DNA of 45,104 nt. Origin: a virus. Positions 1 through 45,104 of this stretch are shown one piece after another. Location of the stretch: the IMG/VR virus record IMGVR_UViG_3300028025_003567, positions 1 through 45,104 of that record; one strand, written 5' to 3'. The number at the start of each line of letters is the position of its first letter. Position 1 is the stretch's first letter. Position numbers and translations under genes: made by a program. The notes under the pieces are model-generated. The model was not told where the DNA came from and ran no database searches. It saw only the letters and a program-made list of their open reading frames with translations.

Positions 1-126
1 ATTCATATCCTCTATTCTATCCTCTATTCTATTGGGGGAAGCCCATTACACCCCCCCAGTGTAATCTATTACACCCCCCCATGAAATACATTACCAGTAT
101 ACCTTTTTAAGCAAATAATGTGTGTG
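1..126. repeat. Terminal direct repeat, left copy
   Basis: The first 126 bases recur without mismatch at 44977-45102. The next base differs (C at 127, G at 45103). A repeat this long at the two ends of a contig means either a circular molecule assembled with overlapping ends or a short genuine terminal repeat, and sequence alone cannot separate these. If circular, the unique length is about 44,978 bp and the early and late minus-strand operons meet here, making this the early/late intergenic control region. It contains the origin-like repeats described separately. Confidence 0.95.
8..80. other. Origin-like repeat block, terminal copy
   Basis: A 12-bp unit, TCCTCTATTCTA, occurs twice in tandem (8-19, 20-31). 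It is followed by GGGGGAAGCCC (34-44), then ATTACACCCCCCC at 45-57 and again at 68-80, with the inverse GTGTAAT at 59-65 between them. The reverse complement of the 12-bp repeat and a close match to the G-run element occur inside the replication initiator gene at 8475-8542. I infer binding sites for the initiator, hence a replication origin or accessory origin. The same block is present in the right-end copy. Confidence 0.6.
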
Positions 127-166
127 CATGAATCCGTTGAAACTGGGATAAGCCGAAGGCTGGGAA

Positions 167-205
167 CCCCCGCCCCCCGACTGGGGGCGAGGGCTTGCTT
201 TTACG
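167..205 (+). terminator. GC-rich hairpin, possible plus-strand terminator
   Basis: GCCCCC (172-177) pairs perfectly with GGGGGC (183-188). The stem extends outward through C171-G189, one C-A mismatch, and C169-C167 with G191-G193. On the plus strand the stem is followed by CTTGCTTTT, which looks like an intrinsic terminator tail. No plus-strand gene precedes it, so it may instead be a structural element of the terminal/origin region, or stop minus-strand early transcription without a U-tract. Confidence 0.45.
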
Positions 206-220
206 CAATGCCGCACAGGG

Positions 221-277
221 TCAGACGCCTTTGATGAACAGGGCGATGACTATGCACAGCACCAGCCACGCAATCAC
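221..277 (-). CDS. Tiny hydrophobic peptide (18 aa)
   Basis: A GTG start at 277 overlaps the TGA stop of the preceding gene as GTGA, so it would be translated by coupling. The 18-residue product reads MIAWLVLCIVIALFIKGV, a single hydrophobic segment ending in a Lys. It is the last frame of the first early operon. Similar short membrane-like peptides end two other early operons (657-761, 3000-3059), which argues it is not chance. It has no recognisable family. Confidence is limited by its size and the GTG start. Confidence 0.4.
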   Translation of the reverse strand: MIAWLVLCIVIALFIKGV

Positions 278-480
278 TTGAGGTTGGCCGTGATGTAATC
301 GTGGACGGCCTTGGCGGCGAGCATGTGAGCGGCCATCTGCTTGGGGATGGTCACCTGCTTCGTGTACTCGGGGAAGTAGAACGAAGCACCGAGCACCTTG
401 CGAGCCTGCTGGATGTAGCAGACGGTCGCATTGTGGAGCGTGTTGATTTCTTTGGCGTTGGGGACTTTGGGTTTGGGCAT
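274..480 (-). CDS. Hypothetical early protein (68 aa)
   Basis: The chosen start is the ATG at 480 (MPKPKVPNAKEIN). It follows a CA-rich leader with no Shine-Dalgarno and lies about 30 bp downstream of the promoter at 513-540. The frame is open farther upstream, but that would run through the promoter. The product is small, basic and probably helical, with many Ala and Lys. I do not recognise a family. It is the first gene of a short operon that ends in the tiny membrane peptide. Confidence 0.75.
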   Translation of the reverse strand: MPKPKVPNAKEINTLHNATVCYIQQARKVLGASFYFPEYTKQVTIPKQMAAHMLAAKAVHDYITANLK

Positions 481-512
481 GGTTGTGTTGGGTTGTGCCT
501 TTCGGCTCATTA

Positions 513-540
513 ATAATACCACTGATTGGGCAAATGCAAT
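513..540 (-). promoter_or_regulatory. Early promoter with inverted-repeat operator (copy 1)
   Basis: Read on the minus strand, ATTG-N8-CAAT (540 to 525) is followed three bases later by TGGTATTAT, an extended -10 box (521 to 513). The same layout with identical spacing occurs at 2870-2898 and 6308-6336, each upstream of an early operon. The inverted repeat fills the -35 region, so it may be a repressor or activator site. It drives the gene at 274-480. Confidence 0.7.
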
Positions 541-656
541 AGACGCACTGTGTGTTTGTATCGTACGCTTCATGCATTTGTTTGTCCCATTCAATTAGTG
601 TGTGTGCATCATGTTGAATTGCCTCAACACTGCGAATTTTCTTAACCTTTTGAGGA

Positions 657-761
657 TTAACTCAATAGATACTGATAGACCATGTGCAATGCGTTGGAGA
701 ATGCCCAGAAGAGCAACACTCCAGCGAATGCATAGACTATCTGTTCAATGATATCTATCAT
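657..761 (-). CDS. Small membrane peptide (34 aa)
   Basis: The ATG at 761 overlaps the TGA of the preceding gene (ATGA). The 34-residue product begins MIDIIEQIVYAFAG and has one continuous hydrophobic stretch (about residues 8-23), consistent with a single transmembrane helix. It is the last gene of the operon that begins near 2791. Function unknown. The coupling, clean frame and resemblance in type and position to two other tiny hydrophobic operon-end peptides support it. Confidence 0.55.
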   Translation of the reverse strand: MIDIIEQIVYAFAGVLLFWAFSNALHMVYQYLLS

Positions 762-964
762 AGGTAATCGGATTGATTGGGCAGGTTGTTGGTCCACTCA
801 TCATCGCTGATGGGTTCGTCTGCATCGTATTGGTTCATGATGTCTGGACGATAACGCTTCATTTGTTCTGCCTTACATGAAGGACAGACTTTGCAAAGCG
901 GAATACCGTATCCATCAACTTCCCAATAGGATTCGTTGCCACTGCCACAGTTGCACTTACTCAT
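758..964 (-). CDS. Small zinc-finger-like protein (68 aa)
   Basis: It starts at the ATG at 964 (MSKCNCGSGN); the ATG immediately before it at 967 is equally possible. The start overlaps the end of the upstream gene at 957. It has five cysteines arranged as CNC, then about 16 residues, then CKVCPSC, which could form a zinc knuckle. The C-terminal half is acidic (DADEPISDDEW). This suggests a small nucleic-acid-binding or protein-modulating early protein, but no family is recognised. Confidence 0.75.
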   Translation of the reverse strand: MSKCNCGSGNESYWEVDGYGIPLCKVCPSCKAEQMKRYRPDIMNQYDADEPISDDEWTNNLPNQSDYL

Positions 965-1235
965 CATCGCTGTCCCCATCGGGACAGTTGGTGATGGATA
1001 AGAGGAAGCCCAAGGCTGAATCATAGTCTTCAGCGTGGCTGTTGATTACCGTTCCGATGCGTTCGGCAACATCATGGTCAACCTTACGCCATGCTTTGCT
1101 CACTGCACCGATTAGAGCAAATACATTGCCGTCAAGTTCAGTGAAGTCCACGCATGGATAATCCACACGAGTGATGGTAGAAGGAATTGCCAGTTCCTTC
1201 ATCATTGCATCCATCGCTTTCTTGATGTTGCTCAC
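957..1235 (-). CDS. Conserved small phage protein (92 aa)
   Basis: The best start is the GTG at 1235, which overlaps the TGA of the upstream gene (GTGA); the ATG at 1214 is the alternative. The segment DFTELDGNVFALIGAVSKAW resembles a small conserved phage family carrying a DGN-(A/V)-FA-(I/L)-x-G core and of unknown function, recalled from memory. The tail is acidic (CPDGDSDDE). It sits mid-operon between the 139-aa DNA-binding-like gene and the zinc-finger-like gene, with overlaps on both sides. Confidence 0.75.
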   Translation of the reverse strand: MSNIKKAMDAMMKELAIPSTITRVDYPCVDFTELDGNVFALIGAVSKAWRKVDHDVAERIGTVINSHAEDYDSALGFLLSITNCPDGDSDDE

Positions 1236-1651
1236 TTGGTGATTCCTTTGTTGGTGGAGGTGGGCTTGATTGTTGACGCAATCGCATTGGCTTGGATGGT
1301 CAGCAGTCCGATAGTGATGACAGAGCGGTAGCACTCTTGCACACTGATGTTGTCAAACTTGGCTTGGATTTGGATTCGCTGGTGCAAATCTTTATCAAGC
1401 GTGAGTCCAACAGCCACGAGGTTGTTACGAGCCATGCGGTCCTTCATGTAGTCCGCTTTCTTCTGGGCGAGTTCCTTCTTGCGAGCACGAGCCTCGTTCA
1501 TAAGACGAGCACGGTCCGCATGAGGAAGATTCTTCCAGTCGATTGGGCCTTGGGTTTGTACCTTGGGACGAGAGAGAATCTCTTTCCCTTGGGCGGTGAT
1601 TGGCTCCAGCAGGGCCATTAGTTTGATGCTGGGTTTGGGGGCGTTAGCCAT
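1232..1651 (-). CDS. Hypothetical protein, possible ribbon-helix-helix domain (139 aa)
   Basis: The start is the ATG at 1651 (MANAPKPSIKL), preceded by a leader of repeated CAAA/CCAAA units and no Shine-Dalgarno. The N-terminal half is very basic and helical (about residues 45-75, rich in Arg and Lys). The C-terminal part has a strand-then-helices pattern (VAVGLTLDKDLHQRIQ) that would fit a ribbon-helix-helix DNA-binding fold. The DNA-binding role is inferred only. It is followed directly by overlapping genes, so it is part of a multi-gene early operon. Confidence 0.75.
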   Translation of the reverse strand: MANAPKPSIKLMALLEPITAQGKEILSRPKVQTQGPIDWKNLPHADRARLMNEARARKKELAQKKADYMKDRMARNNLVAVGLTLDKDLHQRIQIQAKFDNISVQECYRSVITIGLLTIQANAIASTIKPTSTNKGITK

Positions 1652-1732
1652 GGTCTTGGTTTTGGTTTGGTTTGGTATTATCAGCATTACTGCCGACAAA
1701 GTGTTGGTGAATTGCCTTTGGAGCGTGGTGTT

Positions 1733-2158
1733 TTACTTGTTGTTGTTATCGTTGGGAGAATCGGGGGCCTTGGGCCACTCTGGGATATCATCCAAACGGA
1801 TGTTGTAATTGGGGTCATCACCGAAGGTGACAGAGTCCCATTCACCGTTATTGAACAGGTCAATGACAGTGTCGTTGTCGTTGTGAAGGACAAAGAACTG
1901 ACCACTGATGGAAGCGAGTGAGGTCGCAGTGCACCAGCCATTGATGAAGTTAATGGCAATGCGTTCATTATCGAACTCGTAAGTATCGATATGAGCCTCA
2001 TCCAAGCGACCAGCCGCAAGAGCGGTGACATTAACGACCTTAACATCGTAATGACGCTCGCTGTGCTTCTTGGGGTGGAGCCAGATGCCAAAGACATCGT
2101 TGGGGTTGCGTCCGTTGCGAGAACCGCAGAGACCACGAAGAGGGATGCGATGAAGCAT
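1733..2158 (-). CDS. Hypothetical early protein (141 aa)
   Basis: It starts at the ATG at 2158 (MLHRIPLRGL) after an AT-rich leader without a Shine-Dalgarno. The product is soluble, mixed alpha/beta, with an Asn/Asp-rich C-terminus (DSPNDNNNK). I do not recognise it. It lies downstream of a perfect 9-bp hairpin at 2184-2208 that separates it from the gene at 2222-2791, and upstream of the 139-aa gene with an 81-bp leader. It is probably an early gene of host-takeover type, but nothing in the sequence proves this. Confidence 0.75.
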   Translation of the reverse strand: MLHRIPLRGLCGSRNGRNPNDVFGIWLHPKKHSERHYDVKVVNVTALAAGRLDEAHIDTYEFDNERIAINFINGWCTATSLASISGQFFVLHNDNDTVIDLFNNGEWDSVTFGDDPNYNIRLDDIPEWPKAPDSPNDNNNK

Positions 2159-2183
2159 GTTCGTATATATAAAAGTGCAATCA

Positions 2184-2208
2184 TGTGAGAGGGGTCGGAC
2201 CTCTCACA
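2184..2208 (-). terminator. Intergenic hairpin, partial terminator or RNA-stability stem
   Basis: TGTGAGAGG (2184-2192) is a perfect inverse of CCTCTCACA (2200-2208) with a 7-base loop. On the minus strand it follows the stop of the 189-aa gene at 2222 and is trailed by TGATTGCACTTTTATATA, a weak U-tract. It may end or attenuate the upstream transcript before the gene at 1733-2158. A TATATA box just downstream could restart transcription. Confidence 0.5.
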
Positions 2209-2221
2209 ATCATGCGAACGA

Positions 2222-2791
2222 TTAGATGTTGGACTCCTTGTTCATGGCTTCCGAAAGCGACTTCGCTTTGGCTTCGTTCTCCTTCGCTTCGACATAGTCG
2301 TAGCGTTCGAAGCCCACGCTAGTGGTCACGATGTTGTCCATCTTATCCATGACGAACATGACATGCTCGGTTTCGTTACGCTTCCAGCCACGGTGAACAG
2401 GGGCTTCACCGATGAGGCAGTTGCTCTTAACGAGCATCAGCGTTTCGAACATGACGCATTCAGCGAACTCGCTGAACTTGCTGATGTTCCAAGCGGTGTG
2501 ACCACGAGCCTTGAGGCACGAGATGCGAACGGTGCGAACATCGTTCTCCTGCGGACGAGTGTAGTCATCGAACGAAGCGATGCACTTCATCGCCTTGATG
2601 AACTTATTCTTACCAGTGAAGGTATGAATCTCGTGACGGTCATAGTCACGAACACTGGGGTTATTGCTGACATCGCTGATAGCGATGATGATGATTTCAA
2701 CATCCTGCATCTCGATGATGGTGGCATTGTGTTTGCCCTTCTCTTCGCCGTAGTTGCTGAGGGTTGCGGTTGCGGGGGTTTCGTTTTCCAT
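2222..2791 (-). CDS. Hypothetical early protein (189 aa)
   Basis: The start is the ATG at 2791 (MENETPATATLSNYG), preceded by a CCAAACACACACC leader and, about 80 bp upstream, the promoter at 2870-2898. The track frame extends upstream only by running into the leader. The product is a mixed alpha/beta protein with a charged helical C-terminus (about residues 160-185, rich in Glu, Lys and Ala). No family is recognised. It is the first gene of the second early operon, so it is probably transcribed immediately after infection. Confidence 0.8.
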   Translation of the reverse strand: MENETPATATLSNYGEEKGKHNATIIEMQDVEIIIIAISDVSNNPSVRDYDRHEIHTFTGKNKFIKAMKCIASFDDYTRPQENDVRTVRISCLKARGHTAWNISKFSEFAECVMFETLMLVKSNCLIGEAPVHRGWKRNETEHVMFVMDKMDNIVTTSVGFERYDYVEAKENEAKAKSLSEAMNKESNI

Positions 2792-2869
2792 GGTGTGTGT
2801 TTGGTTTGGTTTTGGGTTGTGCCTTGGCTCACGCTTCACGACATGTGTCACGCTCGCTTCGACAGATTA

Positions 2870-2898
2870 ATAATACCACGCATTGGAGTTAATCAATG
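2870..2898 (-). promoter_or_regulatory. Early promoter with inverted-repeat operator (copy 2)
   Basis: On the minus strand, CATTG-N8-CAATG (2898 to 2881) is followed after two bases by TGGTATTAT (2878 to 2870). The box and spacing match the copies at 513-540 and 6308-6336. It lies about 80 bp upstream of the gene starting at 2791. The sequence around 2910-2999 upstream of it carries no gene that I can support. Confidence 0.7.
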
Positions 2899-2999
2899 GG
2901 CGTGGTAGTTTGGGAAAGAAGAAGCGTGTAGCGTCAGAGGGTTTCGTTTTGCAACGGTCTCATCAACTACACGCTGAATTGCCTTAATAAGGATTTTTC

Positions 3000-3059
3000 T
3001 TAATCCTTTTCAGCAAACACTATGCAGAGCAGGATAATGGCAACCAGTATGCCAATCAT
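3000..3059 (-). CDS. Tiny hydrophobic peptide (19 aa)
   Basis: The ATG at 3059 opens a 19-residue frame, MIGILVAIILLCIVFAEKD, ending in TAA. A GTG nine bases upstream would add three residues. The product is almost entirely hydrophobic with a charged C-terminal end, like a one-helix membrane peptide. It follows the DUF932-like gene by about 10 bases and ends the third early operon. It belongs to a set of three such operon-end peptides. Confidence 0.45.
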   Translation of the reverse strand: MIGILVAIILLCIVFAEKD

Positions 3060-3070
3060 ATCGTGCACTG

Positions 3071-4027
3071 TTAGTTATTGAACACTGTGCCCTTCATTAC
3101 TCGTTCGAACATATCATCATTGTTGCTCAGTGTGGCGATAGCCGTGAGCGTTGCTTGATTGATACGGTCAGACGCTTCGACCTGTTTCTTGGCATCGTAC
3201 TTGCGAGAGATGCGTTCGGTAACAGCGTTGTACAGATTGTACATGTTGCGGTCTTGGTCCTCTTCATACGAGGGGCGATTCCAAACCTGTGCGACTTCTT
3301 GGTGGAAGCGGTCAGAGATAATCTTTCGATTAGCCAGACTTTGCAGGATGATAACGCCTTCTCGTTGCATAATCTTTCGGTTAGCAAGAGCACCGAACAG
3401 CGTGAGAGACTCCTCAAACTGTTTCACTGCTTGTGCGACACCAAGAGAAAGGAACTCAAGGTTGATAACGCCTTTGTGACGCTTGTTAGCACTGATTTCG
3501 TTCTGCAACGAAGTCATGCCGTTAGTGCACACGAGGCGAAGCATACCGACACGGAATGTCGCTTGAGACGAACCATCGTGCGAGTTACGCACACTGATTC
3601 GAAGAGCAAGGTCATCGCCCTTCTTCATTGAGTTCGCCTTAACCCTGCGGACATAGTTGCCGAAGGTGTAAGTAGAAGCCATGCGAGCACCGTGATTATA
3701 CGACACGATATCTCGCTTGAAGTTGGACAGACCTTGCAGGGCGAATGCCATCTCGGTTCGGTCAAGCAACTCACGGTGTTCGATGACACTGTAATGTTCG
3801 CTGACCTGTCCGACAGGCATTCCGTTATCAGTCCTTCGGTTGCACCAATAGTTAGTCGGTGTGCCGTCACGAGTGAAGAGCGGTTCCTGCGTGATGCTGA
3901 AGTCAACATTGTCGCTGACTTCTGGAACACCATCGCTGAACTGCTCTAACAGGTGCTTGTGACTGGCTCGGAGTGCTTCTTTAGCGGAAGCGGAGGAGTT
4001 ACCCTCGATGTGGTTGTTGTTGCTCAT
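3071..4027 (-). CDS. DUF932-like phage/plasmid protein (318 aa)
   Basis: It starts at the ATG at 4027 (MSNNNHIEGNSSASAK) after an AAATAATAAACAAC leader. An upstream extension to 4090 would run through the preceding stop region. The middle of the protein (about residues 75-200) has the run PVGQVSEHYSVIEHRELLD, then VGMLRLVCTNGM and a conserved KRHKG. This pattern is typical of the DUF932 family carried by many phages and plasmids, whose biochemical function is not established. It lies eight bases after the 189-aa gene at 4036-4605, in the same operon. Confidence 0.85.
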   Translation of the reverse strand: MSNNNHIEGNSSASAKEALRASHKHLLEQFSDGVPEVSDNVDFSITQEPLFTRDGTPTNYWCNRRTDNGMPVGQVSEHYSVIEHRELLDRTEMAFALQGLSNFKRDIVSYNHGARMASTYTFGNYVRRVKANSMKKGDDLALRISVRNSHDGSSQATFRVGMLRLVCTNGMTSLQNEISANKRHKGVINLEFLSLGVAQAVKQFEESLTLFGALANRKIMQREGVIILQSLANRKIISDRFHQEVAQVWNRPSYEEDQDRNMYNLYNAVTERISRKYDAKKQVEASDRINQATLTAIATLSNNDDMFERVMKGTVFNN

Positions 4028-4035
4028 GTTGTTTA

Positions 4036-4605
4036 TTATTTGCTGTCTCCTTCGGCTGGTGTGCCTTGGGAAGTTGTTAGTGTGGCACAATAGAAACGAG
4101 GCTTAGTTGCCTCGGCATCTGCAACCTTTTTGGCGGCAGAGAATGAATCCTTGATGTCAGTGCATAGTTCATCGTCTCGATAATGAGACAGGCTTTCACC
4201 TGCTTCACGACCAAGGCATTCGACTAGCCATGAATTCCATTCACGCTTGGATTTGTGTCCGCAGTTAGTCCACAAGCCCCACAGATTGATTAAGTCTGTT
4301 GCTTTCAACTTATGCGTCACGCCTTTGCCATCGACCTTGGTGTCGTTGACATGGAATGTGTTGCTCCAGTGCAACTTGTTCATGATGTACAAACGCCGCC
4401 AGCACTCTTTGAAGTTGTCTTCGTTGAGTGGGTTGTTGGCGGTGTCGAACATCAATCCCAGTTGGGTCCAAACGAGGCAGGTTGCTTCAACCCAATTGCA
4501 TCGTTCTCCTTCGTGGTCGGTGTATCGGAACTCTTCGTGGTCAACCTCTCGACCACGGTGTTTAGGGGTGTGCTTATCGCAGGGCAGATGCCAGTCTAGG
4601 CTCAT
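4036..4605 (-). CDS. Hypothetical early protein (189 aa)
   Basis: The start is the ATG at 4605 (MSLDWHLPCDKHTP), directly after an (AC)n microsatellite leader, ACACACACACACAT, which has no Shine-Dalgarno. The product is rich in Trp, His and Cys (for example LINLWGLWTNCGHK and FKECWRRLYIMNK) and mostly helical. I do not recognise a family. It sits between the 112-aa gene and the DUF932-like gene with short gaps on each side, so it is co-transcribed with them. Confidence 0.78.
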   Translation of the reverse strand: MSLDWHLPCDKHTPKHRGREVDHEEFRYTDHEGERCNWVEATCLVWTQLGLMFDTANNPLNEDNFKECWRRLYIMNKLHWSNTFHVNDTKVDGKGVTHKLKATDLINLWGLWTNCGHKSKREWNSWLVECLGREAGESLSHYRDDELCTDIKDSFSAAKKVADAEATKPRFYCATLTTSQGTPAEGDSK

Positions 4606-4621
4606 ATGTGTGTGTGTGTGT

Positions 4622-4960
4622 TTATTGGTTGTCTTGCTCTTCAACGATTCGTTCGTTGTAGAGACTTGTTGGTTCGTTCATGATGGCTTTAATCATCACG
4701 ATTGCCTCGTTCACTTTGGTGTCATCTACTAGGTAGGTTAGGGCAGATGATGAACCATGTGAGCAAGGGTCGAAGTTCACGGTGAACTTCAGATTGTTCT
4801 CAGCCCAACGAACGAACCTGTTAACCTCTGGAGACCTTTCGATATCCACAGGCTTGCAGTCGTTGTTAAGGAATGTGAATTCAATCTTACAATGGAGAGT
4901 TACCTCCGTGCTGAATGTAGTGAGCATGTCACTATTGTGTGGGATGATTTCTTGTTCCAT
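4622..4960 (-). CDS. Hypothetical early protein (112 aa)
   Basis: The ATG at 4960 overlaps the TAA stop of the upstream gene (TAATG), so it is translationally coupled. The product has beta-rich segments (STEVTLHCKIEFTFLNND) followed by a helical C-terminus, and no transmembrane segment. It is unrecognised. It is part of the run of early genes from 6268 to 3000, which appears to be one transcription unit from the promoter at 6308-6336. Confidence 0.78.
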   Translation of the reverse strand: MEQEIIPHNSDMLTTFSTEVTLHCKIEFTFLNNDCKPVDIERSPEVNRFVRWAENNLKFTVNFDPCSHGSSSALTYLVDDTKVNEAIVMIKAIMNEPTSLYNERIVEEQDNQ

Positions 4961-5682
4961 TACTTTGAGTTAACGATGAACCCTTTCGCAGTTCCCTTCA
5001 CCTTAGTTGCCACTCCCTTCGCTCGCAGTCCAATGACTGAAGCAGAGGCAGTAGCATTAAGAAAGCGAAGGTCATGCGTGTCACCGTCTATGACTTCGTA
5101 GCCGTGCCACATCTTTGGAAGTGGCTGGCCTCGTTTCGTATCGAACACCATCGCCACATTAACACCTGCCTCAAGAGCATGCATGGTGTCATCCATACGC
5201 CCATTGGCATGTGAGAATGTGAGGTGATATCCTTTAGGAAGGTTGCCACTACGAAACGCAAGTGCTCGCTTCAAGTCCTTTGTGTAATCGTAGAAAACAA
5301 TTTCGCTGTGCCACTTCTCAATGACACGAGCAAAGATTCCATGATACAGGTCGGATGTCCCATTCAAGCGAACGACAGGATGAAGATTATTCTTCTTGCA
5401 GTTCGCAATGTGGGAGACGATGTCCTTGTTCAGAAGACGCTCAAACTCTTCTGGCATAGACACCATCAACTTGGTCTTACGGATGCGAGCCTCGTTAATC
5501 TTTGGGAATCGTTGTGCGTTGCCGCTACGATACAGACAAAGGTCACGACACTCTTTCGTTGAGTGATGGCACACATTCAATACCCCAGACTCCCTTGCGG
5601 GAGCGAGGTAAAGAATGGCTGTGCGGCATCCTAACTTTTCACCCTTCAGCGTCTTCGTGTTATGCGTTGTCAGCAGGTGCAT
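4960..5682 (-). CDS. gp88-like protein of unknown function (240 aa)
   Basis: The chosen start is the ATG at 5682 (MHLLTTHNTKTLKGEKLG), overlapping the previous gene by 23 bases. The longer frame to 5781 would lie inside that gene and looks non-native. The N-terminal region has a Cys-rich block (VCHHSTKECRDLCLYRSGNA), then KINEARIRKTKL, and a C-terminal half with HLTFSHANGRMDD. This resembles the actinophage gp88 / DUF7227 type of protein, recalled from memory, for which no function is known. The cysteines may bind metal. Confidence 0.75.
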   Translation of the reverse strand: MHLLTTHNTKTLKGEKLGCRTAILYLAPARESGVLNVCHHSTKECRDLCLYRSGNAQRFPKINEARIRKTKLMVSMPEEFERLLNKDIVSHIANCKKNNLHPVVRLNGTSDLYHGIFARVIEKWHSEIVFYDYTKDLKRALAFRSGNLPKGYHLTFSHANGRMDDTMHALEAGVNVAMVFDTKRGQPLPKMWHGYEVIDGDTHDLRFLNATASASVIGLRAKGVATKVKGTAKGFIVNSK

Positions 5683-6268
5683 CGAACGAAGGAGCAGGGA
5701 GTGAATTGCCTTTGGACTCGAACGCTTTTGCGAACAATTCCTTAATCGTCTTCTCAACGGTATCCTTGACGAGGTCAGCAACCATCATCTTGAACCAATC
5801 ACGCTTGAGGTCATCAGCGATGGCATCGCTCATGTCTCCACGAGTGAGCACATCGTCTTCGTTAAGGTGCTCAGACTTAAGCATGACATCGTCAACGGAC
5901 AGGTCATCTTCACTCAGCATGCCTTGGTCACGCCTCAACTTACGAGCGAGGTCGTTGAGTTGTGAGCCAGACAATCCATCGAGTGCCTGTTCGACATCGT
6001 AGGTCATGTCGTGATTACTAATGCCATCGCTAACCGCATCAGAGAAATCGAAGTCTTCGATTGCACTGTTTACGGCTTCCTCAATCGCATCACTTTGCGA
6101 CTGTGTGTGTTCCTTAATCAACTCAATCACCCTTGCTTCGGTAAGCACAGGTACTGGGTCGATTTGTGTTGCATCGTTTACCTTTTCGCCTATTGGCGTG
6201 AAGGCAATACTGATGTTATGGGTCATGTGCATATTGTTTAGATACGCACTTACTTCTTGGTCGTTCAT
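5660..6268 (-). CDS. Acidic hypothetical protein (202 aa)
   Basis: It starts at the ATG at 6268 (MNDQEVSAYLNNMHM) after an ACCAAACCAAAACAAAC leader and the promoter at 6308-6336. The product is strongly acidic, with repeated Asp/Glu blocks (SAIEDFDFSDAVSDG, LSEDDLSVDD), and predicted to be helical. Such acidic early proteins can mimic DNA or bind host factors, but there is no direct evidence here. It is the first gene of the third early operon. Confidence 0.78.
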   Translation of the reverse strand: MNDQEVSAYLNNMHMTHNISIAFTPIGEKVNDATQIDPVPVLTEARVIELIKEHTQSQSDAIEEAVNSAIEDFDFSDAVSDGISNHDMTYDVEQALDGLSGSQLNDLARKLRRDQGMLSEDDLSVDDVMLKSEHLNEDDVLTRGDMSDAIADDLKRDWFKMMVADLVKDTVEKTIKELFAKAFESKGNSLPAPSFDAPADNA

Positions 6269-6307
6269 GTTTGTTTTGGTTTGGTGTTAGTGCCCGAAGG
6301 CACATTA

Positions 6308-6336
6308 ATGATACCATGCATTGGACAAATGCAATG
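6308..6336 (-). promoter_or_regulatory. Early promoter with inverted-repeat operator (copy 3)
   Basis: On the minus strand, CATTG-N8-CAATG (6336 to 6319) is followed after two bases by TGGTATCAT (6316 to 6308), an extended -10. It matches the copies at 513-540 and 2870-2898 in both boxes and spacing. It would drive 6268 downward. Between it and the stop of the HTH gene (6457) lies AT-rich sequence containing GGC-GATTCA-GCC followed by GATTTT on the minus strand, possibly the terminator of the HTH gene. Confidence 0.72.
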
Positions 6337-6456
6337 GGCACGGCACAGCCATTCCGACCAATGAAATCAATGGTTTGCTTCACATACCGACTATCAGTTT
6401 TAAAATCGGCTGAATCGCCTTTTTATGAAATTTTTGAAAGCCTTTTACTAAAAAAA

Positions 6457-6927
6457 CTATTCACCAATTTTAGGCACATCCGAATTCGGCATATCGATAA
6501 TTTCGCCTTCGATAAGTTTATTGAGATGCTCGTGGCTAATTCTTAGTCTGTTCTCAACGATTACCGTTGGCTGGTCTTGAAGAACGGCAATCTTGTCGAT
6601 TAGGATTGCCAAGGACACAGGCATCATGCCAATCGGGATATCATTAATCTCATTATTGAGCCTGTGAGCACCCTTCATCACTATTCCTTTAAACAGTTCT
6701 GCCGTTTGTTTCTTGTAGTTTCCAATGTCGATGTGGCAGTCACCCATGTCCTGCCTAACGGCAACAACCGTATGCGAGGAAACTTTAACTTCCTCTTCGA
6801 TTTCCTTCTGCGTGTGACCCTGTTCTGTCATCCAAACGATTTTCTCTTTCTTCTCTGGGTCTAGTTTCTCCATGCTTACAGACTTGCCATCGTTTTTGAT
6901 ACGCTCATATTTTGACTCAAATTCCAT
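6457..6927 (-). CDS. Helix-turn-helix DNA-binding protein (156 aa)
   Basis: It starts at the ATG at 6927 (MEFESKYERIKNDGK). Residues about 28-58 (EKIVWMTEQGHTQKEIEEEV, then a SSHTVVAVRQDM recognition helix) form a clear helix-turn-helix. The C-terminal part includes IPIGMMPVSLAILIDKIAVL, a motif I associate with HTH regulators or small-terminase-like phage proteins. It is divergent from the RusA gene with only 11 bases between start codons. A transcription regulator of the divergent early operons is the leading inference; a small terminase subunit is the alternative, since no other gene fits that role. Confidence 0.8.
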   Translation of the reverse strand: MEFESKYERIKNDGKSVSMEKLDPEKKEKIVWMTEQGHTQKEIEEEVKVSSHTVVAVRQDMGDCHIDIGNYKKQTAELFKGIVMKGAHRLNNEINDIPIGMMPVSLAILIDKIAVLQDQPTVIVENRLRISHEHLNKLIEGEIIDMPNSDVPKIGE

Positions 6928-6938
6928 AATTACCTATC

Positions 6939-7412
6939 ATGAACGAACACGCCCCTTGGTCAAGCACATTTACGGTCAAAATTGACCCTCCTAATAGTAC
7001 GCACCAAGCGGCCCTTAGAATTTTGAAGTCAAAAAGTGGCAAAATGTTCGTTGGAAAATTAAAGAACTCAAAAATTAACCGTTGGTGCAGTTTATTTGAG
7101 GCCATCGTACAGGCGTACAAGCCTCCTTCTCCCCTTGATGCCCCGATTCGAATGAAAGTCAAGTTTTTCTACGCTCCTCCAAAGTACCTTATTAAGGAGT
7201 GCAAGAACGGAGACATTTGGAAGACCACAAAGCCAGACACGGACAACCTTGTGAAGGCGGTGAAAGATTCTTTGGCGAGGGTCGGATTTTTTGTTGACGA
7301 TTCCAGAATATGCGATGAGACTGTTTGTAAGTTTCATTCACTAGAGCCACGAATGGAATTTGAAATTTCCACCCACAATGAACCCACAAGTACTAAAAAT
7401 CACGGAGGCTGA
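6939..7412 (+). CDS. rusA: RusA-family Holliday junction resolvase (157 aa)
   Basis: The central motif KPDTDNLVKAVKDSL (residues about 98-112) and the following VDDSRI (119-124) with a conserved Lys at 131 are the signature of RusA endodeoxyribonucleases. These enzymes cleave four-way junctions during recombination or before packaging. The likely metal-binding acids are Asp100, Asp102 and Asp121. It starts at the ATG at 6939 with no Shine-Dalgarno and leads the plus-strand replication/recombination operon. Its end overlaps the exonuclease gene. Confidence 0.92.
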   Translation: MNEHAPWSSTFTVKIDPPNSTHQAALRILKSKSGKMFVGKLKNSKINRWCSLFEAIVQAYKPPSPLDAPIRMKVKFFYAPPKYLIKECKNGDIWKTTKPDTDNLVKAVKDSLARVGFFVDDSRICDETVCKFHSLEPRMEFEISTHNEPTSTKNHGG

Positions 7413-8157
7413 GTATCGCTCTCTTCCGCACCTCAACGCATCGAAGTTCAAGGCTTTCTACAAATCGCCTTTGCACTTCAAGCATCAACAGCAACCCGAA
7501 GAGACCGAGGAAATGCGTATCGGAACCGCAGTCCACGGATTGCTTCTTGAGCCAGATTCCTTTGCTGGAAATTTTGCTTACGCTCCGCTTGGTCTGGATA
7601 GGCGTAAGACCGAAGACAAGAATCGGTATGCGGAATTTGTTGCCGCCTCAGAAGGCAAGATGGTGATGAAGGGCGAGTCTCGTGCGATTGTCGAAGGCTG
7701 TGTGAACGCTATCTCTAGCCACCCTACGGCTGTAAAGATTATGCGTAAGTGCGACACCGAGCAGGTCATTGTTGCTGACCTTGTTGAGGGCGTTACCTGT
7801 AAGGGTAAACTCGACCTCATCTGTGTGCCCTGCGGAGTCCTTGCGGACATCAAGACCACTGGTAAGAGTGCTGACCATGCCTCGTTTACCTATGCGATGC
7901 AGGACAGTCTCTACTGGCTACAGGCTGGCTTCTATGCCTTGCTTGCGGAGGCCATGTACGAGAAGGAGTTCAAGTTCTCGTTCATCGTGGTGGAAAAGGA
8001 AGCCCCTTACGGTGTGGCGGTGCATGCCATGTCTCCCGAACTCATGAAGCAGTGTAAGGACAAGGTTCGGCTCCTGCTGACTGAGTACGCTCACTGCCAG
8101 ACGCACAATGCGTGGCGTGGTCTGAATGACTCTGTCATCTCAAGCCTACGAATCTAA
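7378..8157 (+). CDS. RecE-like PD-(D/E)XK exonuclease (259 aa)
   Basis: I chose the ATG at 7378 (MNPQVLKITEAEYR) over a TTG 18 bases upstream. The pattern fits exodeoxyribonuclease VIII-type nucleases: N-terminal LNASKFKAFYKSPLHF, then GTAVHGLLLEP (His53), GKLDLI (Asp146), ADIKTT (Asp157-x-Lys159) and QAGFY (Gln182, Tyr186). It would resect double-strand ends to produce the single strand used by the ERF protein in the same operon. Its TAA overlaps the next ATG (TAATG). Confidence 0.88.
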   Translation: MNPQVLKITEAEYRSLPHLNASKFKAFYKSPLHFKHQQQPEETEEMRIGTAVHGLLLEPDSFAGNFAYAPLGLDRRKTEDKNRYAEFVAASEGKMVMKGESRAIVEGCVNAISSHPTAVKIMRKCDTEQVIVADLVEGVTCKGKLDLICVPCGVLADIKTTGKSADHASFTYAMQDSLYWLQAGFYALLAEAMYEKEFKFSFIVVEKEAPYGVAVHAMSPELMKQCKDKVRLLLTEYAHCQTHNAWRGLNDSVISSLRI

Positions 8158-8807
8158 TGGGACCAAAATTTACTGGGGTCTGGGTTCCAAAAGAGATTTT
8201 GGAGCACGAGGGTCTCACTGTCACTGAGAAGGTGGCATATGGGATTATCGATGGCCTAGATGGGGAGGATGGTTGCTACGCCTCCAATGGCTACCTCGCT
8301 CGTATCTTGGGGGTGTCCTCAAGGCAGGTTAAGAATATCGTCAACGCCCTGCTGGAGGCTGGCCTACTTACCCGACAGGTACAGGCCAACGCCCAAGGCT
8401 CAGTACGCTACCTGCACACAATCACGAAGAAGGCTTTGATTGAGGCTACCAAGGAAACCAATTTCACTCCCCCAGTGAAGTCCACTTCCCTAGGGGGGGG
8501 AAGCCCACTTCACCCAAATAGAATAGAGGATAAGATAGAGGATATTAAGATACAGGAACCTCTGCCTTACGGCAATGATTTCAAAGAGGCTTGGACCAAG
8601 TGGGTTGAGTACAGGAAGGAAATCAAGAAGCCCATGAAGGCCACGACTATCCGTGAGCAGTTGAAGATGATGGCTGGTTGGGGCAGTGAACAGAAATGTG
8701 TTCAAGCCATCGAGAAAAGTATTGTCAACGGCTGGCAGGGTGTCTTTCTGGACAAGACCAATAAAACCAAAACGCTAACCAACAACGACCACGCCAATGG
8801 CTTCTAA
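8157..8807 (+). CDS. Winged-helix replication initiator (216 aa)
   Basis: Residues about 20-78 form a winged helix (LTVTEKVAYGIIDGL, then LARILGVSSRQVKNIVNALL), as in phage replisome organiser/initiator proteins. The C-terminal part (about 140-200, FKEAWTKWVEYRKEIKKP) resembles the C-terminal domain of DnaD-type proteins. The linker at about residues 105-130 is encoded by the palindrome and 12-bp repeats at 8475-8542, as when initiator genes such as lambda O contain their own origin. The helicase loader follows directly. Its role is inferred to be origin binding. Confidence 0.82.
   Translation: MGPKFTGVWVPKEILEHEGLTVTEKVAYGIIDGLDGEDGCYASNGYLARILGVSSRQVKNIVNALLEAGLLTRQVQANAQGSVRYLHTITKKALIEATKETNFTPPVKSTSLGGGSPLHPNRIEDKIEDIKIQEPLPYGNDFKEAWTKWVEYRKEIKKPMKATTIREQLKMMAGWGSEQKCVQAIEKSIVNGWQGVFLDKTNKTKTLTNNDHANGF
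8475..8542. other. Origin-like palindrome and tandem repeats inside the initiator gene
   Basis: GTGAAGTCCACTTCCC (8475-8490) and the inverse GGGAAGCCCACTTCAC (8498-8513) form an imperfect palindrome (13 of 16 pairs). Then TAGAATAGAGGA (8519-8530) and TAAGATAGAGGA (8531-8542) repeat in tandem. The 12-bp unit is the exact reverse complement of the tandem unit at 8-31. GGGGGAAGCCCACTTCACCC matches 18 of 20 bases at 34-53. I infer a replication origin recognised by the protein encoded here. Confidence 0.7.
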
Positions 8808-9486
8808 GTGCATCCACTGCAAGCAACCCGCAGTCCCAGTCTGGGACGCTAACAGCGGTAAGTTCAAACCGTATGTAAATGTCTGCCTCGACTGCTTCCC
8901 AATCAAGGAGCACCACGAGTATCCGTACAAGTATCTGGAGGTCTTCGACAAGCACGGATGGACTTTTGCGGCTATCCACCCAGACACCCCAAGTGCCTTC
9001 ATGCATACTGTGGACGCTCAGTTGTCCCCTTCGATGCAGAGGGCCATTAGCGAGTACCATCCAAACACCACGCAGAGCATCCTGCTCCATGGCGTGACAG
9101 GCACAGGAAAGACTAGGGCCGCATGGAGGCTCTTTAATCAAGCGTGGGTGAACGCATACCCAAAGACCTGCGAGTTCATCACGATGCGTAGGCTTGAGCA
9201 GAAGATTGAGGGAGGCTTTGCCAACCAGAACCATGGCGATGTCTTGGACACTCTAATCAATCGTGCCGTGCTGGTCATCGATGACTTGGGCAAGGAGCGG
9301 CTGACGGCTCGTATGGAGTCTGACCTGTTCGCCATCATCGATGAGCGTACCGCCAACGAGAGGGCTACAATTATCACCACCAATTATAACGGCACTGGAC
9401 TCAGCGACAGGTTCCAGAACTCAGAGACTGGTGCGGCAATCATCCGAAGAATCAAAGACTACTTCAAAATCTATGGAGCCGCTTAA
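8797..9486 (+). CDS. DnaC-like helicase-loader ATPase (229 aa)
   Basis: The N-terminus has four cysteines in two pairs (Cys5-x2-Cys8 and Cys30-x2-Cys33), a probable zinc ribbon. The AAA+ core carries Walker A GVTGTGKT (99-106), Walker B VLVIDD (158-163) and a sensor-type ATIITTNYN segment. This is the arrangement of DnaC/IstB-like loaders that place the replicative helicase at the origin. It overlaps the initiator gene by 11 bases and has no adjacent phage helicase, so the host DnaB is the likely partner. It starts at the ATG at 8797. Confidence 0.88.
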   Translation: MASKCIHCKQPAVPVWDANSGKFKPYVNVCLDCFPIKEHHEYPYKYLEVFDKHGWTFAAIHPDTPSAFMHTVDAQLSPSMQRAISEYHPNTTQSILLHGVTGTGKTRAAWRLFNQAWVNAYPKTCEFITMRRLEQKIEGGFANQNHGDVLDTLINRAVLVIDDLGKERLTARMESDLFAIIDERTANERATIITTNYNGTGLSDRFQNSETGAAIIRRIKDYFKIYGAA

Positions 9487-9928
9487 ATATGTTGCACTCG
9501 TCCTTCTCAATACACTCTCTAGTGGACTCTTCGCCCGAACGGATATCGAGCATATCCTTGATGCCACAGCATACGCTGAGACTCAAAATCAAGCACTACT
9601 GGGAGATAGAGGACATTCTATCTCGGCATACCAAATCTACGATTCAACATGGGGCTTCATCTCTGACATCAGAAAGCAAAATGGTGAGCGTGTCTATGGA
9701 TGGACTTCAGATGCGACCATTTCTCGTGCCTATGCCAAGTCATACCTTGAGTGGCTCAATTCAAAATATGTCGAACTCACCATGGCTGAACCTAAAGCGG
9801 AAACACTTTACCTCATGTACACCATGGGGTGGACTGGGAGTAAGCGTATTGGGTTCGTCATTTCTAAAGCACCTTCTGTTAAGCGAAGGGGATGTGCTCG
9901 ATTCCTAAGCCACTATGTCAAGCGATAA
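9473..9928 (+). CDS. Secreted lysozyme/transglycosylase-like endolysin (151 aa)
   Basis: The best start is the ATG at 9473 (MEPLKYVALVLLNTLSSG), overlapping the previous gene. Residues 1-21 look like a signal peptide, predicted to be cleaved after about Ala21. The following AYAETQNQALLGDRGHSISA, then YQIYDSTW, matches the lysozyme-like fold in which a Glu (Glu36 here) is catalytic and GD-x-G-x-x-x-x-x-YQI follows. It probably cleaves peptidoglycan after Sec export. It is unusual in lying in the replication operon, far from the holin at the end of the late operon. Confidence 0.75.
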   Translation: MEPLKYVALVLLNTLSSGLFARTDIEHILDATAYAETQNQALLGDRGHSISAYQIYDSTWGFISDIRKQNGERVYGWTSDATISRAYAKSYLEWLNSKYVELTMAEPKAETLYLMYTMGWTGSKRIGFVISKAPSVKRRGCARFLSHYVKR

Positions 9929-10121
9929 ATACTGGGAAAATAAATACTCCTACATTAAATTACATTTCGACCTTGCACAAATGCATTTGGACGAGATACT
10001 GTCCGACATAGCCGACCAAGAGAAGCGACAGATACACGCCCACAAAGCATCATTCCGAAACACTCTTGTTGACAAAGCCATTAAGGCAGACCAATTTGAT
10101 TCTCCCAACCACAATGAATAA
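9915..10121 (+). CDS. Hypothetical small protein (68 aa)
   Basis: The ATG at 9915 lies inside the end of the endolysin gene, a 14-base overlap. The product begins MSSDKYWENKYSYIKLHFD and is a charged, probably coiled-coil-forming helical protein (LAQMHLDEILSDIADQEKR). No family is recognised. Its stop overlaps the start of the next small gene, which supports it as an operon member. Confidence 0.7.
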   Translation: MSSDKYWENKYSYIKLHFDLAQMHLDEILSDIADQEKRQIHAHKASFRNTLVDKAIKADQFDSPNHNE

Positions 10122-10317
10122 CGAACAATACTCAGTAGTAAACGCCAGCAAGTATGTCATCCTGCCCGATGGTCGGATGGCTCGCTTGCTCAAGCCTGTG
10201 AAGGTTTCCAAGTATAATTATTATACTTACCGACAGGACGATGGAAAGGTCAAGCGAGTCAACATCGACTCTATTGACTCTGTCCGCAAGCCCTTCTCCA
10301 CCACCGAATCCAAGTAA
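10114..10317 (+). CDS. Hypothetical small protein (67 aa)
   Basis: The start is the ATG at 10114 (MNNEQYSVVNASKYVILPDG), which overlaps the TAA of the previous gene (ATGAATAA). The product is basic and beta-rich, reading like a small compact domain (GRMARLLKPVKVSKYNYYTY). It is unrecognised. It contains a perfect 19-bp palindrome at 10210-10228 within the coding sequence and lies three bases before the ERF gene. Confidence 0.7.
   Translation: MNNEQYSVVNASKYVILPDGRMARLLKPVKVSKYNYYTYRQDDGKVKRVNIDSIDSVRKPFSTTESK
10210..10228. repeat. Perfect 19-bp palindrome
   Basis: AAGTATAAT-T-ATTATACTT has 9-bp arms around a single central base. It lies inside the 67-aa gene and about 95 bp upstream of the ERF gene. 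It contains a TATAAT hexamer on both strands, so it could be an operator or a promoter/operator for the ERF gene, or chance enforced by Tyr/Asn codons. I see no good -35 element for it. Confidence 0.5.
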
Positions 10318-10320
10318 CCC

Positions 10321-11004
10321 ATGAGCGAAGAAAACTCGTTTGAATCCCGCCAAGCACTTCTCTGTGCTTCGCTTGTTAAGGCCATTGCTGAACTGGAAGA
10401 TGTCCAGCCAGACAGCCAGAATCCGTTTCATAAAAACACCTATGCCAGCCTATCGGCTCATTTGAAGGCAATTAAGCCTGTGTTTGCTAAGTACGGTCTG
10501 GCTGTGCTTCAGTGCCCTATCGGTACTGACACTGCGGTTGGCGTTCGCACGATTGTCGTGCACGAGGCTGGTGGCTCCCTTGAGAGCGATTGCCTTATCA
10601 AGTCTGCCGACAACATGGACGGTCAGAAGGCTGGCTCAATCATCTCGTACCTTCGTAGGTACAGTCTGGCGGCTGTGGCTGGCATTAGCACGGCTGACGA
10701 TGACGCAGAGACGGTTCGTGAGTCTGCCCCTGCCCAGCCTACCAAGTTCATTGCAAACCCCTCCTTCAAGCCCTCCAGTGGTGAACCAGACTTTACTCTT
10801 GTCGTGCCTTTTGGCAAGGCCAAGGGTACGGCTCTGCAAGACCTGCCTGTCAGTGACTTGAACTACTGGGCCAACACTTGGGAACCCAAGCCGTGGGAAA
10901 AGACTGGTAAGGTCAACCCAAAGGACTTGCTCCTTAAGAAGTCCGCACAAGCCTTGCATGCCATGAAATCGTCACAGCCCTCTGGTGACGATGTACCGTA
11001 CTAA
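10321..11004 (+). CDS. ERF-family single-strand annealing protein (227 aa)
   Basis: Residues about 37-62 (FHKNTYASLSAHLKAIKPV, then KYGLAV) and GSIISYLRRYSLAAVAGI (about 102-119) followed by DDDAE are the hallmark of ERF recombinases, which anneal complementary single strands. The C-terminal section (about 158-215, VPFGKAKGTALQDLP) resembles a small DUF3820-like module found on many phage proteins. Together with the RecE-like nuclease it forms a phage recombination pair. It starts at the ATG at 10321 without a Shine-Dalgarno and ends eight bases before the tRNA. Confidence 0.88.
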   Translation: MSEENSFESRQALLCASLVKAIAELEDVQPDSQNPFHKNTYASLSAHLKAIKPVFAKYGLAVLQCPIGTDTAVGVRTIVVHEAGGSLESDCLIKSADNMDGQKAGSIISYLRRYSLAAVAGISTADDDAETVRESAPAQPTKFIANPSFKPSSGEPDFTLVVPFGKAKGTALQDLPVSDLNYWANTWEPKPWEKTGKVNPKDLLLKKSAQALHAMKSSQPSGDDVPY

Positions 11005-11011
11005 GTGAACT

Positions 11012-11083
11012 GACCCCTTAGTTCAACGGATAGAACATCTGCCTTCTAAGCAGAGAATCTTGGTTCGATTCCAAGAGGGGTCA
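11012..11083 (+). tRNA. tRNA-Arg (UCU)
   Basis: A complete cloverleaf can be drawn. Acceptor GACCCCT pairs with AGGGGTC, the D stem is GTTC/GAAC with a GG in the loop, and the anticodon stem is TCTGC/GCAGA around loop CTTCTAA (anticodon TCT). A four-base variable region precedes the T arm CTTGG-TTCGATT-CCAAG, and the discriminator is A. CCA is not encoded. It decodes AGA, the arginine codon favoured in the large late genes. It lies between the ERF gene and a 106-aa gene. Confidence 0.93.
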
Positions 11084-11092
11084 CTCCACGCC

Positions 11093-11413
11093 ATGACACT
11101 AAAACAAATCTACATCCTAGCCCTAGCCGAAGGAATTTCGGCAAAGGAGGCTGGGTGGAAGTACAAAGTAAACTCAACCTCCATCTCAAAGAAGGGGTCT
11201 TACCACAAACTGCCACCACTTAAGAGCGACTACTTTAAAAAGGACTGTCGTGAACTTGAGAAACTAGATATCGGCAAACTCATGAAGTACAGGCAGAGCC
11301 TTGAGACCGAACTAGAAAAGGTGCAACTAACCATCAATAAAACCCTATTTAATGAACAACCCGAAGTGCAACACAATCAGAGCAGTGTCACTGATGTTAG
11401 GAATTCCAATTGA
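11093..11413 (+). CDS. Hypothetical protein with HTH-like N-terminus and coiled coil (106 aa)
   Basis: The start is the ATG at 11093 (MTLKQIYILALAEGISAKEA), ten bases after the tRNA; the open frame farther upstream runs through the tRNA and is not coding. The N-terminus (residues about 4-35) looks like a helix-turn-helix (LAEGISAKEAGWKYKVNSTS). Residues about 60-90 are predicted to form a coiled coil (LEKLDIGKLMKYRQSLETEL). This may be a small DNA-binding regulator. No family is recognised. Confidence 0.7.
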   Translation: MTLKQIYILALAEGISAKEAGWKYKVNSTSISKKGSYHKLPPLKSDYFKKDCRELEKLDIGKLMKYRQSLETELEKVQLTINKTLFNEQPEVQHNQSSVTDVRNSN

Positions 11414-11612
11414 GGCTCTTGTCAAACTACTAGACACATATGAGAGCGAAAAAAAGCGTACTGAAAGCGGACATCCGTCTGGCTTACCTGCTGGGATGGG
11501 CGAAGCGAAGTGGGAAGCAAAAGTTTATAATGTTGACCATGGACGAAGCGGAAGCGATTCTACTATTCATGAGAACGAAGGACGCACCAATGCCAACCAG
11601 CGTGAGGGTTAG
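11352..11612 (+). CDS. Doubtful overlapping frame (86 aa)
   Basis: The ATG at 11352 opens a frame that overlaps the previous gene by 62 bases and covers most of the 59-aa gene at 11440-11619 in another phase. The first 33 residues (MNNPKCNTIRAVSLMLGIPI and on through EALVKLL) look like a real small helical domain. The remainder has the composition of an out-of-frame shadow. Possibly only the N-terminal part is coding, or the two frames are joined by a frameshift. Confidence 0.3.
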   Translation: MNNPKCNTIRAVSLMLGIPIEALVKLLDTYESEKKRTESGHPSGLPAGMGEAKWEAKVYNVDHGRSGSDSTIHENEGRTNANQREG

Positions 11613-11619
11613 AGAATGA
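11440..11619 (+). CDS. Hypothetical small basic protein (59 aa)
   Basis: The ATG at 11440 opens a 59-codon frame (MRAKKSVLKADIRLAYLLGW). Its TGA overlaps the next ATG as ATGA, a coupling seen repeatedly in this operon. The product is basic at the N-terminus, then amphipathic helical (LTMDEAEAILLFMRTKDAP). No family is recognised. It competes with the 86-aa frame at 11352-11612, and I judge this one more likely over the shared stretch. Confidence 0.5.
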   Translation: MRAKKSVLKADIRLAYLLGWAKRSGKQKFIMLTMDEAEAILLFMRTKDAPMPTSVRVRE

Positions 11620-11765
11620 AACAAAAGCGTAGACCAGAACTAATGAGGCCAGCCCTCAAACAACTCACGCCATACGAGAAGAAGATTGTATCCACACATG
11701 GAATTAAGGTTGCAGAAATGTGGAAAGAACTTTTCTCAAAAAACAAATGGGTTCTAATCAAATGA
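11616..11765 (+). CDS. Hypothetical small basic protein (49 aa)
   Basis: The ATG at 11616 overlaps the preceding stop, and the TGA at 11763-11765 overlaps the ATG of the metallophosphoesterase (ATGA at both ends). The product begins MKQKRRPELMRPALKQLTPY and is short, basic and helical. No family is recognised. The coupling at both ends is the main evidence. Confidence 0.55.
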   Translation: MKQKRRPELMRPALKQLTPYEKKIVSTHGIKVAEMWKELFSKNKWVLIK

Positions 11766-12502
11766 GTAAGCGTCAAAAATTCATCGCTGTGGGAGACAAC
11801 CATGGTGACATGGTAGACGAAGCAGTTGCTAAAGAGTTCTTTAAATTCTGCTCGGACTTTGACCCTCAACACCGCATTCATTTGGGAGACTGCTTCGATT
11901 TTCGGTCTATTAGGCGTGGTGCGTCTGGTAGAGAAGAAGATGAGTCTTTATTTTACGACATCAAGGCTGGCAAAGAATTCATTGAAAGATATGAGCCAAC
12001 CGCATTTCTTTATGGAAACCACGAAGACAGGCTCAGTCAAATCATCTCGTCCTCAACCAATGGCATGGTACTTGATTATGTATCAAGCATTGACAGCGAC
12101 ATACGCAACCATCTCAAGAAACATGGCTGTCGTAAAATCTACGACTACCACGCTCATGACGGTGTTCACACGCTTGGCCCAGTCAAGTTTGTCCATGGCT
12201 ACACATGTGGTCAAAACGCTGTCGAAGAGCATGCAAGGCATTACTGCGTCCCAGAAGGTGCTGTGGTCATGGGTCACCTCCATCGCATCGAGCAAGTCTG
12301 TGCCAAGCGGCACGGAGGGGCAGTCGGATTCTCTGGTGGATGTCTCTGCAAAAAAGGAGAAATGGAATACGCTAAAAATAGGCTCGCCACAAGCAAGTGG
12401 GGAAGCGGCTGGCTTTACGGATTTGTTGAAGGTCAAAATTGGAAAATCTGGCAAGCCCATAAGGTCGGTAAAAAGTTCATCTACTCTCACGCAGACCTAT
12501 GA
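11762..12502 (+). CDS. Calcineurin-like metallophosphoesterase (246 aa)
   Basis: The metal-binding motifs of this superfamily are all visible in order: GDNHGD (11-16), LGDCFD (41-46), YGNHEDR (84-90), VHGY (144-147) and GHLHR (171-175). Such phage enzymes hydrolyse phosphodiesters or phosphoesters, and the substrate here is unknown. It starts at the ATG at 11762, coupled to the gene before. A longer frame upstream from 11720 is ruled out because it would overlap the 49-aa gene. It probably acts in nucleic-acid processing, given its position in the replication operon. Confidence 0.9.
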   Translation: MSKRQKFIAVGDNHGDMVDEAVAKEFFKFCSDFDPQHRIHLGDCFDFRSIRRGASGREEDESLFYDIKAGKEFIERYEPTAFLYGNHEDRLSQIISSSTNGMVLDYVSSIDSDIRNHLKKHGCRKIYDYHAHDGVHTLGPVKFVHGYTCGQNAVEEHARHYCVPEGAVVMGHLHRIEQVCAKRHGGAVGFSGGCLCKKGEMEYAKNRLATSKWGSGWLYGFVEGQNWKIWQAHKVGKKFIYSHADL

Positions 12503-12786
12503 GACGCTCGCAAAACAGTTTAACGAGAGAGCAGTTGAACCTTCTTCAGCGGACCTTGCAAAACTCCTACACGGAAAAGCCCCCGAAAGGATGGTTCACA
12601 AGTGCAGAGTATGCAAAAAAAATAAGACGAAGCCTAAAAACCGCACAAAGAAGTCTAAGTACTTTAAGGGCAGAACATCCAGAAATTCTGTCAGAAAAAA
12701 CTTTCCTCATCAGAGCAGGGACGAGGACATATCCTATTAAGCACTACTATGTTAAGAGCAAGAAAAGTAAGCAAAGCAGACCTTAA
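12499..12786 (+). CDS. Hypothetical basic protein, possibly DNA-binding (95 aa)
   Basis: The ATG at 12499 overlaps the stop of the phosphoesterase gene (ATGA). The product is basic, with LTREQLNLLQRTLQNSYTEK, then FTSAEYAKKIRRSLKTAQRS, a pattern like a winged helix or helix-turn-helix followed by a conserved TRTYPIKHYYVKS strand pair. This fits a small DNA-binding regulator of the MarR-like or replication-helper type, by inference only. It overlaps the next gene by 38 bases. Confidence 0.68.
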   Translation: MRRSQNSLTREQLNLLQRTLQNSYTEKPPKGWFTSAEYAKKIRRSLKTAQRSLSTLRAEHPEILSEKTFLIRAGTRTYPIKHYYVKSKKSKQSRP

Positions 12787-13081
12787 GGAAAACGATGAAA
12801 CATACAAAGGAGGGATATTCCTTGAGCCTAGGGAGTGGCTCGATTCTGCTATTATGGGGAAGGACTTGTCTACTGGGGGAATCGTATACGATAGGACAAC
12901 AGTCATCGAATGCTTTATGGCTAAGGACTCCCTTTCGTTCTTCCAAGCATCGGAGATGGTTGACTACAATACGGAACGCTCGCTCCCCTACATGCCATCG
13001 CCTAAACCTATCCTTCTCGATAATGATAGTAAGGGAGTACAACCTAATGATGAAGCGGAGGAGGATGGCGATGAGGACTAG
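12749..13081 (+). CDS. Hypothetical protein (110 aa)
   Basis: The start is the ATG at 12749 (MLRARKVSKADLKENDETYK). The product is soluble with an acidic C-terminal tail (NDEAEEDGDED). It contains a helix-rich middle (FMAKDSLSFFQASEMVDY). No family is recognised. It is the last gene of the plus-strand operon and ends immediately before the hairpin at 13085-13122. Confidence 0.7.
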   Translation: MLRARKVSKADLKENDETYKGGIFLEPREWLDSAIMGKDLSTGGIVYDRTTVIECFMAKDSLSFFQASEMVDYNTERSLPYMPSPKPILLDNDSKGVQPNDEAEEDGDED

Positions 13082-13084
13082 TCG

Positions 13085-13122
13085 GGCTATCCATCCCCAG
13101 TAGGCGGTGGGGAATGGTAGCC
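13085..13122. terminator. Hairpin between convergent operons, probable bidirectional terminator
   Basis: GGCTA-t-CCATCCCC pairs with GGGGA-a-TGGTAGCC, about 13 base pairs with one bulge on each side and a 10-base loop. It lies four bases after the last plus-strand gene and 53 bases from the end of the late operon, where transcripts meet. There is no U-tract, so termination might need Rho or the stem may simply block read-through. Loop bases GTAGGCGG (13100-13107) can also pair with CCGCCTAC at 13166-13173. Confidence 0.6.
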
Positions 13123-13174
13123 ACTATCAAGTCCTAATCCCAATGAGCATCCACGCCACATGTAGCCGCCTACC

Positions 13175-13930
13175 TTAGTCTTGATTAAGGTCATCGTGCT
13201 TTCTTTCGAGAGCACAGTCAAGTTCCTTCCTGTGAGAACGCAGTTCCCAGTAGCAAATGAGAGCCACAAGCAATACACAACCGATTACGGTGTAGGGGAA
13301 CCAAGAAGTCATAATGACTGAAGGCAGTATTGCGGGTACGATAATGCAACCCATGCCAATAGAGCCGCAGATGGTTGCGGTCTGATATCTTGACATAAAG
13401 ATTAGTCCAGCACACAGTGCCAAGAAACCAAACCCGATTACCCTGCAAGTGTTGGTAATGCTGGCAATTGTATGTTCAGTCGTAAGCCTCCTTGCCTCTG
13501 CTTGTGCCTGTTTCTCAACCAACTCTACTTGACGCTTAAGTGACTTATTTTCTTCATCTGTTTTTAATACTTTTGCGTATGCTTGCGTTGTTTCTTCAGA
13601 TACTTTGGATGCTTCTATTTTTTCGCCCTGTAATACTTTTTCATCTTTAAGTGCCTTTTGGTATAATTGGATTTCGGTATTAGAAGGCTCCTTAATCCCA
13701 GCCAGTCTGGTGTAGGTAAGTTTTAGGACTTCTTTGGGAGGTCCGTCTTTAAGAGTTTCTGTAACAACAAATACAGCCCCAGCCGCTGAAGATATCTCAG
13801 ATTCAAGTTGGTCGATGTACAGGTCTTTATCATTATTTTCAATTACATCTACACGAGTTACTACCTCTGCAACTTTGGGTGCAGTTGAACATCCAGTCAA
13901 GAGGATAGACAACAGCAGTAATCGTTTCAT
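13175..13930 (-). CDS. Membrane lipoprotein, possible spanin/lysis accessory protein (251 aa)
   Basis: The N-terminus MKRLLLLSILLTGCSTAPK is a lipoprotein signal with lipobox LTGC (Cys14 acylated). Residues about 85-155 are charged and coiled-coil-like. The C-terminus has three hydrophobic segments (about 160-178, 183-205, 210-230). Lying directly after the holin gene with a TAATG overlap, it is probably involved in disrupting the envelope at lysis, like an outer-membrane spanin. The extra transmembrane segments are not typical of one, so the function is only inferred. Confidence 0.7.
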   Translation of the reverse strand: MKRLLLLSILLTGCSTAPKVAEVVTRVDVIENNDKDLYIDQLESEISSAAGAVFVVTETLKDGPPKEVLKLTYTRLAGIKEPSNTEIQLYQKALKDEKVLQGEKIEASKVSEETTQAYAKVLKTDEENKSLKRQVELVEKQAQAEARRLTTEHTIASITNTCRVIGFGFLALCAGLIFMSRYQTATICGSIGMGCIIVPAILPSVIMTSWFPYTVIGCVLLVALICYWELRSHRKELDCALERKHDDLNQD

Positions 13931-14229
13931 TAAAAGAGTTTACGCTTAATCCTTCCAATAACAAGTTCAAAAAGTTCTGGGGCAATAGCACCAGAAATAC
14001 TGTAAAGGACAGACTTAAGCATCGGGTCGATATCAACATTATAAAGTGCGAAGTAAACTAGCACCCCAGTGATTCCCCCAGCCGTAATAAATCTAATCCA
14101 GCCAACAAACGAATGCCTATCTTTTGAGAGCAACAGTCTAGCGAACATTCCAACCGCACCAAGCAGGGCTATAATCCAGCCACCCTTGTGCAGTTCATCC
14201 GCAATCTCTCTTAAAGACTTATCTTCCAC
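13930..14229 (-). CDS. Putative holin (99 aa)
   Basis: The protein has a short charged N-terminus, then three hydrophobic stretches (about 17-34, 44-63 and 70-90), and a basic C-terminus (GRIKRKLF). A GGWIIALLGAVGMFARLLLS segment resembles LydA/holin superfamily III proteins, recalled from memory. It would form holes in the inner membrane to trigger lysis. It overlaps the end of the 3656-aa gene by 11 bases and is followed by the lipoprotein, a typical lysis cluster position at the end of the late operon. Confidence 0.7.
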   Translation of the reverse strand: MEDKSLREIADELHKGGWIIALLGAVGMFARLLLSKDRHSFVGWIRFITAGGITGVLVYFALYNVDIDPMLKSVLYSISGAIAPELFELVIGRIKRKLF

Positions 14230-17200
14230 TGTGTTTAAAGATGGATGACACCGCCTCCTGTTCGCTCTTTTCCTTTGAAATCATGATGCCATTAGGACTA
14301 AAGACAACAAAGTCGCTTGTCCACCTGTTTCTGGCATCGATAGCCTGTTGTCTTAGGATTACAAATCCCTCACTGTTTTGTACAGCAGTCCAGTCTTGGA
14401 AGGCTGGCTTAGGGCTATCACCGACCATGATATTACCTTCCTTGACAACACTCCAAGTGGTCTTGGCATCCACCCTGTCAGAGTGAGGCACGGTAGGGGG
14501 AGGGCCGCTGGTAACGCCCTTCGTAGAGCCAGTGTCCAGTTGCTGGGCCACGGAGGGTCTCTTTTGCTCTGCAAGAGCCTTGCTGGTATCAAGGAGTTGC
14601 TGTCTTGCCTCAACCACTTCGTCTCTGAGTTTCCAAGAGCCATTGACCTTCTCGTAGTCACCGTTGTGCAGTCTATCCCAGACATCAGTGTTGGGGTAAA
14701 TGGTAATCTGCCTCTTGTTGTTTCCAGTCTGGATGTAGGTGGTCTCGGAGTACTGTCCAATCTTAACCAGTTCAGCGGTGAGTGCTTCAATGACCTGCGG
14801 AGGCAGGGAGCCACCGTGAACATCAAAGAAGTTCTTGCTGTAAGAACCAAGTTGCTTGGCGGGAAGAACAGGCTGACCAGCCATAGATGTTGCCAGAACC
14901 TGTGCAGAGCGTAGGTCATCGGCAAAGAATCTAATGCCAATCTGGATTCGCTCAAGGTCTGGAGCAGTCATCACATGGGAAGGGGGAACCTTAACTCCAG
15001 CGTCATCACCAGTGAAGAACAGTTTAAACATGTCTCCGTGCTTGAACGCAACAAACTTTCCGTTGGGGGTTCTGAAGAACGCATCGCTAGGGTCTGGGTT
15101 CACAATCTCTGGCATGCCAAAGTCGTTGTACTTAAGTTGGGTGCTTACAGGCTCTGGGTTAGCAGAGATAAGTTTAAGGTCATCATTAAGTGCCAACAGG
15201 TTAGCCTTAGCGTCTGGCCTAGAGTTGAGGAACTGCTCCACTCTTCCTTTGTAAATCTTAACGGCAGACTCGGTCTTAGCCAGTTCAAGGAGAACCTGCT
15301 GGGTAGCGGTAATCTTGTCACGGCCCTGCTGAGTAAGTGCTTGCTCAATGCCAGTGTACCAAGCCTCGGCACTATCCATAGAGGCATCGGAGTGTGCTTG
15401 GGTCTTATTCTCAATGGCAATGTTGTCACCAGTCTTATCAATTTGCTCAACGATACCCCTTGCGTTTCTAGACTTGAAGTCTCCTTCAAGGCCAAGCCAA
15501 GTCTTAGTCTTCATGTTGGCATCCTGCCCACTGAAGATACTGCTAATCTCGCCAGCCTCATTGCTGAACAATGACAGCATGTAGCCAATGTATTGAGGGT
15601 TAGATACAAGTTCGGAGACGCTGGTGTACTTTGCGATGCCAGTCTTGATTTGAGGAATCGTGTGAAGGATGTAGTCTGCCTCTTCAATCTTAAGTTTGGA
15701 CCAATCCATCTTACCATCAACTAGGTTCTCTGGTCTGGTAAGTTCGGCAAGCCTTGCTTCTCCGCTGACTCTTGCAATGGCAAGGTACATCTTGGGCTGG
15801 TCATTCATGGCCTGTTTAACCCAGTGGTTGTAAAGCGTGTTAACTTTCTGGACTTCCAGATTTACATCAGAGTCTGGAGAGATGGTCTTAAGAGAATTCT
15901 CGTACTCGGCTCTCCAAGTATCCTTGACTGGCACATGGTTAGGACCGTCTGGGTTAATGATGTCGGGGAAGTAAAGGCTCACTAACTTCAAGTCTTCAGC
16001 GTCAATGCCAACAGGCTGACCAGTTCTCTTATACTCAGACTGAAGTCTGTTAGCATATGAAAGAGCCTTATCGAACAGGTCGATTTCTCTTAGGCCACGG
16101 AGTGCACGAATCTGTCCTTCGATAGCCTCTCCGTCAGAGACATTTTTAAGGACGCTGTCAACGGAGATTTGACCACCGATGATGTTGCCCTGTCTTTCAG
16201 AGTATTTCTGGTCGAACTGGTAGGTGCTTTGTTCTCCAGACTGCCACTGAATGGGTCTCTTGCCTCCCTCTGCGTTCTCCATCTTGACTCTGACTCCAGT
16301 GGATTCACTGGTAGCCTTGGTACGCTGATAGCCAGCACGAACTTCATCACGAGTCGGATAGAATTCACTCCAAAGAGTCGGGAAGATTGCTTGATACTTG
16401 TGGTCCGCAGGGAACACACGCATCGGGTCAGAGGTAATTCCCATCTCTTGGAACTTCTTCAACGAAGTCTCAAGTCTCAAGTCGAGTTCCTTTTGTTTTA
16501 CGGTAGCCTCTCTAATGTATTCGGCAGTCTCCGCACGGATGCGAGTTCTGGTAGCATCAAGCATTTCGTGGTGATGTCTAAGGAAGTCTTCGTATTGAAC
16601 ACGGAGCGGCTCTGGCAACTTCGCATAAGAATCAACAAGGGTGTCGCTGTTAATCTTGTGGACGATGTCGTATTTGCCTTGGGCTTCAGCAAACAACTTT
16701 TCAAGCATTGCATCTCTCTTGACAGGGTCTGCTTCTTGTAGGGCAAGTTTCTTCTCAAGATTAGCCTTGCTAAGTCTGTGAGCCAACTCATCAGCCATGA
16801 ACTTATTAACCTTCAGTTTGAAGTCGGTTCCTTCTGGGCTTTTGTCCCAAGCCATGATGCCACCAGAGTTCTGTTTAACATTTAGGTTAGCATCACCAAT
16901 GATGTCACGCCTAGTCGCTTCATTATCTGCGATGTCAAACACGCTATCGTCATGAAGGTAGTCGTTAAGGTTAACTCTGTTAGGGTTAGACTCATCAATC
17001 GTAGCCTTATGCAGACCAATCATGTCAGCCATAGCATGCTTAAATCTCTGGTGCATCTTATGCGGACTGAGGTAAGACTCTCCCTCAAGCGGGATGAATC
17101 TCGGCATGGTATAGAAGTCCTGCCTAGGCTCCACATTCATAGACACCTTTGCTTCGTACTCGGACAGGGCTACATCAGTTTCTGGGGCTGGCTTCTTGTC

Positions 17201-20200
17201 CCTAGCCAGTTCCATCTTGTAAGTCTCCCACTCAACCTCAGACATCTGCTTCACGATAGAACGCTTCTTGCCAATTCTTACCTTGGCTAGTGCACTTCTC
17301 TGGTTCACCTTGCCGCCCTGTGCGGCATGCAACTGAAGTTCAAGGTCTTCGATTTCCTTAACCAGTTGCTGGTAAGTCTCTCCCTTAATCTTGTCTTGAA
17401 TGTCCATTAGGACTTCCTGCTTACCAAGAGGAAGCATCGTCTCATCGCTGGCTCTCTTGGCCTCAGAAAGTGCATGCTCAATTAGAGCCGCCATGTCTCC
17501 CTGCGAGATAGCACCCTGTTCAGCAGGGGCATACTCGTCTGGGATTCTCAACTTGTTGTGGACCTGTCTGCTGTCGGTCATGAACTGTTCATGTGCCTTC
17601 AGTTCATCGATGTTAGCAAACACGCCATCTTTGATAAGACGCTTTGCGACTTCTGGTCTAAGCAGGTATCCTCTTCTAGAAAGGAACAGCAAATGACTGT
17701 CTCTTCTGTCGCTCAACTGCTCAAGAGGGCCGTCAAGTTCGGTGATAGCCTTTTCAAGTTGAGCAAAATCCTTGATGTTTCTTTCCTTAAGTTTCTGAAT
17801 AACTTCAGCCTGTATCTGTCTCTGCTGTTCGACTTTAGCCTTAATCAACTTCGGATTGTTAATCAAAACATTGGCAATCTTCTTTCTTTCTTCGACAAAC
17901 TTAGGCTTAATGACTTCAGAAAACTGCTTGGTCAGCCTATCGGCAACAGACCTAGCCGCCTCAAAGGAGGCAGTCTGAGGGTCGCTCATAGTTCCAACCC
18001 ACTTATTCAGTGCCTCAACGGTGGTAAGTCTATCAACTCTTTCGATGCCAGTGAAGTTTCCAGAGTCATCAAAGATAATCTTATACACATCTCCAATCGC
18101 TTTTGAAGAAAAATTACCGCTGGCTTCTTCGGCTTGTTTAAGAACATCAGAGGTTTTAGCCTTAGTCCCCTTCTTGGTTCTAGCAACGCTACTGATAAGG
18201 GCGTTCTTGCTATCAGAAGTAACCAACAGCATGTCTCCAGATTTAAAGACGGCTAGGTTTTTCCATTCTGGCATGATATCGCCAGCCTTAATCGTCCTTC
18301 TCTCGTCAATCATCTCAAGGTTCTGACCAAGGCCAGACGGCTTGTCTGGGTCATAGTCTGGATTAGGAACCTTCTTCTTAACGATTCTTTGAGCGTTAGG
18401 ATTCTCGTATTCAATCTCAGTTTCGTGAGTGATTAGTCTAAGGATTGATTCAGCCTGTTCATCACTGACACGCTTAAGGCTTTGGAACACGACATCAGCC
18501 GCATTGTTTTCATTCAAATCGATGATGGCGGCTCTCTTCGCTTCTTCAAGAGAAGGGAACTTCTTGTCCATAATCTTCCAGCCGTTAGCACGATGAGCGG
18601 TATACTCACCCTTCTTGTATCCGTAGGTAAGTCTGGCGATGGTCTTCATGCCATCGTATTCAAGCAACATCTCGTCAAAGTTTCTGTAAGCCTTAGACTT
18701 GGACTCTCCGCTGAGGGTGGTATCCTTATTCCAATGGTAGTGCTTAACGCCATTGATTTCAACAACCTCAATCTCACGGAAAGGAACAACACGCAGTCCT
18801 TCTTCAGCAGAGGGGAAAACAGTTCTTCCTCCTTCGGTCTGCCAAGGGGCATCAGAACCCTTTTCGGTTAAAATTGCTACGGTGGGTCTGCCTTCGTGGG
18901 TAAGGATTTGTGCATTGTTAGTATAGGTCTGCACCTTCTTCTCACCTCTGGCAAAGTCTCTAATACGCTTTGCGTTTCTTCCGTTGCGGACCTCGTCAAT
19001 ACCGTCCCAGCCTTCCCATCCCTTCTTGGAGAATGCAATGTCAGCAATCTGCTGGGGGCTTGCTTCCTTAAGATGGGCTTCAACATCCGTGTGGCTTTCC
19101 GAACCATCGCCAACATCGTTCTTAGTGACGGTTGCAATGAGTTCCTTTCTGAGTGCTTCAATGGAGTCGGCTAGACCAACATCACTGACATACTTGTCTC
19201 CAGACTTTCTTCCAGTAACTTGGACGCTAGTCTTTTCAAACTTCATCGATTCGGGAAGTTTAAGTTTCTTAAAGTTGAGACCAATGTCGGGCTGTTCTGG
19301 CTTGTACTGCTGTACATAATGACCAGAGGTTCCTAGGCTAGAGCGAATAACATCTCCGCTTCTGGTCCATCTTCCAAGATTGTCCTGCTTGTTGAACTCA
19401 AGTTCATCGCTCCATCTAAGGGAGTGCAGACCGTGTCTAAGAATCTCAGCCGCAGACTTTCTAAGATTGGTGTTGGTCAACTCATAGGTCTGAGTGAACT
19501 GTTGACGCATCTGGTCAAGTCTAGCCTTGAATTCTGGGGTGGCCTTTCCTTCAATTTCAAACTGTTTGGCAAGTGCCTGTGTCAGCATAATCAAACGCTG
19601 AGTAGGGCTTCTATGTCCATCTCCAGCCGCAGATTCGGTCATGGTCTGATAGGCCGCATCAAGAAGAGTGAAGTTTTCCTTTACGCTTCTTCCAGACTTT
19701 CTGCCTTCGGGGATGTCAGTAACACCCATAGCCCTACCCTGCTCTGCCGTAATGTCTTCATAGGTAGAGGGAATCGGGTTGCCCTTGCTGTCTCTTTCCC
19801 ATCTAGACCTCATCTCAACACGCTCAGTGCTCGGAACCGTTCCAAGCAAATTGTCTGCAATGTCAAACATCTTATAAGCAGACAGGGAAGTGATAAGTTC
19901 TTCCTCCAACTTCTTAAGTTCTTCTTCGTACTGTCTGGCCTTAGCGTCTCTGAATGCTTCGGTGGCTTCAAACGCTTGCTTTCTGCTGGCAGATGCCTTT
20001 CGCAGTGCACTTCTTCTGACCCAATGGTCCATCAAGACGGCATCAACCATTTCAATGTGACGCTTTTCAATGTCGGCAGGGAGTTCCTTGTATTCCTTAT
20101 ATCGTGCATACTCTCCGTTGCTCAGAGATGCAATGACTGCAAGGCTAGGTCTACCAGCACGAACCAAATCAATGCTGGAATCTCTAAACACGCTTCTCAT

Positions 20201-23200
20201 TACAGTAGCGTTGGCCTCGGCCTCGTCCAACTGTTCAAGGGATACTCTAAGTTGTCTCTGGGCCTTCATTTGTTCCTCTTCGGGCTTACCCTTTCTCTTC
20301 TCACGCTCTGCTCTCTGCAACTTACGCATCAACGCATCCTTACGCTGTTGAATGCTGGCTCTGTTCTTGTTGATTGAAGCCATTTCAATACGAATATTCT
20401 TGGCCTCTTGGTCAATCTGTTGCTGGTAGGTAAGTTTCTTCTTCTGTCTCGGTGCAAAGTTGCCGCTAATCGTGTCCAGAAGACTGATGCCAGTCTGCTT
20501 AAAGTCTTGGAAGTCGGTAAACGCAACGCTCACTTCTCCTTCGTGTTGGAACTTGATGGCTCTGAATCCGTTATTATGTAAATCCTTTTTGTCAAATCTT
20601 GAGAGGTAGTCGTGGGGCACATTGCCGTGACCAGTGATGTCAAGAATCTCTTCTGGTCTTACGCTCAAATAGCCAACCGTGTGTTCATTGAATCTGCTAA
20701 CAGTAGACGCTTCACTGAAGTGACTGATGTGGAAGTCTCCAATCTTTCTGGAGGCATACATACGCATCGGCTCACCAGTGGGAGTCTTAAACGCAGACTC
20801 CTCCATGTGAATGGAATCAGAAACGGAAACTTGGTAACCGTGGTGGTCACGCTGGTGACGCTGGACTGGCTGGAAGCCACCCTTCGGGGCAACCATCTTA
20901 GCAAGGATAGCCATGCTACCGTTCTTGGCAATATGGTCTGCGGCATCAGATTGGGTAACAACCTCCCAAGACGGCTTGTCGTATGTGCCAACATTGCCAA
21001 AGACATTCTGCTGACCAAATCTCTTGATACGCTGTGCGACAGGTTCGGCATCCTTATTGATTACGCCAGAAAGAAGGAACTCAACGCCTCTTCTTCTAAG
21101 GTGCTCAAGACCTTCAGCGTACAAAACATTTCCAAGTCCAAGGCTTTGGTATGCTGGCTCAATTCCAGTCTCGTTAATGTAAGCCATTCTCTGCATTTCC
21201 AAGATATCCTTGGGAAGTCCGTACCTCTTTAGGTAAGTGTCATGAATCGCTCTATCAAGCGACATGATTTGAGAATTAAACTCTCCAACCTTTTCTGGCA
21301 TACCGCTGGTCAAGTCATGAATGTACCCATCCATGCTAATGATGTCTCCACCATGTCCCATGCCGCTTGAATGATTTGAGGTTCTGTTTTCAATTCTAAC
21401 CAGCATCAACTGAAGTGGGTCAACATTGTCTTGAAGCGGTTTACTGCTACCCCAGCCACGCTTCTGTGCGTAGGTTGGGCTTACGGATGGGTCGAATTTT
21501 CTCGTAATAATGCCTTGACTCTTTTTGTCAGCCCAAGCCGCACTTACAGGTTCTTCATATCTAAGTCTAATTCTTCCGTTAAGAGGTCTTCTAGTAAAAC
21601 TGGTGGGAATCATTGCCTGTCTAGGAGCATAGTTGCCCTGTGCCTTAGCATGGGCATAATCATGGTCATAGAAGAAACCTTCACCCTGTAGGTGGTTGAT
21701 TCTGCCACTGATTCTATCAAGTCTAAGAGAGGTCCACGGAGTGAACGCCTCGTTCATATGTGCGTTTCTAAGTTGAGCATGCAGTGGGTAATGGAAACCT
21801 TGGTCCTGCATGTAACTTTCACTGAAGCCATCCTTGGGCGGGTGAGCACCAATAGCCGCATTAATAATGTCACGCTTTGCTCTTCCAATCTTGCCGCCAC
21901 CAAAGAAGTCCGCACCAGCCATAGCAACCTCGCCTCTGCTGTAGTTGCTCAAGAGACGCTTAATGTCAAAGTGCATCTCGGCTTCGCTTGCGTACACAGA
22001 CTTGACATATCCAGAGCCGACAGACCTAGCGGCATCCATAGGTCTCATGTGGTTGAACATGTAGTTCACTCGTCTGTCGATGGCGTAGTAATCAATACCG
22101 TTAACCATCAACTGAGGGTTACCAACCTTGTACATGACATCCGTGTCTTCAAGGTCCATCTGCTCCTTCTCAAGAAGGGTAAGTCTCTTTCTCTCAAACT
22201 TAAGAACGACCTCATAGGGAAGGATATGGCGTTCCTTTTCAGTGCCTTCATAGCGAGTGTTGTCTTCGCCAGTAGGTCTTCCCTTGGTGTCGAAGTTAAA
22301 CTTCTGCCTCTTGTCGCTTGAGTAAACAAACTGCATGATGTTGTTACCATCAATCCCCTTGGAGTGAATAGTTCTGGTAAGGGCAAACACCCTGTTCGCA
22401 ATCGTAGAGCCGAACACATCGGTGAACAAAGTCTTCTCCGCTTCAGTCATGTAGCCGCTAATCTTGAACTGCTTCTTGCCTTCAAACTGAGACTCGTGAG
22501 CCGCATACTCAAGGTCTGCTTCGTCAAATTCAGTTCCCTTCTTCTGCTGTTTTTCAAGAACCTTAGCCTTACGCTTCTCAGCGGCCTCAAGTTCTCTCTG
22601 ATTCTTTTCGTACTCAGCAGTATTTTCTGCAATCAGTTTCTTGGTGGCCTTAAGGTTGGGTCTTCTATTTGCTGGCATGTACGCACCAGCAGGAGACTGC
22701 TCCGTCTCTCCACCAATCTCTGTAAATCTAAGCCCCTTGTTGGCGGGGTCCATCTTTGCGTGTCTAGCAAAGAACGAAGTGAACTTGCCTTCCTGCTCTG
22801 CGTTGTATTCGGCATCGGTCTTTCTAACCATCTTGCCAGTGCCGTCATCCTTATAGAGGTGGTCGAGTTCCTTAAAGGTAATCTCGTTGCCAGTAAGTTC
22901 TGCCGACTTTCTTGCAGGGAAGCCCCTAACAGTATCGGTGTCCTTTCGCATCTTATCCACAACCATCTTCATTACTCTGTCAAGTTCTGGGATGATTACA
23001 CGCCTTCCTTTAGAGTCCAAGAAGAACCCTTCTGGATTGCCAGCCTTGAACTGAATTCTGCCACCAGCGGCTTCAACATCGTGCTTCATCAGTCTGTGGA
23101 CAGTATCAAGTCCAGAGTTCCAAACGATGTCTGCAAAGTTGTTTAGAGGGCTGTCACCACGGAGGAGGTAGTCAATAGGCTTATCCTTAATGTATTTTCC

Positions 23201-25189
23201 GAAGTAAGACTCCGCAAGTTCTTCAAAGATTGGGTAAAGGGTAGACGGCTTCTTGCCCTGTTTGACTTCATCAATGGCTTCGTTGAACTGCTTAAGGTTG
23301 GCTCGCTGTGCTCCATCGTTAGGCGAGGTATCGTCCAACTCCATGTACGCATCTCTAAACTTTTCAAGAAGGGCAACTCGCTTTTCTTGCGGCATCTTCC
23401 AGAGGAAGCCGTCATGGTCTTCGGTTCCAAGCAGACCCTTGGTAACATGCTCTCTAAGAAGGGAGCCGTATCTGTCATTAAGGAGTGCATTGTGGAACAG
23501 TTCGCCAGAGATAGCGGACGGAGCCGCATGGTCTGCGTTGATAATAGTAAATACTCTTCCGTCCTTTCGTCTGGTAGTGTAGCCACCAAACTGCGGATTG
23601 CTAAGTTCCTTCTGGTACTCCTGCCAATCGGCATCACCAAGCAGGTCACGAATCTTATCAGTAGTAAGGATGAGGTGAGTACCGTTCTTTTGTAGTCTTT
23701 CAGTGGCGGCAATGCCAGCCATCACCTTATACATGGCCTCGTCTCCGTGCTGTTCCTTTACATTCTTAAGCAAAACTTCAACGCCTTCCTTCTTGGGAGC
23801 ATCAAATCCTTCTGCGACATAAGCGAAGTGCTTCATCACATTATCAATCTGCTTCTTGCTTCTGTTTCCATAGATACCGTAAACAGACCCAAGCATGTGC
23901 ATAGAGCCACCAAGGCCGATACCAGTACCGATGCCATGATACAAGCCCTCTTCACCACCAAGGGCATAACCAAATCCAGCACCATAAAGAGAGCCGTGGA
24001 AAGACGCTTGAGCCATTCGACCAAGATAATCGGTAAACCCACTGGAGAAGTTAGCCATCTTGCCAATCGTTCTAACGCCAGCATCAGAGGATTGATAGGC
24101 AAGGCGTTCAGCGATGCTAAGATAATGAGGAGTTCTTGCGTGAGCAATGGCTTCAGCCATGGTTCTAGCACCAACCTCGGTAACCTTTGCAGTAGCCCAA
24201 AGGCCAGCCGCAGGTGCAACATAAGGCATATGAAGAAGAGCAGTGCCAAATAACGCACCCTGTGCCGTTCTCAGAATCTGTTCCTTGGGGACAATCTTTC
24301 CGTTAGAAGTCGTAATATTCTCAATGCCAAAAAGGTTTTCAATCTTGTTACCGACATAGTTATAAACACCTTCACCGACTCCAGCGGTCTTAGCCGCACC
24401 CTTCTCAAGAGAGAGAGCCATCTTTTCGGCTTGGATTGAACCCTTAGCCATTGCGTTTCCTAGGTGTTCGCCTAACTCAATAGCCATAGCGGTCTTTCCA
24501 AGTGCTCTGGCAACAGCACCGCCAATCTTCATAGGAGGGAAAATAACGGTAGGGTCAAGGACCATGCTACCGCCAGCAACGCCAGCCTTATTGAAACCCT
24601 TCAACTTAACGCCACCGACATCAAACTCACGAGGGATAAATCTACCCTCTGCGGCAACCGTAGCCATTTCACGATTGAACTGTGAGAGTTTAAGGTAATC
24701 TTGATACTGCTCTTCTGGGGTTCCAGTAGTAAACAGTGCTCTATGAATAGGGCTTGCGGGGTCATACTTGATAACATCAAGCATGTTAAGGAAGTACTGA
24801 GTTCCAGTATAAGCCGCCTCAATGGTAGTGCCAGCCAGCGTATGAGGCTTGGCAATGTCTCCAGTCTTAACCATGTCCCAAGCACCACCAAGCATAGTAC
24901 CAGCGGCATGCCCAATTGCATCAGTAATCGTAGCAAAAGCACCCTGCTGGTTCTTCTTTCTCCACTCAAGGTACTTAGGGTAATTCTGTGGAGACGCAAC
25001 ATATCCTTGGCCTCCGTAGTTACCAATCATGTAAGCCTCACGCTCACCAATCTTATCATCTTCCTCTACTTGGTTAAGGGGAGCCTCGTTAGTCGTAGCA
25101 ACTGGCTTCTGAAGTGCATCAAGAAACTTAAAGTCATTCTGAATCCTCTCCGCATTGGTAGAGTCAGAAAAGTGTAATTGGTTAGCCAT
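14219..25189 (-). CDS. Giant polyvalent virion protein (3656 aa)
   Basis: One uninterrupted 3656-codon frame starts at the ATG at 25189, three bases after the previous stop. Recognisable pieces are glycine/alanine-rich hydrophobic stretches at about 200-440 that could insert in membranes, and a degenerate zincin-like SGELFH (561-566). A GNAT acetyltransferase-like region spans about 1262-1400 (AYQSLGLGNVLYAEG; then VINKD). An ADP-ribosyltransferase-like polyvalent domain spans about 1465-1565 (GEPMRMYASRK replaces the usual GEPLVVYHGT). Coiled-coil regions lie at about 850-900 and 1590-1660. The set fits a large polyvalent protein packaged in the capsid and ejected with the DNA. Arginines are mostly AGA. 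Confidence 0.85.
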   Translation of the reverse strand: MANQLHFSDSTNAERIQNDFKFLDALQKPVATTNEAPLNQVEEDDKIGEREAYMIGNYGGQGYVASPQNYPKYLEWRKKNQQGAFATITDAIGHAAGTMLGGAWDMVKTGDIAKPHTLAGTTIEAAYTGTQYFLNMLDVIKYDPASPIHRALFTTGTPEEQYQDYLKLSQFNREMATVAAEGRFIPREFDVGGVKLKGFNKAGVAGGSMVLDPTVIFPPMKIGGAVARALGKTAMAIELGEHLGNAMAKGSIQAEKMALSLEKGAAKTAGVGEGVYNYVGNKIENLFGIENITTSNGKIVPKEQILRTAQGALFGTALLHMPYVAPAAGLWATAKVTEVGARTMAEAIAHARTPHYLSIAERLAYQSSDAGVRTIGKMANFSSGFTDYLGRMAQASFHGSLYGAGFGYALGGEEGLYHGIGTGIGLGGSMHMLGSVYGIYGNRSKKQIDNVMKHFAYVAEGFDAPKKEGVEVLLKNVKEQHGDEAMYKVMAGIAATERLQKNGTHLILTTDKIRDLLGDADWQEYQKELSNPQFGGYTTRRKDGRVFTIINADHAAPSAISGELFHNALLNDRYGSLLREHVTKGLLGTEDHDGFLWKMPQEKRVALLEKFRDAYMELDDTSPNDGAQRANLKQFNEAIDEVKQGKKPSTLYPIFEELAESYFGKYIKDKPIDYLLRGDSPLNNFADIVWNSGLDTVHRLMKHDVEAAGGRIQFKAGNPEGFFLDSKGRRVIIPELDRVMKMVVDKMRKDTDTVRGFPARKSAELTGNEITFKELDHLYKDDGTGKMVRKTDAEYNAEQEGKFTSFFARHAKMDPANKGLRFTEIGGETEQSPAGAYMPANRRPNLKATKKLIAENTAEYEKNQRELEAAEKRKAKVLEKQQKKGTEFDEADLEYAAHESQFEGKKQFKISGYMTEAEKTLFTDVFGSTIANRVFALTRTIHSKGIDGNNIMQFVYSSDKRQKFNFDTKGRPTGEDNTRYEGTEKERHILPYEVVLKFERKRLTLLEKEQMDLEDTDVMYKVGNPQLMVNGIDYYAIDRRVNYMFNHMRPMDAARSVGSGYVKSVYASEAEMHFDIKRLLSNYSRGEVAMAGADFFGGGKIGRAKRDIINAAIGAHPPKDGFSESYMQDQGFHYPLHAQLRNAHMNEAFTPWTSLRLDRISGRINHLQGEGFFYDHDYAHAKAQGNYAPRQAMIPTSFTRRPLNGRIRLRYEEPVSAAWADKKSQGIITRKFDPSVSPTYAQKRGWGSSKPLQDNVDPLQLMLVRIENRTSNHSSGMGHGGDIISMDGYIHDLTSGMPEKVGEFNSQIMSLDRAIHDTYLKRYGLPKDILEMQRMAYINETGIEPAYQSLGLGNVLYAEGLEHLRRRGVEFLLSGVINKDAEPVAQRIKRFGQQNVFGNVGTYDKPSWEVVTQSDAADHIAKNGSMAILAKMVAPKGGFQPVQRHQRDHHGYQVSVSDSIHMEESAFKTPTGEPMRMYASRKIGDFHISHFSEASTVSRFNEHTVGYLSVRPEEILDITGHGNVPHDYLSRFDKKDLHNNGFRAIKFQHEGEVSVAFTDFQDFKQTGISLLDTISGNFAPRQKKKLTYQQQIDQEAKNIRIEMASINKNRASIQQRKDALMRKLQRAEREKRKGKPEEEQMKAQRQLRVSLEQLDEAEANATVMRSVFRDSSIDLVRAGRPSLAVIASLSNGEYARYKEYKELPADIEKRHIEMVDAVLMDHWVRRSALRKASASRKQAFEATEAFRDAKARQYEEELKKLEEELITSLSAYKMFDIADNLLGTVPSTERVEMRSRWERDSKGNPIPSTYEDITAEQGRAMGVTDIPEGRKSGRSVKENFTLLDAAYQTMTESAAGDGHRSPTQRLIMLTQALAKQFEIEGKATPEFKARLDQMRQQFTQTYELTNTNLRKSAAEILRHGLHSLRWSDELEFNKQDNLGRWTRSGDVIRSSLGTSGHYVQQYKPEQPDIGLNFKKLKLPESMKFEKTSVQVTGRKSGDKYVSDVGLADSIEALRKELIATVTKNDVGDGSESHTDVEAHLKEASPQQIADIAFSKKGWEGWDGIDEVRNGRNAKRIRDFARGEKKVQTYTNNAQILTHEGRPTVAILTEKGSDAPWQTEGGRTVFPSAEEGLRVVPFREIEVVEINGVKHYHWNKDTTLSGESKSKAYRNFDEMLLEYDGMKTIARLTYGYKKGEYTAHRANGWKIMDKKFPSLEEAKRAAIIDLNENNAADVVFQSLKRVSDEQAESILRLITHETEIEYENPNAQRIVKKKVPNPDYDPDKPSGLGQNLEMIDERRTIKAGDIMPEWKNLAVFKSGDMLLVTSDSKNALISSVARTKKGTKAKTSDVLKQAEEASGNFSSKAIGDVYKIIFDDSGNFTGIERVDRLTTVEALNKWVGTMSDPQTASFEAARSVADRLTKQFSEVIKPKFVEERKKIANVLINNPKLIKAKVEQQRQIQAEVIQKLKERNIKDFAQLEKAITELDGPLEQLSDRRDSHLLFLSRRGYLLRPEVAKRLIKDGVFANIDELKAHEQFMTDSRQVHNKLRIPDEYAPAEQGAISQGDMAALIEHALSEAKRASDETMLPLGKQEVLMDIQDKIKGETYQQLVKEIEDLELQLHAAQGGKVNQRSALAKVRIGKKRSIVKQMSEVEWETYKMELARDKKPAPETDVALSEYEAKVSMNVEPRQDFYTMPRFIPLEGESYLSPHKMHQRFKHAMADMIGLHKATIDESNPNRVNLNDYLHDDSVFDIADNEATRRDIIGDANLNVKQNSGGIMAWDKSPEGTDFKLKVNKFMADELAHRLSKANLEKKLALQEADPVKRDAMLEKLFAEAQGKYDIVHKINSDTLVDSYAKLPEPLRVQYEDFLRHHHEMLDATRTRIRAETAEYIREATVKQKELDLRLETSLKKFQEMGITSDPMRVFPADHKYQAIFPTLWSEFYPTRDEVRAGYQRTKATSESTGVRVKMENAEGGKRPIQWQSGEQSTYQFDQKYSERQGNIIGGQISVDSVLKNVSDGEAIEGQIRALRGLREIDLFDKALSYANRLQSEYKRTGQPVGIDAEDLKLVSLYFPDIINPDGPNHVPVKDTWRAEYENSLKTISPDSDVNLEVQKVNTLYNHWVKQAMNDQPKMYLAIARVSGEARLAELTRPENLVDGKMDWSKLKIEEADYILHTIPQIKTGIAKYTSVSELVSNPQYIGYMLSLFSNEAGEISSIFSGQDANMKTKTWLGLEGDFKSRNARGIVEQIDKTGDNIAIENKTQAHSDASMDSAEAWYTGIEQALTQQGRDKITATQQVLLELAKTESAVKIYKGRVEQFLNSRPDAKANLLALNDDLKLISANPEPVSTQLKYNDFGMPEIVNPDPSDAFFRTPNGKFVAFKHGDMFKLFFTGDDAGVKVPPSHVMTAPDLERIQIGIRFFADDLRSAQVLATSMAGQPVLPAKQLGSYSKNFFDVHGGSLPPQVIEALTAELVKIGQYSETTYIQTGNNKRQITIYPNTDVWDRLHNGDYEKVNGSWKLRDEVVEARQQLLDTSKALAEQKRPSVAQQLDTGSTKGVTSGPPPTVPHSDRVDAKTTWSVVKEGNIMVGDSPKPAFQDWTAVQNSEGFVILRQQAIDARNRWTSDFVVFSPNGIMISKEKSEQEAVSSIFKHSGR
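20495..20797 (-). other. Degenerate ART-like domain inside the giant protein
   Basis: Residues about 1465-1565 read SAFKTPTGEPMRMYASRK, then IGDFHISHF, a YLSVRPEEILDI strand, and NGFRAIKFQ followed by EVSVAFTDFQDF. The order and spacing match ADP-ribosyltransferase domains found in phage polyvalent proteins (GEP-x-x-x-YHGT, later YDGI and a VVF strand). The catalytic-site HGT is replaced by ASR, so activity is doubtful. Fold recognition is from memory. Confidence 0.5.
20990..21406 (-). other. GNAT acetyltransferase-like region inside the giant protein
   Basis: Residues about 1262-1400 include a beta-strand segment (VGEFNSQIMSLD), then INETGIEPAYQSLGLGNVLY, a GNAT motif A of the form P-x-Y-Q-x-x-GLG-x-x-LY, an amphipathic helix, and GVEFLLSGVINKDAEPVAQR. 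This is the acetyl-CoA-binding core pattern. Acetyltransferase domains are known in large polyvalent phage proteins. Target and activity are unknown. Confidence 0.55.
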
Positions 25190-25192
25190 TGA

Positions 25193-27238
25193 TTACTTAG
25201 TCTTAGTTGCGGCTTCGGAATCGGCAAGGATTTTCTCTTGTTCTGGAGTAAGAGTAGCACCGCCAGCCCTTGCTTTCATGAGTTCAACAGCCTTTGCACC
25301 GATACCTCTTGCGGCTGAATCAACAGAAGCCCAACCCTGCGAGCCGTCTGCTCTTCTAACGCCAGCCACTCGCATCTTAACTTCGGCTTGGTCAACCATG
25401 ATAGTCTTAAGTCTTTCAAGGGCCGCAATGTTTGCTTCCTTAGAGAACCAACTCAAGAATCTATCGGGATTCTGCGTGAGTTCGTTAAGTTTTTCTTGGT
25501 CTTCTTTCGTAACTACCCCAGGACCAACGAGTAACGCACGATTGACCGCCTGTGTGAGGGTGGCAATAACATTATACTGAAGTCTTGCGTTCATGTTAAG
25601 GCCCATCTTATCGAGGGGGCCAAAGTTTCTGTGAATATCAATGAGTGCATCGATGTTATCAGAGAAAGACTGAACTGGTGCAAGCGAGGCCCAGAGTTCT
25701 TCAACGGTCTTATCTGAAGGCTCTTGGGTTACAACGCCATCAACCATCAATTTACCGAACTGACCCTTGACAGTTCTGGCCTGTAGTTTGTTAGTAGCAA
25801 TGGTTTGAGCAAGCGTCTGCTCGTTTTCTGAAATAGCGGTATTTTTCTTCTGGGTAGCGTCATGCCACTTCGGTTCAGCCGCAGTGCCAATGTTAATCAT
25901 TGTAGTGTACTTTCCAGTAGGTCTTCCGTCAGTTCCAAACTCTGGGATGTTCTTAACGGTCTGAGGAACCACACCCATCATATACGCAGACTCTGGGATT
26001 GGGATAGTTAAACCTTGTGCCTTGAATCGAGCCGCCGCCTTCTGGTAACGCATGCTCGCAAGAGTGCTACCATCAGCAATTTCACGCTGAACGGTTTCAA
26101 ACAAACCAGCCTTCTCAAACGAGAGAGCAATGTCTCCAGCCGCTTTGTCTGCCTTGGCAACGGCTTGAGTGTGATGACCAAGCGTAGCCAGTTCGGTCTG
26201 ACCAGCCCTAACAAGACCTTCCTTAAAGAAGTCCTGTAGTGCATCAATTTGTCTATCGTTTAGTGAATTAGTTCTTCTTCCAGTCCAAGACCAGCCCTTC
26301 GCAAGAGGAACACCATTGTATTCCTGCGGAACTCCATTCGGGAAAGCCTTCTTAAACACACCACCAGTGCCACCTTTTTGAATTGCCTCAAACAGTTTGA
26401 GACCATTAGAACCTCTGTCTGCAAGACTCGGCTTTCCGTCTACGCCCTTCGGTCTTTCACCACCAGCATCAAACGCTTCTTCTGGGCTGATACCAAGAGA
26501 GTCTCTAAAGAATCGTCTAGACCTAGCAAGTTCAGCGTCAGTCTGGGTAATCTGTTCTGGGGTACTCGAAATTCCAAGCAATTCAGCAAGTTTGGCCCCA
26601 GTCAGTTTAGCCGCATATTCAAACTTATCCTTGTCAATGACTTCACCAGTGTTCTGGTCTACGCCCATCACATACTTTTCTTGGTCGGTAGCATCTCTGT
26701 CTCCAACCTTAAGATTCTTTACGCCAACGCCACGAGGAACTTCAACGCTTTCAGTGGGCTTGCCAATGTCAGCACTATTAACTTCATCAAGAAACGCTTT
26801 AAGTTTCTGTTCTGCGTCAAACTTAATCTTATCTTCAGCCGCCTTTTGAACAGTTGCCTGTGCCTGTGCACGGAGTCCCTGTGCCTGTGCCTGTTGCAGT
26901 TCAATCTTAGTTTCCTGCTCGGTTTGCTTCTGGATGGTCTCATGGGTCATTAGGAACTTCCCAATGTCCTGCGTAGATAGGTTGCTGATGCCACCACTGG
27001 ACTCAGACTTCTTTAAAAACTTATGGATGTAAGACGGAGCCGCATCACCCTTGACACCAAACTTTTCTTGAATCCCTTCAGCCGCACCAATCAACTGCTC
27101 ACGCTGTTGCTTCAATACTTCGTATTGCTTACGCTGTGCGTCACGCTCTGCACCAAAAGCCTCTGGACCCTCAAGAGACTGAGCCGCATTAGACTTCTGC
27201 CAACCAAGCAGATTTGGGTCAATGTATGACTCAGCCAT
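25193..27238 (-). CDS. Internal virion/ejection-type structural protein (681 aa)
   Basis: It starts at the ATG at 27238, overlapping the stop of the 282-aa gene (TAATG). Residues about 80-150 are a Gln/Ala-rich coiled coil (IELQQAQAQGLRAQAQ). The C-terminal part (about 530-650) is helical and ends with VRRADGSQGW. Its position among the other ejection proteins and before the 3656-aa gene matches the gp15/gp16 region of T7-like phages, where internal core proteins form the ejection channel. No enzymatic motif is visible. Arginines are largely AGA. Confidence 0.72.
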   Translation of the reverse strand: MAESYIDPNLLGWQKSNAAQSLEGPEAFGAERDAQRKQYEVLKQQREQLIGAAEGIQEKFGVKGDAAPSYIHKFLKKSESSGGISNLSTQDIGKFLMTHETIQKQTEQETKIELQQAQAQGLRAQAQATVQKAAEDKIKFDAEQKLKAFLDEVNSADIGKPTESVEVPRGVGVKNLKVGDRDATDQEKYVMGVDQNTGEVIDKDKFEYAAKLTGAKLAELLGISSTPEQITQTDAELARSRRFFRDSLGISPEEAFDAGGERPKGVDGKPSLADRGSNGLKLFEAIQKGGTGGVFKKAFPNGVPQEYNGVPLAKGWSWTGRRTNSLNDRQIDALQDFFKEGLVRAGQTELATLGHHTQAVAKADKAAGDIALSFEKAGLFETVQREIADGSTLASMRYQKAAARFKAQGLTIPIPESAYMMGVVPQTVKNIPEFGTDGRPTGKYTTMINIGTAAEPKWHDATQKKNTAISENEQTLAQTIATNKLQARTVKGQFGKLMVDGVVTQEPSDKTVEELWASLAPVQSFSDNIDALIDIHRNFGPLDKMGLNMNARLQYNVIATLTQAVNRALLVGPGVVTKEDQEKLNELTQNPDRFLSWFSKEANIAALERLKTIMVDQAEVKMRVAGVRRADGSQGWASVDSAARGIGAKAVELMKARAGGATLTPEQEKILADSEAATKTK

Positions 27239-28086
27239 TAGCCGAATCCTCCAGAGAATGCACTGATGCCATCATCAATCATGCCGCCAGCCTGTTTCCA
27301 CATGCCAGCCTTCCACTGCTGTTGAGCCAGTCTATTAGAAACATCAGCCTTGTAACGAGCCGCATCCTGCGAGAAACCACGCTCCGATTCGGGATTAAAG
27401 ATACCAGTATTATACTGACCAAGAGCCTTGCCAGCGTCACCATAAAGACCAGCAGAGTATCCCATCTGTTTCTGACCGCTAAGGGTAAGACCAGCAATAT
27501 TGTCAGCCGCACCAGCCTCGTTGTTGTAAACATTCTGGAGCATCTTCTGGCCCATCATCATTCTGTCCTGCGACATACCGTAGTTGCCAAGGACATTAGC
27601 ACCAACAGCCTGTCTTCCGCTAAGACCCTGCAAGCCAATCTGACGATTAGCATTCTGAGTAGCCATGAATCGGTCTCCAGCACTCAGTTGACCAGAAGCG
27701 TACTGCATGCCTTGATTGTACATCTGGCCCTGCGTGGCTTGCATAAGCGGAGTCATGTACGCATTGCGAGCGTTGCCCTGCAATCTCTGCATCATACCCA
27801 ACTGAGCACCGCCAAAATCTTCCTGCATTCCCATGCTCTGGTTCTTAGTCTGCTGGAGCATTCCAAGATAACCAGCATTTCCATTGCCTCCAAACAACTG
27901 ACCGCCTAGAGTAGACTCATTGAGTCCCTGCCATTGCGGTCTCCACTTAGATTCGGCATCAAGGTAGTTCTGTTGCCAGCCCTCCTGCATGTCGATGTTC
28001 TGATTTCCTACTTCTCCATAGGTCTTCGGAAGGGGCATATCCTTCGGTCTGGATGCAAATCCAGCAACTAGTGAACCTAGTCCCAT
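27238..28086 (-). CDS. Met/Gln/Gly-rich internal virion protein (282 aa)
   Basis: The product starts MGLGSLVAGFASRPKDMPL at the ATG at 28086. It is extremely rich in Gly, Gln, Met and Asn (for example MGMQEDFGGAQLGMMQRLQG), with long helical stretches. This composition recalls small T7 gp14- or P22-type ejection proteins that insert into the outer membrane. Its gene order, just before the two large ejection-type proteins, agrees. No sequence family can be claimed. Confidence 0.7.
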   Translation of the reverse strand: MGLGSLVAGFASRPKDMPLPKTYGEVGNQNIDMQEGWQQNYLDAESKWRPQWQGLNESTLGGQLFGGNGNAGYLGMLQQTKNQSMGMQEDFGGAQLGMMQRLQGNARNAYMTPLMQATQGQMYNQGMQYASGQLSAGDRFMATQNANRQIGLQGLSGRQAVGANVLGNYGMSQDRMMMGQKMLQNVYNNEAGAADNIAGLTLSGQKQMGYSAGLYGDAGKALGQYNTGIFNPESERGFSQDAARYKADVSNRLAQQQWKAGMWKQAGGMIDDGISAFSGGFG

Positions 28087-28106
28087 GTTAGTAAAAGAGT
28101 CTCATG

Positions 28107-28916
28107 TTAGAATTTGATAATGTAGTTTAGGGCCACATTTCTGGGGCGGGTTTCAGTGCCAACCTTTGCGGTATTGGTATCATGCATAGCATTACCAGAA
28201 AGAGGGGCAGAACCTAATCCATACCACTCAGAGTCGCACCAGTAATTGAGGTAGTCAGTGCCATAGCCGTTGTTGGCATAAGAACGACAATCAGAGTTGG
28301 GCGTAGTGTGCTTGTGTGCTTCAAGTTGCATGTCCTGCTTAGAAGCAAATACACGACCACTATCAACAGCCACAGCAGGAGTACCTTCAGTTCTGCCGTT
28401 AGACCAACCTCGGATGAACTCACCACGGAGGTCGGGAACCTTAAAGTCAGCCTTGCCAGTGCCACCAAAAGTAAGACCAATAAGGGTCCAAAGCGTTTCG
28501 TACTGAGTATTGGTTATGGCATTCAGAGACTGACCATCGCAAATAACCCAACCAACAGGAGGGCTGAGAGCAATGTAAGCAAGAACGCTACCGACAGGAG
28601 TAAGACTATCTCCATTAATGGGCTTTCCAGAGACACTGAGCGTATCAGTCGTAATAGAGTTTGCATCGAGGGTATTAGTTACAATGTCAGTTGCATTGAT
28701 AGTCTTAGTAAACTGGCCCTTAGTTTGCTGGAAAATGTCTCCACCCTTAGTAATGATGATTCTGTCGGTGTCGGCAGTAATCGAGTTAGTGTCCTGCTCA
28801 TCAATAGCCCCAGCCAAAAGTTGGGCATTATTGACATGTGCGTTAAGGTTTTCAGCCGTAACTTCAGATTTAACACCACTTGGTTCGTATGTCCAGCCGC
28901 TAGAAATTTGTGCCAT
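28107..28916 (-). CDS. Tail fibre protein with phage tail-collar domain (269 aa)
   Basis: Residues about 107-170 match the phage tail collar domain: PVGSVLAYIALSPPVGWVIC, DGQSL, then YETLWTLIGLTFGGTG and FKVPDLRGEFIRGW. The C-terminus (TRPRNVALNYIIKF) is the usual ending. The N-terminal 100 residues are a repetitive Thr/Asn/Ser-rich shaft (NSITADTD, DANSITTDTL). It is likely a short tail fibre or tip that contacts the host surface. It lies between the tail nozzle gene and the ejection-protein genes. Confidence 0.88.
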   Translation of the reverse strand: MAQISSGWTYEPSGVKSEVTAENLNAHVNNAQLLAGAIDEQDTNSITADTDRIIITKGGDIFQQTKGQFTKTINATDIVTNTLDANSITTDTLSVSGKPINGDSLTPVGSVLAYIALSPPVGWVICDGQSLNAITNTQYETLWTLIGLTFGGTGKADFKVPDLRGEFIRGWSNGRTEGTPAVAVDSGRVFASKQDMQLEAHKHTTPNSDCRSYANNGYGTDYLNYWCDSEWYGLGSAPLSGNAMHDTNTAKVGTETRPRNVALNYIIKF

Positions 28917-28918
28917 AA

Positions 28919-30799
28919 TTATTTTTCGCTTCTTAGGTCTCTACCTTCGGCTGTAGCCTCGGTAACGATGGAGTAAACACTTGGTCTTCCTTGAAGAGAA
29001 GTCAATTCATATTCAATAGCAGTTCCTTTTTTTCGAATCGGAAACGCTCTCGTAAGTTCCTCTCCATTAGAGGCCGTAGAGATATCAGCCAAGTATGTGG
29101 TGTCTGGGTTAATGGTGTTTGCGGTAACCTTAATTGCACCGTCTAGGCCATAATTAGCGTAGAATTCGCAGGAAACAAAGCGTTTCTGCTGAAGCGTACC
29201 AAAGTCCATTTGTCTGGTTTTGGCGTACATTTGAATATTGGAAAAGTCAAATTCGTACTCGTTAAGGTAAAAAGTTACCCACTGAGGCAGTTTCTTGGCT
29301 CCGCTGGTCTTACCAAACTGGTCAACATCTAGTTCTTCTGCAAGGAATAGACCATTCTTGTTGTCAAGGAAGAACAGTTTCTTTTGGCTACCAAATCTGG
29401 CTACCAAAATATTGTCAATGTGGAAGCCAATAGGGTAAGTATCTACGGACTCCCAACTCCTATTGTTAAGATTATAAACGAATACGCTAATTCTGCTTAC
29501 GCCATCAAGGACAATCGGAACAGACAGGTAGTATCTGCCAGCAAAGATTTGGCCTACCGCCTTGTAAGAGTTGTTTACATCAATAAGGTCAACATACTTC
29601 TGGATGTTCTTGGAAAGCGGGAAGGTATTGGCAATCAGTTGGACATCAATCTGAGGCTCCAGAGCAAATACACCAGAGCCAGACAGAAAGAACACGGAGC
29701 CAGAGACATTACCCATCGAACGCTTGGCTACGCAACCCATGTCGGTAGTCAGAGCCTTAATGGTAGTATCCTTGAGGACAATCTCTGGAGAGGTGGTATT
29801 GTCAGAAATGACGGCCTCGTAGATGCTGTTAGTCTTAAGGACTAGAACCTTGTTGCCGCTCCACGGATAAAAGCCAACAATCTCTTGGTCATCGCCAGTA
29901 TTGATTTGGAAGGCTTGAATGCTAAGGTCAAATTCCCAGTCTCCGTCATCGTTCGGAAGATAGTAAGAAACCGCAATCTCATCTCGGCTGTACTTAAGAT
30001 ACAGTCGGTTCTTGAAATAAATACCGTTTGAGGAAGGAGGGAAGTCGCAGTGCTGGGAGTTGCCATTGATGCTTCCATCAATTCTGCCCTGTCGGGTGAC
30101 AGCAACAGATGTGCCATTAAAGACAAGGGGAGGTCTACCTTTGCAGACAAGGATTGGGTGGCTTGCAAGATTATTAGAGTTAAAGTTGCTGGTAACTCTG
30201 AACTCATTGTTAGAGGTGACGGTCTTTACAATGAAAGTGCCACTCATCTCTGGGTGCTCAGACTCAAGAATTACCTCGTCTCCTACGACCAACTGGTGAC
30301 CTAGGTTAGTGGTAACCACAATATCATATGCACCGTTGCCCATGTTCACATGGGTAGAGTTTCCTTCCTTAAAGAACTCAGATTCACCCCGCAAAATATA
30401 GATATTATTGACTGCCTGTAGAACCTGCGTCTTTCCAGCAACAGCCTTTCTTCCAGTCGGGAACAGGTACTTAGAACTCAGCGGGGAGGCCGAATTCATG
30501 TTGTACAGGTACAGGCCGTCTTCAAGGACTAGCACCATTTCTTCAGTGCCATCCTTTCTTACTCTAACGCCAGACGCAATAATCTCAGCACCAGCCGTTG
30601 GAAGGACGATGCTCTTGATTGTGTCCGAAAAAAACTGCTTTAGTCCTTTTCTTGTTTCCAGTGACTGTAGTTCAAGACGAATGTTTCTGCCGTCTTGTAG
30701 CATACCCTCTTTAAGAGCCGTACCGTTGCTACGAGTATCGATAGACAGAAACTGAAAATCGCCTTGCTTTTTTCTGACACTGTTAGAAGAATCTGCCAT
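28919..30799 (-). CDS. Tail tubular/nozzle protein, gp12-like (626 aa)
   Basis: The protein has many short beta-strand repeats such as SIVLPTAGAEIIASGVRVRK and QAVNNIYILRGESEF. It opens with residues typical of tail tubular protein B relatives (QFLSIDTRSNGTALKEGM, then RNIRLELQSLETRKGLK). In T7-like phages this protein forms the nozzle under the adaptor ring, with beta-propeller and fibre-dock parts. It lies immediately before the tail-collar fibre gene, as expected. Function is assigned by composition, length and neighbours. Confidence 0.75.
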   Translation of the reverse strand: MADSSNSVRKKQGDFQFLSIDTRSNGTALKEGMLQDGRNIRLELQSLETRKGLKQFFSDTIKSIVLPTAGAEIIASGVRVRKDGTEEMVLVLEDGLYLYNMNSASPLSSKYLFPTGRKAVAGKTQVLQAVNNIYILRGESEFFKEGNSTHVNMGNGAYDIVVTTNLGHQLVVGDEVILESEHPEMSGTFIVKTVTSNNEFRVTSNFNSNNLASHPILVCKGRPPLVFNGTSVAVTRQGRIDGSINGNSQHCDFPPSSNGIYFKNRLYLKYSRDEIAVSYYLPNDDGDWEFDLSIQAFQINTGDDQEIVGFYPWSGNKVLVLKTNSIYEAVISDNTTSPEIVLKDTTIKALTTDMGCVAKRSMGNVSGSVFFLSGSGVFALEPQIDVQLIANTFPLSKNIQKYVDLIDVNNSYKAVGQIFAGRYYLSVPIVLDGVSRISVFVYNLNNRSWESVDTYPIGFHIDNILVARFGSQKKLFFLDNKNGLFLAEELDVDQFGKTSGAKKLPQWVTFYLNEYEFDFSNIQMYAKTRQMDFGTLQQKRFVSCEFYANYGLDGAIKVTANTINPDTTYLADISTASNGEELTRAFPIRKKGTAIEYELTSLQGRPSVYSIVTEATAEGRDLRSEK

Positions 30800-30805
30800 T
30801 TCATA

Positions 30806-31012
30806 TTAGACAGCAGGTTCGGTCCAAGTGAGACCAAGGTCGGTAAACGACTTAATCAGTTCTTCCTTGGTAGGCTTGTTAATAAGGGTAAGGACAGAGT
30901 TAGCCTTACCACCGTGAGGAAATTCACGCATGACATAGACCTTCTTTTCAACAGGATTGTATAGGGCGTTCCAGCCCTTCGGGATATCGAATTCTTTCTT
31001 TTGGTTAAGCAT
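30806..31012 (-). CDS. Hypothetical small tail-module protein (68 aa)
   Basis: It starts at the ATG at 31012 (MLNQKKEFDIPKGWNALYN), just after the stop of the cysteine-repeat gene, and ends six bases before the nozzle gene. The product is basic with a compact alpha/beta pattern (KKVYVMREFPHGGKANSVL). It is unrecognised. Its placement between two tail genes suggests a small accessory or chaperone-like role, without direct evidence. Confidence 0.68.
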   Translation of the reverse strand: MLNQKKEFDIPKGWNALYNPVEKKVYVMREFPHGGKANSVLTLINKPTKEELIKSFTDLGLTWTEPAV

Positions 31013-31014
31013 GG

Positions 31015-32634
31015 TTAGAATGTAATTGTAGTGGTAATGTAGCCGCCTCCGTTTTGGTATTCGACACGAGTCTTTACATTCGCATCTCCATTAAACCATT
31101 CGTTGGTTTCAAACAGTAAGTAGCCATCGTTAAATTTGTCAAGGAAGGAAGTTGTGCCGTTTTGGGTAGCCCCAGAGCCAGACATAATCCAAAGCGGAAC
31201 ATCAAGACCAACCTGTACGCTTCCGTTGTAGGAGCCTCCACCATCGGTAACAGTCCAGTCAAGCATGCGAATACCGCCAAGATAGGGGGTAAGCATAACC
31301 GTACCATCCGAAACATAGTTAGTGCCACCTTCCCAAAGGGAACCGCCCATTCCGTCTGCAATTTCGTTGCTCCAACTCGTTCCAATGGAAATGTTGGTGC
31401 TTGCGGTCTGGAATGAACCATTCATGTCAAATCCGTCAAAACTGATATCCTGCGTTACATCAGAAGAGGAGGAAGACAGAATAGTTCCAGCGGATGGATA
31501 GTCGGGAGGAGGAGGGTCACCGCAATTGTCGTTTACGCTGTAACTTCCGTATTGGCTATAGGTAACCGTACAGCAACCGTTATCGTAAATCATGGCTCCA
31601 TTGTCAGCATTCCAAGAGCCATCATTTACCCAGTAAGTACTACAGGCTCCGTCATGATACTCAGTAGAGGTCTCATAGGAATAAGTAAATGAGCCAGAGT
31701 TTCCACAGCCATCCCAGTTAAGAGTCTGAGGGTTTGCACTTTGAGTATTGCCAGTAGGCGTACCAGAAGAGGTGCATCCACCACAGTTGTCATTTACATT
31801 GTAAGAACCAAAATCAGAATAGGTAACAGTGCAACAGCCATTATCGTAAATCATGTCACCGTTCATGGCAGTCCAACTGCTTTCAAAACTCCAGTAGGTA
31901 TTGCACATGCCGTCAGCATACTCTCTTTCAACGGTGTAAGCGTAAGTGTAATTTCCGCTATTTGAACAGCCGCTCCAAGAAAGGTTTTGTTCGTTTACAA
32001 TTCTAGTGTTAGAGGTAGCACCAGCATCTGGGCAAGGCGGGTTACAGTTGTCGCTTACAGTGTAGTAAGGATAGTTGTAAGAGTCGTAGTAAACATAACA
32101 GCAACCATTGTAACTGTAAATCTGAGTGCCATTGTCGGCAGTGTAAGAGCCAGTAAGTAGCCAGTAAGTACCACAATAGCCATCATGATACTCAGTTTCA
32201 ATGTCGTAAGCGTAATCAAAATACCCAGAAGTACCGCAACCATCCCAGTAAATATTTGAAACATTAACGGCTCTAGTTTGACCAGTTTCAGTGTCAACCT
32301 GTCCGCACGGATTGCAGTTGTCGTTCACATAGTAATTGCTACCATCCCAAATGACTTGACAACAGCCAGTGTCGTAAAGAACGCTTCCAGAAGGAAGACT
32401 CCAAGTCCCATTAAGTTGGGAATACTCTCCGCAATTTCCGTCAGTGTAGTAAGCGTATGTAGCAGTAGAAGTCTGATTCCATCCGTAGTTACCGCAACCC
32501 CACCAATTAACACCACCTTGTGAAGTGTAGTCTCTCAGCCAAATATCGGGAGGAGGGCAAGGAAACAAAACAGACCCCAAGCCATTTCCAACAGAAATGA
32601 CAAAACCGTTATTTCTGAAGGCTTTGTTAAGCAT
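31015..32634 (-). CDS. Cysteine-repeat tail protein (539 aa)
   Basis: Four tandem units fill residues 26-371. Each has six cysteines in the pattern C-x(20-22)-C-x20-C-x(22-23)-CC-x(14-17)-C, for 24 cysteines in all, and there are none elsewhere. Recurring signatures are W-x-GC, DG-x-C, NGCC and NDNC, with Tyr/Asn/Gly/Ser-rich connecting strands. The C-terminal 168 residues are cysteine-free and beta-rich. The even number suggests three disulfides per unit in the virion. It lies between the adaptor and nozzle genes, so a surface-exposed tail or receptor-binding protein is likely. I know of no matching family. Confidence 0.85.
   Translation of the reverse strand: MLNKAFRNNGFVISVGNGLGSVLFPCPPPDIWLRDYTSQGGVNWWGCGNYGWNQTSTATYAYYTDGNCGEYSQLNGTWSLPSGSVLYDTGCCQVIWDGSNYYVNDNCNPCGQVDTETGQTRAVNVSNIYWDGCGTSGYFDYAYDIETEYHDGYCGTYWLLTGSYTADNGTQIYSYNGCCYVYYDSYNYPYYTVSDNCNPPCPDAGATSNTRIVNEQNLSWSGCSNSGNYTYAYTVEREYADGMCNTYWSFESSWTAMNGDMIYDNGCCTVTYSDFGSYNVNDNCGGCTSSGTPTGNTQSANPQTLNWDGCGNSGSFTYSYETSTEYHDGACSTYWVNDGSWNADNGAMIYDNGCCTVTYSQYGSYSVNDNCGDPPPPDYPSAGTILSSSSSDVTQDISFDGFDMNGSFQTASTNISIGTSWSNEIADGMGGSLWEGGTNYVSDGTVMLTPYLGGIRMLDWTVTDGGGSYNGSVQVGLDVPLWIMSGSGATQNGTTSFLDKFNDGYLLFETNEWFNGDANVKTRVEYQNGGGYITTTITF
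31522..32559 (-). repeat. Four tandem six-cysteine protein repeats
   Basis: Repeat spans run from the first cysteine of each unit: residues 26-107, 110-197, 201-284 and 287-371. The second-to-third cysteine distance is exactly 21 in every unit, and the unit length is 82-88 residues. The last two units are closest to each other, sharing MIYDNGCCTVTYS, which suggests recent duplication. Confidence 0.85.
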
Positions 32635-32930
32635 TAAGCCGTAGCGTAGGCAACATGAGCAACCACAGAACCATCAGACTTCAGTCTGACAATACCGTTA
32701 TAGTTGTCAAGGGACACATTGGACTTAATCGGGATAAGGAGACCTTCAGTAGAGGTTTCATTGAGGGCCACATAAAGGGCCGTGGTGTCGCTCTTGTTCT
32801 GAATTACGACCACCACTCTACGCTGGGGAGCGATAGCGGCAGGAAGGGCAGTGGTCCAAGAACCACCAATGGTGATATCATCGTGGATAAACTGCCTAAG
32901 AAACGGAGAGGAAAATTTGATGTTAGACAT
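32634..32930 (-). CDS. Hypothetical beta-rich virion protein (98 aa)
   Basis: The ATG at 32930 is coupled to the adaptor gene stop (TAATG), and its own stop is coupled to the cysteine-repeat gene. The product is beta-rich (RRVVVVIQNKSDTTALYVAL), which looks like a small beta-sandwich. It could be a decoration or tail accessory protein. No family is claimed. Confidence 0.7.
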   Translation of the reverse strand: MSNIKFSSPFLRQFIHDDITIGGSWTTALPAAIAPQRRVVVVIQNKSDTTALYVALNETSTEGLLIPIKSNVSLDNYNGIVRLKSDGSVVAHVAYATA

Positions 32931-33685
32931 TAGGAATATGGGTTAATGAAATTGATTCTACGAATTTGGCCCTGCTGTCGAGCAATCTTATCGATTTCGT
33001 CTCCAAGGAACGCTTGGGCTTCAGATTCGGCAATTCGTGCAGAATCAATCTGGCCCTCGGAACGAAGATAGTCAGCGTACACCGCTCTGCTAATATAGGC
33101 GGCAAAGATGTAAGGAATCTTAACAATCTCCCATTCATCGGTGTGTTGAGAACAGGGCTTGTTTACATTGTTTACCTTACAGTTGTAAAAGTTGCCATTG
33201 TAGGGCTTGCCCTTGGCTGGCTTAAAAACGCCAGAGAGAGAGCCAGAATCAAAGTAGGTCTGTGAGCCAACCTTAAATTCAATAGGCTGGTCCCAAGCAT
33301 CACCAAACAGTTCTGGCACTTTCTTACGATACTCGACCCAAACAGTGCCTTCTTTAGGGCTGGTTAGGTAAACATTATCGTCATTTAGTAAATAGGTAAT
33401 CTGGGAGTTCCTCGTAGTGTTAAGAGGATTCAGCGACCAGATAGCAATAACCTCCCCGCAATCAGCAGGAAGGACAAAGTAAGGAGTTTCTTTAGCGTCC
33501 TTTAGGACAGTAATCTCACTAAACTTCATGACTTGGGGAAACACATCGTACTCCCAAGCCGTCTTCAGACGCATGTTTGCAAGGTCACGAATCTGGGAAA
33601 ATGTTGCGGCATTAATTTCGTCTCTGTCGAGGCCGCAAAGTTGAATTGAATCAAAGAGGATTCTAGAAAAGTCTACGGTTCTCAT
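32930..33685 (-). CDS. Tail tubular protein A-like adaptor (251 aa)
   Basis: The N-terminus (MRTVDFSRILFDSIQLCGLD, then AATFSQIRDLANMRL) has the helical pattern of gp11-type adaptor proteins that sit between portal and tail. A beta-sandwich middle and a helical C-terminus (AAYISRAVYADYLRSEGQ) follow. It starts at the ATG at 33685 and overlaps the preceding gene by four bases. It would join the head and tail of a short-tailed virion. The assignment rests on this pattern and gene order. Confidence 0.75.
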   Translation of the reverse strand: MRTVDFSRILFDSIQLCGLDRDEINAATFSQIRDLANMRLKTAWEYDVFPQVMKFSEITVLKDAKETPYFVLPADCGEVIAIWSLNPLNTTRNSQITYLLNDDNVYLTSPKEGTVWVEYRKKVPELFGDAWDQPIEFKVGSQTYFDSGSLSGVFKPAKGKPYNGNFYNCKVNNVNKPCSQHTDEWEIVKIPYIFAAYISRAVYADYLRSEGQIDSARIAESEAQAFLGDEIDKIARQQGQIRRINFINPYS

Positions 33686-34047
33686 TTGATAATATAGCCA
33701 TCAGCAGATAAGATGGCTCCGTTAACGCAAGTCTTCTTAATGTAATTTTTGACCGCACATTCTGGGTTATCTCTGAAGAACTCACGCATGAATGTCTTGT
33801 CCGTCCAGCATTCATAACCGATTTTCTTACCCCAGTAATGGTAAGAGGCGGTGGGTATTTCTCCCACCAGCCTCCCCAGTCCTTCGATGTTCTTAGCATC
33901 GTTAGCATGATAAAAAGCACCAATTTGTTTCGCTTGATGCCGCATTTCGACCTCCTCCCTTTTCCAGCCAGTCCGAAGTTCCCTTTCCACATCCTTTCGG
34001 AGGTGTTCGGGGATTACTTCAGACAATGACTGGATTAGGTCGGACAC
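33682..34047 (-). CDS. Hypothetical head-module protein (121 aa)
   Basis: It starts at the ATG at 34047 (MSDLIQSLSEVIPEHLRKD), one base after the capsid gene. The product is mostly helical, with an Arg/Lys/Glu-rich N-terminus and several aromatic residues in the middle (ASYHYWGKKIGYECW). It lies between capsid and adaptor genes, so a head-completion or head-tail joining role is possible. No family is recognised. Confidence 0.7.
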   Translation of the reverse strand: MSDLIQSLSEVIPEHLRKDVERELRTGWKREEVEMRHQAKQIGAFYHANDAKNIEGLGRLVGEIPTASYHYWGKKIGYECWTDKTFMREFFRDNPECAVKNYIKKTCVNGAILSADGYIIK

Positions 34048-35145
34048 TTAGGCAGTGAAGTCGAGTTTGCCGAAGGCAAGCGGGTTATGGATAACGAGAC
34101 CCAGAACCGCTTCAACCGTACGAGCAGGACCGCCACCGAAGTCGGGCAGTTCTCTGACCTGTGCAACCTGTCCACCATAGCGAACTTCCACTTGGTCGAA
34201 AGGAATGACATAGCCAACGAACTTGTTCTTCAGCCAAGTAGACGAGTGCAACTTGATTCGACCGAAATCGCCTTCGAACACCTGCACGGTAGCCGTGTAG
34301 GTGGAGTCATCAGCGTTACGGTTGAAGGTACGGACAGAACTGCGAGTCTCAGCAGAGCCAGAGGAACCAGAGGTAAAGACGAGGTTCGTGAAACCACGCT
34401 TACAACGAGTACCAATCAGAGCGTCATACTCCTTGCTCGTGCCAGTCTGTTCATACAGGCCAGTGAGAAGGTTCTGAATCTTTTCTTCAGTAAGGTCGTT
34501 ACCAACCGTACCGTAGATGAACTGTTCCTTCGGCATCTGGAAGTCAGACGGAACCGCAAAGTAGGTGTCCTGTGCAACCGTACCGAAATCGGTAGGATTA
34601 GCACCAACGCCACCACCAGCGATATTGGCAGAGGTAGCACCCTTAACGGCAAGCCACTTGTCAAGACCACGAGTAAGGTACGGATTCGTGCCGTTGTCCT
34701 GCTGTGCACCCTGCGAGCCGCAGAGAGTGACTTCAATGTCACGCTTCAGCATCTTGATGGACTTAGCAACATTGTTGGCAAGTTCATCCTTAACACCAGC
34801 GATATTCGTGAGGTCGAGAGACATCGGAGACACACGGACCGTTCTGCGGAACATCTGAGGATGCATCGACAGTTCGTATCTGTACTGCTTGGTCGTACCG
34901 CCAACGGTGTCCTTGACATAGTTCTCAACATCAGTCGAGACATCCACATCAGTACCGTCAACGATGCCACCAGTCTTGGTCGCAGGAAGTTGGTCAACCT
35001 GCCAGCGGAAATGCGTATTTCCGGGTTTAGAACCCTTCTTCGCCATCGAGGTGAAGGGGGTGTCTCGTGCATCAACGAGAGCAATGAGGTCAGCGAGGTC
35101 TTCTCGCTTACCAGAAGTGATATTAGGTTCGGTTAGAATAGCCAT
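34048..35145 (-). CDS. SU10-type major capsid protein (365 aa)
   Basis: The start is the ATG at 35145 (MAILTEPNITSGKREDLADL). Upstream extension to 35223 would lie in the scaffold gene. The N-terminus, followed by DTPFTSMAKKG and FRWQVDQL, is characteristic of the DUF5309/SU10 major capsid family with an HK97-like fold. The C-terminus (RTVEAVLGLVIHNPLAFGKL) also fits. It forms the icosahedral shell. It follows the probable scaffold gene by four bases. Confidence 0.9.
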   Translation of the reverse strand: MAILTEPNITSGKREDLADLIALVDARDTPFTSMAKKGSKPGNTHFRWQVDQLPATKTGGIVDGTDVDVSTDVENYVKDTVGGTTKQYRYELSMHPQMFRRTVRVSPMSLDLTNIAGVKDELANNVAKSIKMLKRDIEVTLCGSQGAQQDNGTNPYLTRGLDKWLAVKGATSANIAGGGVGANPTDFGTVAQDTYFAVPSDFQMPKEQFIYGTVGNDLTEEKIQNLLTGLYEQTGTSKEYDALIGTRCKRGFTNLVFTSGSSGSAETRSSVRTFNRNADDSTYTATVQVFEGDFGRIKLHSSTWLKNKFVGYVIPFDQVEVRYGGQVAQVRELPDFGGGPARTVEAVLGLVIHNPLAFGKLDFTA

Positions 35146-35149
35146 AATG

Positions 35150-36130
35150 TTATAGGAACTTTTTGAGCAGGATTTCCTTAAGGTCATCGCCAGAGCCATT
35201 GGCCTTGTAGCGATTTTCGGCATCCTTCAGTCTGTTCGCACTGGAGGATTTAATAGGAGCCGACCCACTGGAGCGGGGATTATGAGGAGCCTTTGCAATC
35301 TGCTTAGGTGACTTACCTTCTCTGGCTTTAACACCAGCAATGTAGTCACCAATAACCATCTTGTAATCGGGGAATCTGGTAATCTCTGGGAATGCTTTCA
35401 AGAACTGATAAGCGATTTGCTTCTCTCTCGTGTCCACATCCTTCTTCCAAACAATACCATACTCTTTTTCGGCAAGGCTTTCAAAGTTGTCCTTGGCTTT
35501 GACATACTGCATCCGCTTCGGAAGGTGCTCTTCAAGTGCATCAATTGCGTTTAACTTGATTTGCTTTACATCCTCTGGGCTATAGTAGGTGTCATTACCG
35601 CTGGCATCCGTGACCGTGTATCCTTCAGAATGTTCTTCGCACCATCTACGAACAGACCTCGCCTGAGAAACTTCGTTCTCGATTTCTGCGGGAGTGTTAA
35701 TATGAGAGTACGGACTATCCTTGATTGACACAGCGGGTTCAGATGTTGGCTTCTGATTTCTAGCGGTTTCAAGTTCCGTCTTGAGTTTGGCAATCTCGGC
35801 TTCGGCTTCCCTACGCTTGGAGACCAACTTATCAATACGCTTCTTTACACCTCTAGAAAGACCCCTGTCCTCTTCATTATCTTCGTCTTGTGAATGAACC
35901 TCGTTGCCATCTTCCGTTTCGGTGGCACTAGGCTCACCGTCCCTTGTCTGGTCTTCCACTTGATTACTATCGGACTCGGTGGTGTCCGTTTGACTTTGCT
36001 CGGTGGAGTCAAAATCCCTACGGAGAATATCCGCAAGGCGTTCCTGTGTTAAGGGTCCGATTTCCTTATTGACAACTTGTTCGTCTTGCGACTCGGTGTT
36101 TTCGTCCTCACCGTATTCTTCTGGGTTCAT
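35150..36130 (-). CDS. Probable capsid scaffolding protein (326 aa)
   Basis: The N-terminal half is very acidic (MNPEEYGEDENTESQDEQ, further Asp/Glu runs to about residue 95). It is followed by a long charged coiled coil (SRGVKKRIDKLVSKRREAEA, about 95-135) and a helical C-terminus rich in Lys and Ser. Directly upstream of the capsid gene, this composition and position are typical of phage scaffolding proteins. It starts at the ATG at 36130. No protease signature is seen. Confidence 0.8.
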   Translation of the reverse strand: MNPEEYGEDENTESQDEQVVNKEIGPLTQERLADILRRDFDSTEQSQTDTTESDSNQVEDQTRDGEPSATETEDGNEVHSQDEDNEEDRGLSRGVKKRIDKLVSKRREAEAEIAKLKTELETARNQKPTSEPAVSIKDSPYSHINTPAEIENEVSQARSVRRWCEEHSEGYTVTDASGNDTYYSPEDVKQIKLNAIDALEEHLPKRMQYVKAKDNFESLAEKEYGIVWKKDVDTREKQIAYQFLKAFPEITRFPDYKMVIGDYIAGVKAREGKSPKQIAKAPHNPRSSGSAPIKSSSANRLKDAENRYKANGSGDDLKEILLKKFL

Positions 36131-36208
36131 GAGATTATTTTGTAAGCACTCTCAAGTCTGCTTTGACTTTACAATGTTTTGAGAAAACAAGGAAAACAAG
36201 GTTACTGT

Positions 36209-36234
36209 GCCTTCTCTTTAATAAGAGTCAAGGC
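36209..36234 (-). terminator. Hairpin before the scaffold/capsid genes
   Basis: GCCTT-CTCTT (36209-36218) pairs with AAGAG-tc-AAGGC (36223-36234), a 10-bp stem with a 2-base bulge and a TAAT loop. On the minus strand it is followed by ACAGTAACCTTGTTTTCC, a loose U-rich tail, then a TTGTAAAGT box. It may attenuate transcription from the packaging genes while a new start boosts scaffold and capsid expression. The 106-bp gap holds no gene. Confidence 0.5.
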
Positions 36235-36236
36235 TA

Positions 36237-36500
36237 TTAAAGCGAATTTAATTCTTCGTCATTCGTCCAATTTATATTCTTCTTATCAAGGGCCGCTTTT
36301 CGCTCTTCTAGCATAAGACGCTTAAGGTCTTTGACGGCAGAAGCACGACCACAGGCATAAATGCGGGTTTCACCGTTTACATCAAGAGAAATAGCCTCTT
36401 CGGTCTCCGCTTTAATGTTTAAGTCAAGAATAACCATAAACTGGTCCCAGACATCGCTTTTGCCCTCAAAACCAAAGGCTTCTTGGTTATACTTAAGCAT
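36237..36500 (-). CDS. Hypothetical small protein (87 aa)
   Basis: The ATG at 36500 lies inside the last codons of the portal gene, an 8-base overlap, so it is coupled. The product has a beta-rich start (FMVILDLNIKAETEEAISLD), then a helical, charged C-terminus (DLKRLMLEERKAALDKK). Its role is unknown. It sits between portal and scaffold, a place often used by small head-assembly proteins. Confidence 0.7.
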   Translation of the reverse strand: MLKYNQEAFGFEGKSDVWDQFMVILDLNIKAETEEAISLDVNGETRIYACGRASAVKDLKRLMLEERKAALDKKNINWTNDEELNSL

Positions 36501-38721
36501 TTAGGGGGGCTTGGGGTTGCATCTGCTGAGTCTGCTGAACTCCCTGCGGTCCACCCATACCTTGGGCTTCCTGCTGGAGTTTATCAGCCACAGGGGTTAC
36601 GCCAATACGACCAATCTGCTTATTCTGCTGTTGCATAATAGACATTTGGAGGTTTTTGACATAATTCTGGAAAATCATCTGGAAGGTCTGGTTCGACTGC
36701 TGTTGCTGGGCGGCTACAGGGTTCTTTTGCATGATTTCCTGCACATACTGCATCTTGGTCTGGGCGGTGGGGTCGTTTTCGACATACTGCGGCTCGTTGC
36801 CAAGAATCATAAGGGCAATGTCGGTCTGGACATCACGGTACATCTTCTGAGAGGCAGAGGTCTGGTCAATAATGAGTTCCTTCGCCATATCGGGGGCAAT
36901 AGCCTCAAGAGCCTTTGCCACCAACTTGTTTTTGTCAATAACTCCACCAGTATCAAGGGGGAGCACTGAGTTGGTAATAGCCGTCAACTTTTCCATGACG
37001 AAATCGACATACATGTTCCTAATGTCGAATTTGAGTTGGAAATCATACATGTTCGCAATGTCCGACATATTCTGGGCAATTGGAATCATCGTGATTCGTT
37101 CGACTTCTTCGGGGGCCATGTACTGAAGGCTCAACTGAAGCATCTGACGGTAAATGTCCGTAACAGAGTTAAGGAAGTTATCGGTAGCAACCTGCTGGAG
37201 CATCTGTGCATACGGAGCAGGGTCTTTGGGGTCTGCCATGCCAGAAGTAAGGCCAAAATATCTAGAGACATTGGACTCAACCTGTGCAATCACCATTTCG
37301 CTAAGACCAACCGTTCCACGAGGCGGGTCCATGAACTTGTAGTCATCTGGGCTGGTAACAGGAAGTTGCTGGGCAGGGCCAATGCGACCAATACCTTGAA
37401 TCCTTCTTTTCACCATAATGGGAGGAACGGTTTCAAACGCAGTTCTGTCACGCTGGGCATCATGCTGACCTTTCAGTTCATACTGTTCGGTCATCAGAAT
37501 TTCTGGGATACCTCTAGACTCAGCAACATTCTTTCTGAGGTTCTCTCTGCGATAAATGATAAACGGATACTCACCGTGGGCATAGCCAAGTTTCTCGTGC
37601 TTGAAGTAACTGCTAGAAGATGCGTTCGGGCAAAATGCGGTGTAATAAATGTGAGGCGTTCCGTCCTCGTTCATCTGGCGAGTGTAAGCGTAGGTCACCT
37701 CAATCATGTGATTTCCACGGAACTCAAAAGTGTTAAGCGTATTAGAGCGAGGGACAATGTTGGGGTCATTATACCAAGACATCTTGCCAGCAGAGTTAAT
37801 CGCTTCTTCAATCGCTTCAATATCCCATCCGTCATTACGCTCCATAGACCTAAGTTCGACTTCAGTCATGAAGAGTCTTCGGAAGACTACTCGTGCCTTT
37901 TGGAACTCAATAGTTTCTGGGGGGAAACTGATTTCATCAAACGGCTTAAGAGCGGTAATGCTTGGGAGGTTCTTGATAATCGTTTCTTCAAAGGTAGAGG
38001 CCACACCAAAGGTTCTTAGGTCACGCACCAACTTGCGAATGTCCTTTTCCTTGTAGGTGGGAAGTCTTTCAGCAAGCAACGAAACCGCAAAGTCTTCAGA
38101 CTCTGGGTTCATGATGTACTGAGGAAGACCAGCGGTCAAAGGGTCTTGTCCCTCCTGTTGGGCCGCACTAGCCAAATCAACAATCTGGCTGATATTAATC
38201 GTCTGTTCTCTAAGACCAGTCTGCTGGTCCCAGCCAACATGCATCGCAGACCAACCGTACTGATTTCCGTACTGGCAGAAAAGTTCGACCTCTCTGCGGA
38301 TTTCGGAGCGGAGTCTATTGCCAGTAATGTACTCAACTAGCGTAGCAATGGCGGCGGCTTGAGGGCCATCTTCAGAAGAGATTCCAGAAACGCCAAACTT
38401 AGCCAACTTTAGAGAATTCATCAGCATCGCCACCTGTTCATTGATGACTCTGTCAATAAGTCTGATTCTGACATCGGACGCTCCTTCAAAAGGCATAGCG
38501 GGTTCATCTTCTGGCTTACCAGTAGAATGCTTTCTGCCATCAACAGACTGACCGTCCCAGCGGCAATAACGGAGGTCATCGTTAGCAACAAGTTCAGAAG
38601 CGTTAGCCCCATGGTTGAAGCATCTCTGCAACTCTGCGTAGAGAGAGATGATGTCTGGCTTTTCACTTGCGTTTACAAGCGGGTCTCCATTGGAGTTCAT
38701 TGAAGGAGAGTAAATGTTCAT
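36493..38721 (-). CDS. Portal protein (742 aa)
   Basis: The product starts MNIYSPSMNSNGDPL. It carries the extended helical and beta pattern of large podovirus-type portals, with a conserved-looking YWGNQYGWSA-like region (QYGNQYGWSAMHVGWDQQTG), a YPFIIYRRENLRKN segment, and a Gln-rich C-terminal barrel (GGPQGVQQTQQMQPQAPLNA). It would form the dodecameric DNA entry channel at one capsid vertex. Its place directly after terL (TAATG overlap) and before scaffold and capsid supports this. Confidence 0.85.
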   Translation of the reverse strand: MNIYSPSMNSNGDPLVNASEKPDIISLYAELQRCFNHGANASELVANDDLRYCRWDGQSVDGRKHSTGKPEDEPAMPFEGASDVRIRLIDRVINEQVAMLMNSLKLAKFGVSGISSEDGPQAAAIATLVEYITGNRLRSEIRREVELFCQYGNQYGWSAMHVGWDQQTGLREQTINISQIVDLASAAQQEGQDPLTAGLPQYIMNPESEDFAVSLLAERLPTYKEKDIRKLVRDLRTFGVASTFEETIIKNLPSITALKPFDEISFPPETIEFQKARVVFRRLFMTEVELRSMERNDGWDIEAIEEAINSAGKMSWYNDPNIVPRSNTLNTFEFRGNHMIEVTYAYTRQMNEDGTPHIYYTAFCPNASSSSYFKHEKLGYAHGEYPFIIYRRENLRKNVAESRGIPEILMTEQYELKGQHDAQRDRTAFETVPPIMVKRRIQGIGRIGPAQQLPVTSPDDYKFMDPPRGTVGLSEMVIAQVESNVSRYFGLTSGMADPKDPAPYAQMLQQVATDNFLNSVTDIYRQMLQLSLQYMAPEEVERITMIPIAQNMSDIANMYDFQLKFDIRNMYVDFVMEKLTAITNSVLPLDTGGVIDKNKLVAKALEAIAPDMAKELIIDQTSASQKMYRDVQTDIALMILGNEPQYVENDPTAQTKMQYVQEIMQKNPVAAQQQQSNQTFQMIFQNYVKNLQMSIMQQQNKQIGRIGVTPVADKLQQEAQGMGGPQGVQQTQQMQPQAPLNA

Positions 38722-40334
38722 TAGTATATAAAGGGTTTCCCAACTGGGTTATAATCTGAGCCAAGGTGGACTGGTGACATAACGGCAAGATATCGGAGGC
38801 AGTCGATGGGGTCTTTTGTTGCTCCTTTTTCTCCGTCTGCACCAGTCCACTCCTTTAGGCAGTAAATTAGGTTTTGACAGTTTTTGGAAATATAAAGTTT
38901 AGGTTGGTTAATCGGAGAGATTGGCTGACTTAGGTCATAAGAGAACCAGTCGTTGATAATTGCAACTCCTTGTTCAATGGCTACCCCTGCGGCAGGAGCA
39001 AAATACATAGGGTCTACGCTATCATCAAGCAACTCAATAAGGGAAGTGCCTCCATCCTTGCCAACTGCCTGTGTAGCCCCAGCACGAGGGTCAATATAAC
39101 GCTCAGAAATCTCTTCCTCACCTTCAAGTCTGCGAATAGTCGATTTAATCTCGTCAAGTCCCATTCCAGCACCGTTTCGTTGAGCAATGCCTTCTTTTCC
39201 GTCTGGCTTATCAGAAGCAAGTGCCCATTCGCCAAAAGACATGTCTGGGAACTCACGATAAACGAACATATTGCCGTCTTTTGCGACTCTAAGCCAAAGC
39301 ATGAACCAGTTTCTGGCTCCAGCGGGGTCAACAACCATGTAGTTAGTCCCTTCAGCGGGAATCGAGTCGTGTTCTACAATAGAATGGTCACCAAATCTTG
39401 GAAATTGAGACCCAACCGTGTTTTCTGCAAAACCGTAGGCACGAATCTTAATCTCGTGGTTATTTCTCCCAGAAAGCGTCTTACGCATTTCGTCAAAAGG
39501 AGAGTAAACATTAAGAATTGAGTGAAACCATGCAATTCCTGCATTGGAACGGTGACAATCGGCAGTAAAAGGCATCATTCCCTTCTTACATCCGTTAACA
39601 TGCACCGAATTTGCGTCCAAAAGGTCTGCTCTTAACTGGTCAGTGATTTTACAGCCAGCAACATAGTCTTTAACAACCTGTGAATAACCTTGGATTGGCG
39701 TAAAAGTCGTAATCAACTTGCCTCTTCGGGTAACAACACGGTATCGGAGGGTGTCAATCCAGTCCAGCGGCACAAGTTCATCGCACCAAATAAGGTCACA
39801 TTCGCCACCTTCAATAACATCCTTTTTCTGGGCGTAGTTCATGAATACGCACTGAGAACCGTTTGGCAAAATGAAGGTGTTGTCTGAGAATCCGTTCTTC
39901 TGAGAGTAAGAAATGTTAGTAACCTTGGTCTTTTTTGCAATTTTCAGTTCGGGCGGCAGGTACTTATAGACAACATTTTGTTGCATCTGGATACTGGACT
40001 GGTGAGTCGTGTGCAAACACCAGACCATTGCCCTGTCTTTTGAGACCAAAGTCTGGACCAACCGTTTAGCCGCCCACTCCGTTTTGCCAGCACGATTGCC
40101 GCCAAGCACCAGAATCTCCTGCTTTTTGTCAATAATTTCGTCAGCCTTTTTCCAGTGCCAAGGTTCAAAACCGTGACGATAAGGGTCTAACTTTTCAGCC
40201 AGAATCTTATCCTCACGCAATTGAAGCACCTCAATGGCTCTATCAACCCCTAGTTTTTCAACAAGAGCCTTAACATCGGGCAGTTTAACTACTGGATGCT
40301 TGGTCGGCTTGTATGAATCTAGGTCGTTTTCCAT
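38721..40334 (-). CDS. terL: Terminase large subunit (537 aa)
   Basis: The ATPase domain shows Walker A GGNRAGKT (78-85), Walker B DLIWCDE (180-186) and a coupling motif ITTFTPIQG (208-216). The C-terminal RNase H-like nuclease has three acidic positions in context: VVDPAG (Asp336), YIDPRAG (Asp415) and KDPIDCLRY (Asp508/Asp511). It packages DNA into the prohead and cuts the concatemer. It starts at the ATG at 40334, coupled to the 995-aa gene (TAATG). No clear small subunit is adjacent. Confidence 0.94.
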   Translation of the reverse strand: MENDLDSYKPTKHPVVKLPDVKALVEKLGVDRAIEVLQLREDKILAEKLDPYRHGFEPWHWKKADEIIDKKQEILVLGGNRAGKTEWAAKRLVQTLVSKDRAMVWCLHTTHQSSIQMQQNVVYKYLPPELKIAKKTKVTNISYSQKNGFSDNTFILPNGSQCVFMNYAQKKDVIEGGECDLIWCDELVPLDWIDTLRYRVVTRRGKLITTFTPIQGYSQVVKDYVAGCKITDQLRADLLDANSVHVNGCKKGMMPFTADCHRSNAGIAWFHSILNVYSPFDEMRKTLSGRNNHEIKIRAYGFAENTVGSQFPRFGDHSIVEHDSIPAEGTNYMVVDPAGARNWFMLWLRVAKDGNMFVYREFPDMSFGEWALASDKPDGKEGIAQRNGAGMGLDEIKSTIRRLEGEEEISERYIDPRAGATQAVGKDGGTSLIELLDDSVDPMYFAPAAGVAIEQGVAIINDWFSYDLSQPISPINQPKLYISKNCQNLIYCLKEWTGADGEKGATKDPIDCLRYLAVMSPVHLGSDYNPVGKPFIY

Positions 40335-43321
40335 TAATAACCATCACTAGGAGGCATGGGGGCAGGTGCAGAATTGCTATCAATATCAAACCAGCCGCCA
40401 CCATTTCCGTAATAACCAAGATTATTAAAGAATGACTTGAGGTATTCCGTGTTTCCACGAACAGCCTGTCCACCAATGCTAGAGATGGGATTCATCTCAA
40501 TATATCTTGGGTCATTAACAACACGCTTATACTTTTCAAGGGCTGGTCCAATACCATCGGTAAAAGAATCAAGACCAAGGTCCATCCACGGTCTCAAACT
40601 CAGAGGGTCAGAGCCTCTGTAAGAAGAAATAAACTGGTCTGGATTATTTGCATCTTTAATCTGGTCGTAAATCTGGAGCGGGGTAAGCACAGCACCAGCA
40701 ACTACACCAGTAGTTCTTGCCGCTTGTCCAAGTCCACGAAGAGTAGGTGCAACTGCTTCAAGCGTAGGCATCATTGAGTTCGGATTTCTAACAGCAGGGA
40801 AATTAGGACGAGCAAATTGTCTAGGTTTTCCTGCGTTTGCCCTTGTCGCTTCAGACTCAAGGATTTCTCTGGCCCTAAGCCACTTGTTGTACTTATACTC
40901 ATCACTGTTAATAAGAGTAGTATCCTTGTTTAGGTTTCTAATGTTCTTCTGCTGTGCCTTTACAAGTTGTGCCCTGTAATCTGGGGTGGCAGAATTTCCT
41001 CTATCCATCGGAGCAGACTTGTTTGCCCAAGGAGTTCCCTTCCAAGCATCTTCATCTCCAGCGGGAGACCTTGCCTTAATGTCATCGATAAGTGCCTGTC
41101 GTTCTCTGCCACTGGCGGCGGCAACAAGTCTGTCATGCTTCAACTGGTCAAATGCGGCTTTTTCTTCAGCCGCAATTCTAAGAAGTTCAGCATCTTGAGC
41201 CGCCTGTGCTTCTGCAACTGCTCTTGCCTGTGCTTCTGCTTGCAACTGTCTTTGGGCCGCAAGTCTATCTCTGGCGGTTTGCTCAACAGGAGTAACCTTT
41301 GGAAGACTGTTTCCAGTCGGGCGTTGCGGGAATGGCTTAGGAGCACCACCAGACTGAAGCGGCTGATTGGGAAGCGGCTGGCCTTCGGCAGGAAGATGAC
41401 CGATTGCAGGAGTCAACCTTGCCATTGCATCGGGGTTGTTCATGATGCTTCTCCAAGCAACTTGAATCTCTTCTGGCGTAAATCTTCCACTTCTCTTGAG
41501 TGCTCTTTCTAGGAAAGAACGCTGGGTCGCACCTTCGCCAAACAATTTAGCAATTTCTGCCTTCATCGGTTCTCCACTTGCATACGGAAGAATGTCCGAA
41601 TACAAAGTCTTGGTAAGTCTATCTCCAAAAGAAGACATGATTGCTCTTCCCTGTGCTGGAGTCGCTTCTGGGCTTACAATACCACTTCTTCCGCTCTGAG
41701 GATTATAAAAGACCTTTTCTGGCTTAACCGCTACAGGGTTTTTGTCCAAATTTTCCAGTGCGGCCTTTGCGTCAGCCTTAACCTTCTGTTCAGCAACCCA
41801 TTTTGCGGAAGCGGCTTTTTGTTCAACGGTCTGATTCTCGCCAATGTTTCTAAAGGCATCTACGACCTTGAAAACAGTAGGCAACTGTCTTTTTGCAATA
41901 TTAAGGAGCGAGCCTTCTTCTGCTCTAACCAACGCTCCAGAAGCAGGAGGCAACTTTCCAGTTTTTGCCTGTAGTTCAAGTTGTGCTCTTCTCGTAGCAT
42001 TTCTAGCAGTAACAGCAGGGTCAACAGGCTGAGTTTCCACTCTAACCGTAGGCTCATACGAAGCATTCGGCATGGCCTTTTTGTTAACTTTGTGAACGCC
42101 TTCTTTTCCAGTACCTCTAGTTCTTGCGAGAAACTCTTCAGTCGTTTCTTCAACTTGGATGCCATCTCTAGAAACTCCAGAAACGCCACCACGACCATTA
42201 AGTCTTGCGAGTTGAGACTGTGCATCGTCAGCGGCTGGCATTGAAATCGTACCACCACCTTCTCTTGCAGTAGTACCAGAAAATCCAGCAGGAGGAGTAC
42301 TAGCCGCAGGAGCCGCAGTCAGCGGAGGATTAGCCGCACTCGGAGGAGGCGGCAGTCCAGCGGGAACAGGAGTCGCAGGTTTAGGAGCGACAGGAGCAAC
42401 AATCGGAGCGTTAGCCGTAGGTCTCACAACAGGAGACGGAGTAGAAGTTGCAGGTCCAGTTCCTGGAATTACAGCAGAAACAGTCTTTTTTACTGCACCA
42501 CCGACAGCACCACCAACCTTTTTTGTTTTATCAGTAGCATTGCCAAGACCCGCCTTGGCTTTTCTGACCGCAACTTCAACTTTACTTTCTCCAGTGAACG
42601 AGTCATTAGGAGATTTGTAAGTTTTTGCGGCTTCATCCATTGCCTCAATTTCAGCCTTAACATCAGCAATGGCATTTGCAGTTGCTTTTTTTACACCTTC
42701 ATCGTCCATGTGGGCAACACTAAGTGCCTTTGGTCCACGAGTTAATTCAGCGTTTTTCTTAAAATCTTCAATAAACTTTGCCCTTTCGTGGGGAGCAACT
42801 GAAAGAAGTTCTTGTTTAAATTCAGCAACCCTAAGTTTGTGTTCTACACCCTTTTGATATTCCTTCATTGGGTTTCTTCCAGCCTTATCTCTAGCGGCTT
42901 GGAAAGCATCCAACTCATCAGCCAAAGCCTTGTTTTGCTTTGCGTCAAGTTTAGTAATAGAGGTTACCTTGTATTTCTTAAGATACTTATCGGTGATTTC
43001 TTGTCTTCTTGAAGTAGGAAATTCTTTGTCCTGTTTAATTTTGGTTGCCGCAAAAGTGTCAGCATTAACATTTTGTTCGGTTGTAACTCTTTTTGCCAAA
43101 TCAAGTATGTCATCCTCAGTCAAAGGCTTAAGCATGAGACCCCTATCAGTTCCTTTTGCAATGTGGCTTCTAATAAATCCGAGTTCAGTGTCGAAATCGG
43201 TATTCTTCATACTTACATGCTCATGCATGTACTTGAGTTTTCTTTGCTCTGCCATCAGAGCCTTATGAGTAGGGTCGTTCTGGGAGTAAGGAGTTGAGGG
43301 GGTGGGGGTCCAGTCAGCCAT
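40334..43321 (-). CDS. Large Pro/Ala-rich structural or ejection protein (995 aa)
   Basis: The start is the ATG at 43321 (MADWTPTPSTPYSQND); a frame extending to 43357 lies in the HNH gene. Residues about 1-270 are charged and helical. About 290-370 is a Pro/Ala linker (VVRPTANAPIVAPVAPKP), then a disordered middle. About 690-760 is an Ala/Gln/Arg coiled coil, and the C-terminal 150 residues include hydrophobic helical segments. It is a likely virion-associated protein. It is unusual that it lies upstream of terL, away from the other ejection-type genes. Confidence 0.75.
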   Translation of the reverse strand: MADWTPTPSTPYSQNDPTHKALMAEQRKLKYMHEHVSMKNTDFDTELGFIRSHIAKGTDRGLMLKPLTEDDILDLAKRVTTEQNVNADTFAATKIKQDKEFPTSRRQEITDKYLKKYKVTSITKLDAKQNKALADELDAFQAARDKAGRNPMKEYQKGVEHKLRVAEFKQELLSVAPHERAKFIEDFKKNAELTRGPKALSVAHMDDEGVKKATANAIADVKAEIEAMDEAAKTYKSPNDSFTGESKVEVAVRKAKAGLGNATDKTKKVGGAVGGAVKKTVSAVIPGTGPATSTPSPVVRPTANAPIVAPVAPKPATPVPAGLPPPPSAANPPLTAAPAASTPPAGFSGTTAREGGGTISMPAADDAQSQLARLNGRGGVSGVSRDGIQVEETTEEFLARTRGTGKEGVHKVNKKAMPNASYEPTVRVETQPVDPAVTARNATRRAQLELQAKTGKLPPASGALVRAEEGSLLNIAKRQLPTVFKVVDAFRNIGENQTVEQKAASAKWVAEQKVKADAKAALENLDKNPVAVKPEKVFYNPQSGRSGIVSPEATPAQGRAIMSSFGDRLTKTLYSDILPYASGEPMKAEIAKLFGEGATQRSFLERALKRSGRFTPEEIQVAWRSIMNNPDAMARLTPAIGHLPAEGQPLPNQPLQSGGAPKPFPQRPTGNSLPKVTPVEQTARDRLAAQRQLQAEAQARAVAEAQAAQDAELLRIAAEEKAAFDQLKHDRLVAAASGRERQALIDDIKARSPAGDEDAWKGTPWANKSAPMDRGNSATPDYRAQLVKAQQKNIRNLNKDTTLINSDEYKYNKWLRAREILESEATRANAGKPRQFARPNFPAVRNPNSMMPTLEAVAPTLRGLGQAARTTGVVAGAVLTPLQIYDQIKDANNPDQFISSYRGSDPLSLRPWMDLGLDSFTDGIGPALEKYKRVVNDPRYIEMNPISSIGGQAVRGNTEYLKSFFNNLGYYGNGGGWFDIDSNSAPAPMPPSDGY

Positions 43322-43322
43322 T

Positions 43323-43706
43323 TTATTTGTAAGTTCGTAGCCCCATCTTGACGGCATGGAGCAAGTTTTCGCTAGGAGTGCAAGCCTCTAGATTGTCTGC
43401 ACGATTGTTTAATTTGTTACCATCAAGGTGATTTAACTGAAGATTGTCAATAGCATGCTCGTTATGGAAGATGCACCCAAAATGAATACCCACCAACTTG
43501 TGCACTAGAATCGTGTGCCTAAACTTGTTGTTGCAGAGCGTCACCTTGTAATAGCCGCCCCCATTCTTGTTCTTGGTTAGTACCTTAGACTTAATCCTAC
43601 GCCCATCTGGGGTCACTTTGTCGGTAGACCTAACCTCACCCATGCTTGATATCTCATAGAGACCCTCAAACTGCTTTATCTTGATTGGAACCCAAGTCTC
43701 TTCCAT
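43323..43706 (-). CDS. HNH homing endonuclease with NUMOD4 motif (127 aa)
   Basis: The N-terminus (WVPIKIKQFEGLYEISSMGE, then VRS) is a NUMOD4 motif. The C-terminal part contains HKLVG (His69), LNHLDGNKLNN (Asn92, His93) and ADNLEACT, the HNH_3 pattern. Such free-standing endonucleases cut DNA of related phages lacking the gene and spread by copying. It is coupled to the 36-aa gene before it (TAATG) and ends two bases before the 995-aa gene. No intron is needed to explain it. Confidence 0.9.
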   Translation of the reverse strand: MEETWVPIKIKQFEGLYEISSMGEVRSTDKVTPDGRRIKSKVLTKNKNGGGYYKVTLCNNKFRHTILVHKLVGIHFGCIFHNEHAIDNLQLNHLDGNKLNNRADNLEACTPSENLLHAVKMGLRTYK

Positions 43707-43816
43707 TAACTATTGCGAACCTTTAGGTTCGCATCGGTTTGTAACCAGATGAGTTCTTGGAATGGGATATCGTCATCATCATCGTCTTCGTAATCGTCTG
43801 GGTCAGTATTTGCCAC
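43706..43816 (-). CDS. Small acidic protein (36 aa, GTG start uncertain)
   Basis: This frame ends in TAA overlapping the ATG of the HNH gene. I place the start at the GTG at 43816, overlapping the end of the 45-aa gene; the frame stays open to a TTG at 43915, which would give 69 aa. The product from GTG begins MANTDPDDYEDDDDDDIPFQ, highly acidic, then ELIWLQTDANLKVRNS. The coupling suggests it is real, but the start is unclear. Confidence 0.45.
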   Translation of the reverse strand: MANTDPDDYEDDDDDDIPFQELIWLQTDANLKVRNS

Positions 43817-43940
43817 AGTTGCACTTGGGCTTACCGCAGGTGCAACCTTTTCCACCCTTCTTCTTGGAAGAGTCGATTTTCTTTTTGCCTTTGTGCATGT
43901 TTTTATACTTTTCAAGGCTTTCAGAGATGTTAGGTTTCAT
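43803..43940 (-). CDS. Small cysteine-rich protein with CxC motifs (45 aa)
   Basis: The ATG at 43940 lies three bases after the stop of the 168-aa gene. The 45-residue product is Lys-rich, starts MKPNISESLEKYKNMHKGKK and ends GKGCTCGKPKCNCGKY. The C-T-C and C-N-C pairs could bind a metal or a nucleic acid. A longer frame in another phase overlaps it at 43706-43915, but this one has an ATG, near-adjacent spacing and a protein-like composition. Unrecognised. Confidence 0.65.
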   Translation of the reverse strand: MKPNISESLEKYKNMHKGKKKIDSSKKKGGKGCTCGKPKCNCGKY

Positions 43941-43943
43941 AGA

Positions 43944-44450
43944 TTAAGATTTAAAGAGCCATCTCCAGTAATCCTTCTGGTCGATGGGCTTTCCATCGGA
44001 GGATTGGTTGGTCGGGGCTGGGCCAGCCTGTTTCGGAGCACCCATAAGTGCACCCTTTGCAAACAGGCCGAGACCTCTCAGCCAATGCTGACCGTTAGTC
44101 GGGTCAAAAGTAGGAAGAGTATTGGACGGAGCATCGTTGCCGCCAAACGCTTTCTGTTCGTAATCGGGGTCATCCATGCTCAGACCAGAATAATTAGGGG
44201 TCTGACCCATTCCAGCAACCCAAGCATCGTATTCGGGAGTACCCATATCGGGCATCTGTTCGGAAACATCAGTATCTTCGGCAACAGTCCACGGCATATC
44301 GGGTTCGACAGGGTCCATATCGCCCATGTCAGCGGCTTCATCGTTCAACTTCTTCATGAAGCGAGGAGAATAGTTAGGATTGGGTGATTGATACGGACCG
44401 AGTCTAGGTCCACCAATAGTCGGATAGGCTCCAAAAGGAAAAAAGGCCAT
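43944..44450 (-). CDS. Hypothetical proline-rich late protein (168 aa)
   Basis: It starts at the ATG at 44450 (MAFFPFGAYPTIGGPRLGPY), overlapping the TAA of the preceding gene. The product is rich in Pro, Asp, Gly and Met (DMGDMDPVEPDMPW), probably disordered, with a more hydrophobic segment near residues 122-138 (WLRGLGLFAKGALMGAP). It is the second gene of the late operon. It could be a minor virion or assembly protein. No family is recognised. Confidence 0.72.
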   Translation of the reverse strand: MAFFPFGAYPTIGGPRLGPYQSPNPNYSPRFMKKLNDEAADMGDMDPVEPDMPWTVAEDTDVSEQMPDMGTPEYDAWVAGMGQTPNYSGLSMDDPDYEQKAFGGNDAPSNTLPTFDPTNGQHWLRGLGLFAKGALMGAPKQAGPAPTNQSSDGKPIDQKDYWRWLFKS

Positions 44451-44935
44451 TATTTTTTAAGGGGTAAGCCCCGAACATAGTGTGAAGCCTGTTTAGAGTC
44501 AACCATTACCTTGCAATTCAGTTTGTACTTCTTGTTGTCACGGCAGATGCACAGGACTTTGACACCAGATTCGTGCTGAACCTCAACCAGATGCGTGTTC
44601 GGAAACCAGTTGTTCACAACCTTACCCTCCCACTCAAGTCCCCAAAGGTCTTTAGGCGTTAAAGTAATAGCCATCTCTTCAAGTCTTCCGCTTTTCACTG
44701 GGTCTTTACCCAAATAAGCAATGATTTCGTCCGCTTCCTTCAGACCCTTGAACCATGAATGCAAGAAGTCAACACCAAAGGCAGTCCAAACCACCGTCCG
44801 CAAATGCTCTGGCTTGTTGGAAGGCTTACGAAACCACAAATCACGGTTATCGCACACTTGGCTCAATGCTCGCACCTCACGCAATTCGCCAAGTTTCCAT
44901 CCATTCTCAGAAACCAACTCCTTTTCAGTCTTCAT
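44450..44935 (-). CDS. Hypothetical late protein (161 aa)
   Basis: It starts at the ATG at 44935 (MKTEKELVSENGWKLGELRE). The product is a mixed alpha/beta soluble protein with Trp-rich patches (DLWGLEWEGKVVNNWFPN) and cysteines near the C-terminus (VLCICRDNKKYKLNC). It is the first gene of the late operon, close to the promoter-like element at 44944-44970. No family is recognised. Confidence 0.75.
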   Translation of the reverse strand: MKTEKELVSENGWKLGELREVRALSQVCDNRDLWFRKPSNKPEHLRTVVWTAFGVDFLHSWFKGLKEADEIIAYLGKDPVKSGRLEEMAITLTPKDLWGLEWEGKVVNNWFPNTHLVEVQHESGVKVLCICRDNKKYKLNCKVMVDSKQASHYVRGLPLKK

Positions 44936-44943
44936 CTCCGCAC

Positions 44944-44970
44944 ACTTTACCCAGCAAAATCAAATGTCAA
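44944..44970 (-). promoter_or_regulatory. Candidate late promoter
   Basis: On the minus strand there is a perfect -35 box, TTGACA (44970 to 44965), then 15 bases and TAAAGT (44949 to 44944). The 15-bp spacing is short. Transcription would begin only a few bases before the ATG at 44935, so the first late mRNA could be nearly leaderless. A similar GTAAAGT box lies upstream of the scaffold gene. Confidence 0.4.
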
Positions 44971-44976
44971 CCCTGT

Positions 44977-45102
44977 ATTCATATCCTCTATTCTATCCTC
45001 TATTCTATTGGGGGAAGCCCATTACACCCCCCCAGTGTAATCTATTACACCCCCCCATGAAATACATTACCAGTATACCTTTTTAAGCAAATAATGTGTG
45101 TG
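44977..45102. repeat. Terminal direct repeat, right copy
   Basis: Identical to bases 1-126; the final base pair of the window does not belong to the match. Upstream of it, on the minus strand, begins the late operon. The copy includes the same tandem 12-bp units and C-runs as the left end. It is an overlap end of a circular assembly or a true terminal repeat. Confidence 0.95.
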
Positions 45103-45104
45103 GA

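Follow-up and report, generated by a model that had tools for sequence, protein, structure and literature searches.

An undescribed six-cysteine repeat in a putative, exchangeable tail adhesin of an uncultivated phage

The window analysed here, all 45,104 nt of IMG/VR virus record IMGVR_UViG_3300028025_003567 (positions 1 to 45,104), encodes a 539-aa tail protein (31015–32634, minus strand) built around a repeat that is real, undescribed and probably reinforced by cysteines, and that sits in a swappable, probably adhesin-encoding slot. The gene is an ORF with an ATG start and has orthologues in loci L001, L006, L007/L008 and L087. Cysteine accounts for 4.5% of the protein, compared with 0–2.5% in 15 neighbouring proteins, and all 24 cysteines lie within four homologous units of about 87 residues. 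The six-cysteine unit belongs to no described family and has no close fold in PDB.

Four six-cysteine units and a fifth, cysteine-free copy

The cysteines occupy positions 26, 47, 68, 91, 92 and 107 in unit 1; 110, 133, 154, 178, 179 and 197 in unit 2; 201, 223, 244, 267, 268 and 284 in unit 3; and 287, 310, 331, 354, 355 and 371 in unit 4 (C1 to C6 in each). The first cysteine codon is at 32557–32559 and the last at 31522–31524. The ORF thus bears out what the original prediction had read from the sequence: 24 cysteines in four units between 31522 and 32559, with a spacing of 21 residues between C2 and C3 and an adjacent Cys-Cys pair in all four units. Its signatures held for W-x-GC (WWGC, WDGC, WSGC and WDGC in units 1–4) and DG-x-C (DGNC, DGYC, DGMC and DGAC). 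The NGCC signature is found in units 2–4, with TGCC in unit 1, and NDNC in units 1, 3 and 4, with SDNC in unit 2.

All four units lie on the minus strand and are recognised by a common profile. Unit 1 (residues 26–109; 32308–32559) scored 111.5 bits with the unit HMM, unit 2 (residues 110–200; 32035–32307) 127.0 bits and unit 4 (residues 287–374; 31513–31776) 133.4 bits; unit 3 (residues 201–286; 31777–32034) was delimited with the same HMM. Leave-one-out profiles recovered each held-out unit at 45–112 bits, whereas 1000 shuffles per unit never exceeded 11.3 bits; for unit 1 the values were 44.6 bits and at most 9.8 bits. Pairwise identity among the four units is 31–60%. Between units, synonymous sites are near saturation and amino-acid changes are fewer, which points to repeats that are old and have been maintained by selection.

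The count of four stands for the six-cysteine units, but a further copy of the domain that carries no cysteine had been missed. It spans residues ~381–476 (31207–31494, minus strand; the end is approximate), and DGMGG replaces the DG-x-C motif. The unit HMM extends weakly to residues ~381–444, with 6.6 bits in the window and 10.0 bits in L001. In a profile–profile alignment, the units matched the C-terminal domains from five relatives with a score of 41, compared with at most 16 for column shuffles; because such shuffles preserve composition, composition alone cannot account for the scores obtained in this way. The protein ends with a segment of residues ~477–539 (31018–31206, minus strand), which closes with VKTRVEYQ[NS]GGGYITTTITF in all relatives in the alignment. 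At the other end, residues 1–25 (32560–32634, minus strand) are near-invariant across the window, L001, L006 and L007, and probably serve as the virion anchor.

Searches with the whole protein found no Pfam family at E≤1, and no EGF-like or other small disulfide-rich domain among them, and no PHROG match beyond chance level. PDB gave a sequence match to tail fibre protein S (8ju3), which at E 0.24 we attribute to chance. A tblastn search of 50,697 phage records gave no match, although its low-complexity filter may hide some. We also modelled unit 3 with AlphaFold2 on a 23-row alignment of single units. The model is compact and all-beta, with a mean pLDDT of 89.2 and six strands (5–22, 25–40, 46–53, 61–64, 68–73 and 77–82), as expected if the repeat is a folded unit. 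With this model as a query, Foldseek returned nothing meaningful from PDB (best E 1.0), and the convincing matches in BFVD were solely uncharacterised phage proteins. The best fold matches, A0A6J5MSM5 and A0A6J5NUZ5, come from uncultured Caudovirales phage; the former matched the unit at E 5e-4, and the two matched the full-length model at E 7e-12 and 4e-7. Because the full-length model has low confidence (mean pLDDT 53.5), these latter values serve as support alone. Both proteins are uncharacterised or named just for a collagen repeat, and their full-length TM-scores are low. An experimental structure of the unit would therefore add a new domain.

Variation among relatives and a link to cysteine-poor repeats

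Among viral contigs we found the six-cysteine unit only in a small clade, consisting of L001, L006, L007, L008, L087 and a fragment, L005. Searching with a DNA pattern of the unit added no viral contig to this list; the 57 matches that the pattern had in genome contigs lacked a matching ORF and were put down to chance; a profile scan of the genome contigs found no six-cysteine unit. A profile of mixed units proved too degenerate for scanning the collection. Within the clade the number of units varies, as the original prediction had suggested it might: L007 and L008 have three (18 Cys), the window and L001 four, and L006 five (32 Cys), while the L087 gene, its start cut off, has at least four. 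Cysteine totals are even throughout the 18 (L007/L008), 24 (window) and 32 (L006). In L006 (12512–14482), the linker between units 2 and 3 (residues 199–226) holds an extra cysteine pair (201 and 218) within a Trp/Asp-rich insert.

All six cysteines are kept in 18 of 19 units from five contigs, even though most of these units are just 30–60% identical. The exception is unit 4 of L087, where C1 and C3 are both absent and C2, C4, C5 and C6 are kept. The order of the units is conserved in part: in the window, unit 1 is 67–68% identical to unit 1 of L006 and L007, unit 2 is 85% identical to unit 2 of L007, and unit 4 is 71% identical to unit 5 of L006.

The absence of a described family had been part of the original prediction, and it survived the searches described above; the repeat is not, however, an isolated novelty, since cysteine-poor repeats occur in relatives and a cysteine-free copy occurs at the C-terminus of the protein itself. 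Scanning with the capsid protein provided 80 loci from the wider group of phages, in which we defined the slot as the gene starting ~1440 bases past the capsid gene, after three genes whose products are a protein of ~121 aa, an adaptor-like protein and one of ~98 aa. In many of these loci (L018, L023, L033, L039, L050, L069, L075 and L077) the slot protein consists of Gly/Tyr-rich repeats with DGxGGYY motifs and follows the capsid, adaptor and ~98-aa genes, as in the window. Like the six-cysteine unit, these repeats match no Pfam family. They differ in having mostly 0–3 cysteines, a spacing of ~50–60 residues and another N-terminus.

The connection between the two kinds of repeat passes through tail-fibre proteins from another phage group (L088, L162, L163 and L165). 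Each has one unit of the family near its C-terminus (profile probability 99.8%), followed by cysteine-free DGxGG repeats, and the PF12789 phage tail repeat was above its cut-off in all three that were scanned (L088, L163 and L165). The L088 unit is 48% identical to the query unit, but only C2 and C5 are clearly kept, C3, C4 and C6 being replaced, and there is one unit per protein. A cysteine near the C1 position persists in three of the four (L162, L163 and L165). These proteins also have a preceding DGxGG domain with a cysteine pair of its own (SSSC ... NQNGCWYP), and three of the four have an extra cysteine after it.

Profile scores were 166 for the units against the L088 group, 54 for the L088 group against the slot repeats (shuffles, at most 20) and 31 for the units against the slot repeats directly (shuffles, at most 17), with shuffle maxima of 16–20 overall. 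An ordinary fibre-type slot family gave no signal in the same comparison. For the full-length protein, the direct profile match to the cysteine-poor slot repeats was not significant, so at that level the link depends on the intermediates. Judged by these profiles, the six-cysteine unit is homologous to the cysteine-poor slot repeats and is a cysteine-rich form of a Gly/Tyr 'DGxGG' tail repeat, itself an undescribed family defined here. The result is an apparent natural series of versions of one tail bead, the first cysteine-free, the next with a single bridge and the last with three, and the phages that carry them allow gene-by-gene comparison. Such a series lets one ask how and why a protein from the reducing cytoplasm gains many disulfides, and whether added bridges improve the stability of the free particle.

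Proposed pairing and role of the cysteines

Partial cysteine loss, combined with the predicted strand order, suggests pairing of C1 with C3, C2 with C5 and C4 with C6 in the modelled unit. By this order, the long first hairpin has C1 at one end, C3 at the other and C2 at the tip, and the last hairpin would bring C4 and C6 opposite one another and C5 next to C4. Consistent with this arrangement, model positions 1 and 44, and likewise 67 and 84, are roughly opposite on their hairpins, their register being inferred. The joint loss of C1 and C3 in L087 and the retention of C2 and C5 in the L088 group fit disulfides, in line with the three bonds per unit originally proposed. Each pattern of loss probably represents a single event. 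The cysteine that L162, L163 and L165 keep near C1 without C3 weakens the C1–C3 assignment.

The original prediction had called such disulfides rare in tail proteins assembled in a reducing cytoplasm. Virions that assemble there do have precedents, which are documented in the tail of phage Milano, including its short tail fibre (PMC10811340), the capsid of 7-7-1 (PMC12796354) and the tail tube of T1 (PMC11945409); fibre–baseplate disulfides in Pam3 are cited in PMC10329688 and PMC11821841. The nearest analogue is gp31 of the Agrobacterium phage Milano, a slender fibre segment of small bead-like repeated domains in a disulfide-rich tail, with cysteine pairs 84–102 and 127–144 listed as disulfides (PMC10811340). 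As with the six-cysteine unit, the bead folds of gp31 are absent from PDB. In contrast, its beads are ~35–40 aa long with one cysteine pair each, Milano is a myophage, and the fibre is also tied to the baseplate by disulfides (PMC10811340). Homology to gp31 was rejected (hhalign probability 0.4%).

The bonds might instead be intermolecular, as in Milano, T1 and Pam3, with beads crosslinking neighbouring chains so that a fibre trimer is locked or the arm is fastened to other proteins of the tail. In Milano most disulfides are intersubunit bonds (PMC10811340), and disulfides between fibre and baseplate occur there and, as cited in PMC10329688, in Pam3. However, the pairwise loss of cysteines inside a unit and the placement of C1/C3 and C4/C6 on hairpins favour bonds within units, and the neighbouring tail proteins are cysteine-poor. 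We consider crosslinking unlikely. It is also quite unlikely that the cysteines hold a metal or an Fe-S cluster in place of disulfides. Phage lambda gpL has a tail-tip domain, likewise cysteine-dependent and at the tail surface, that binds a [4Fe-4S] cluster through four cysteines (PMC10721106); a reducing cytoplasm favours free thiols, and the C6-x2-3-C1' arrangement between units looks like a CxxC pair. Yet gpL has four cysteines at a spacing (173, 182, 205 and 212) that, compared by eye, does not match, hybrid units with C2 and C5 alone or without C1 and C3 would leave odd metal sites, and Pfam gave no Zn or Fe-S family match.

The window ORFs that were scanned yielded no redox family such as thioredoxin or glutaredoxin, and oxidation would therefore need host enzymes or be spontaneous. 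A periplasmic route was thought unlikely from the appearance of the N-terminus, judged by eye.

The slot and a putative role in host contact

The gene was originally placed between the adaptor and nozzle genes, which is right as to location, although on each side a small gene intervenes. Directly upstream is a 98-aa gene (32634–32930), preceded by the gene for a 251-aa adaptor-like protein (32930–33685), named from its position and lacking a family match. Directly downstream is a 68-aa gene (30806–31012) that is kept together with the cysteine-repeat gene, followed by genes for a 626-aa nozzle-like tail protein (28919–30799; synteny and weak PHROG matches, including tail appendage) and a 269-aa tail-collar fibre (28107–28916; PF07484, 2.7e-16; phrog_523, 8e-37). 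All are on the minus strand.

Compared with L001, identity is 100% for the proteins from the capsid through the 98-aa gene and 99% for the nozzle, but 91% for the cysteine-repeat protein and 94% for the tail collar. The gene for the tail-collar fibre is thus the other tail gene that changes fast: its identity to L001 is 93.7%, and to L006 and L087 45–48% over 170 residues. Most of the change in the cysteine-repeat protein is concentrated in unit 2 (70% amino-acid identity, dS 0.65), whereas the other units are 98–99% identical (dS 0.04–0.15). Unit 2 has therefore apparently been swapped with another sequence relative to L001; this could equally reflect recombination with an unsampled phage.

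In the readable relatives the slot keeps its position, ~1440 bp from the capsid gene; its proteins range from 135 to 657 aa. Some resemble ordinary fibres or fibritin-like proteins, and that of L016 resembles a laminin-G lectin below the cut-off. The median cysteine content of 35 slot proteins from outside the six-cysteine clade is 0.36%. Slot proteins are unrelated in L010–L014; two of these loci, L010 and L011, have capsid proteins 85–89% identical to that of the window, and their nozzle falls to 60%. The 98-aa protein, 81–95% identical in L006 and L007, drops to ~30% in L010 and L011, where the slot protein has been swapped, which makes it a candidate for the partner through which the slot protein is attached.

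Fixed placement in the tail module, swapping between close relatives and locally concentrated divergence are expected of a short-tail phage receptor-binding protein or tail fibre, a class of proteins that bind host receptors and are usually trimers, and thus the sequence comparisons fit a host-contact tail protein, with receptor binding itself a supposition. Curated tail-fibre families gave no match (none in Pfam; chance level only in PHROG). It is very unlikely that the protein merely fills a fixed structural place, as a spacer separating adaptor from nozzle, and takes no part in host contact: the gene does lie amid core tail genes and its C-terminal motif is conserved, but relatives with 85–89% identical capsid proteins have unrelated fibre-like proteins in the slot, and the gene outpaces its neighbours in divergence and changes its number of units.

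The reading that we favour, and hold to be rather probable as a whole, is that the protein is an interchangeable tail adhesin, either a side fibre or a receptor-binding appendage. The short N-terminal segment would attach it to the tail, and four all-beta beads of ~87 aa with a fifth, cysteine-free bead at the C-terminus would form a bead-on-string arm. Three disulfides would pin each of beads 1–4, most likely C1–C3 at the base of the long first hairpin, C2–C5 from its tip to strand 5, and C4–C6 across the last hairpin. The bonds would form mainly after lysis, in oxidising water (a timing that we infer), and leave the arm stable and protease-resistant. Gain, loss and exchange of beads would alter its reach and binding surface; changes in bead number and the exchange of single beads would offer a simple handle on adhesin reach and specificity. 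For the bonds in the sheath and baseplate of Milano, a redox-switch role has been a matter of speculation. By analogy, the unit might be a new disulfide-rich fold with such a switch, the arm being locked in oxidising water and its beads loosened by reduction at the host surface, exposing binding faces or triggering infection, but we regard this as highly improbable.

As part of the favoured reading, the source is best explained as a tailed phage, uncultivated, whose major capsid protein is of the SU10 type and whose gene order resembles that of short-tailed phages. A family scan of the ORFs identified the SU10-type major capsid protein and a terminase, and a scaffold-like protein is also encoded. 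A 3656-aa ORF without cysteine spans 14219–25189 on the minus strand; within the 1500-residue piece that was scanned, its Pfam matches are weak and probably due to chance. It is adjoined by a 681-aa ORF, also free of cysteine. Non-structural genes occupy 3071–12502 and include GP88 and DUF932 genes (3071–5781) as well as DUF3799 nuclease, HTH, IstB-like ATPase and ERF recombinase families (7360–11004).
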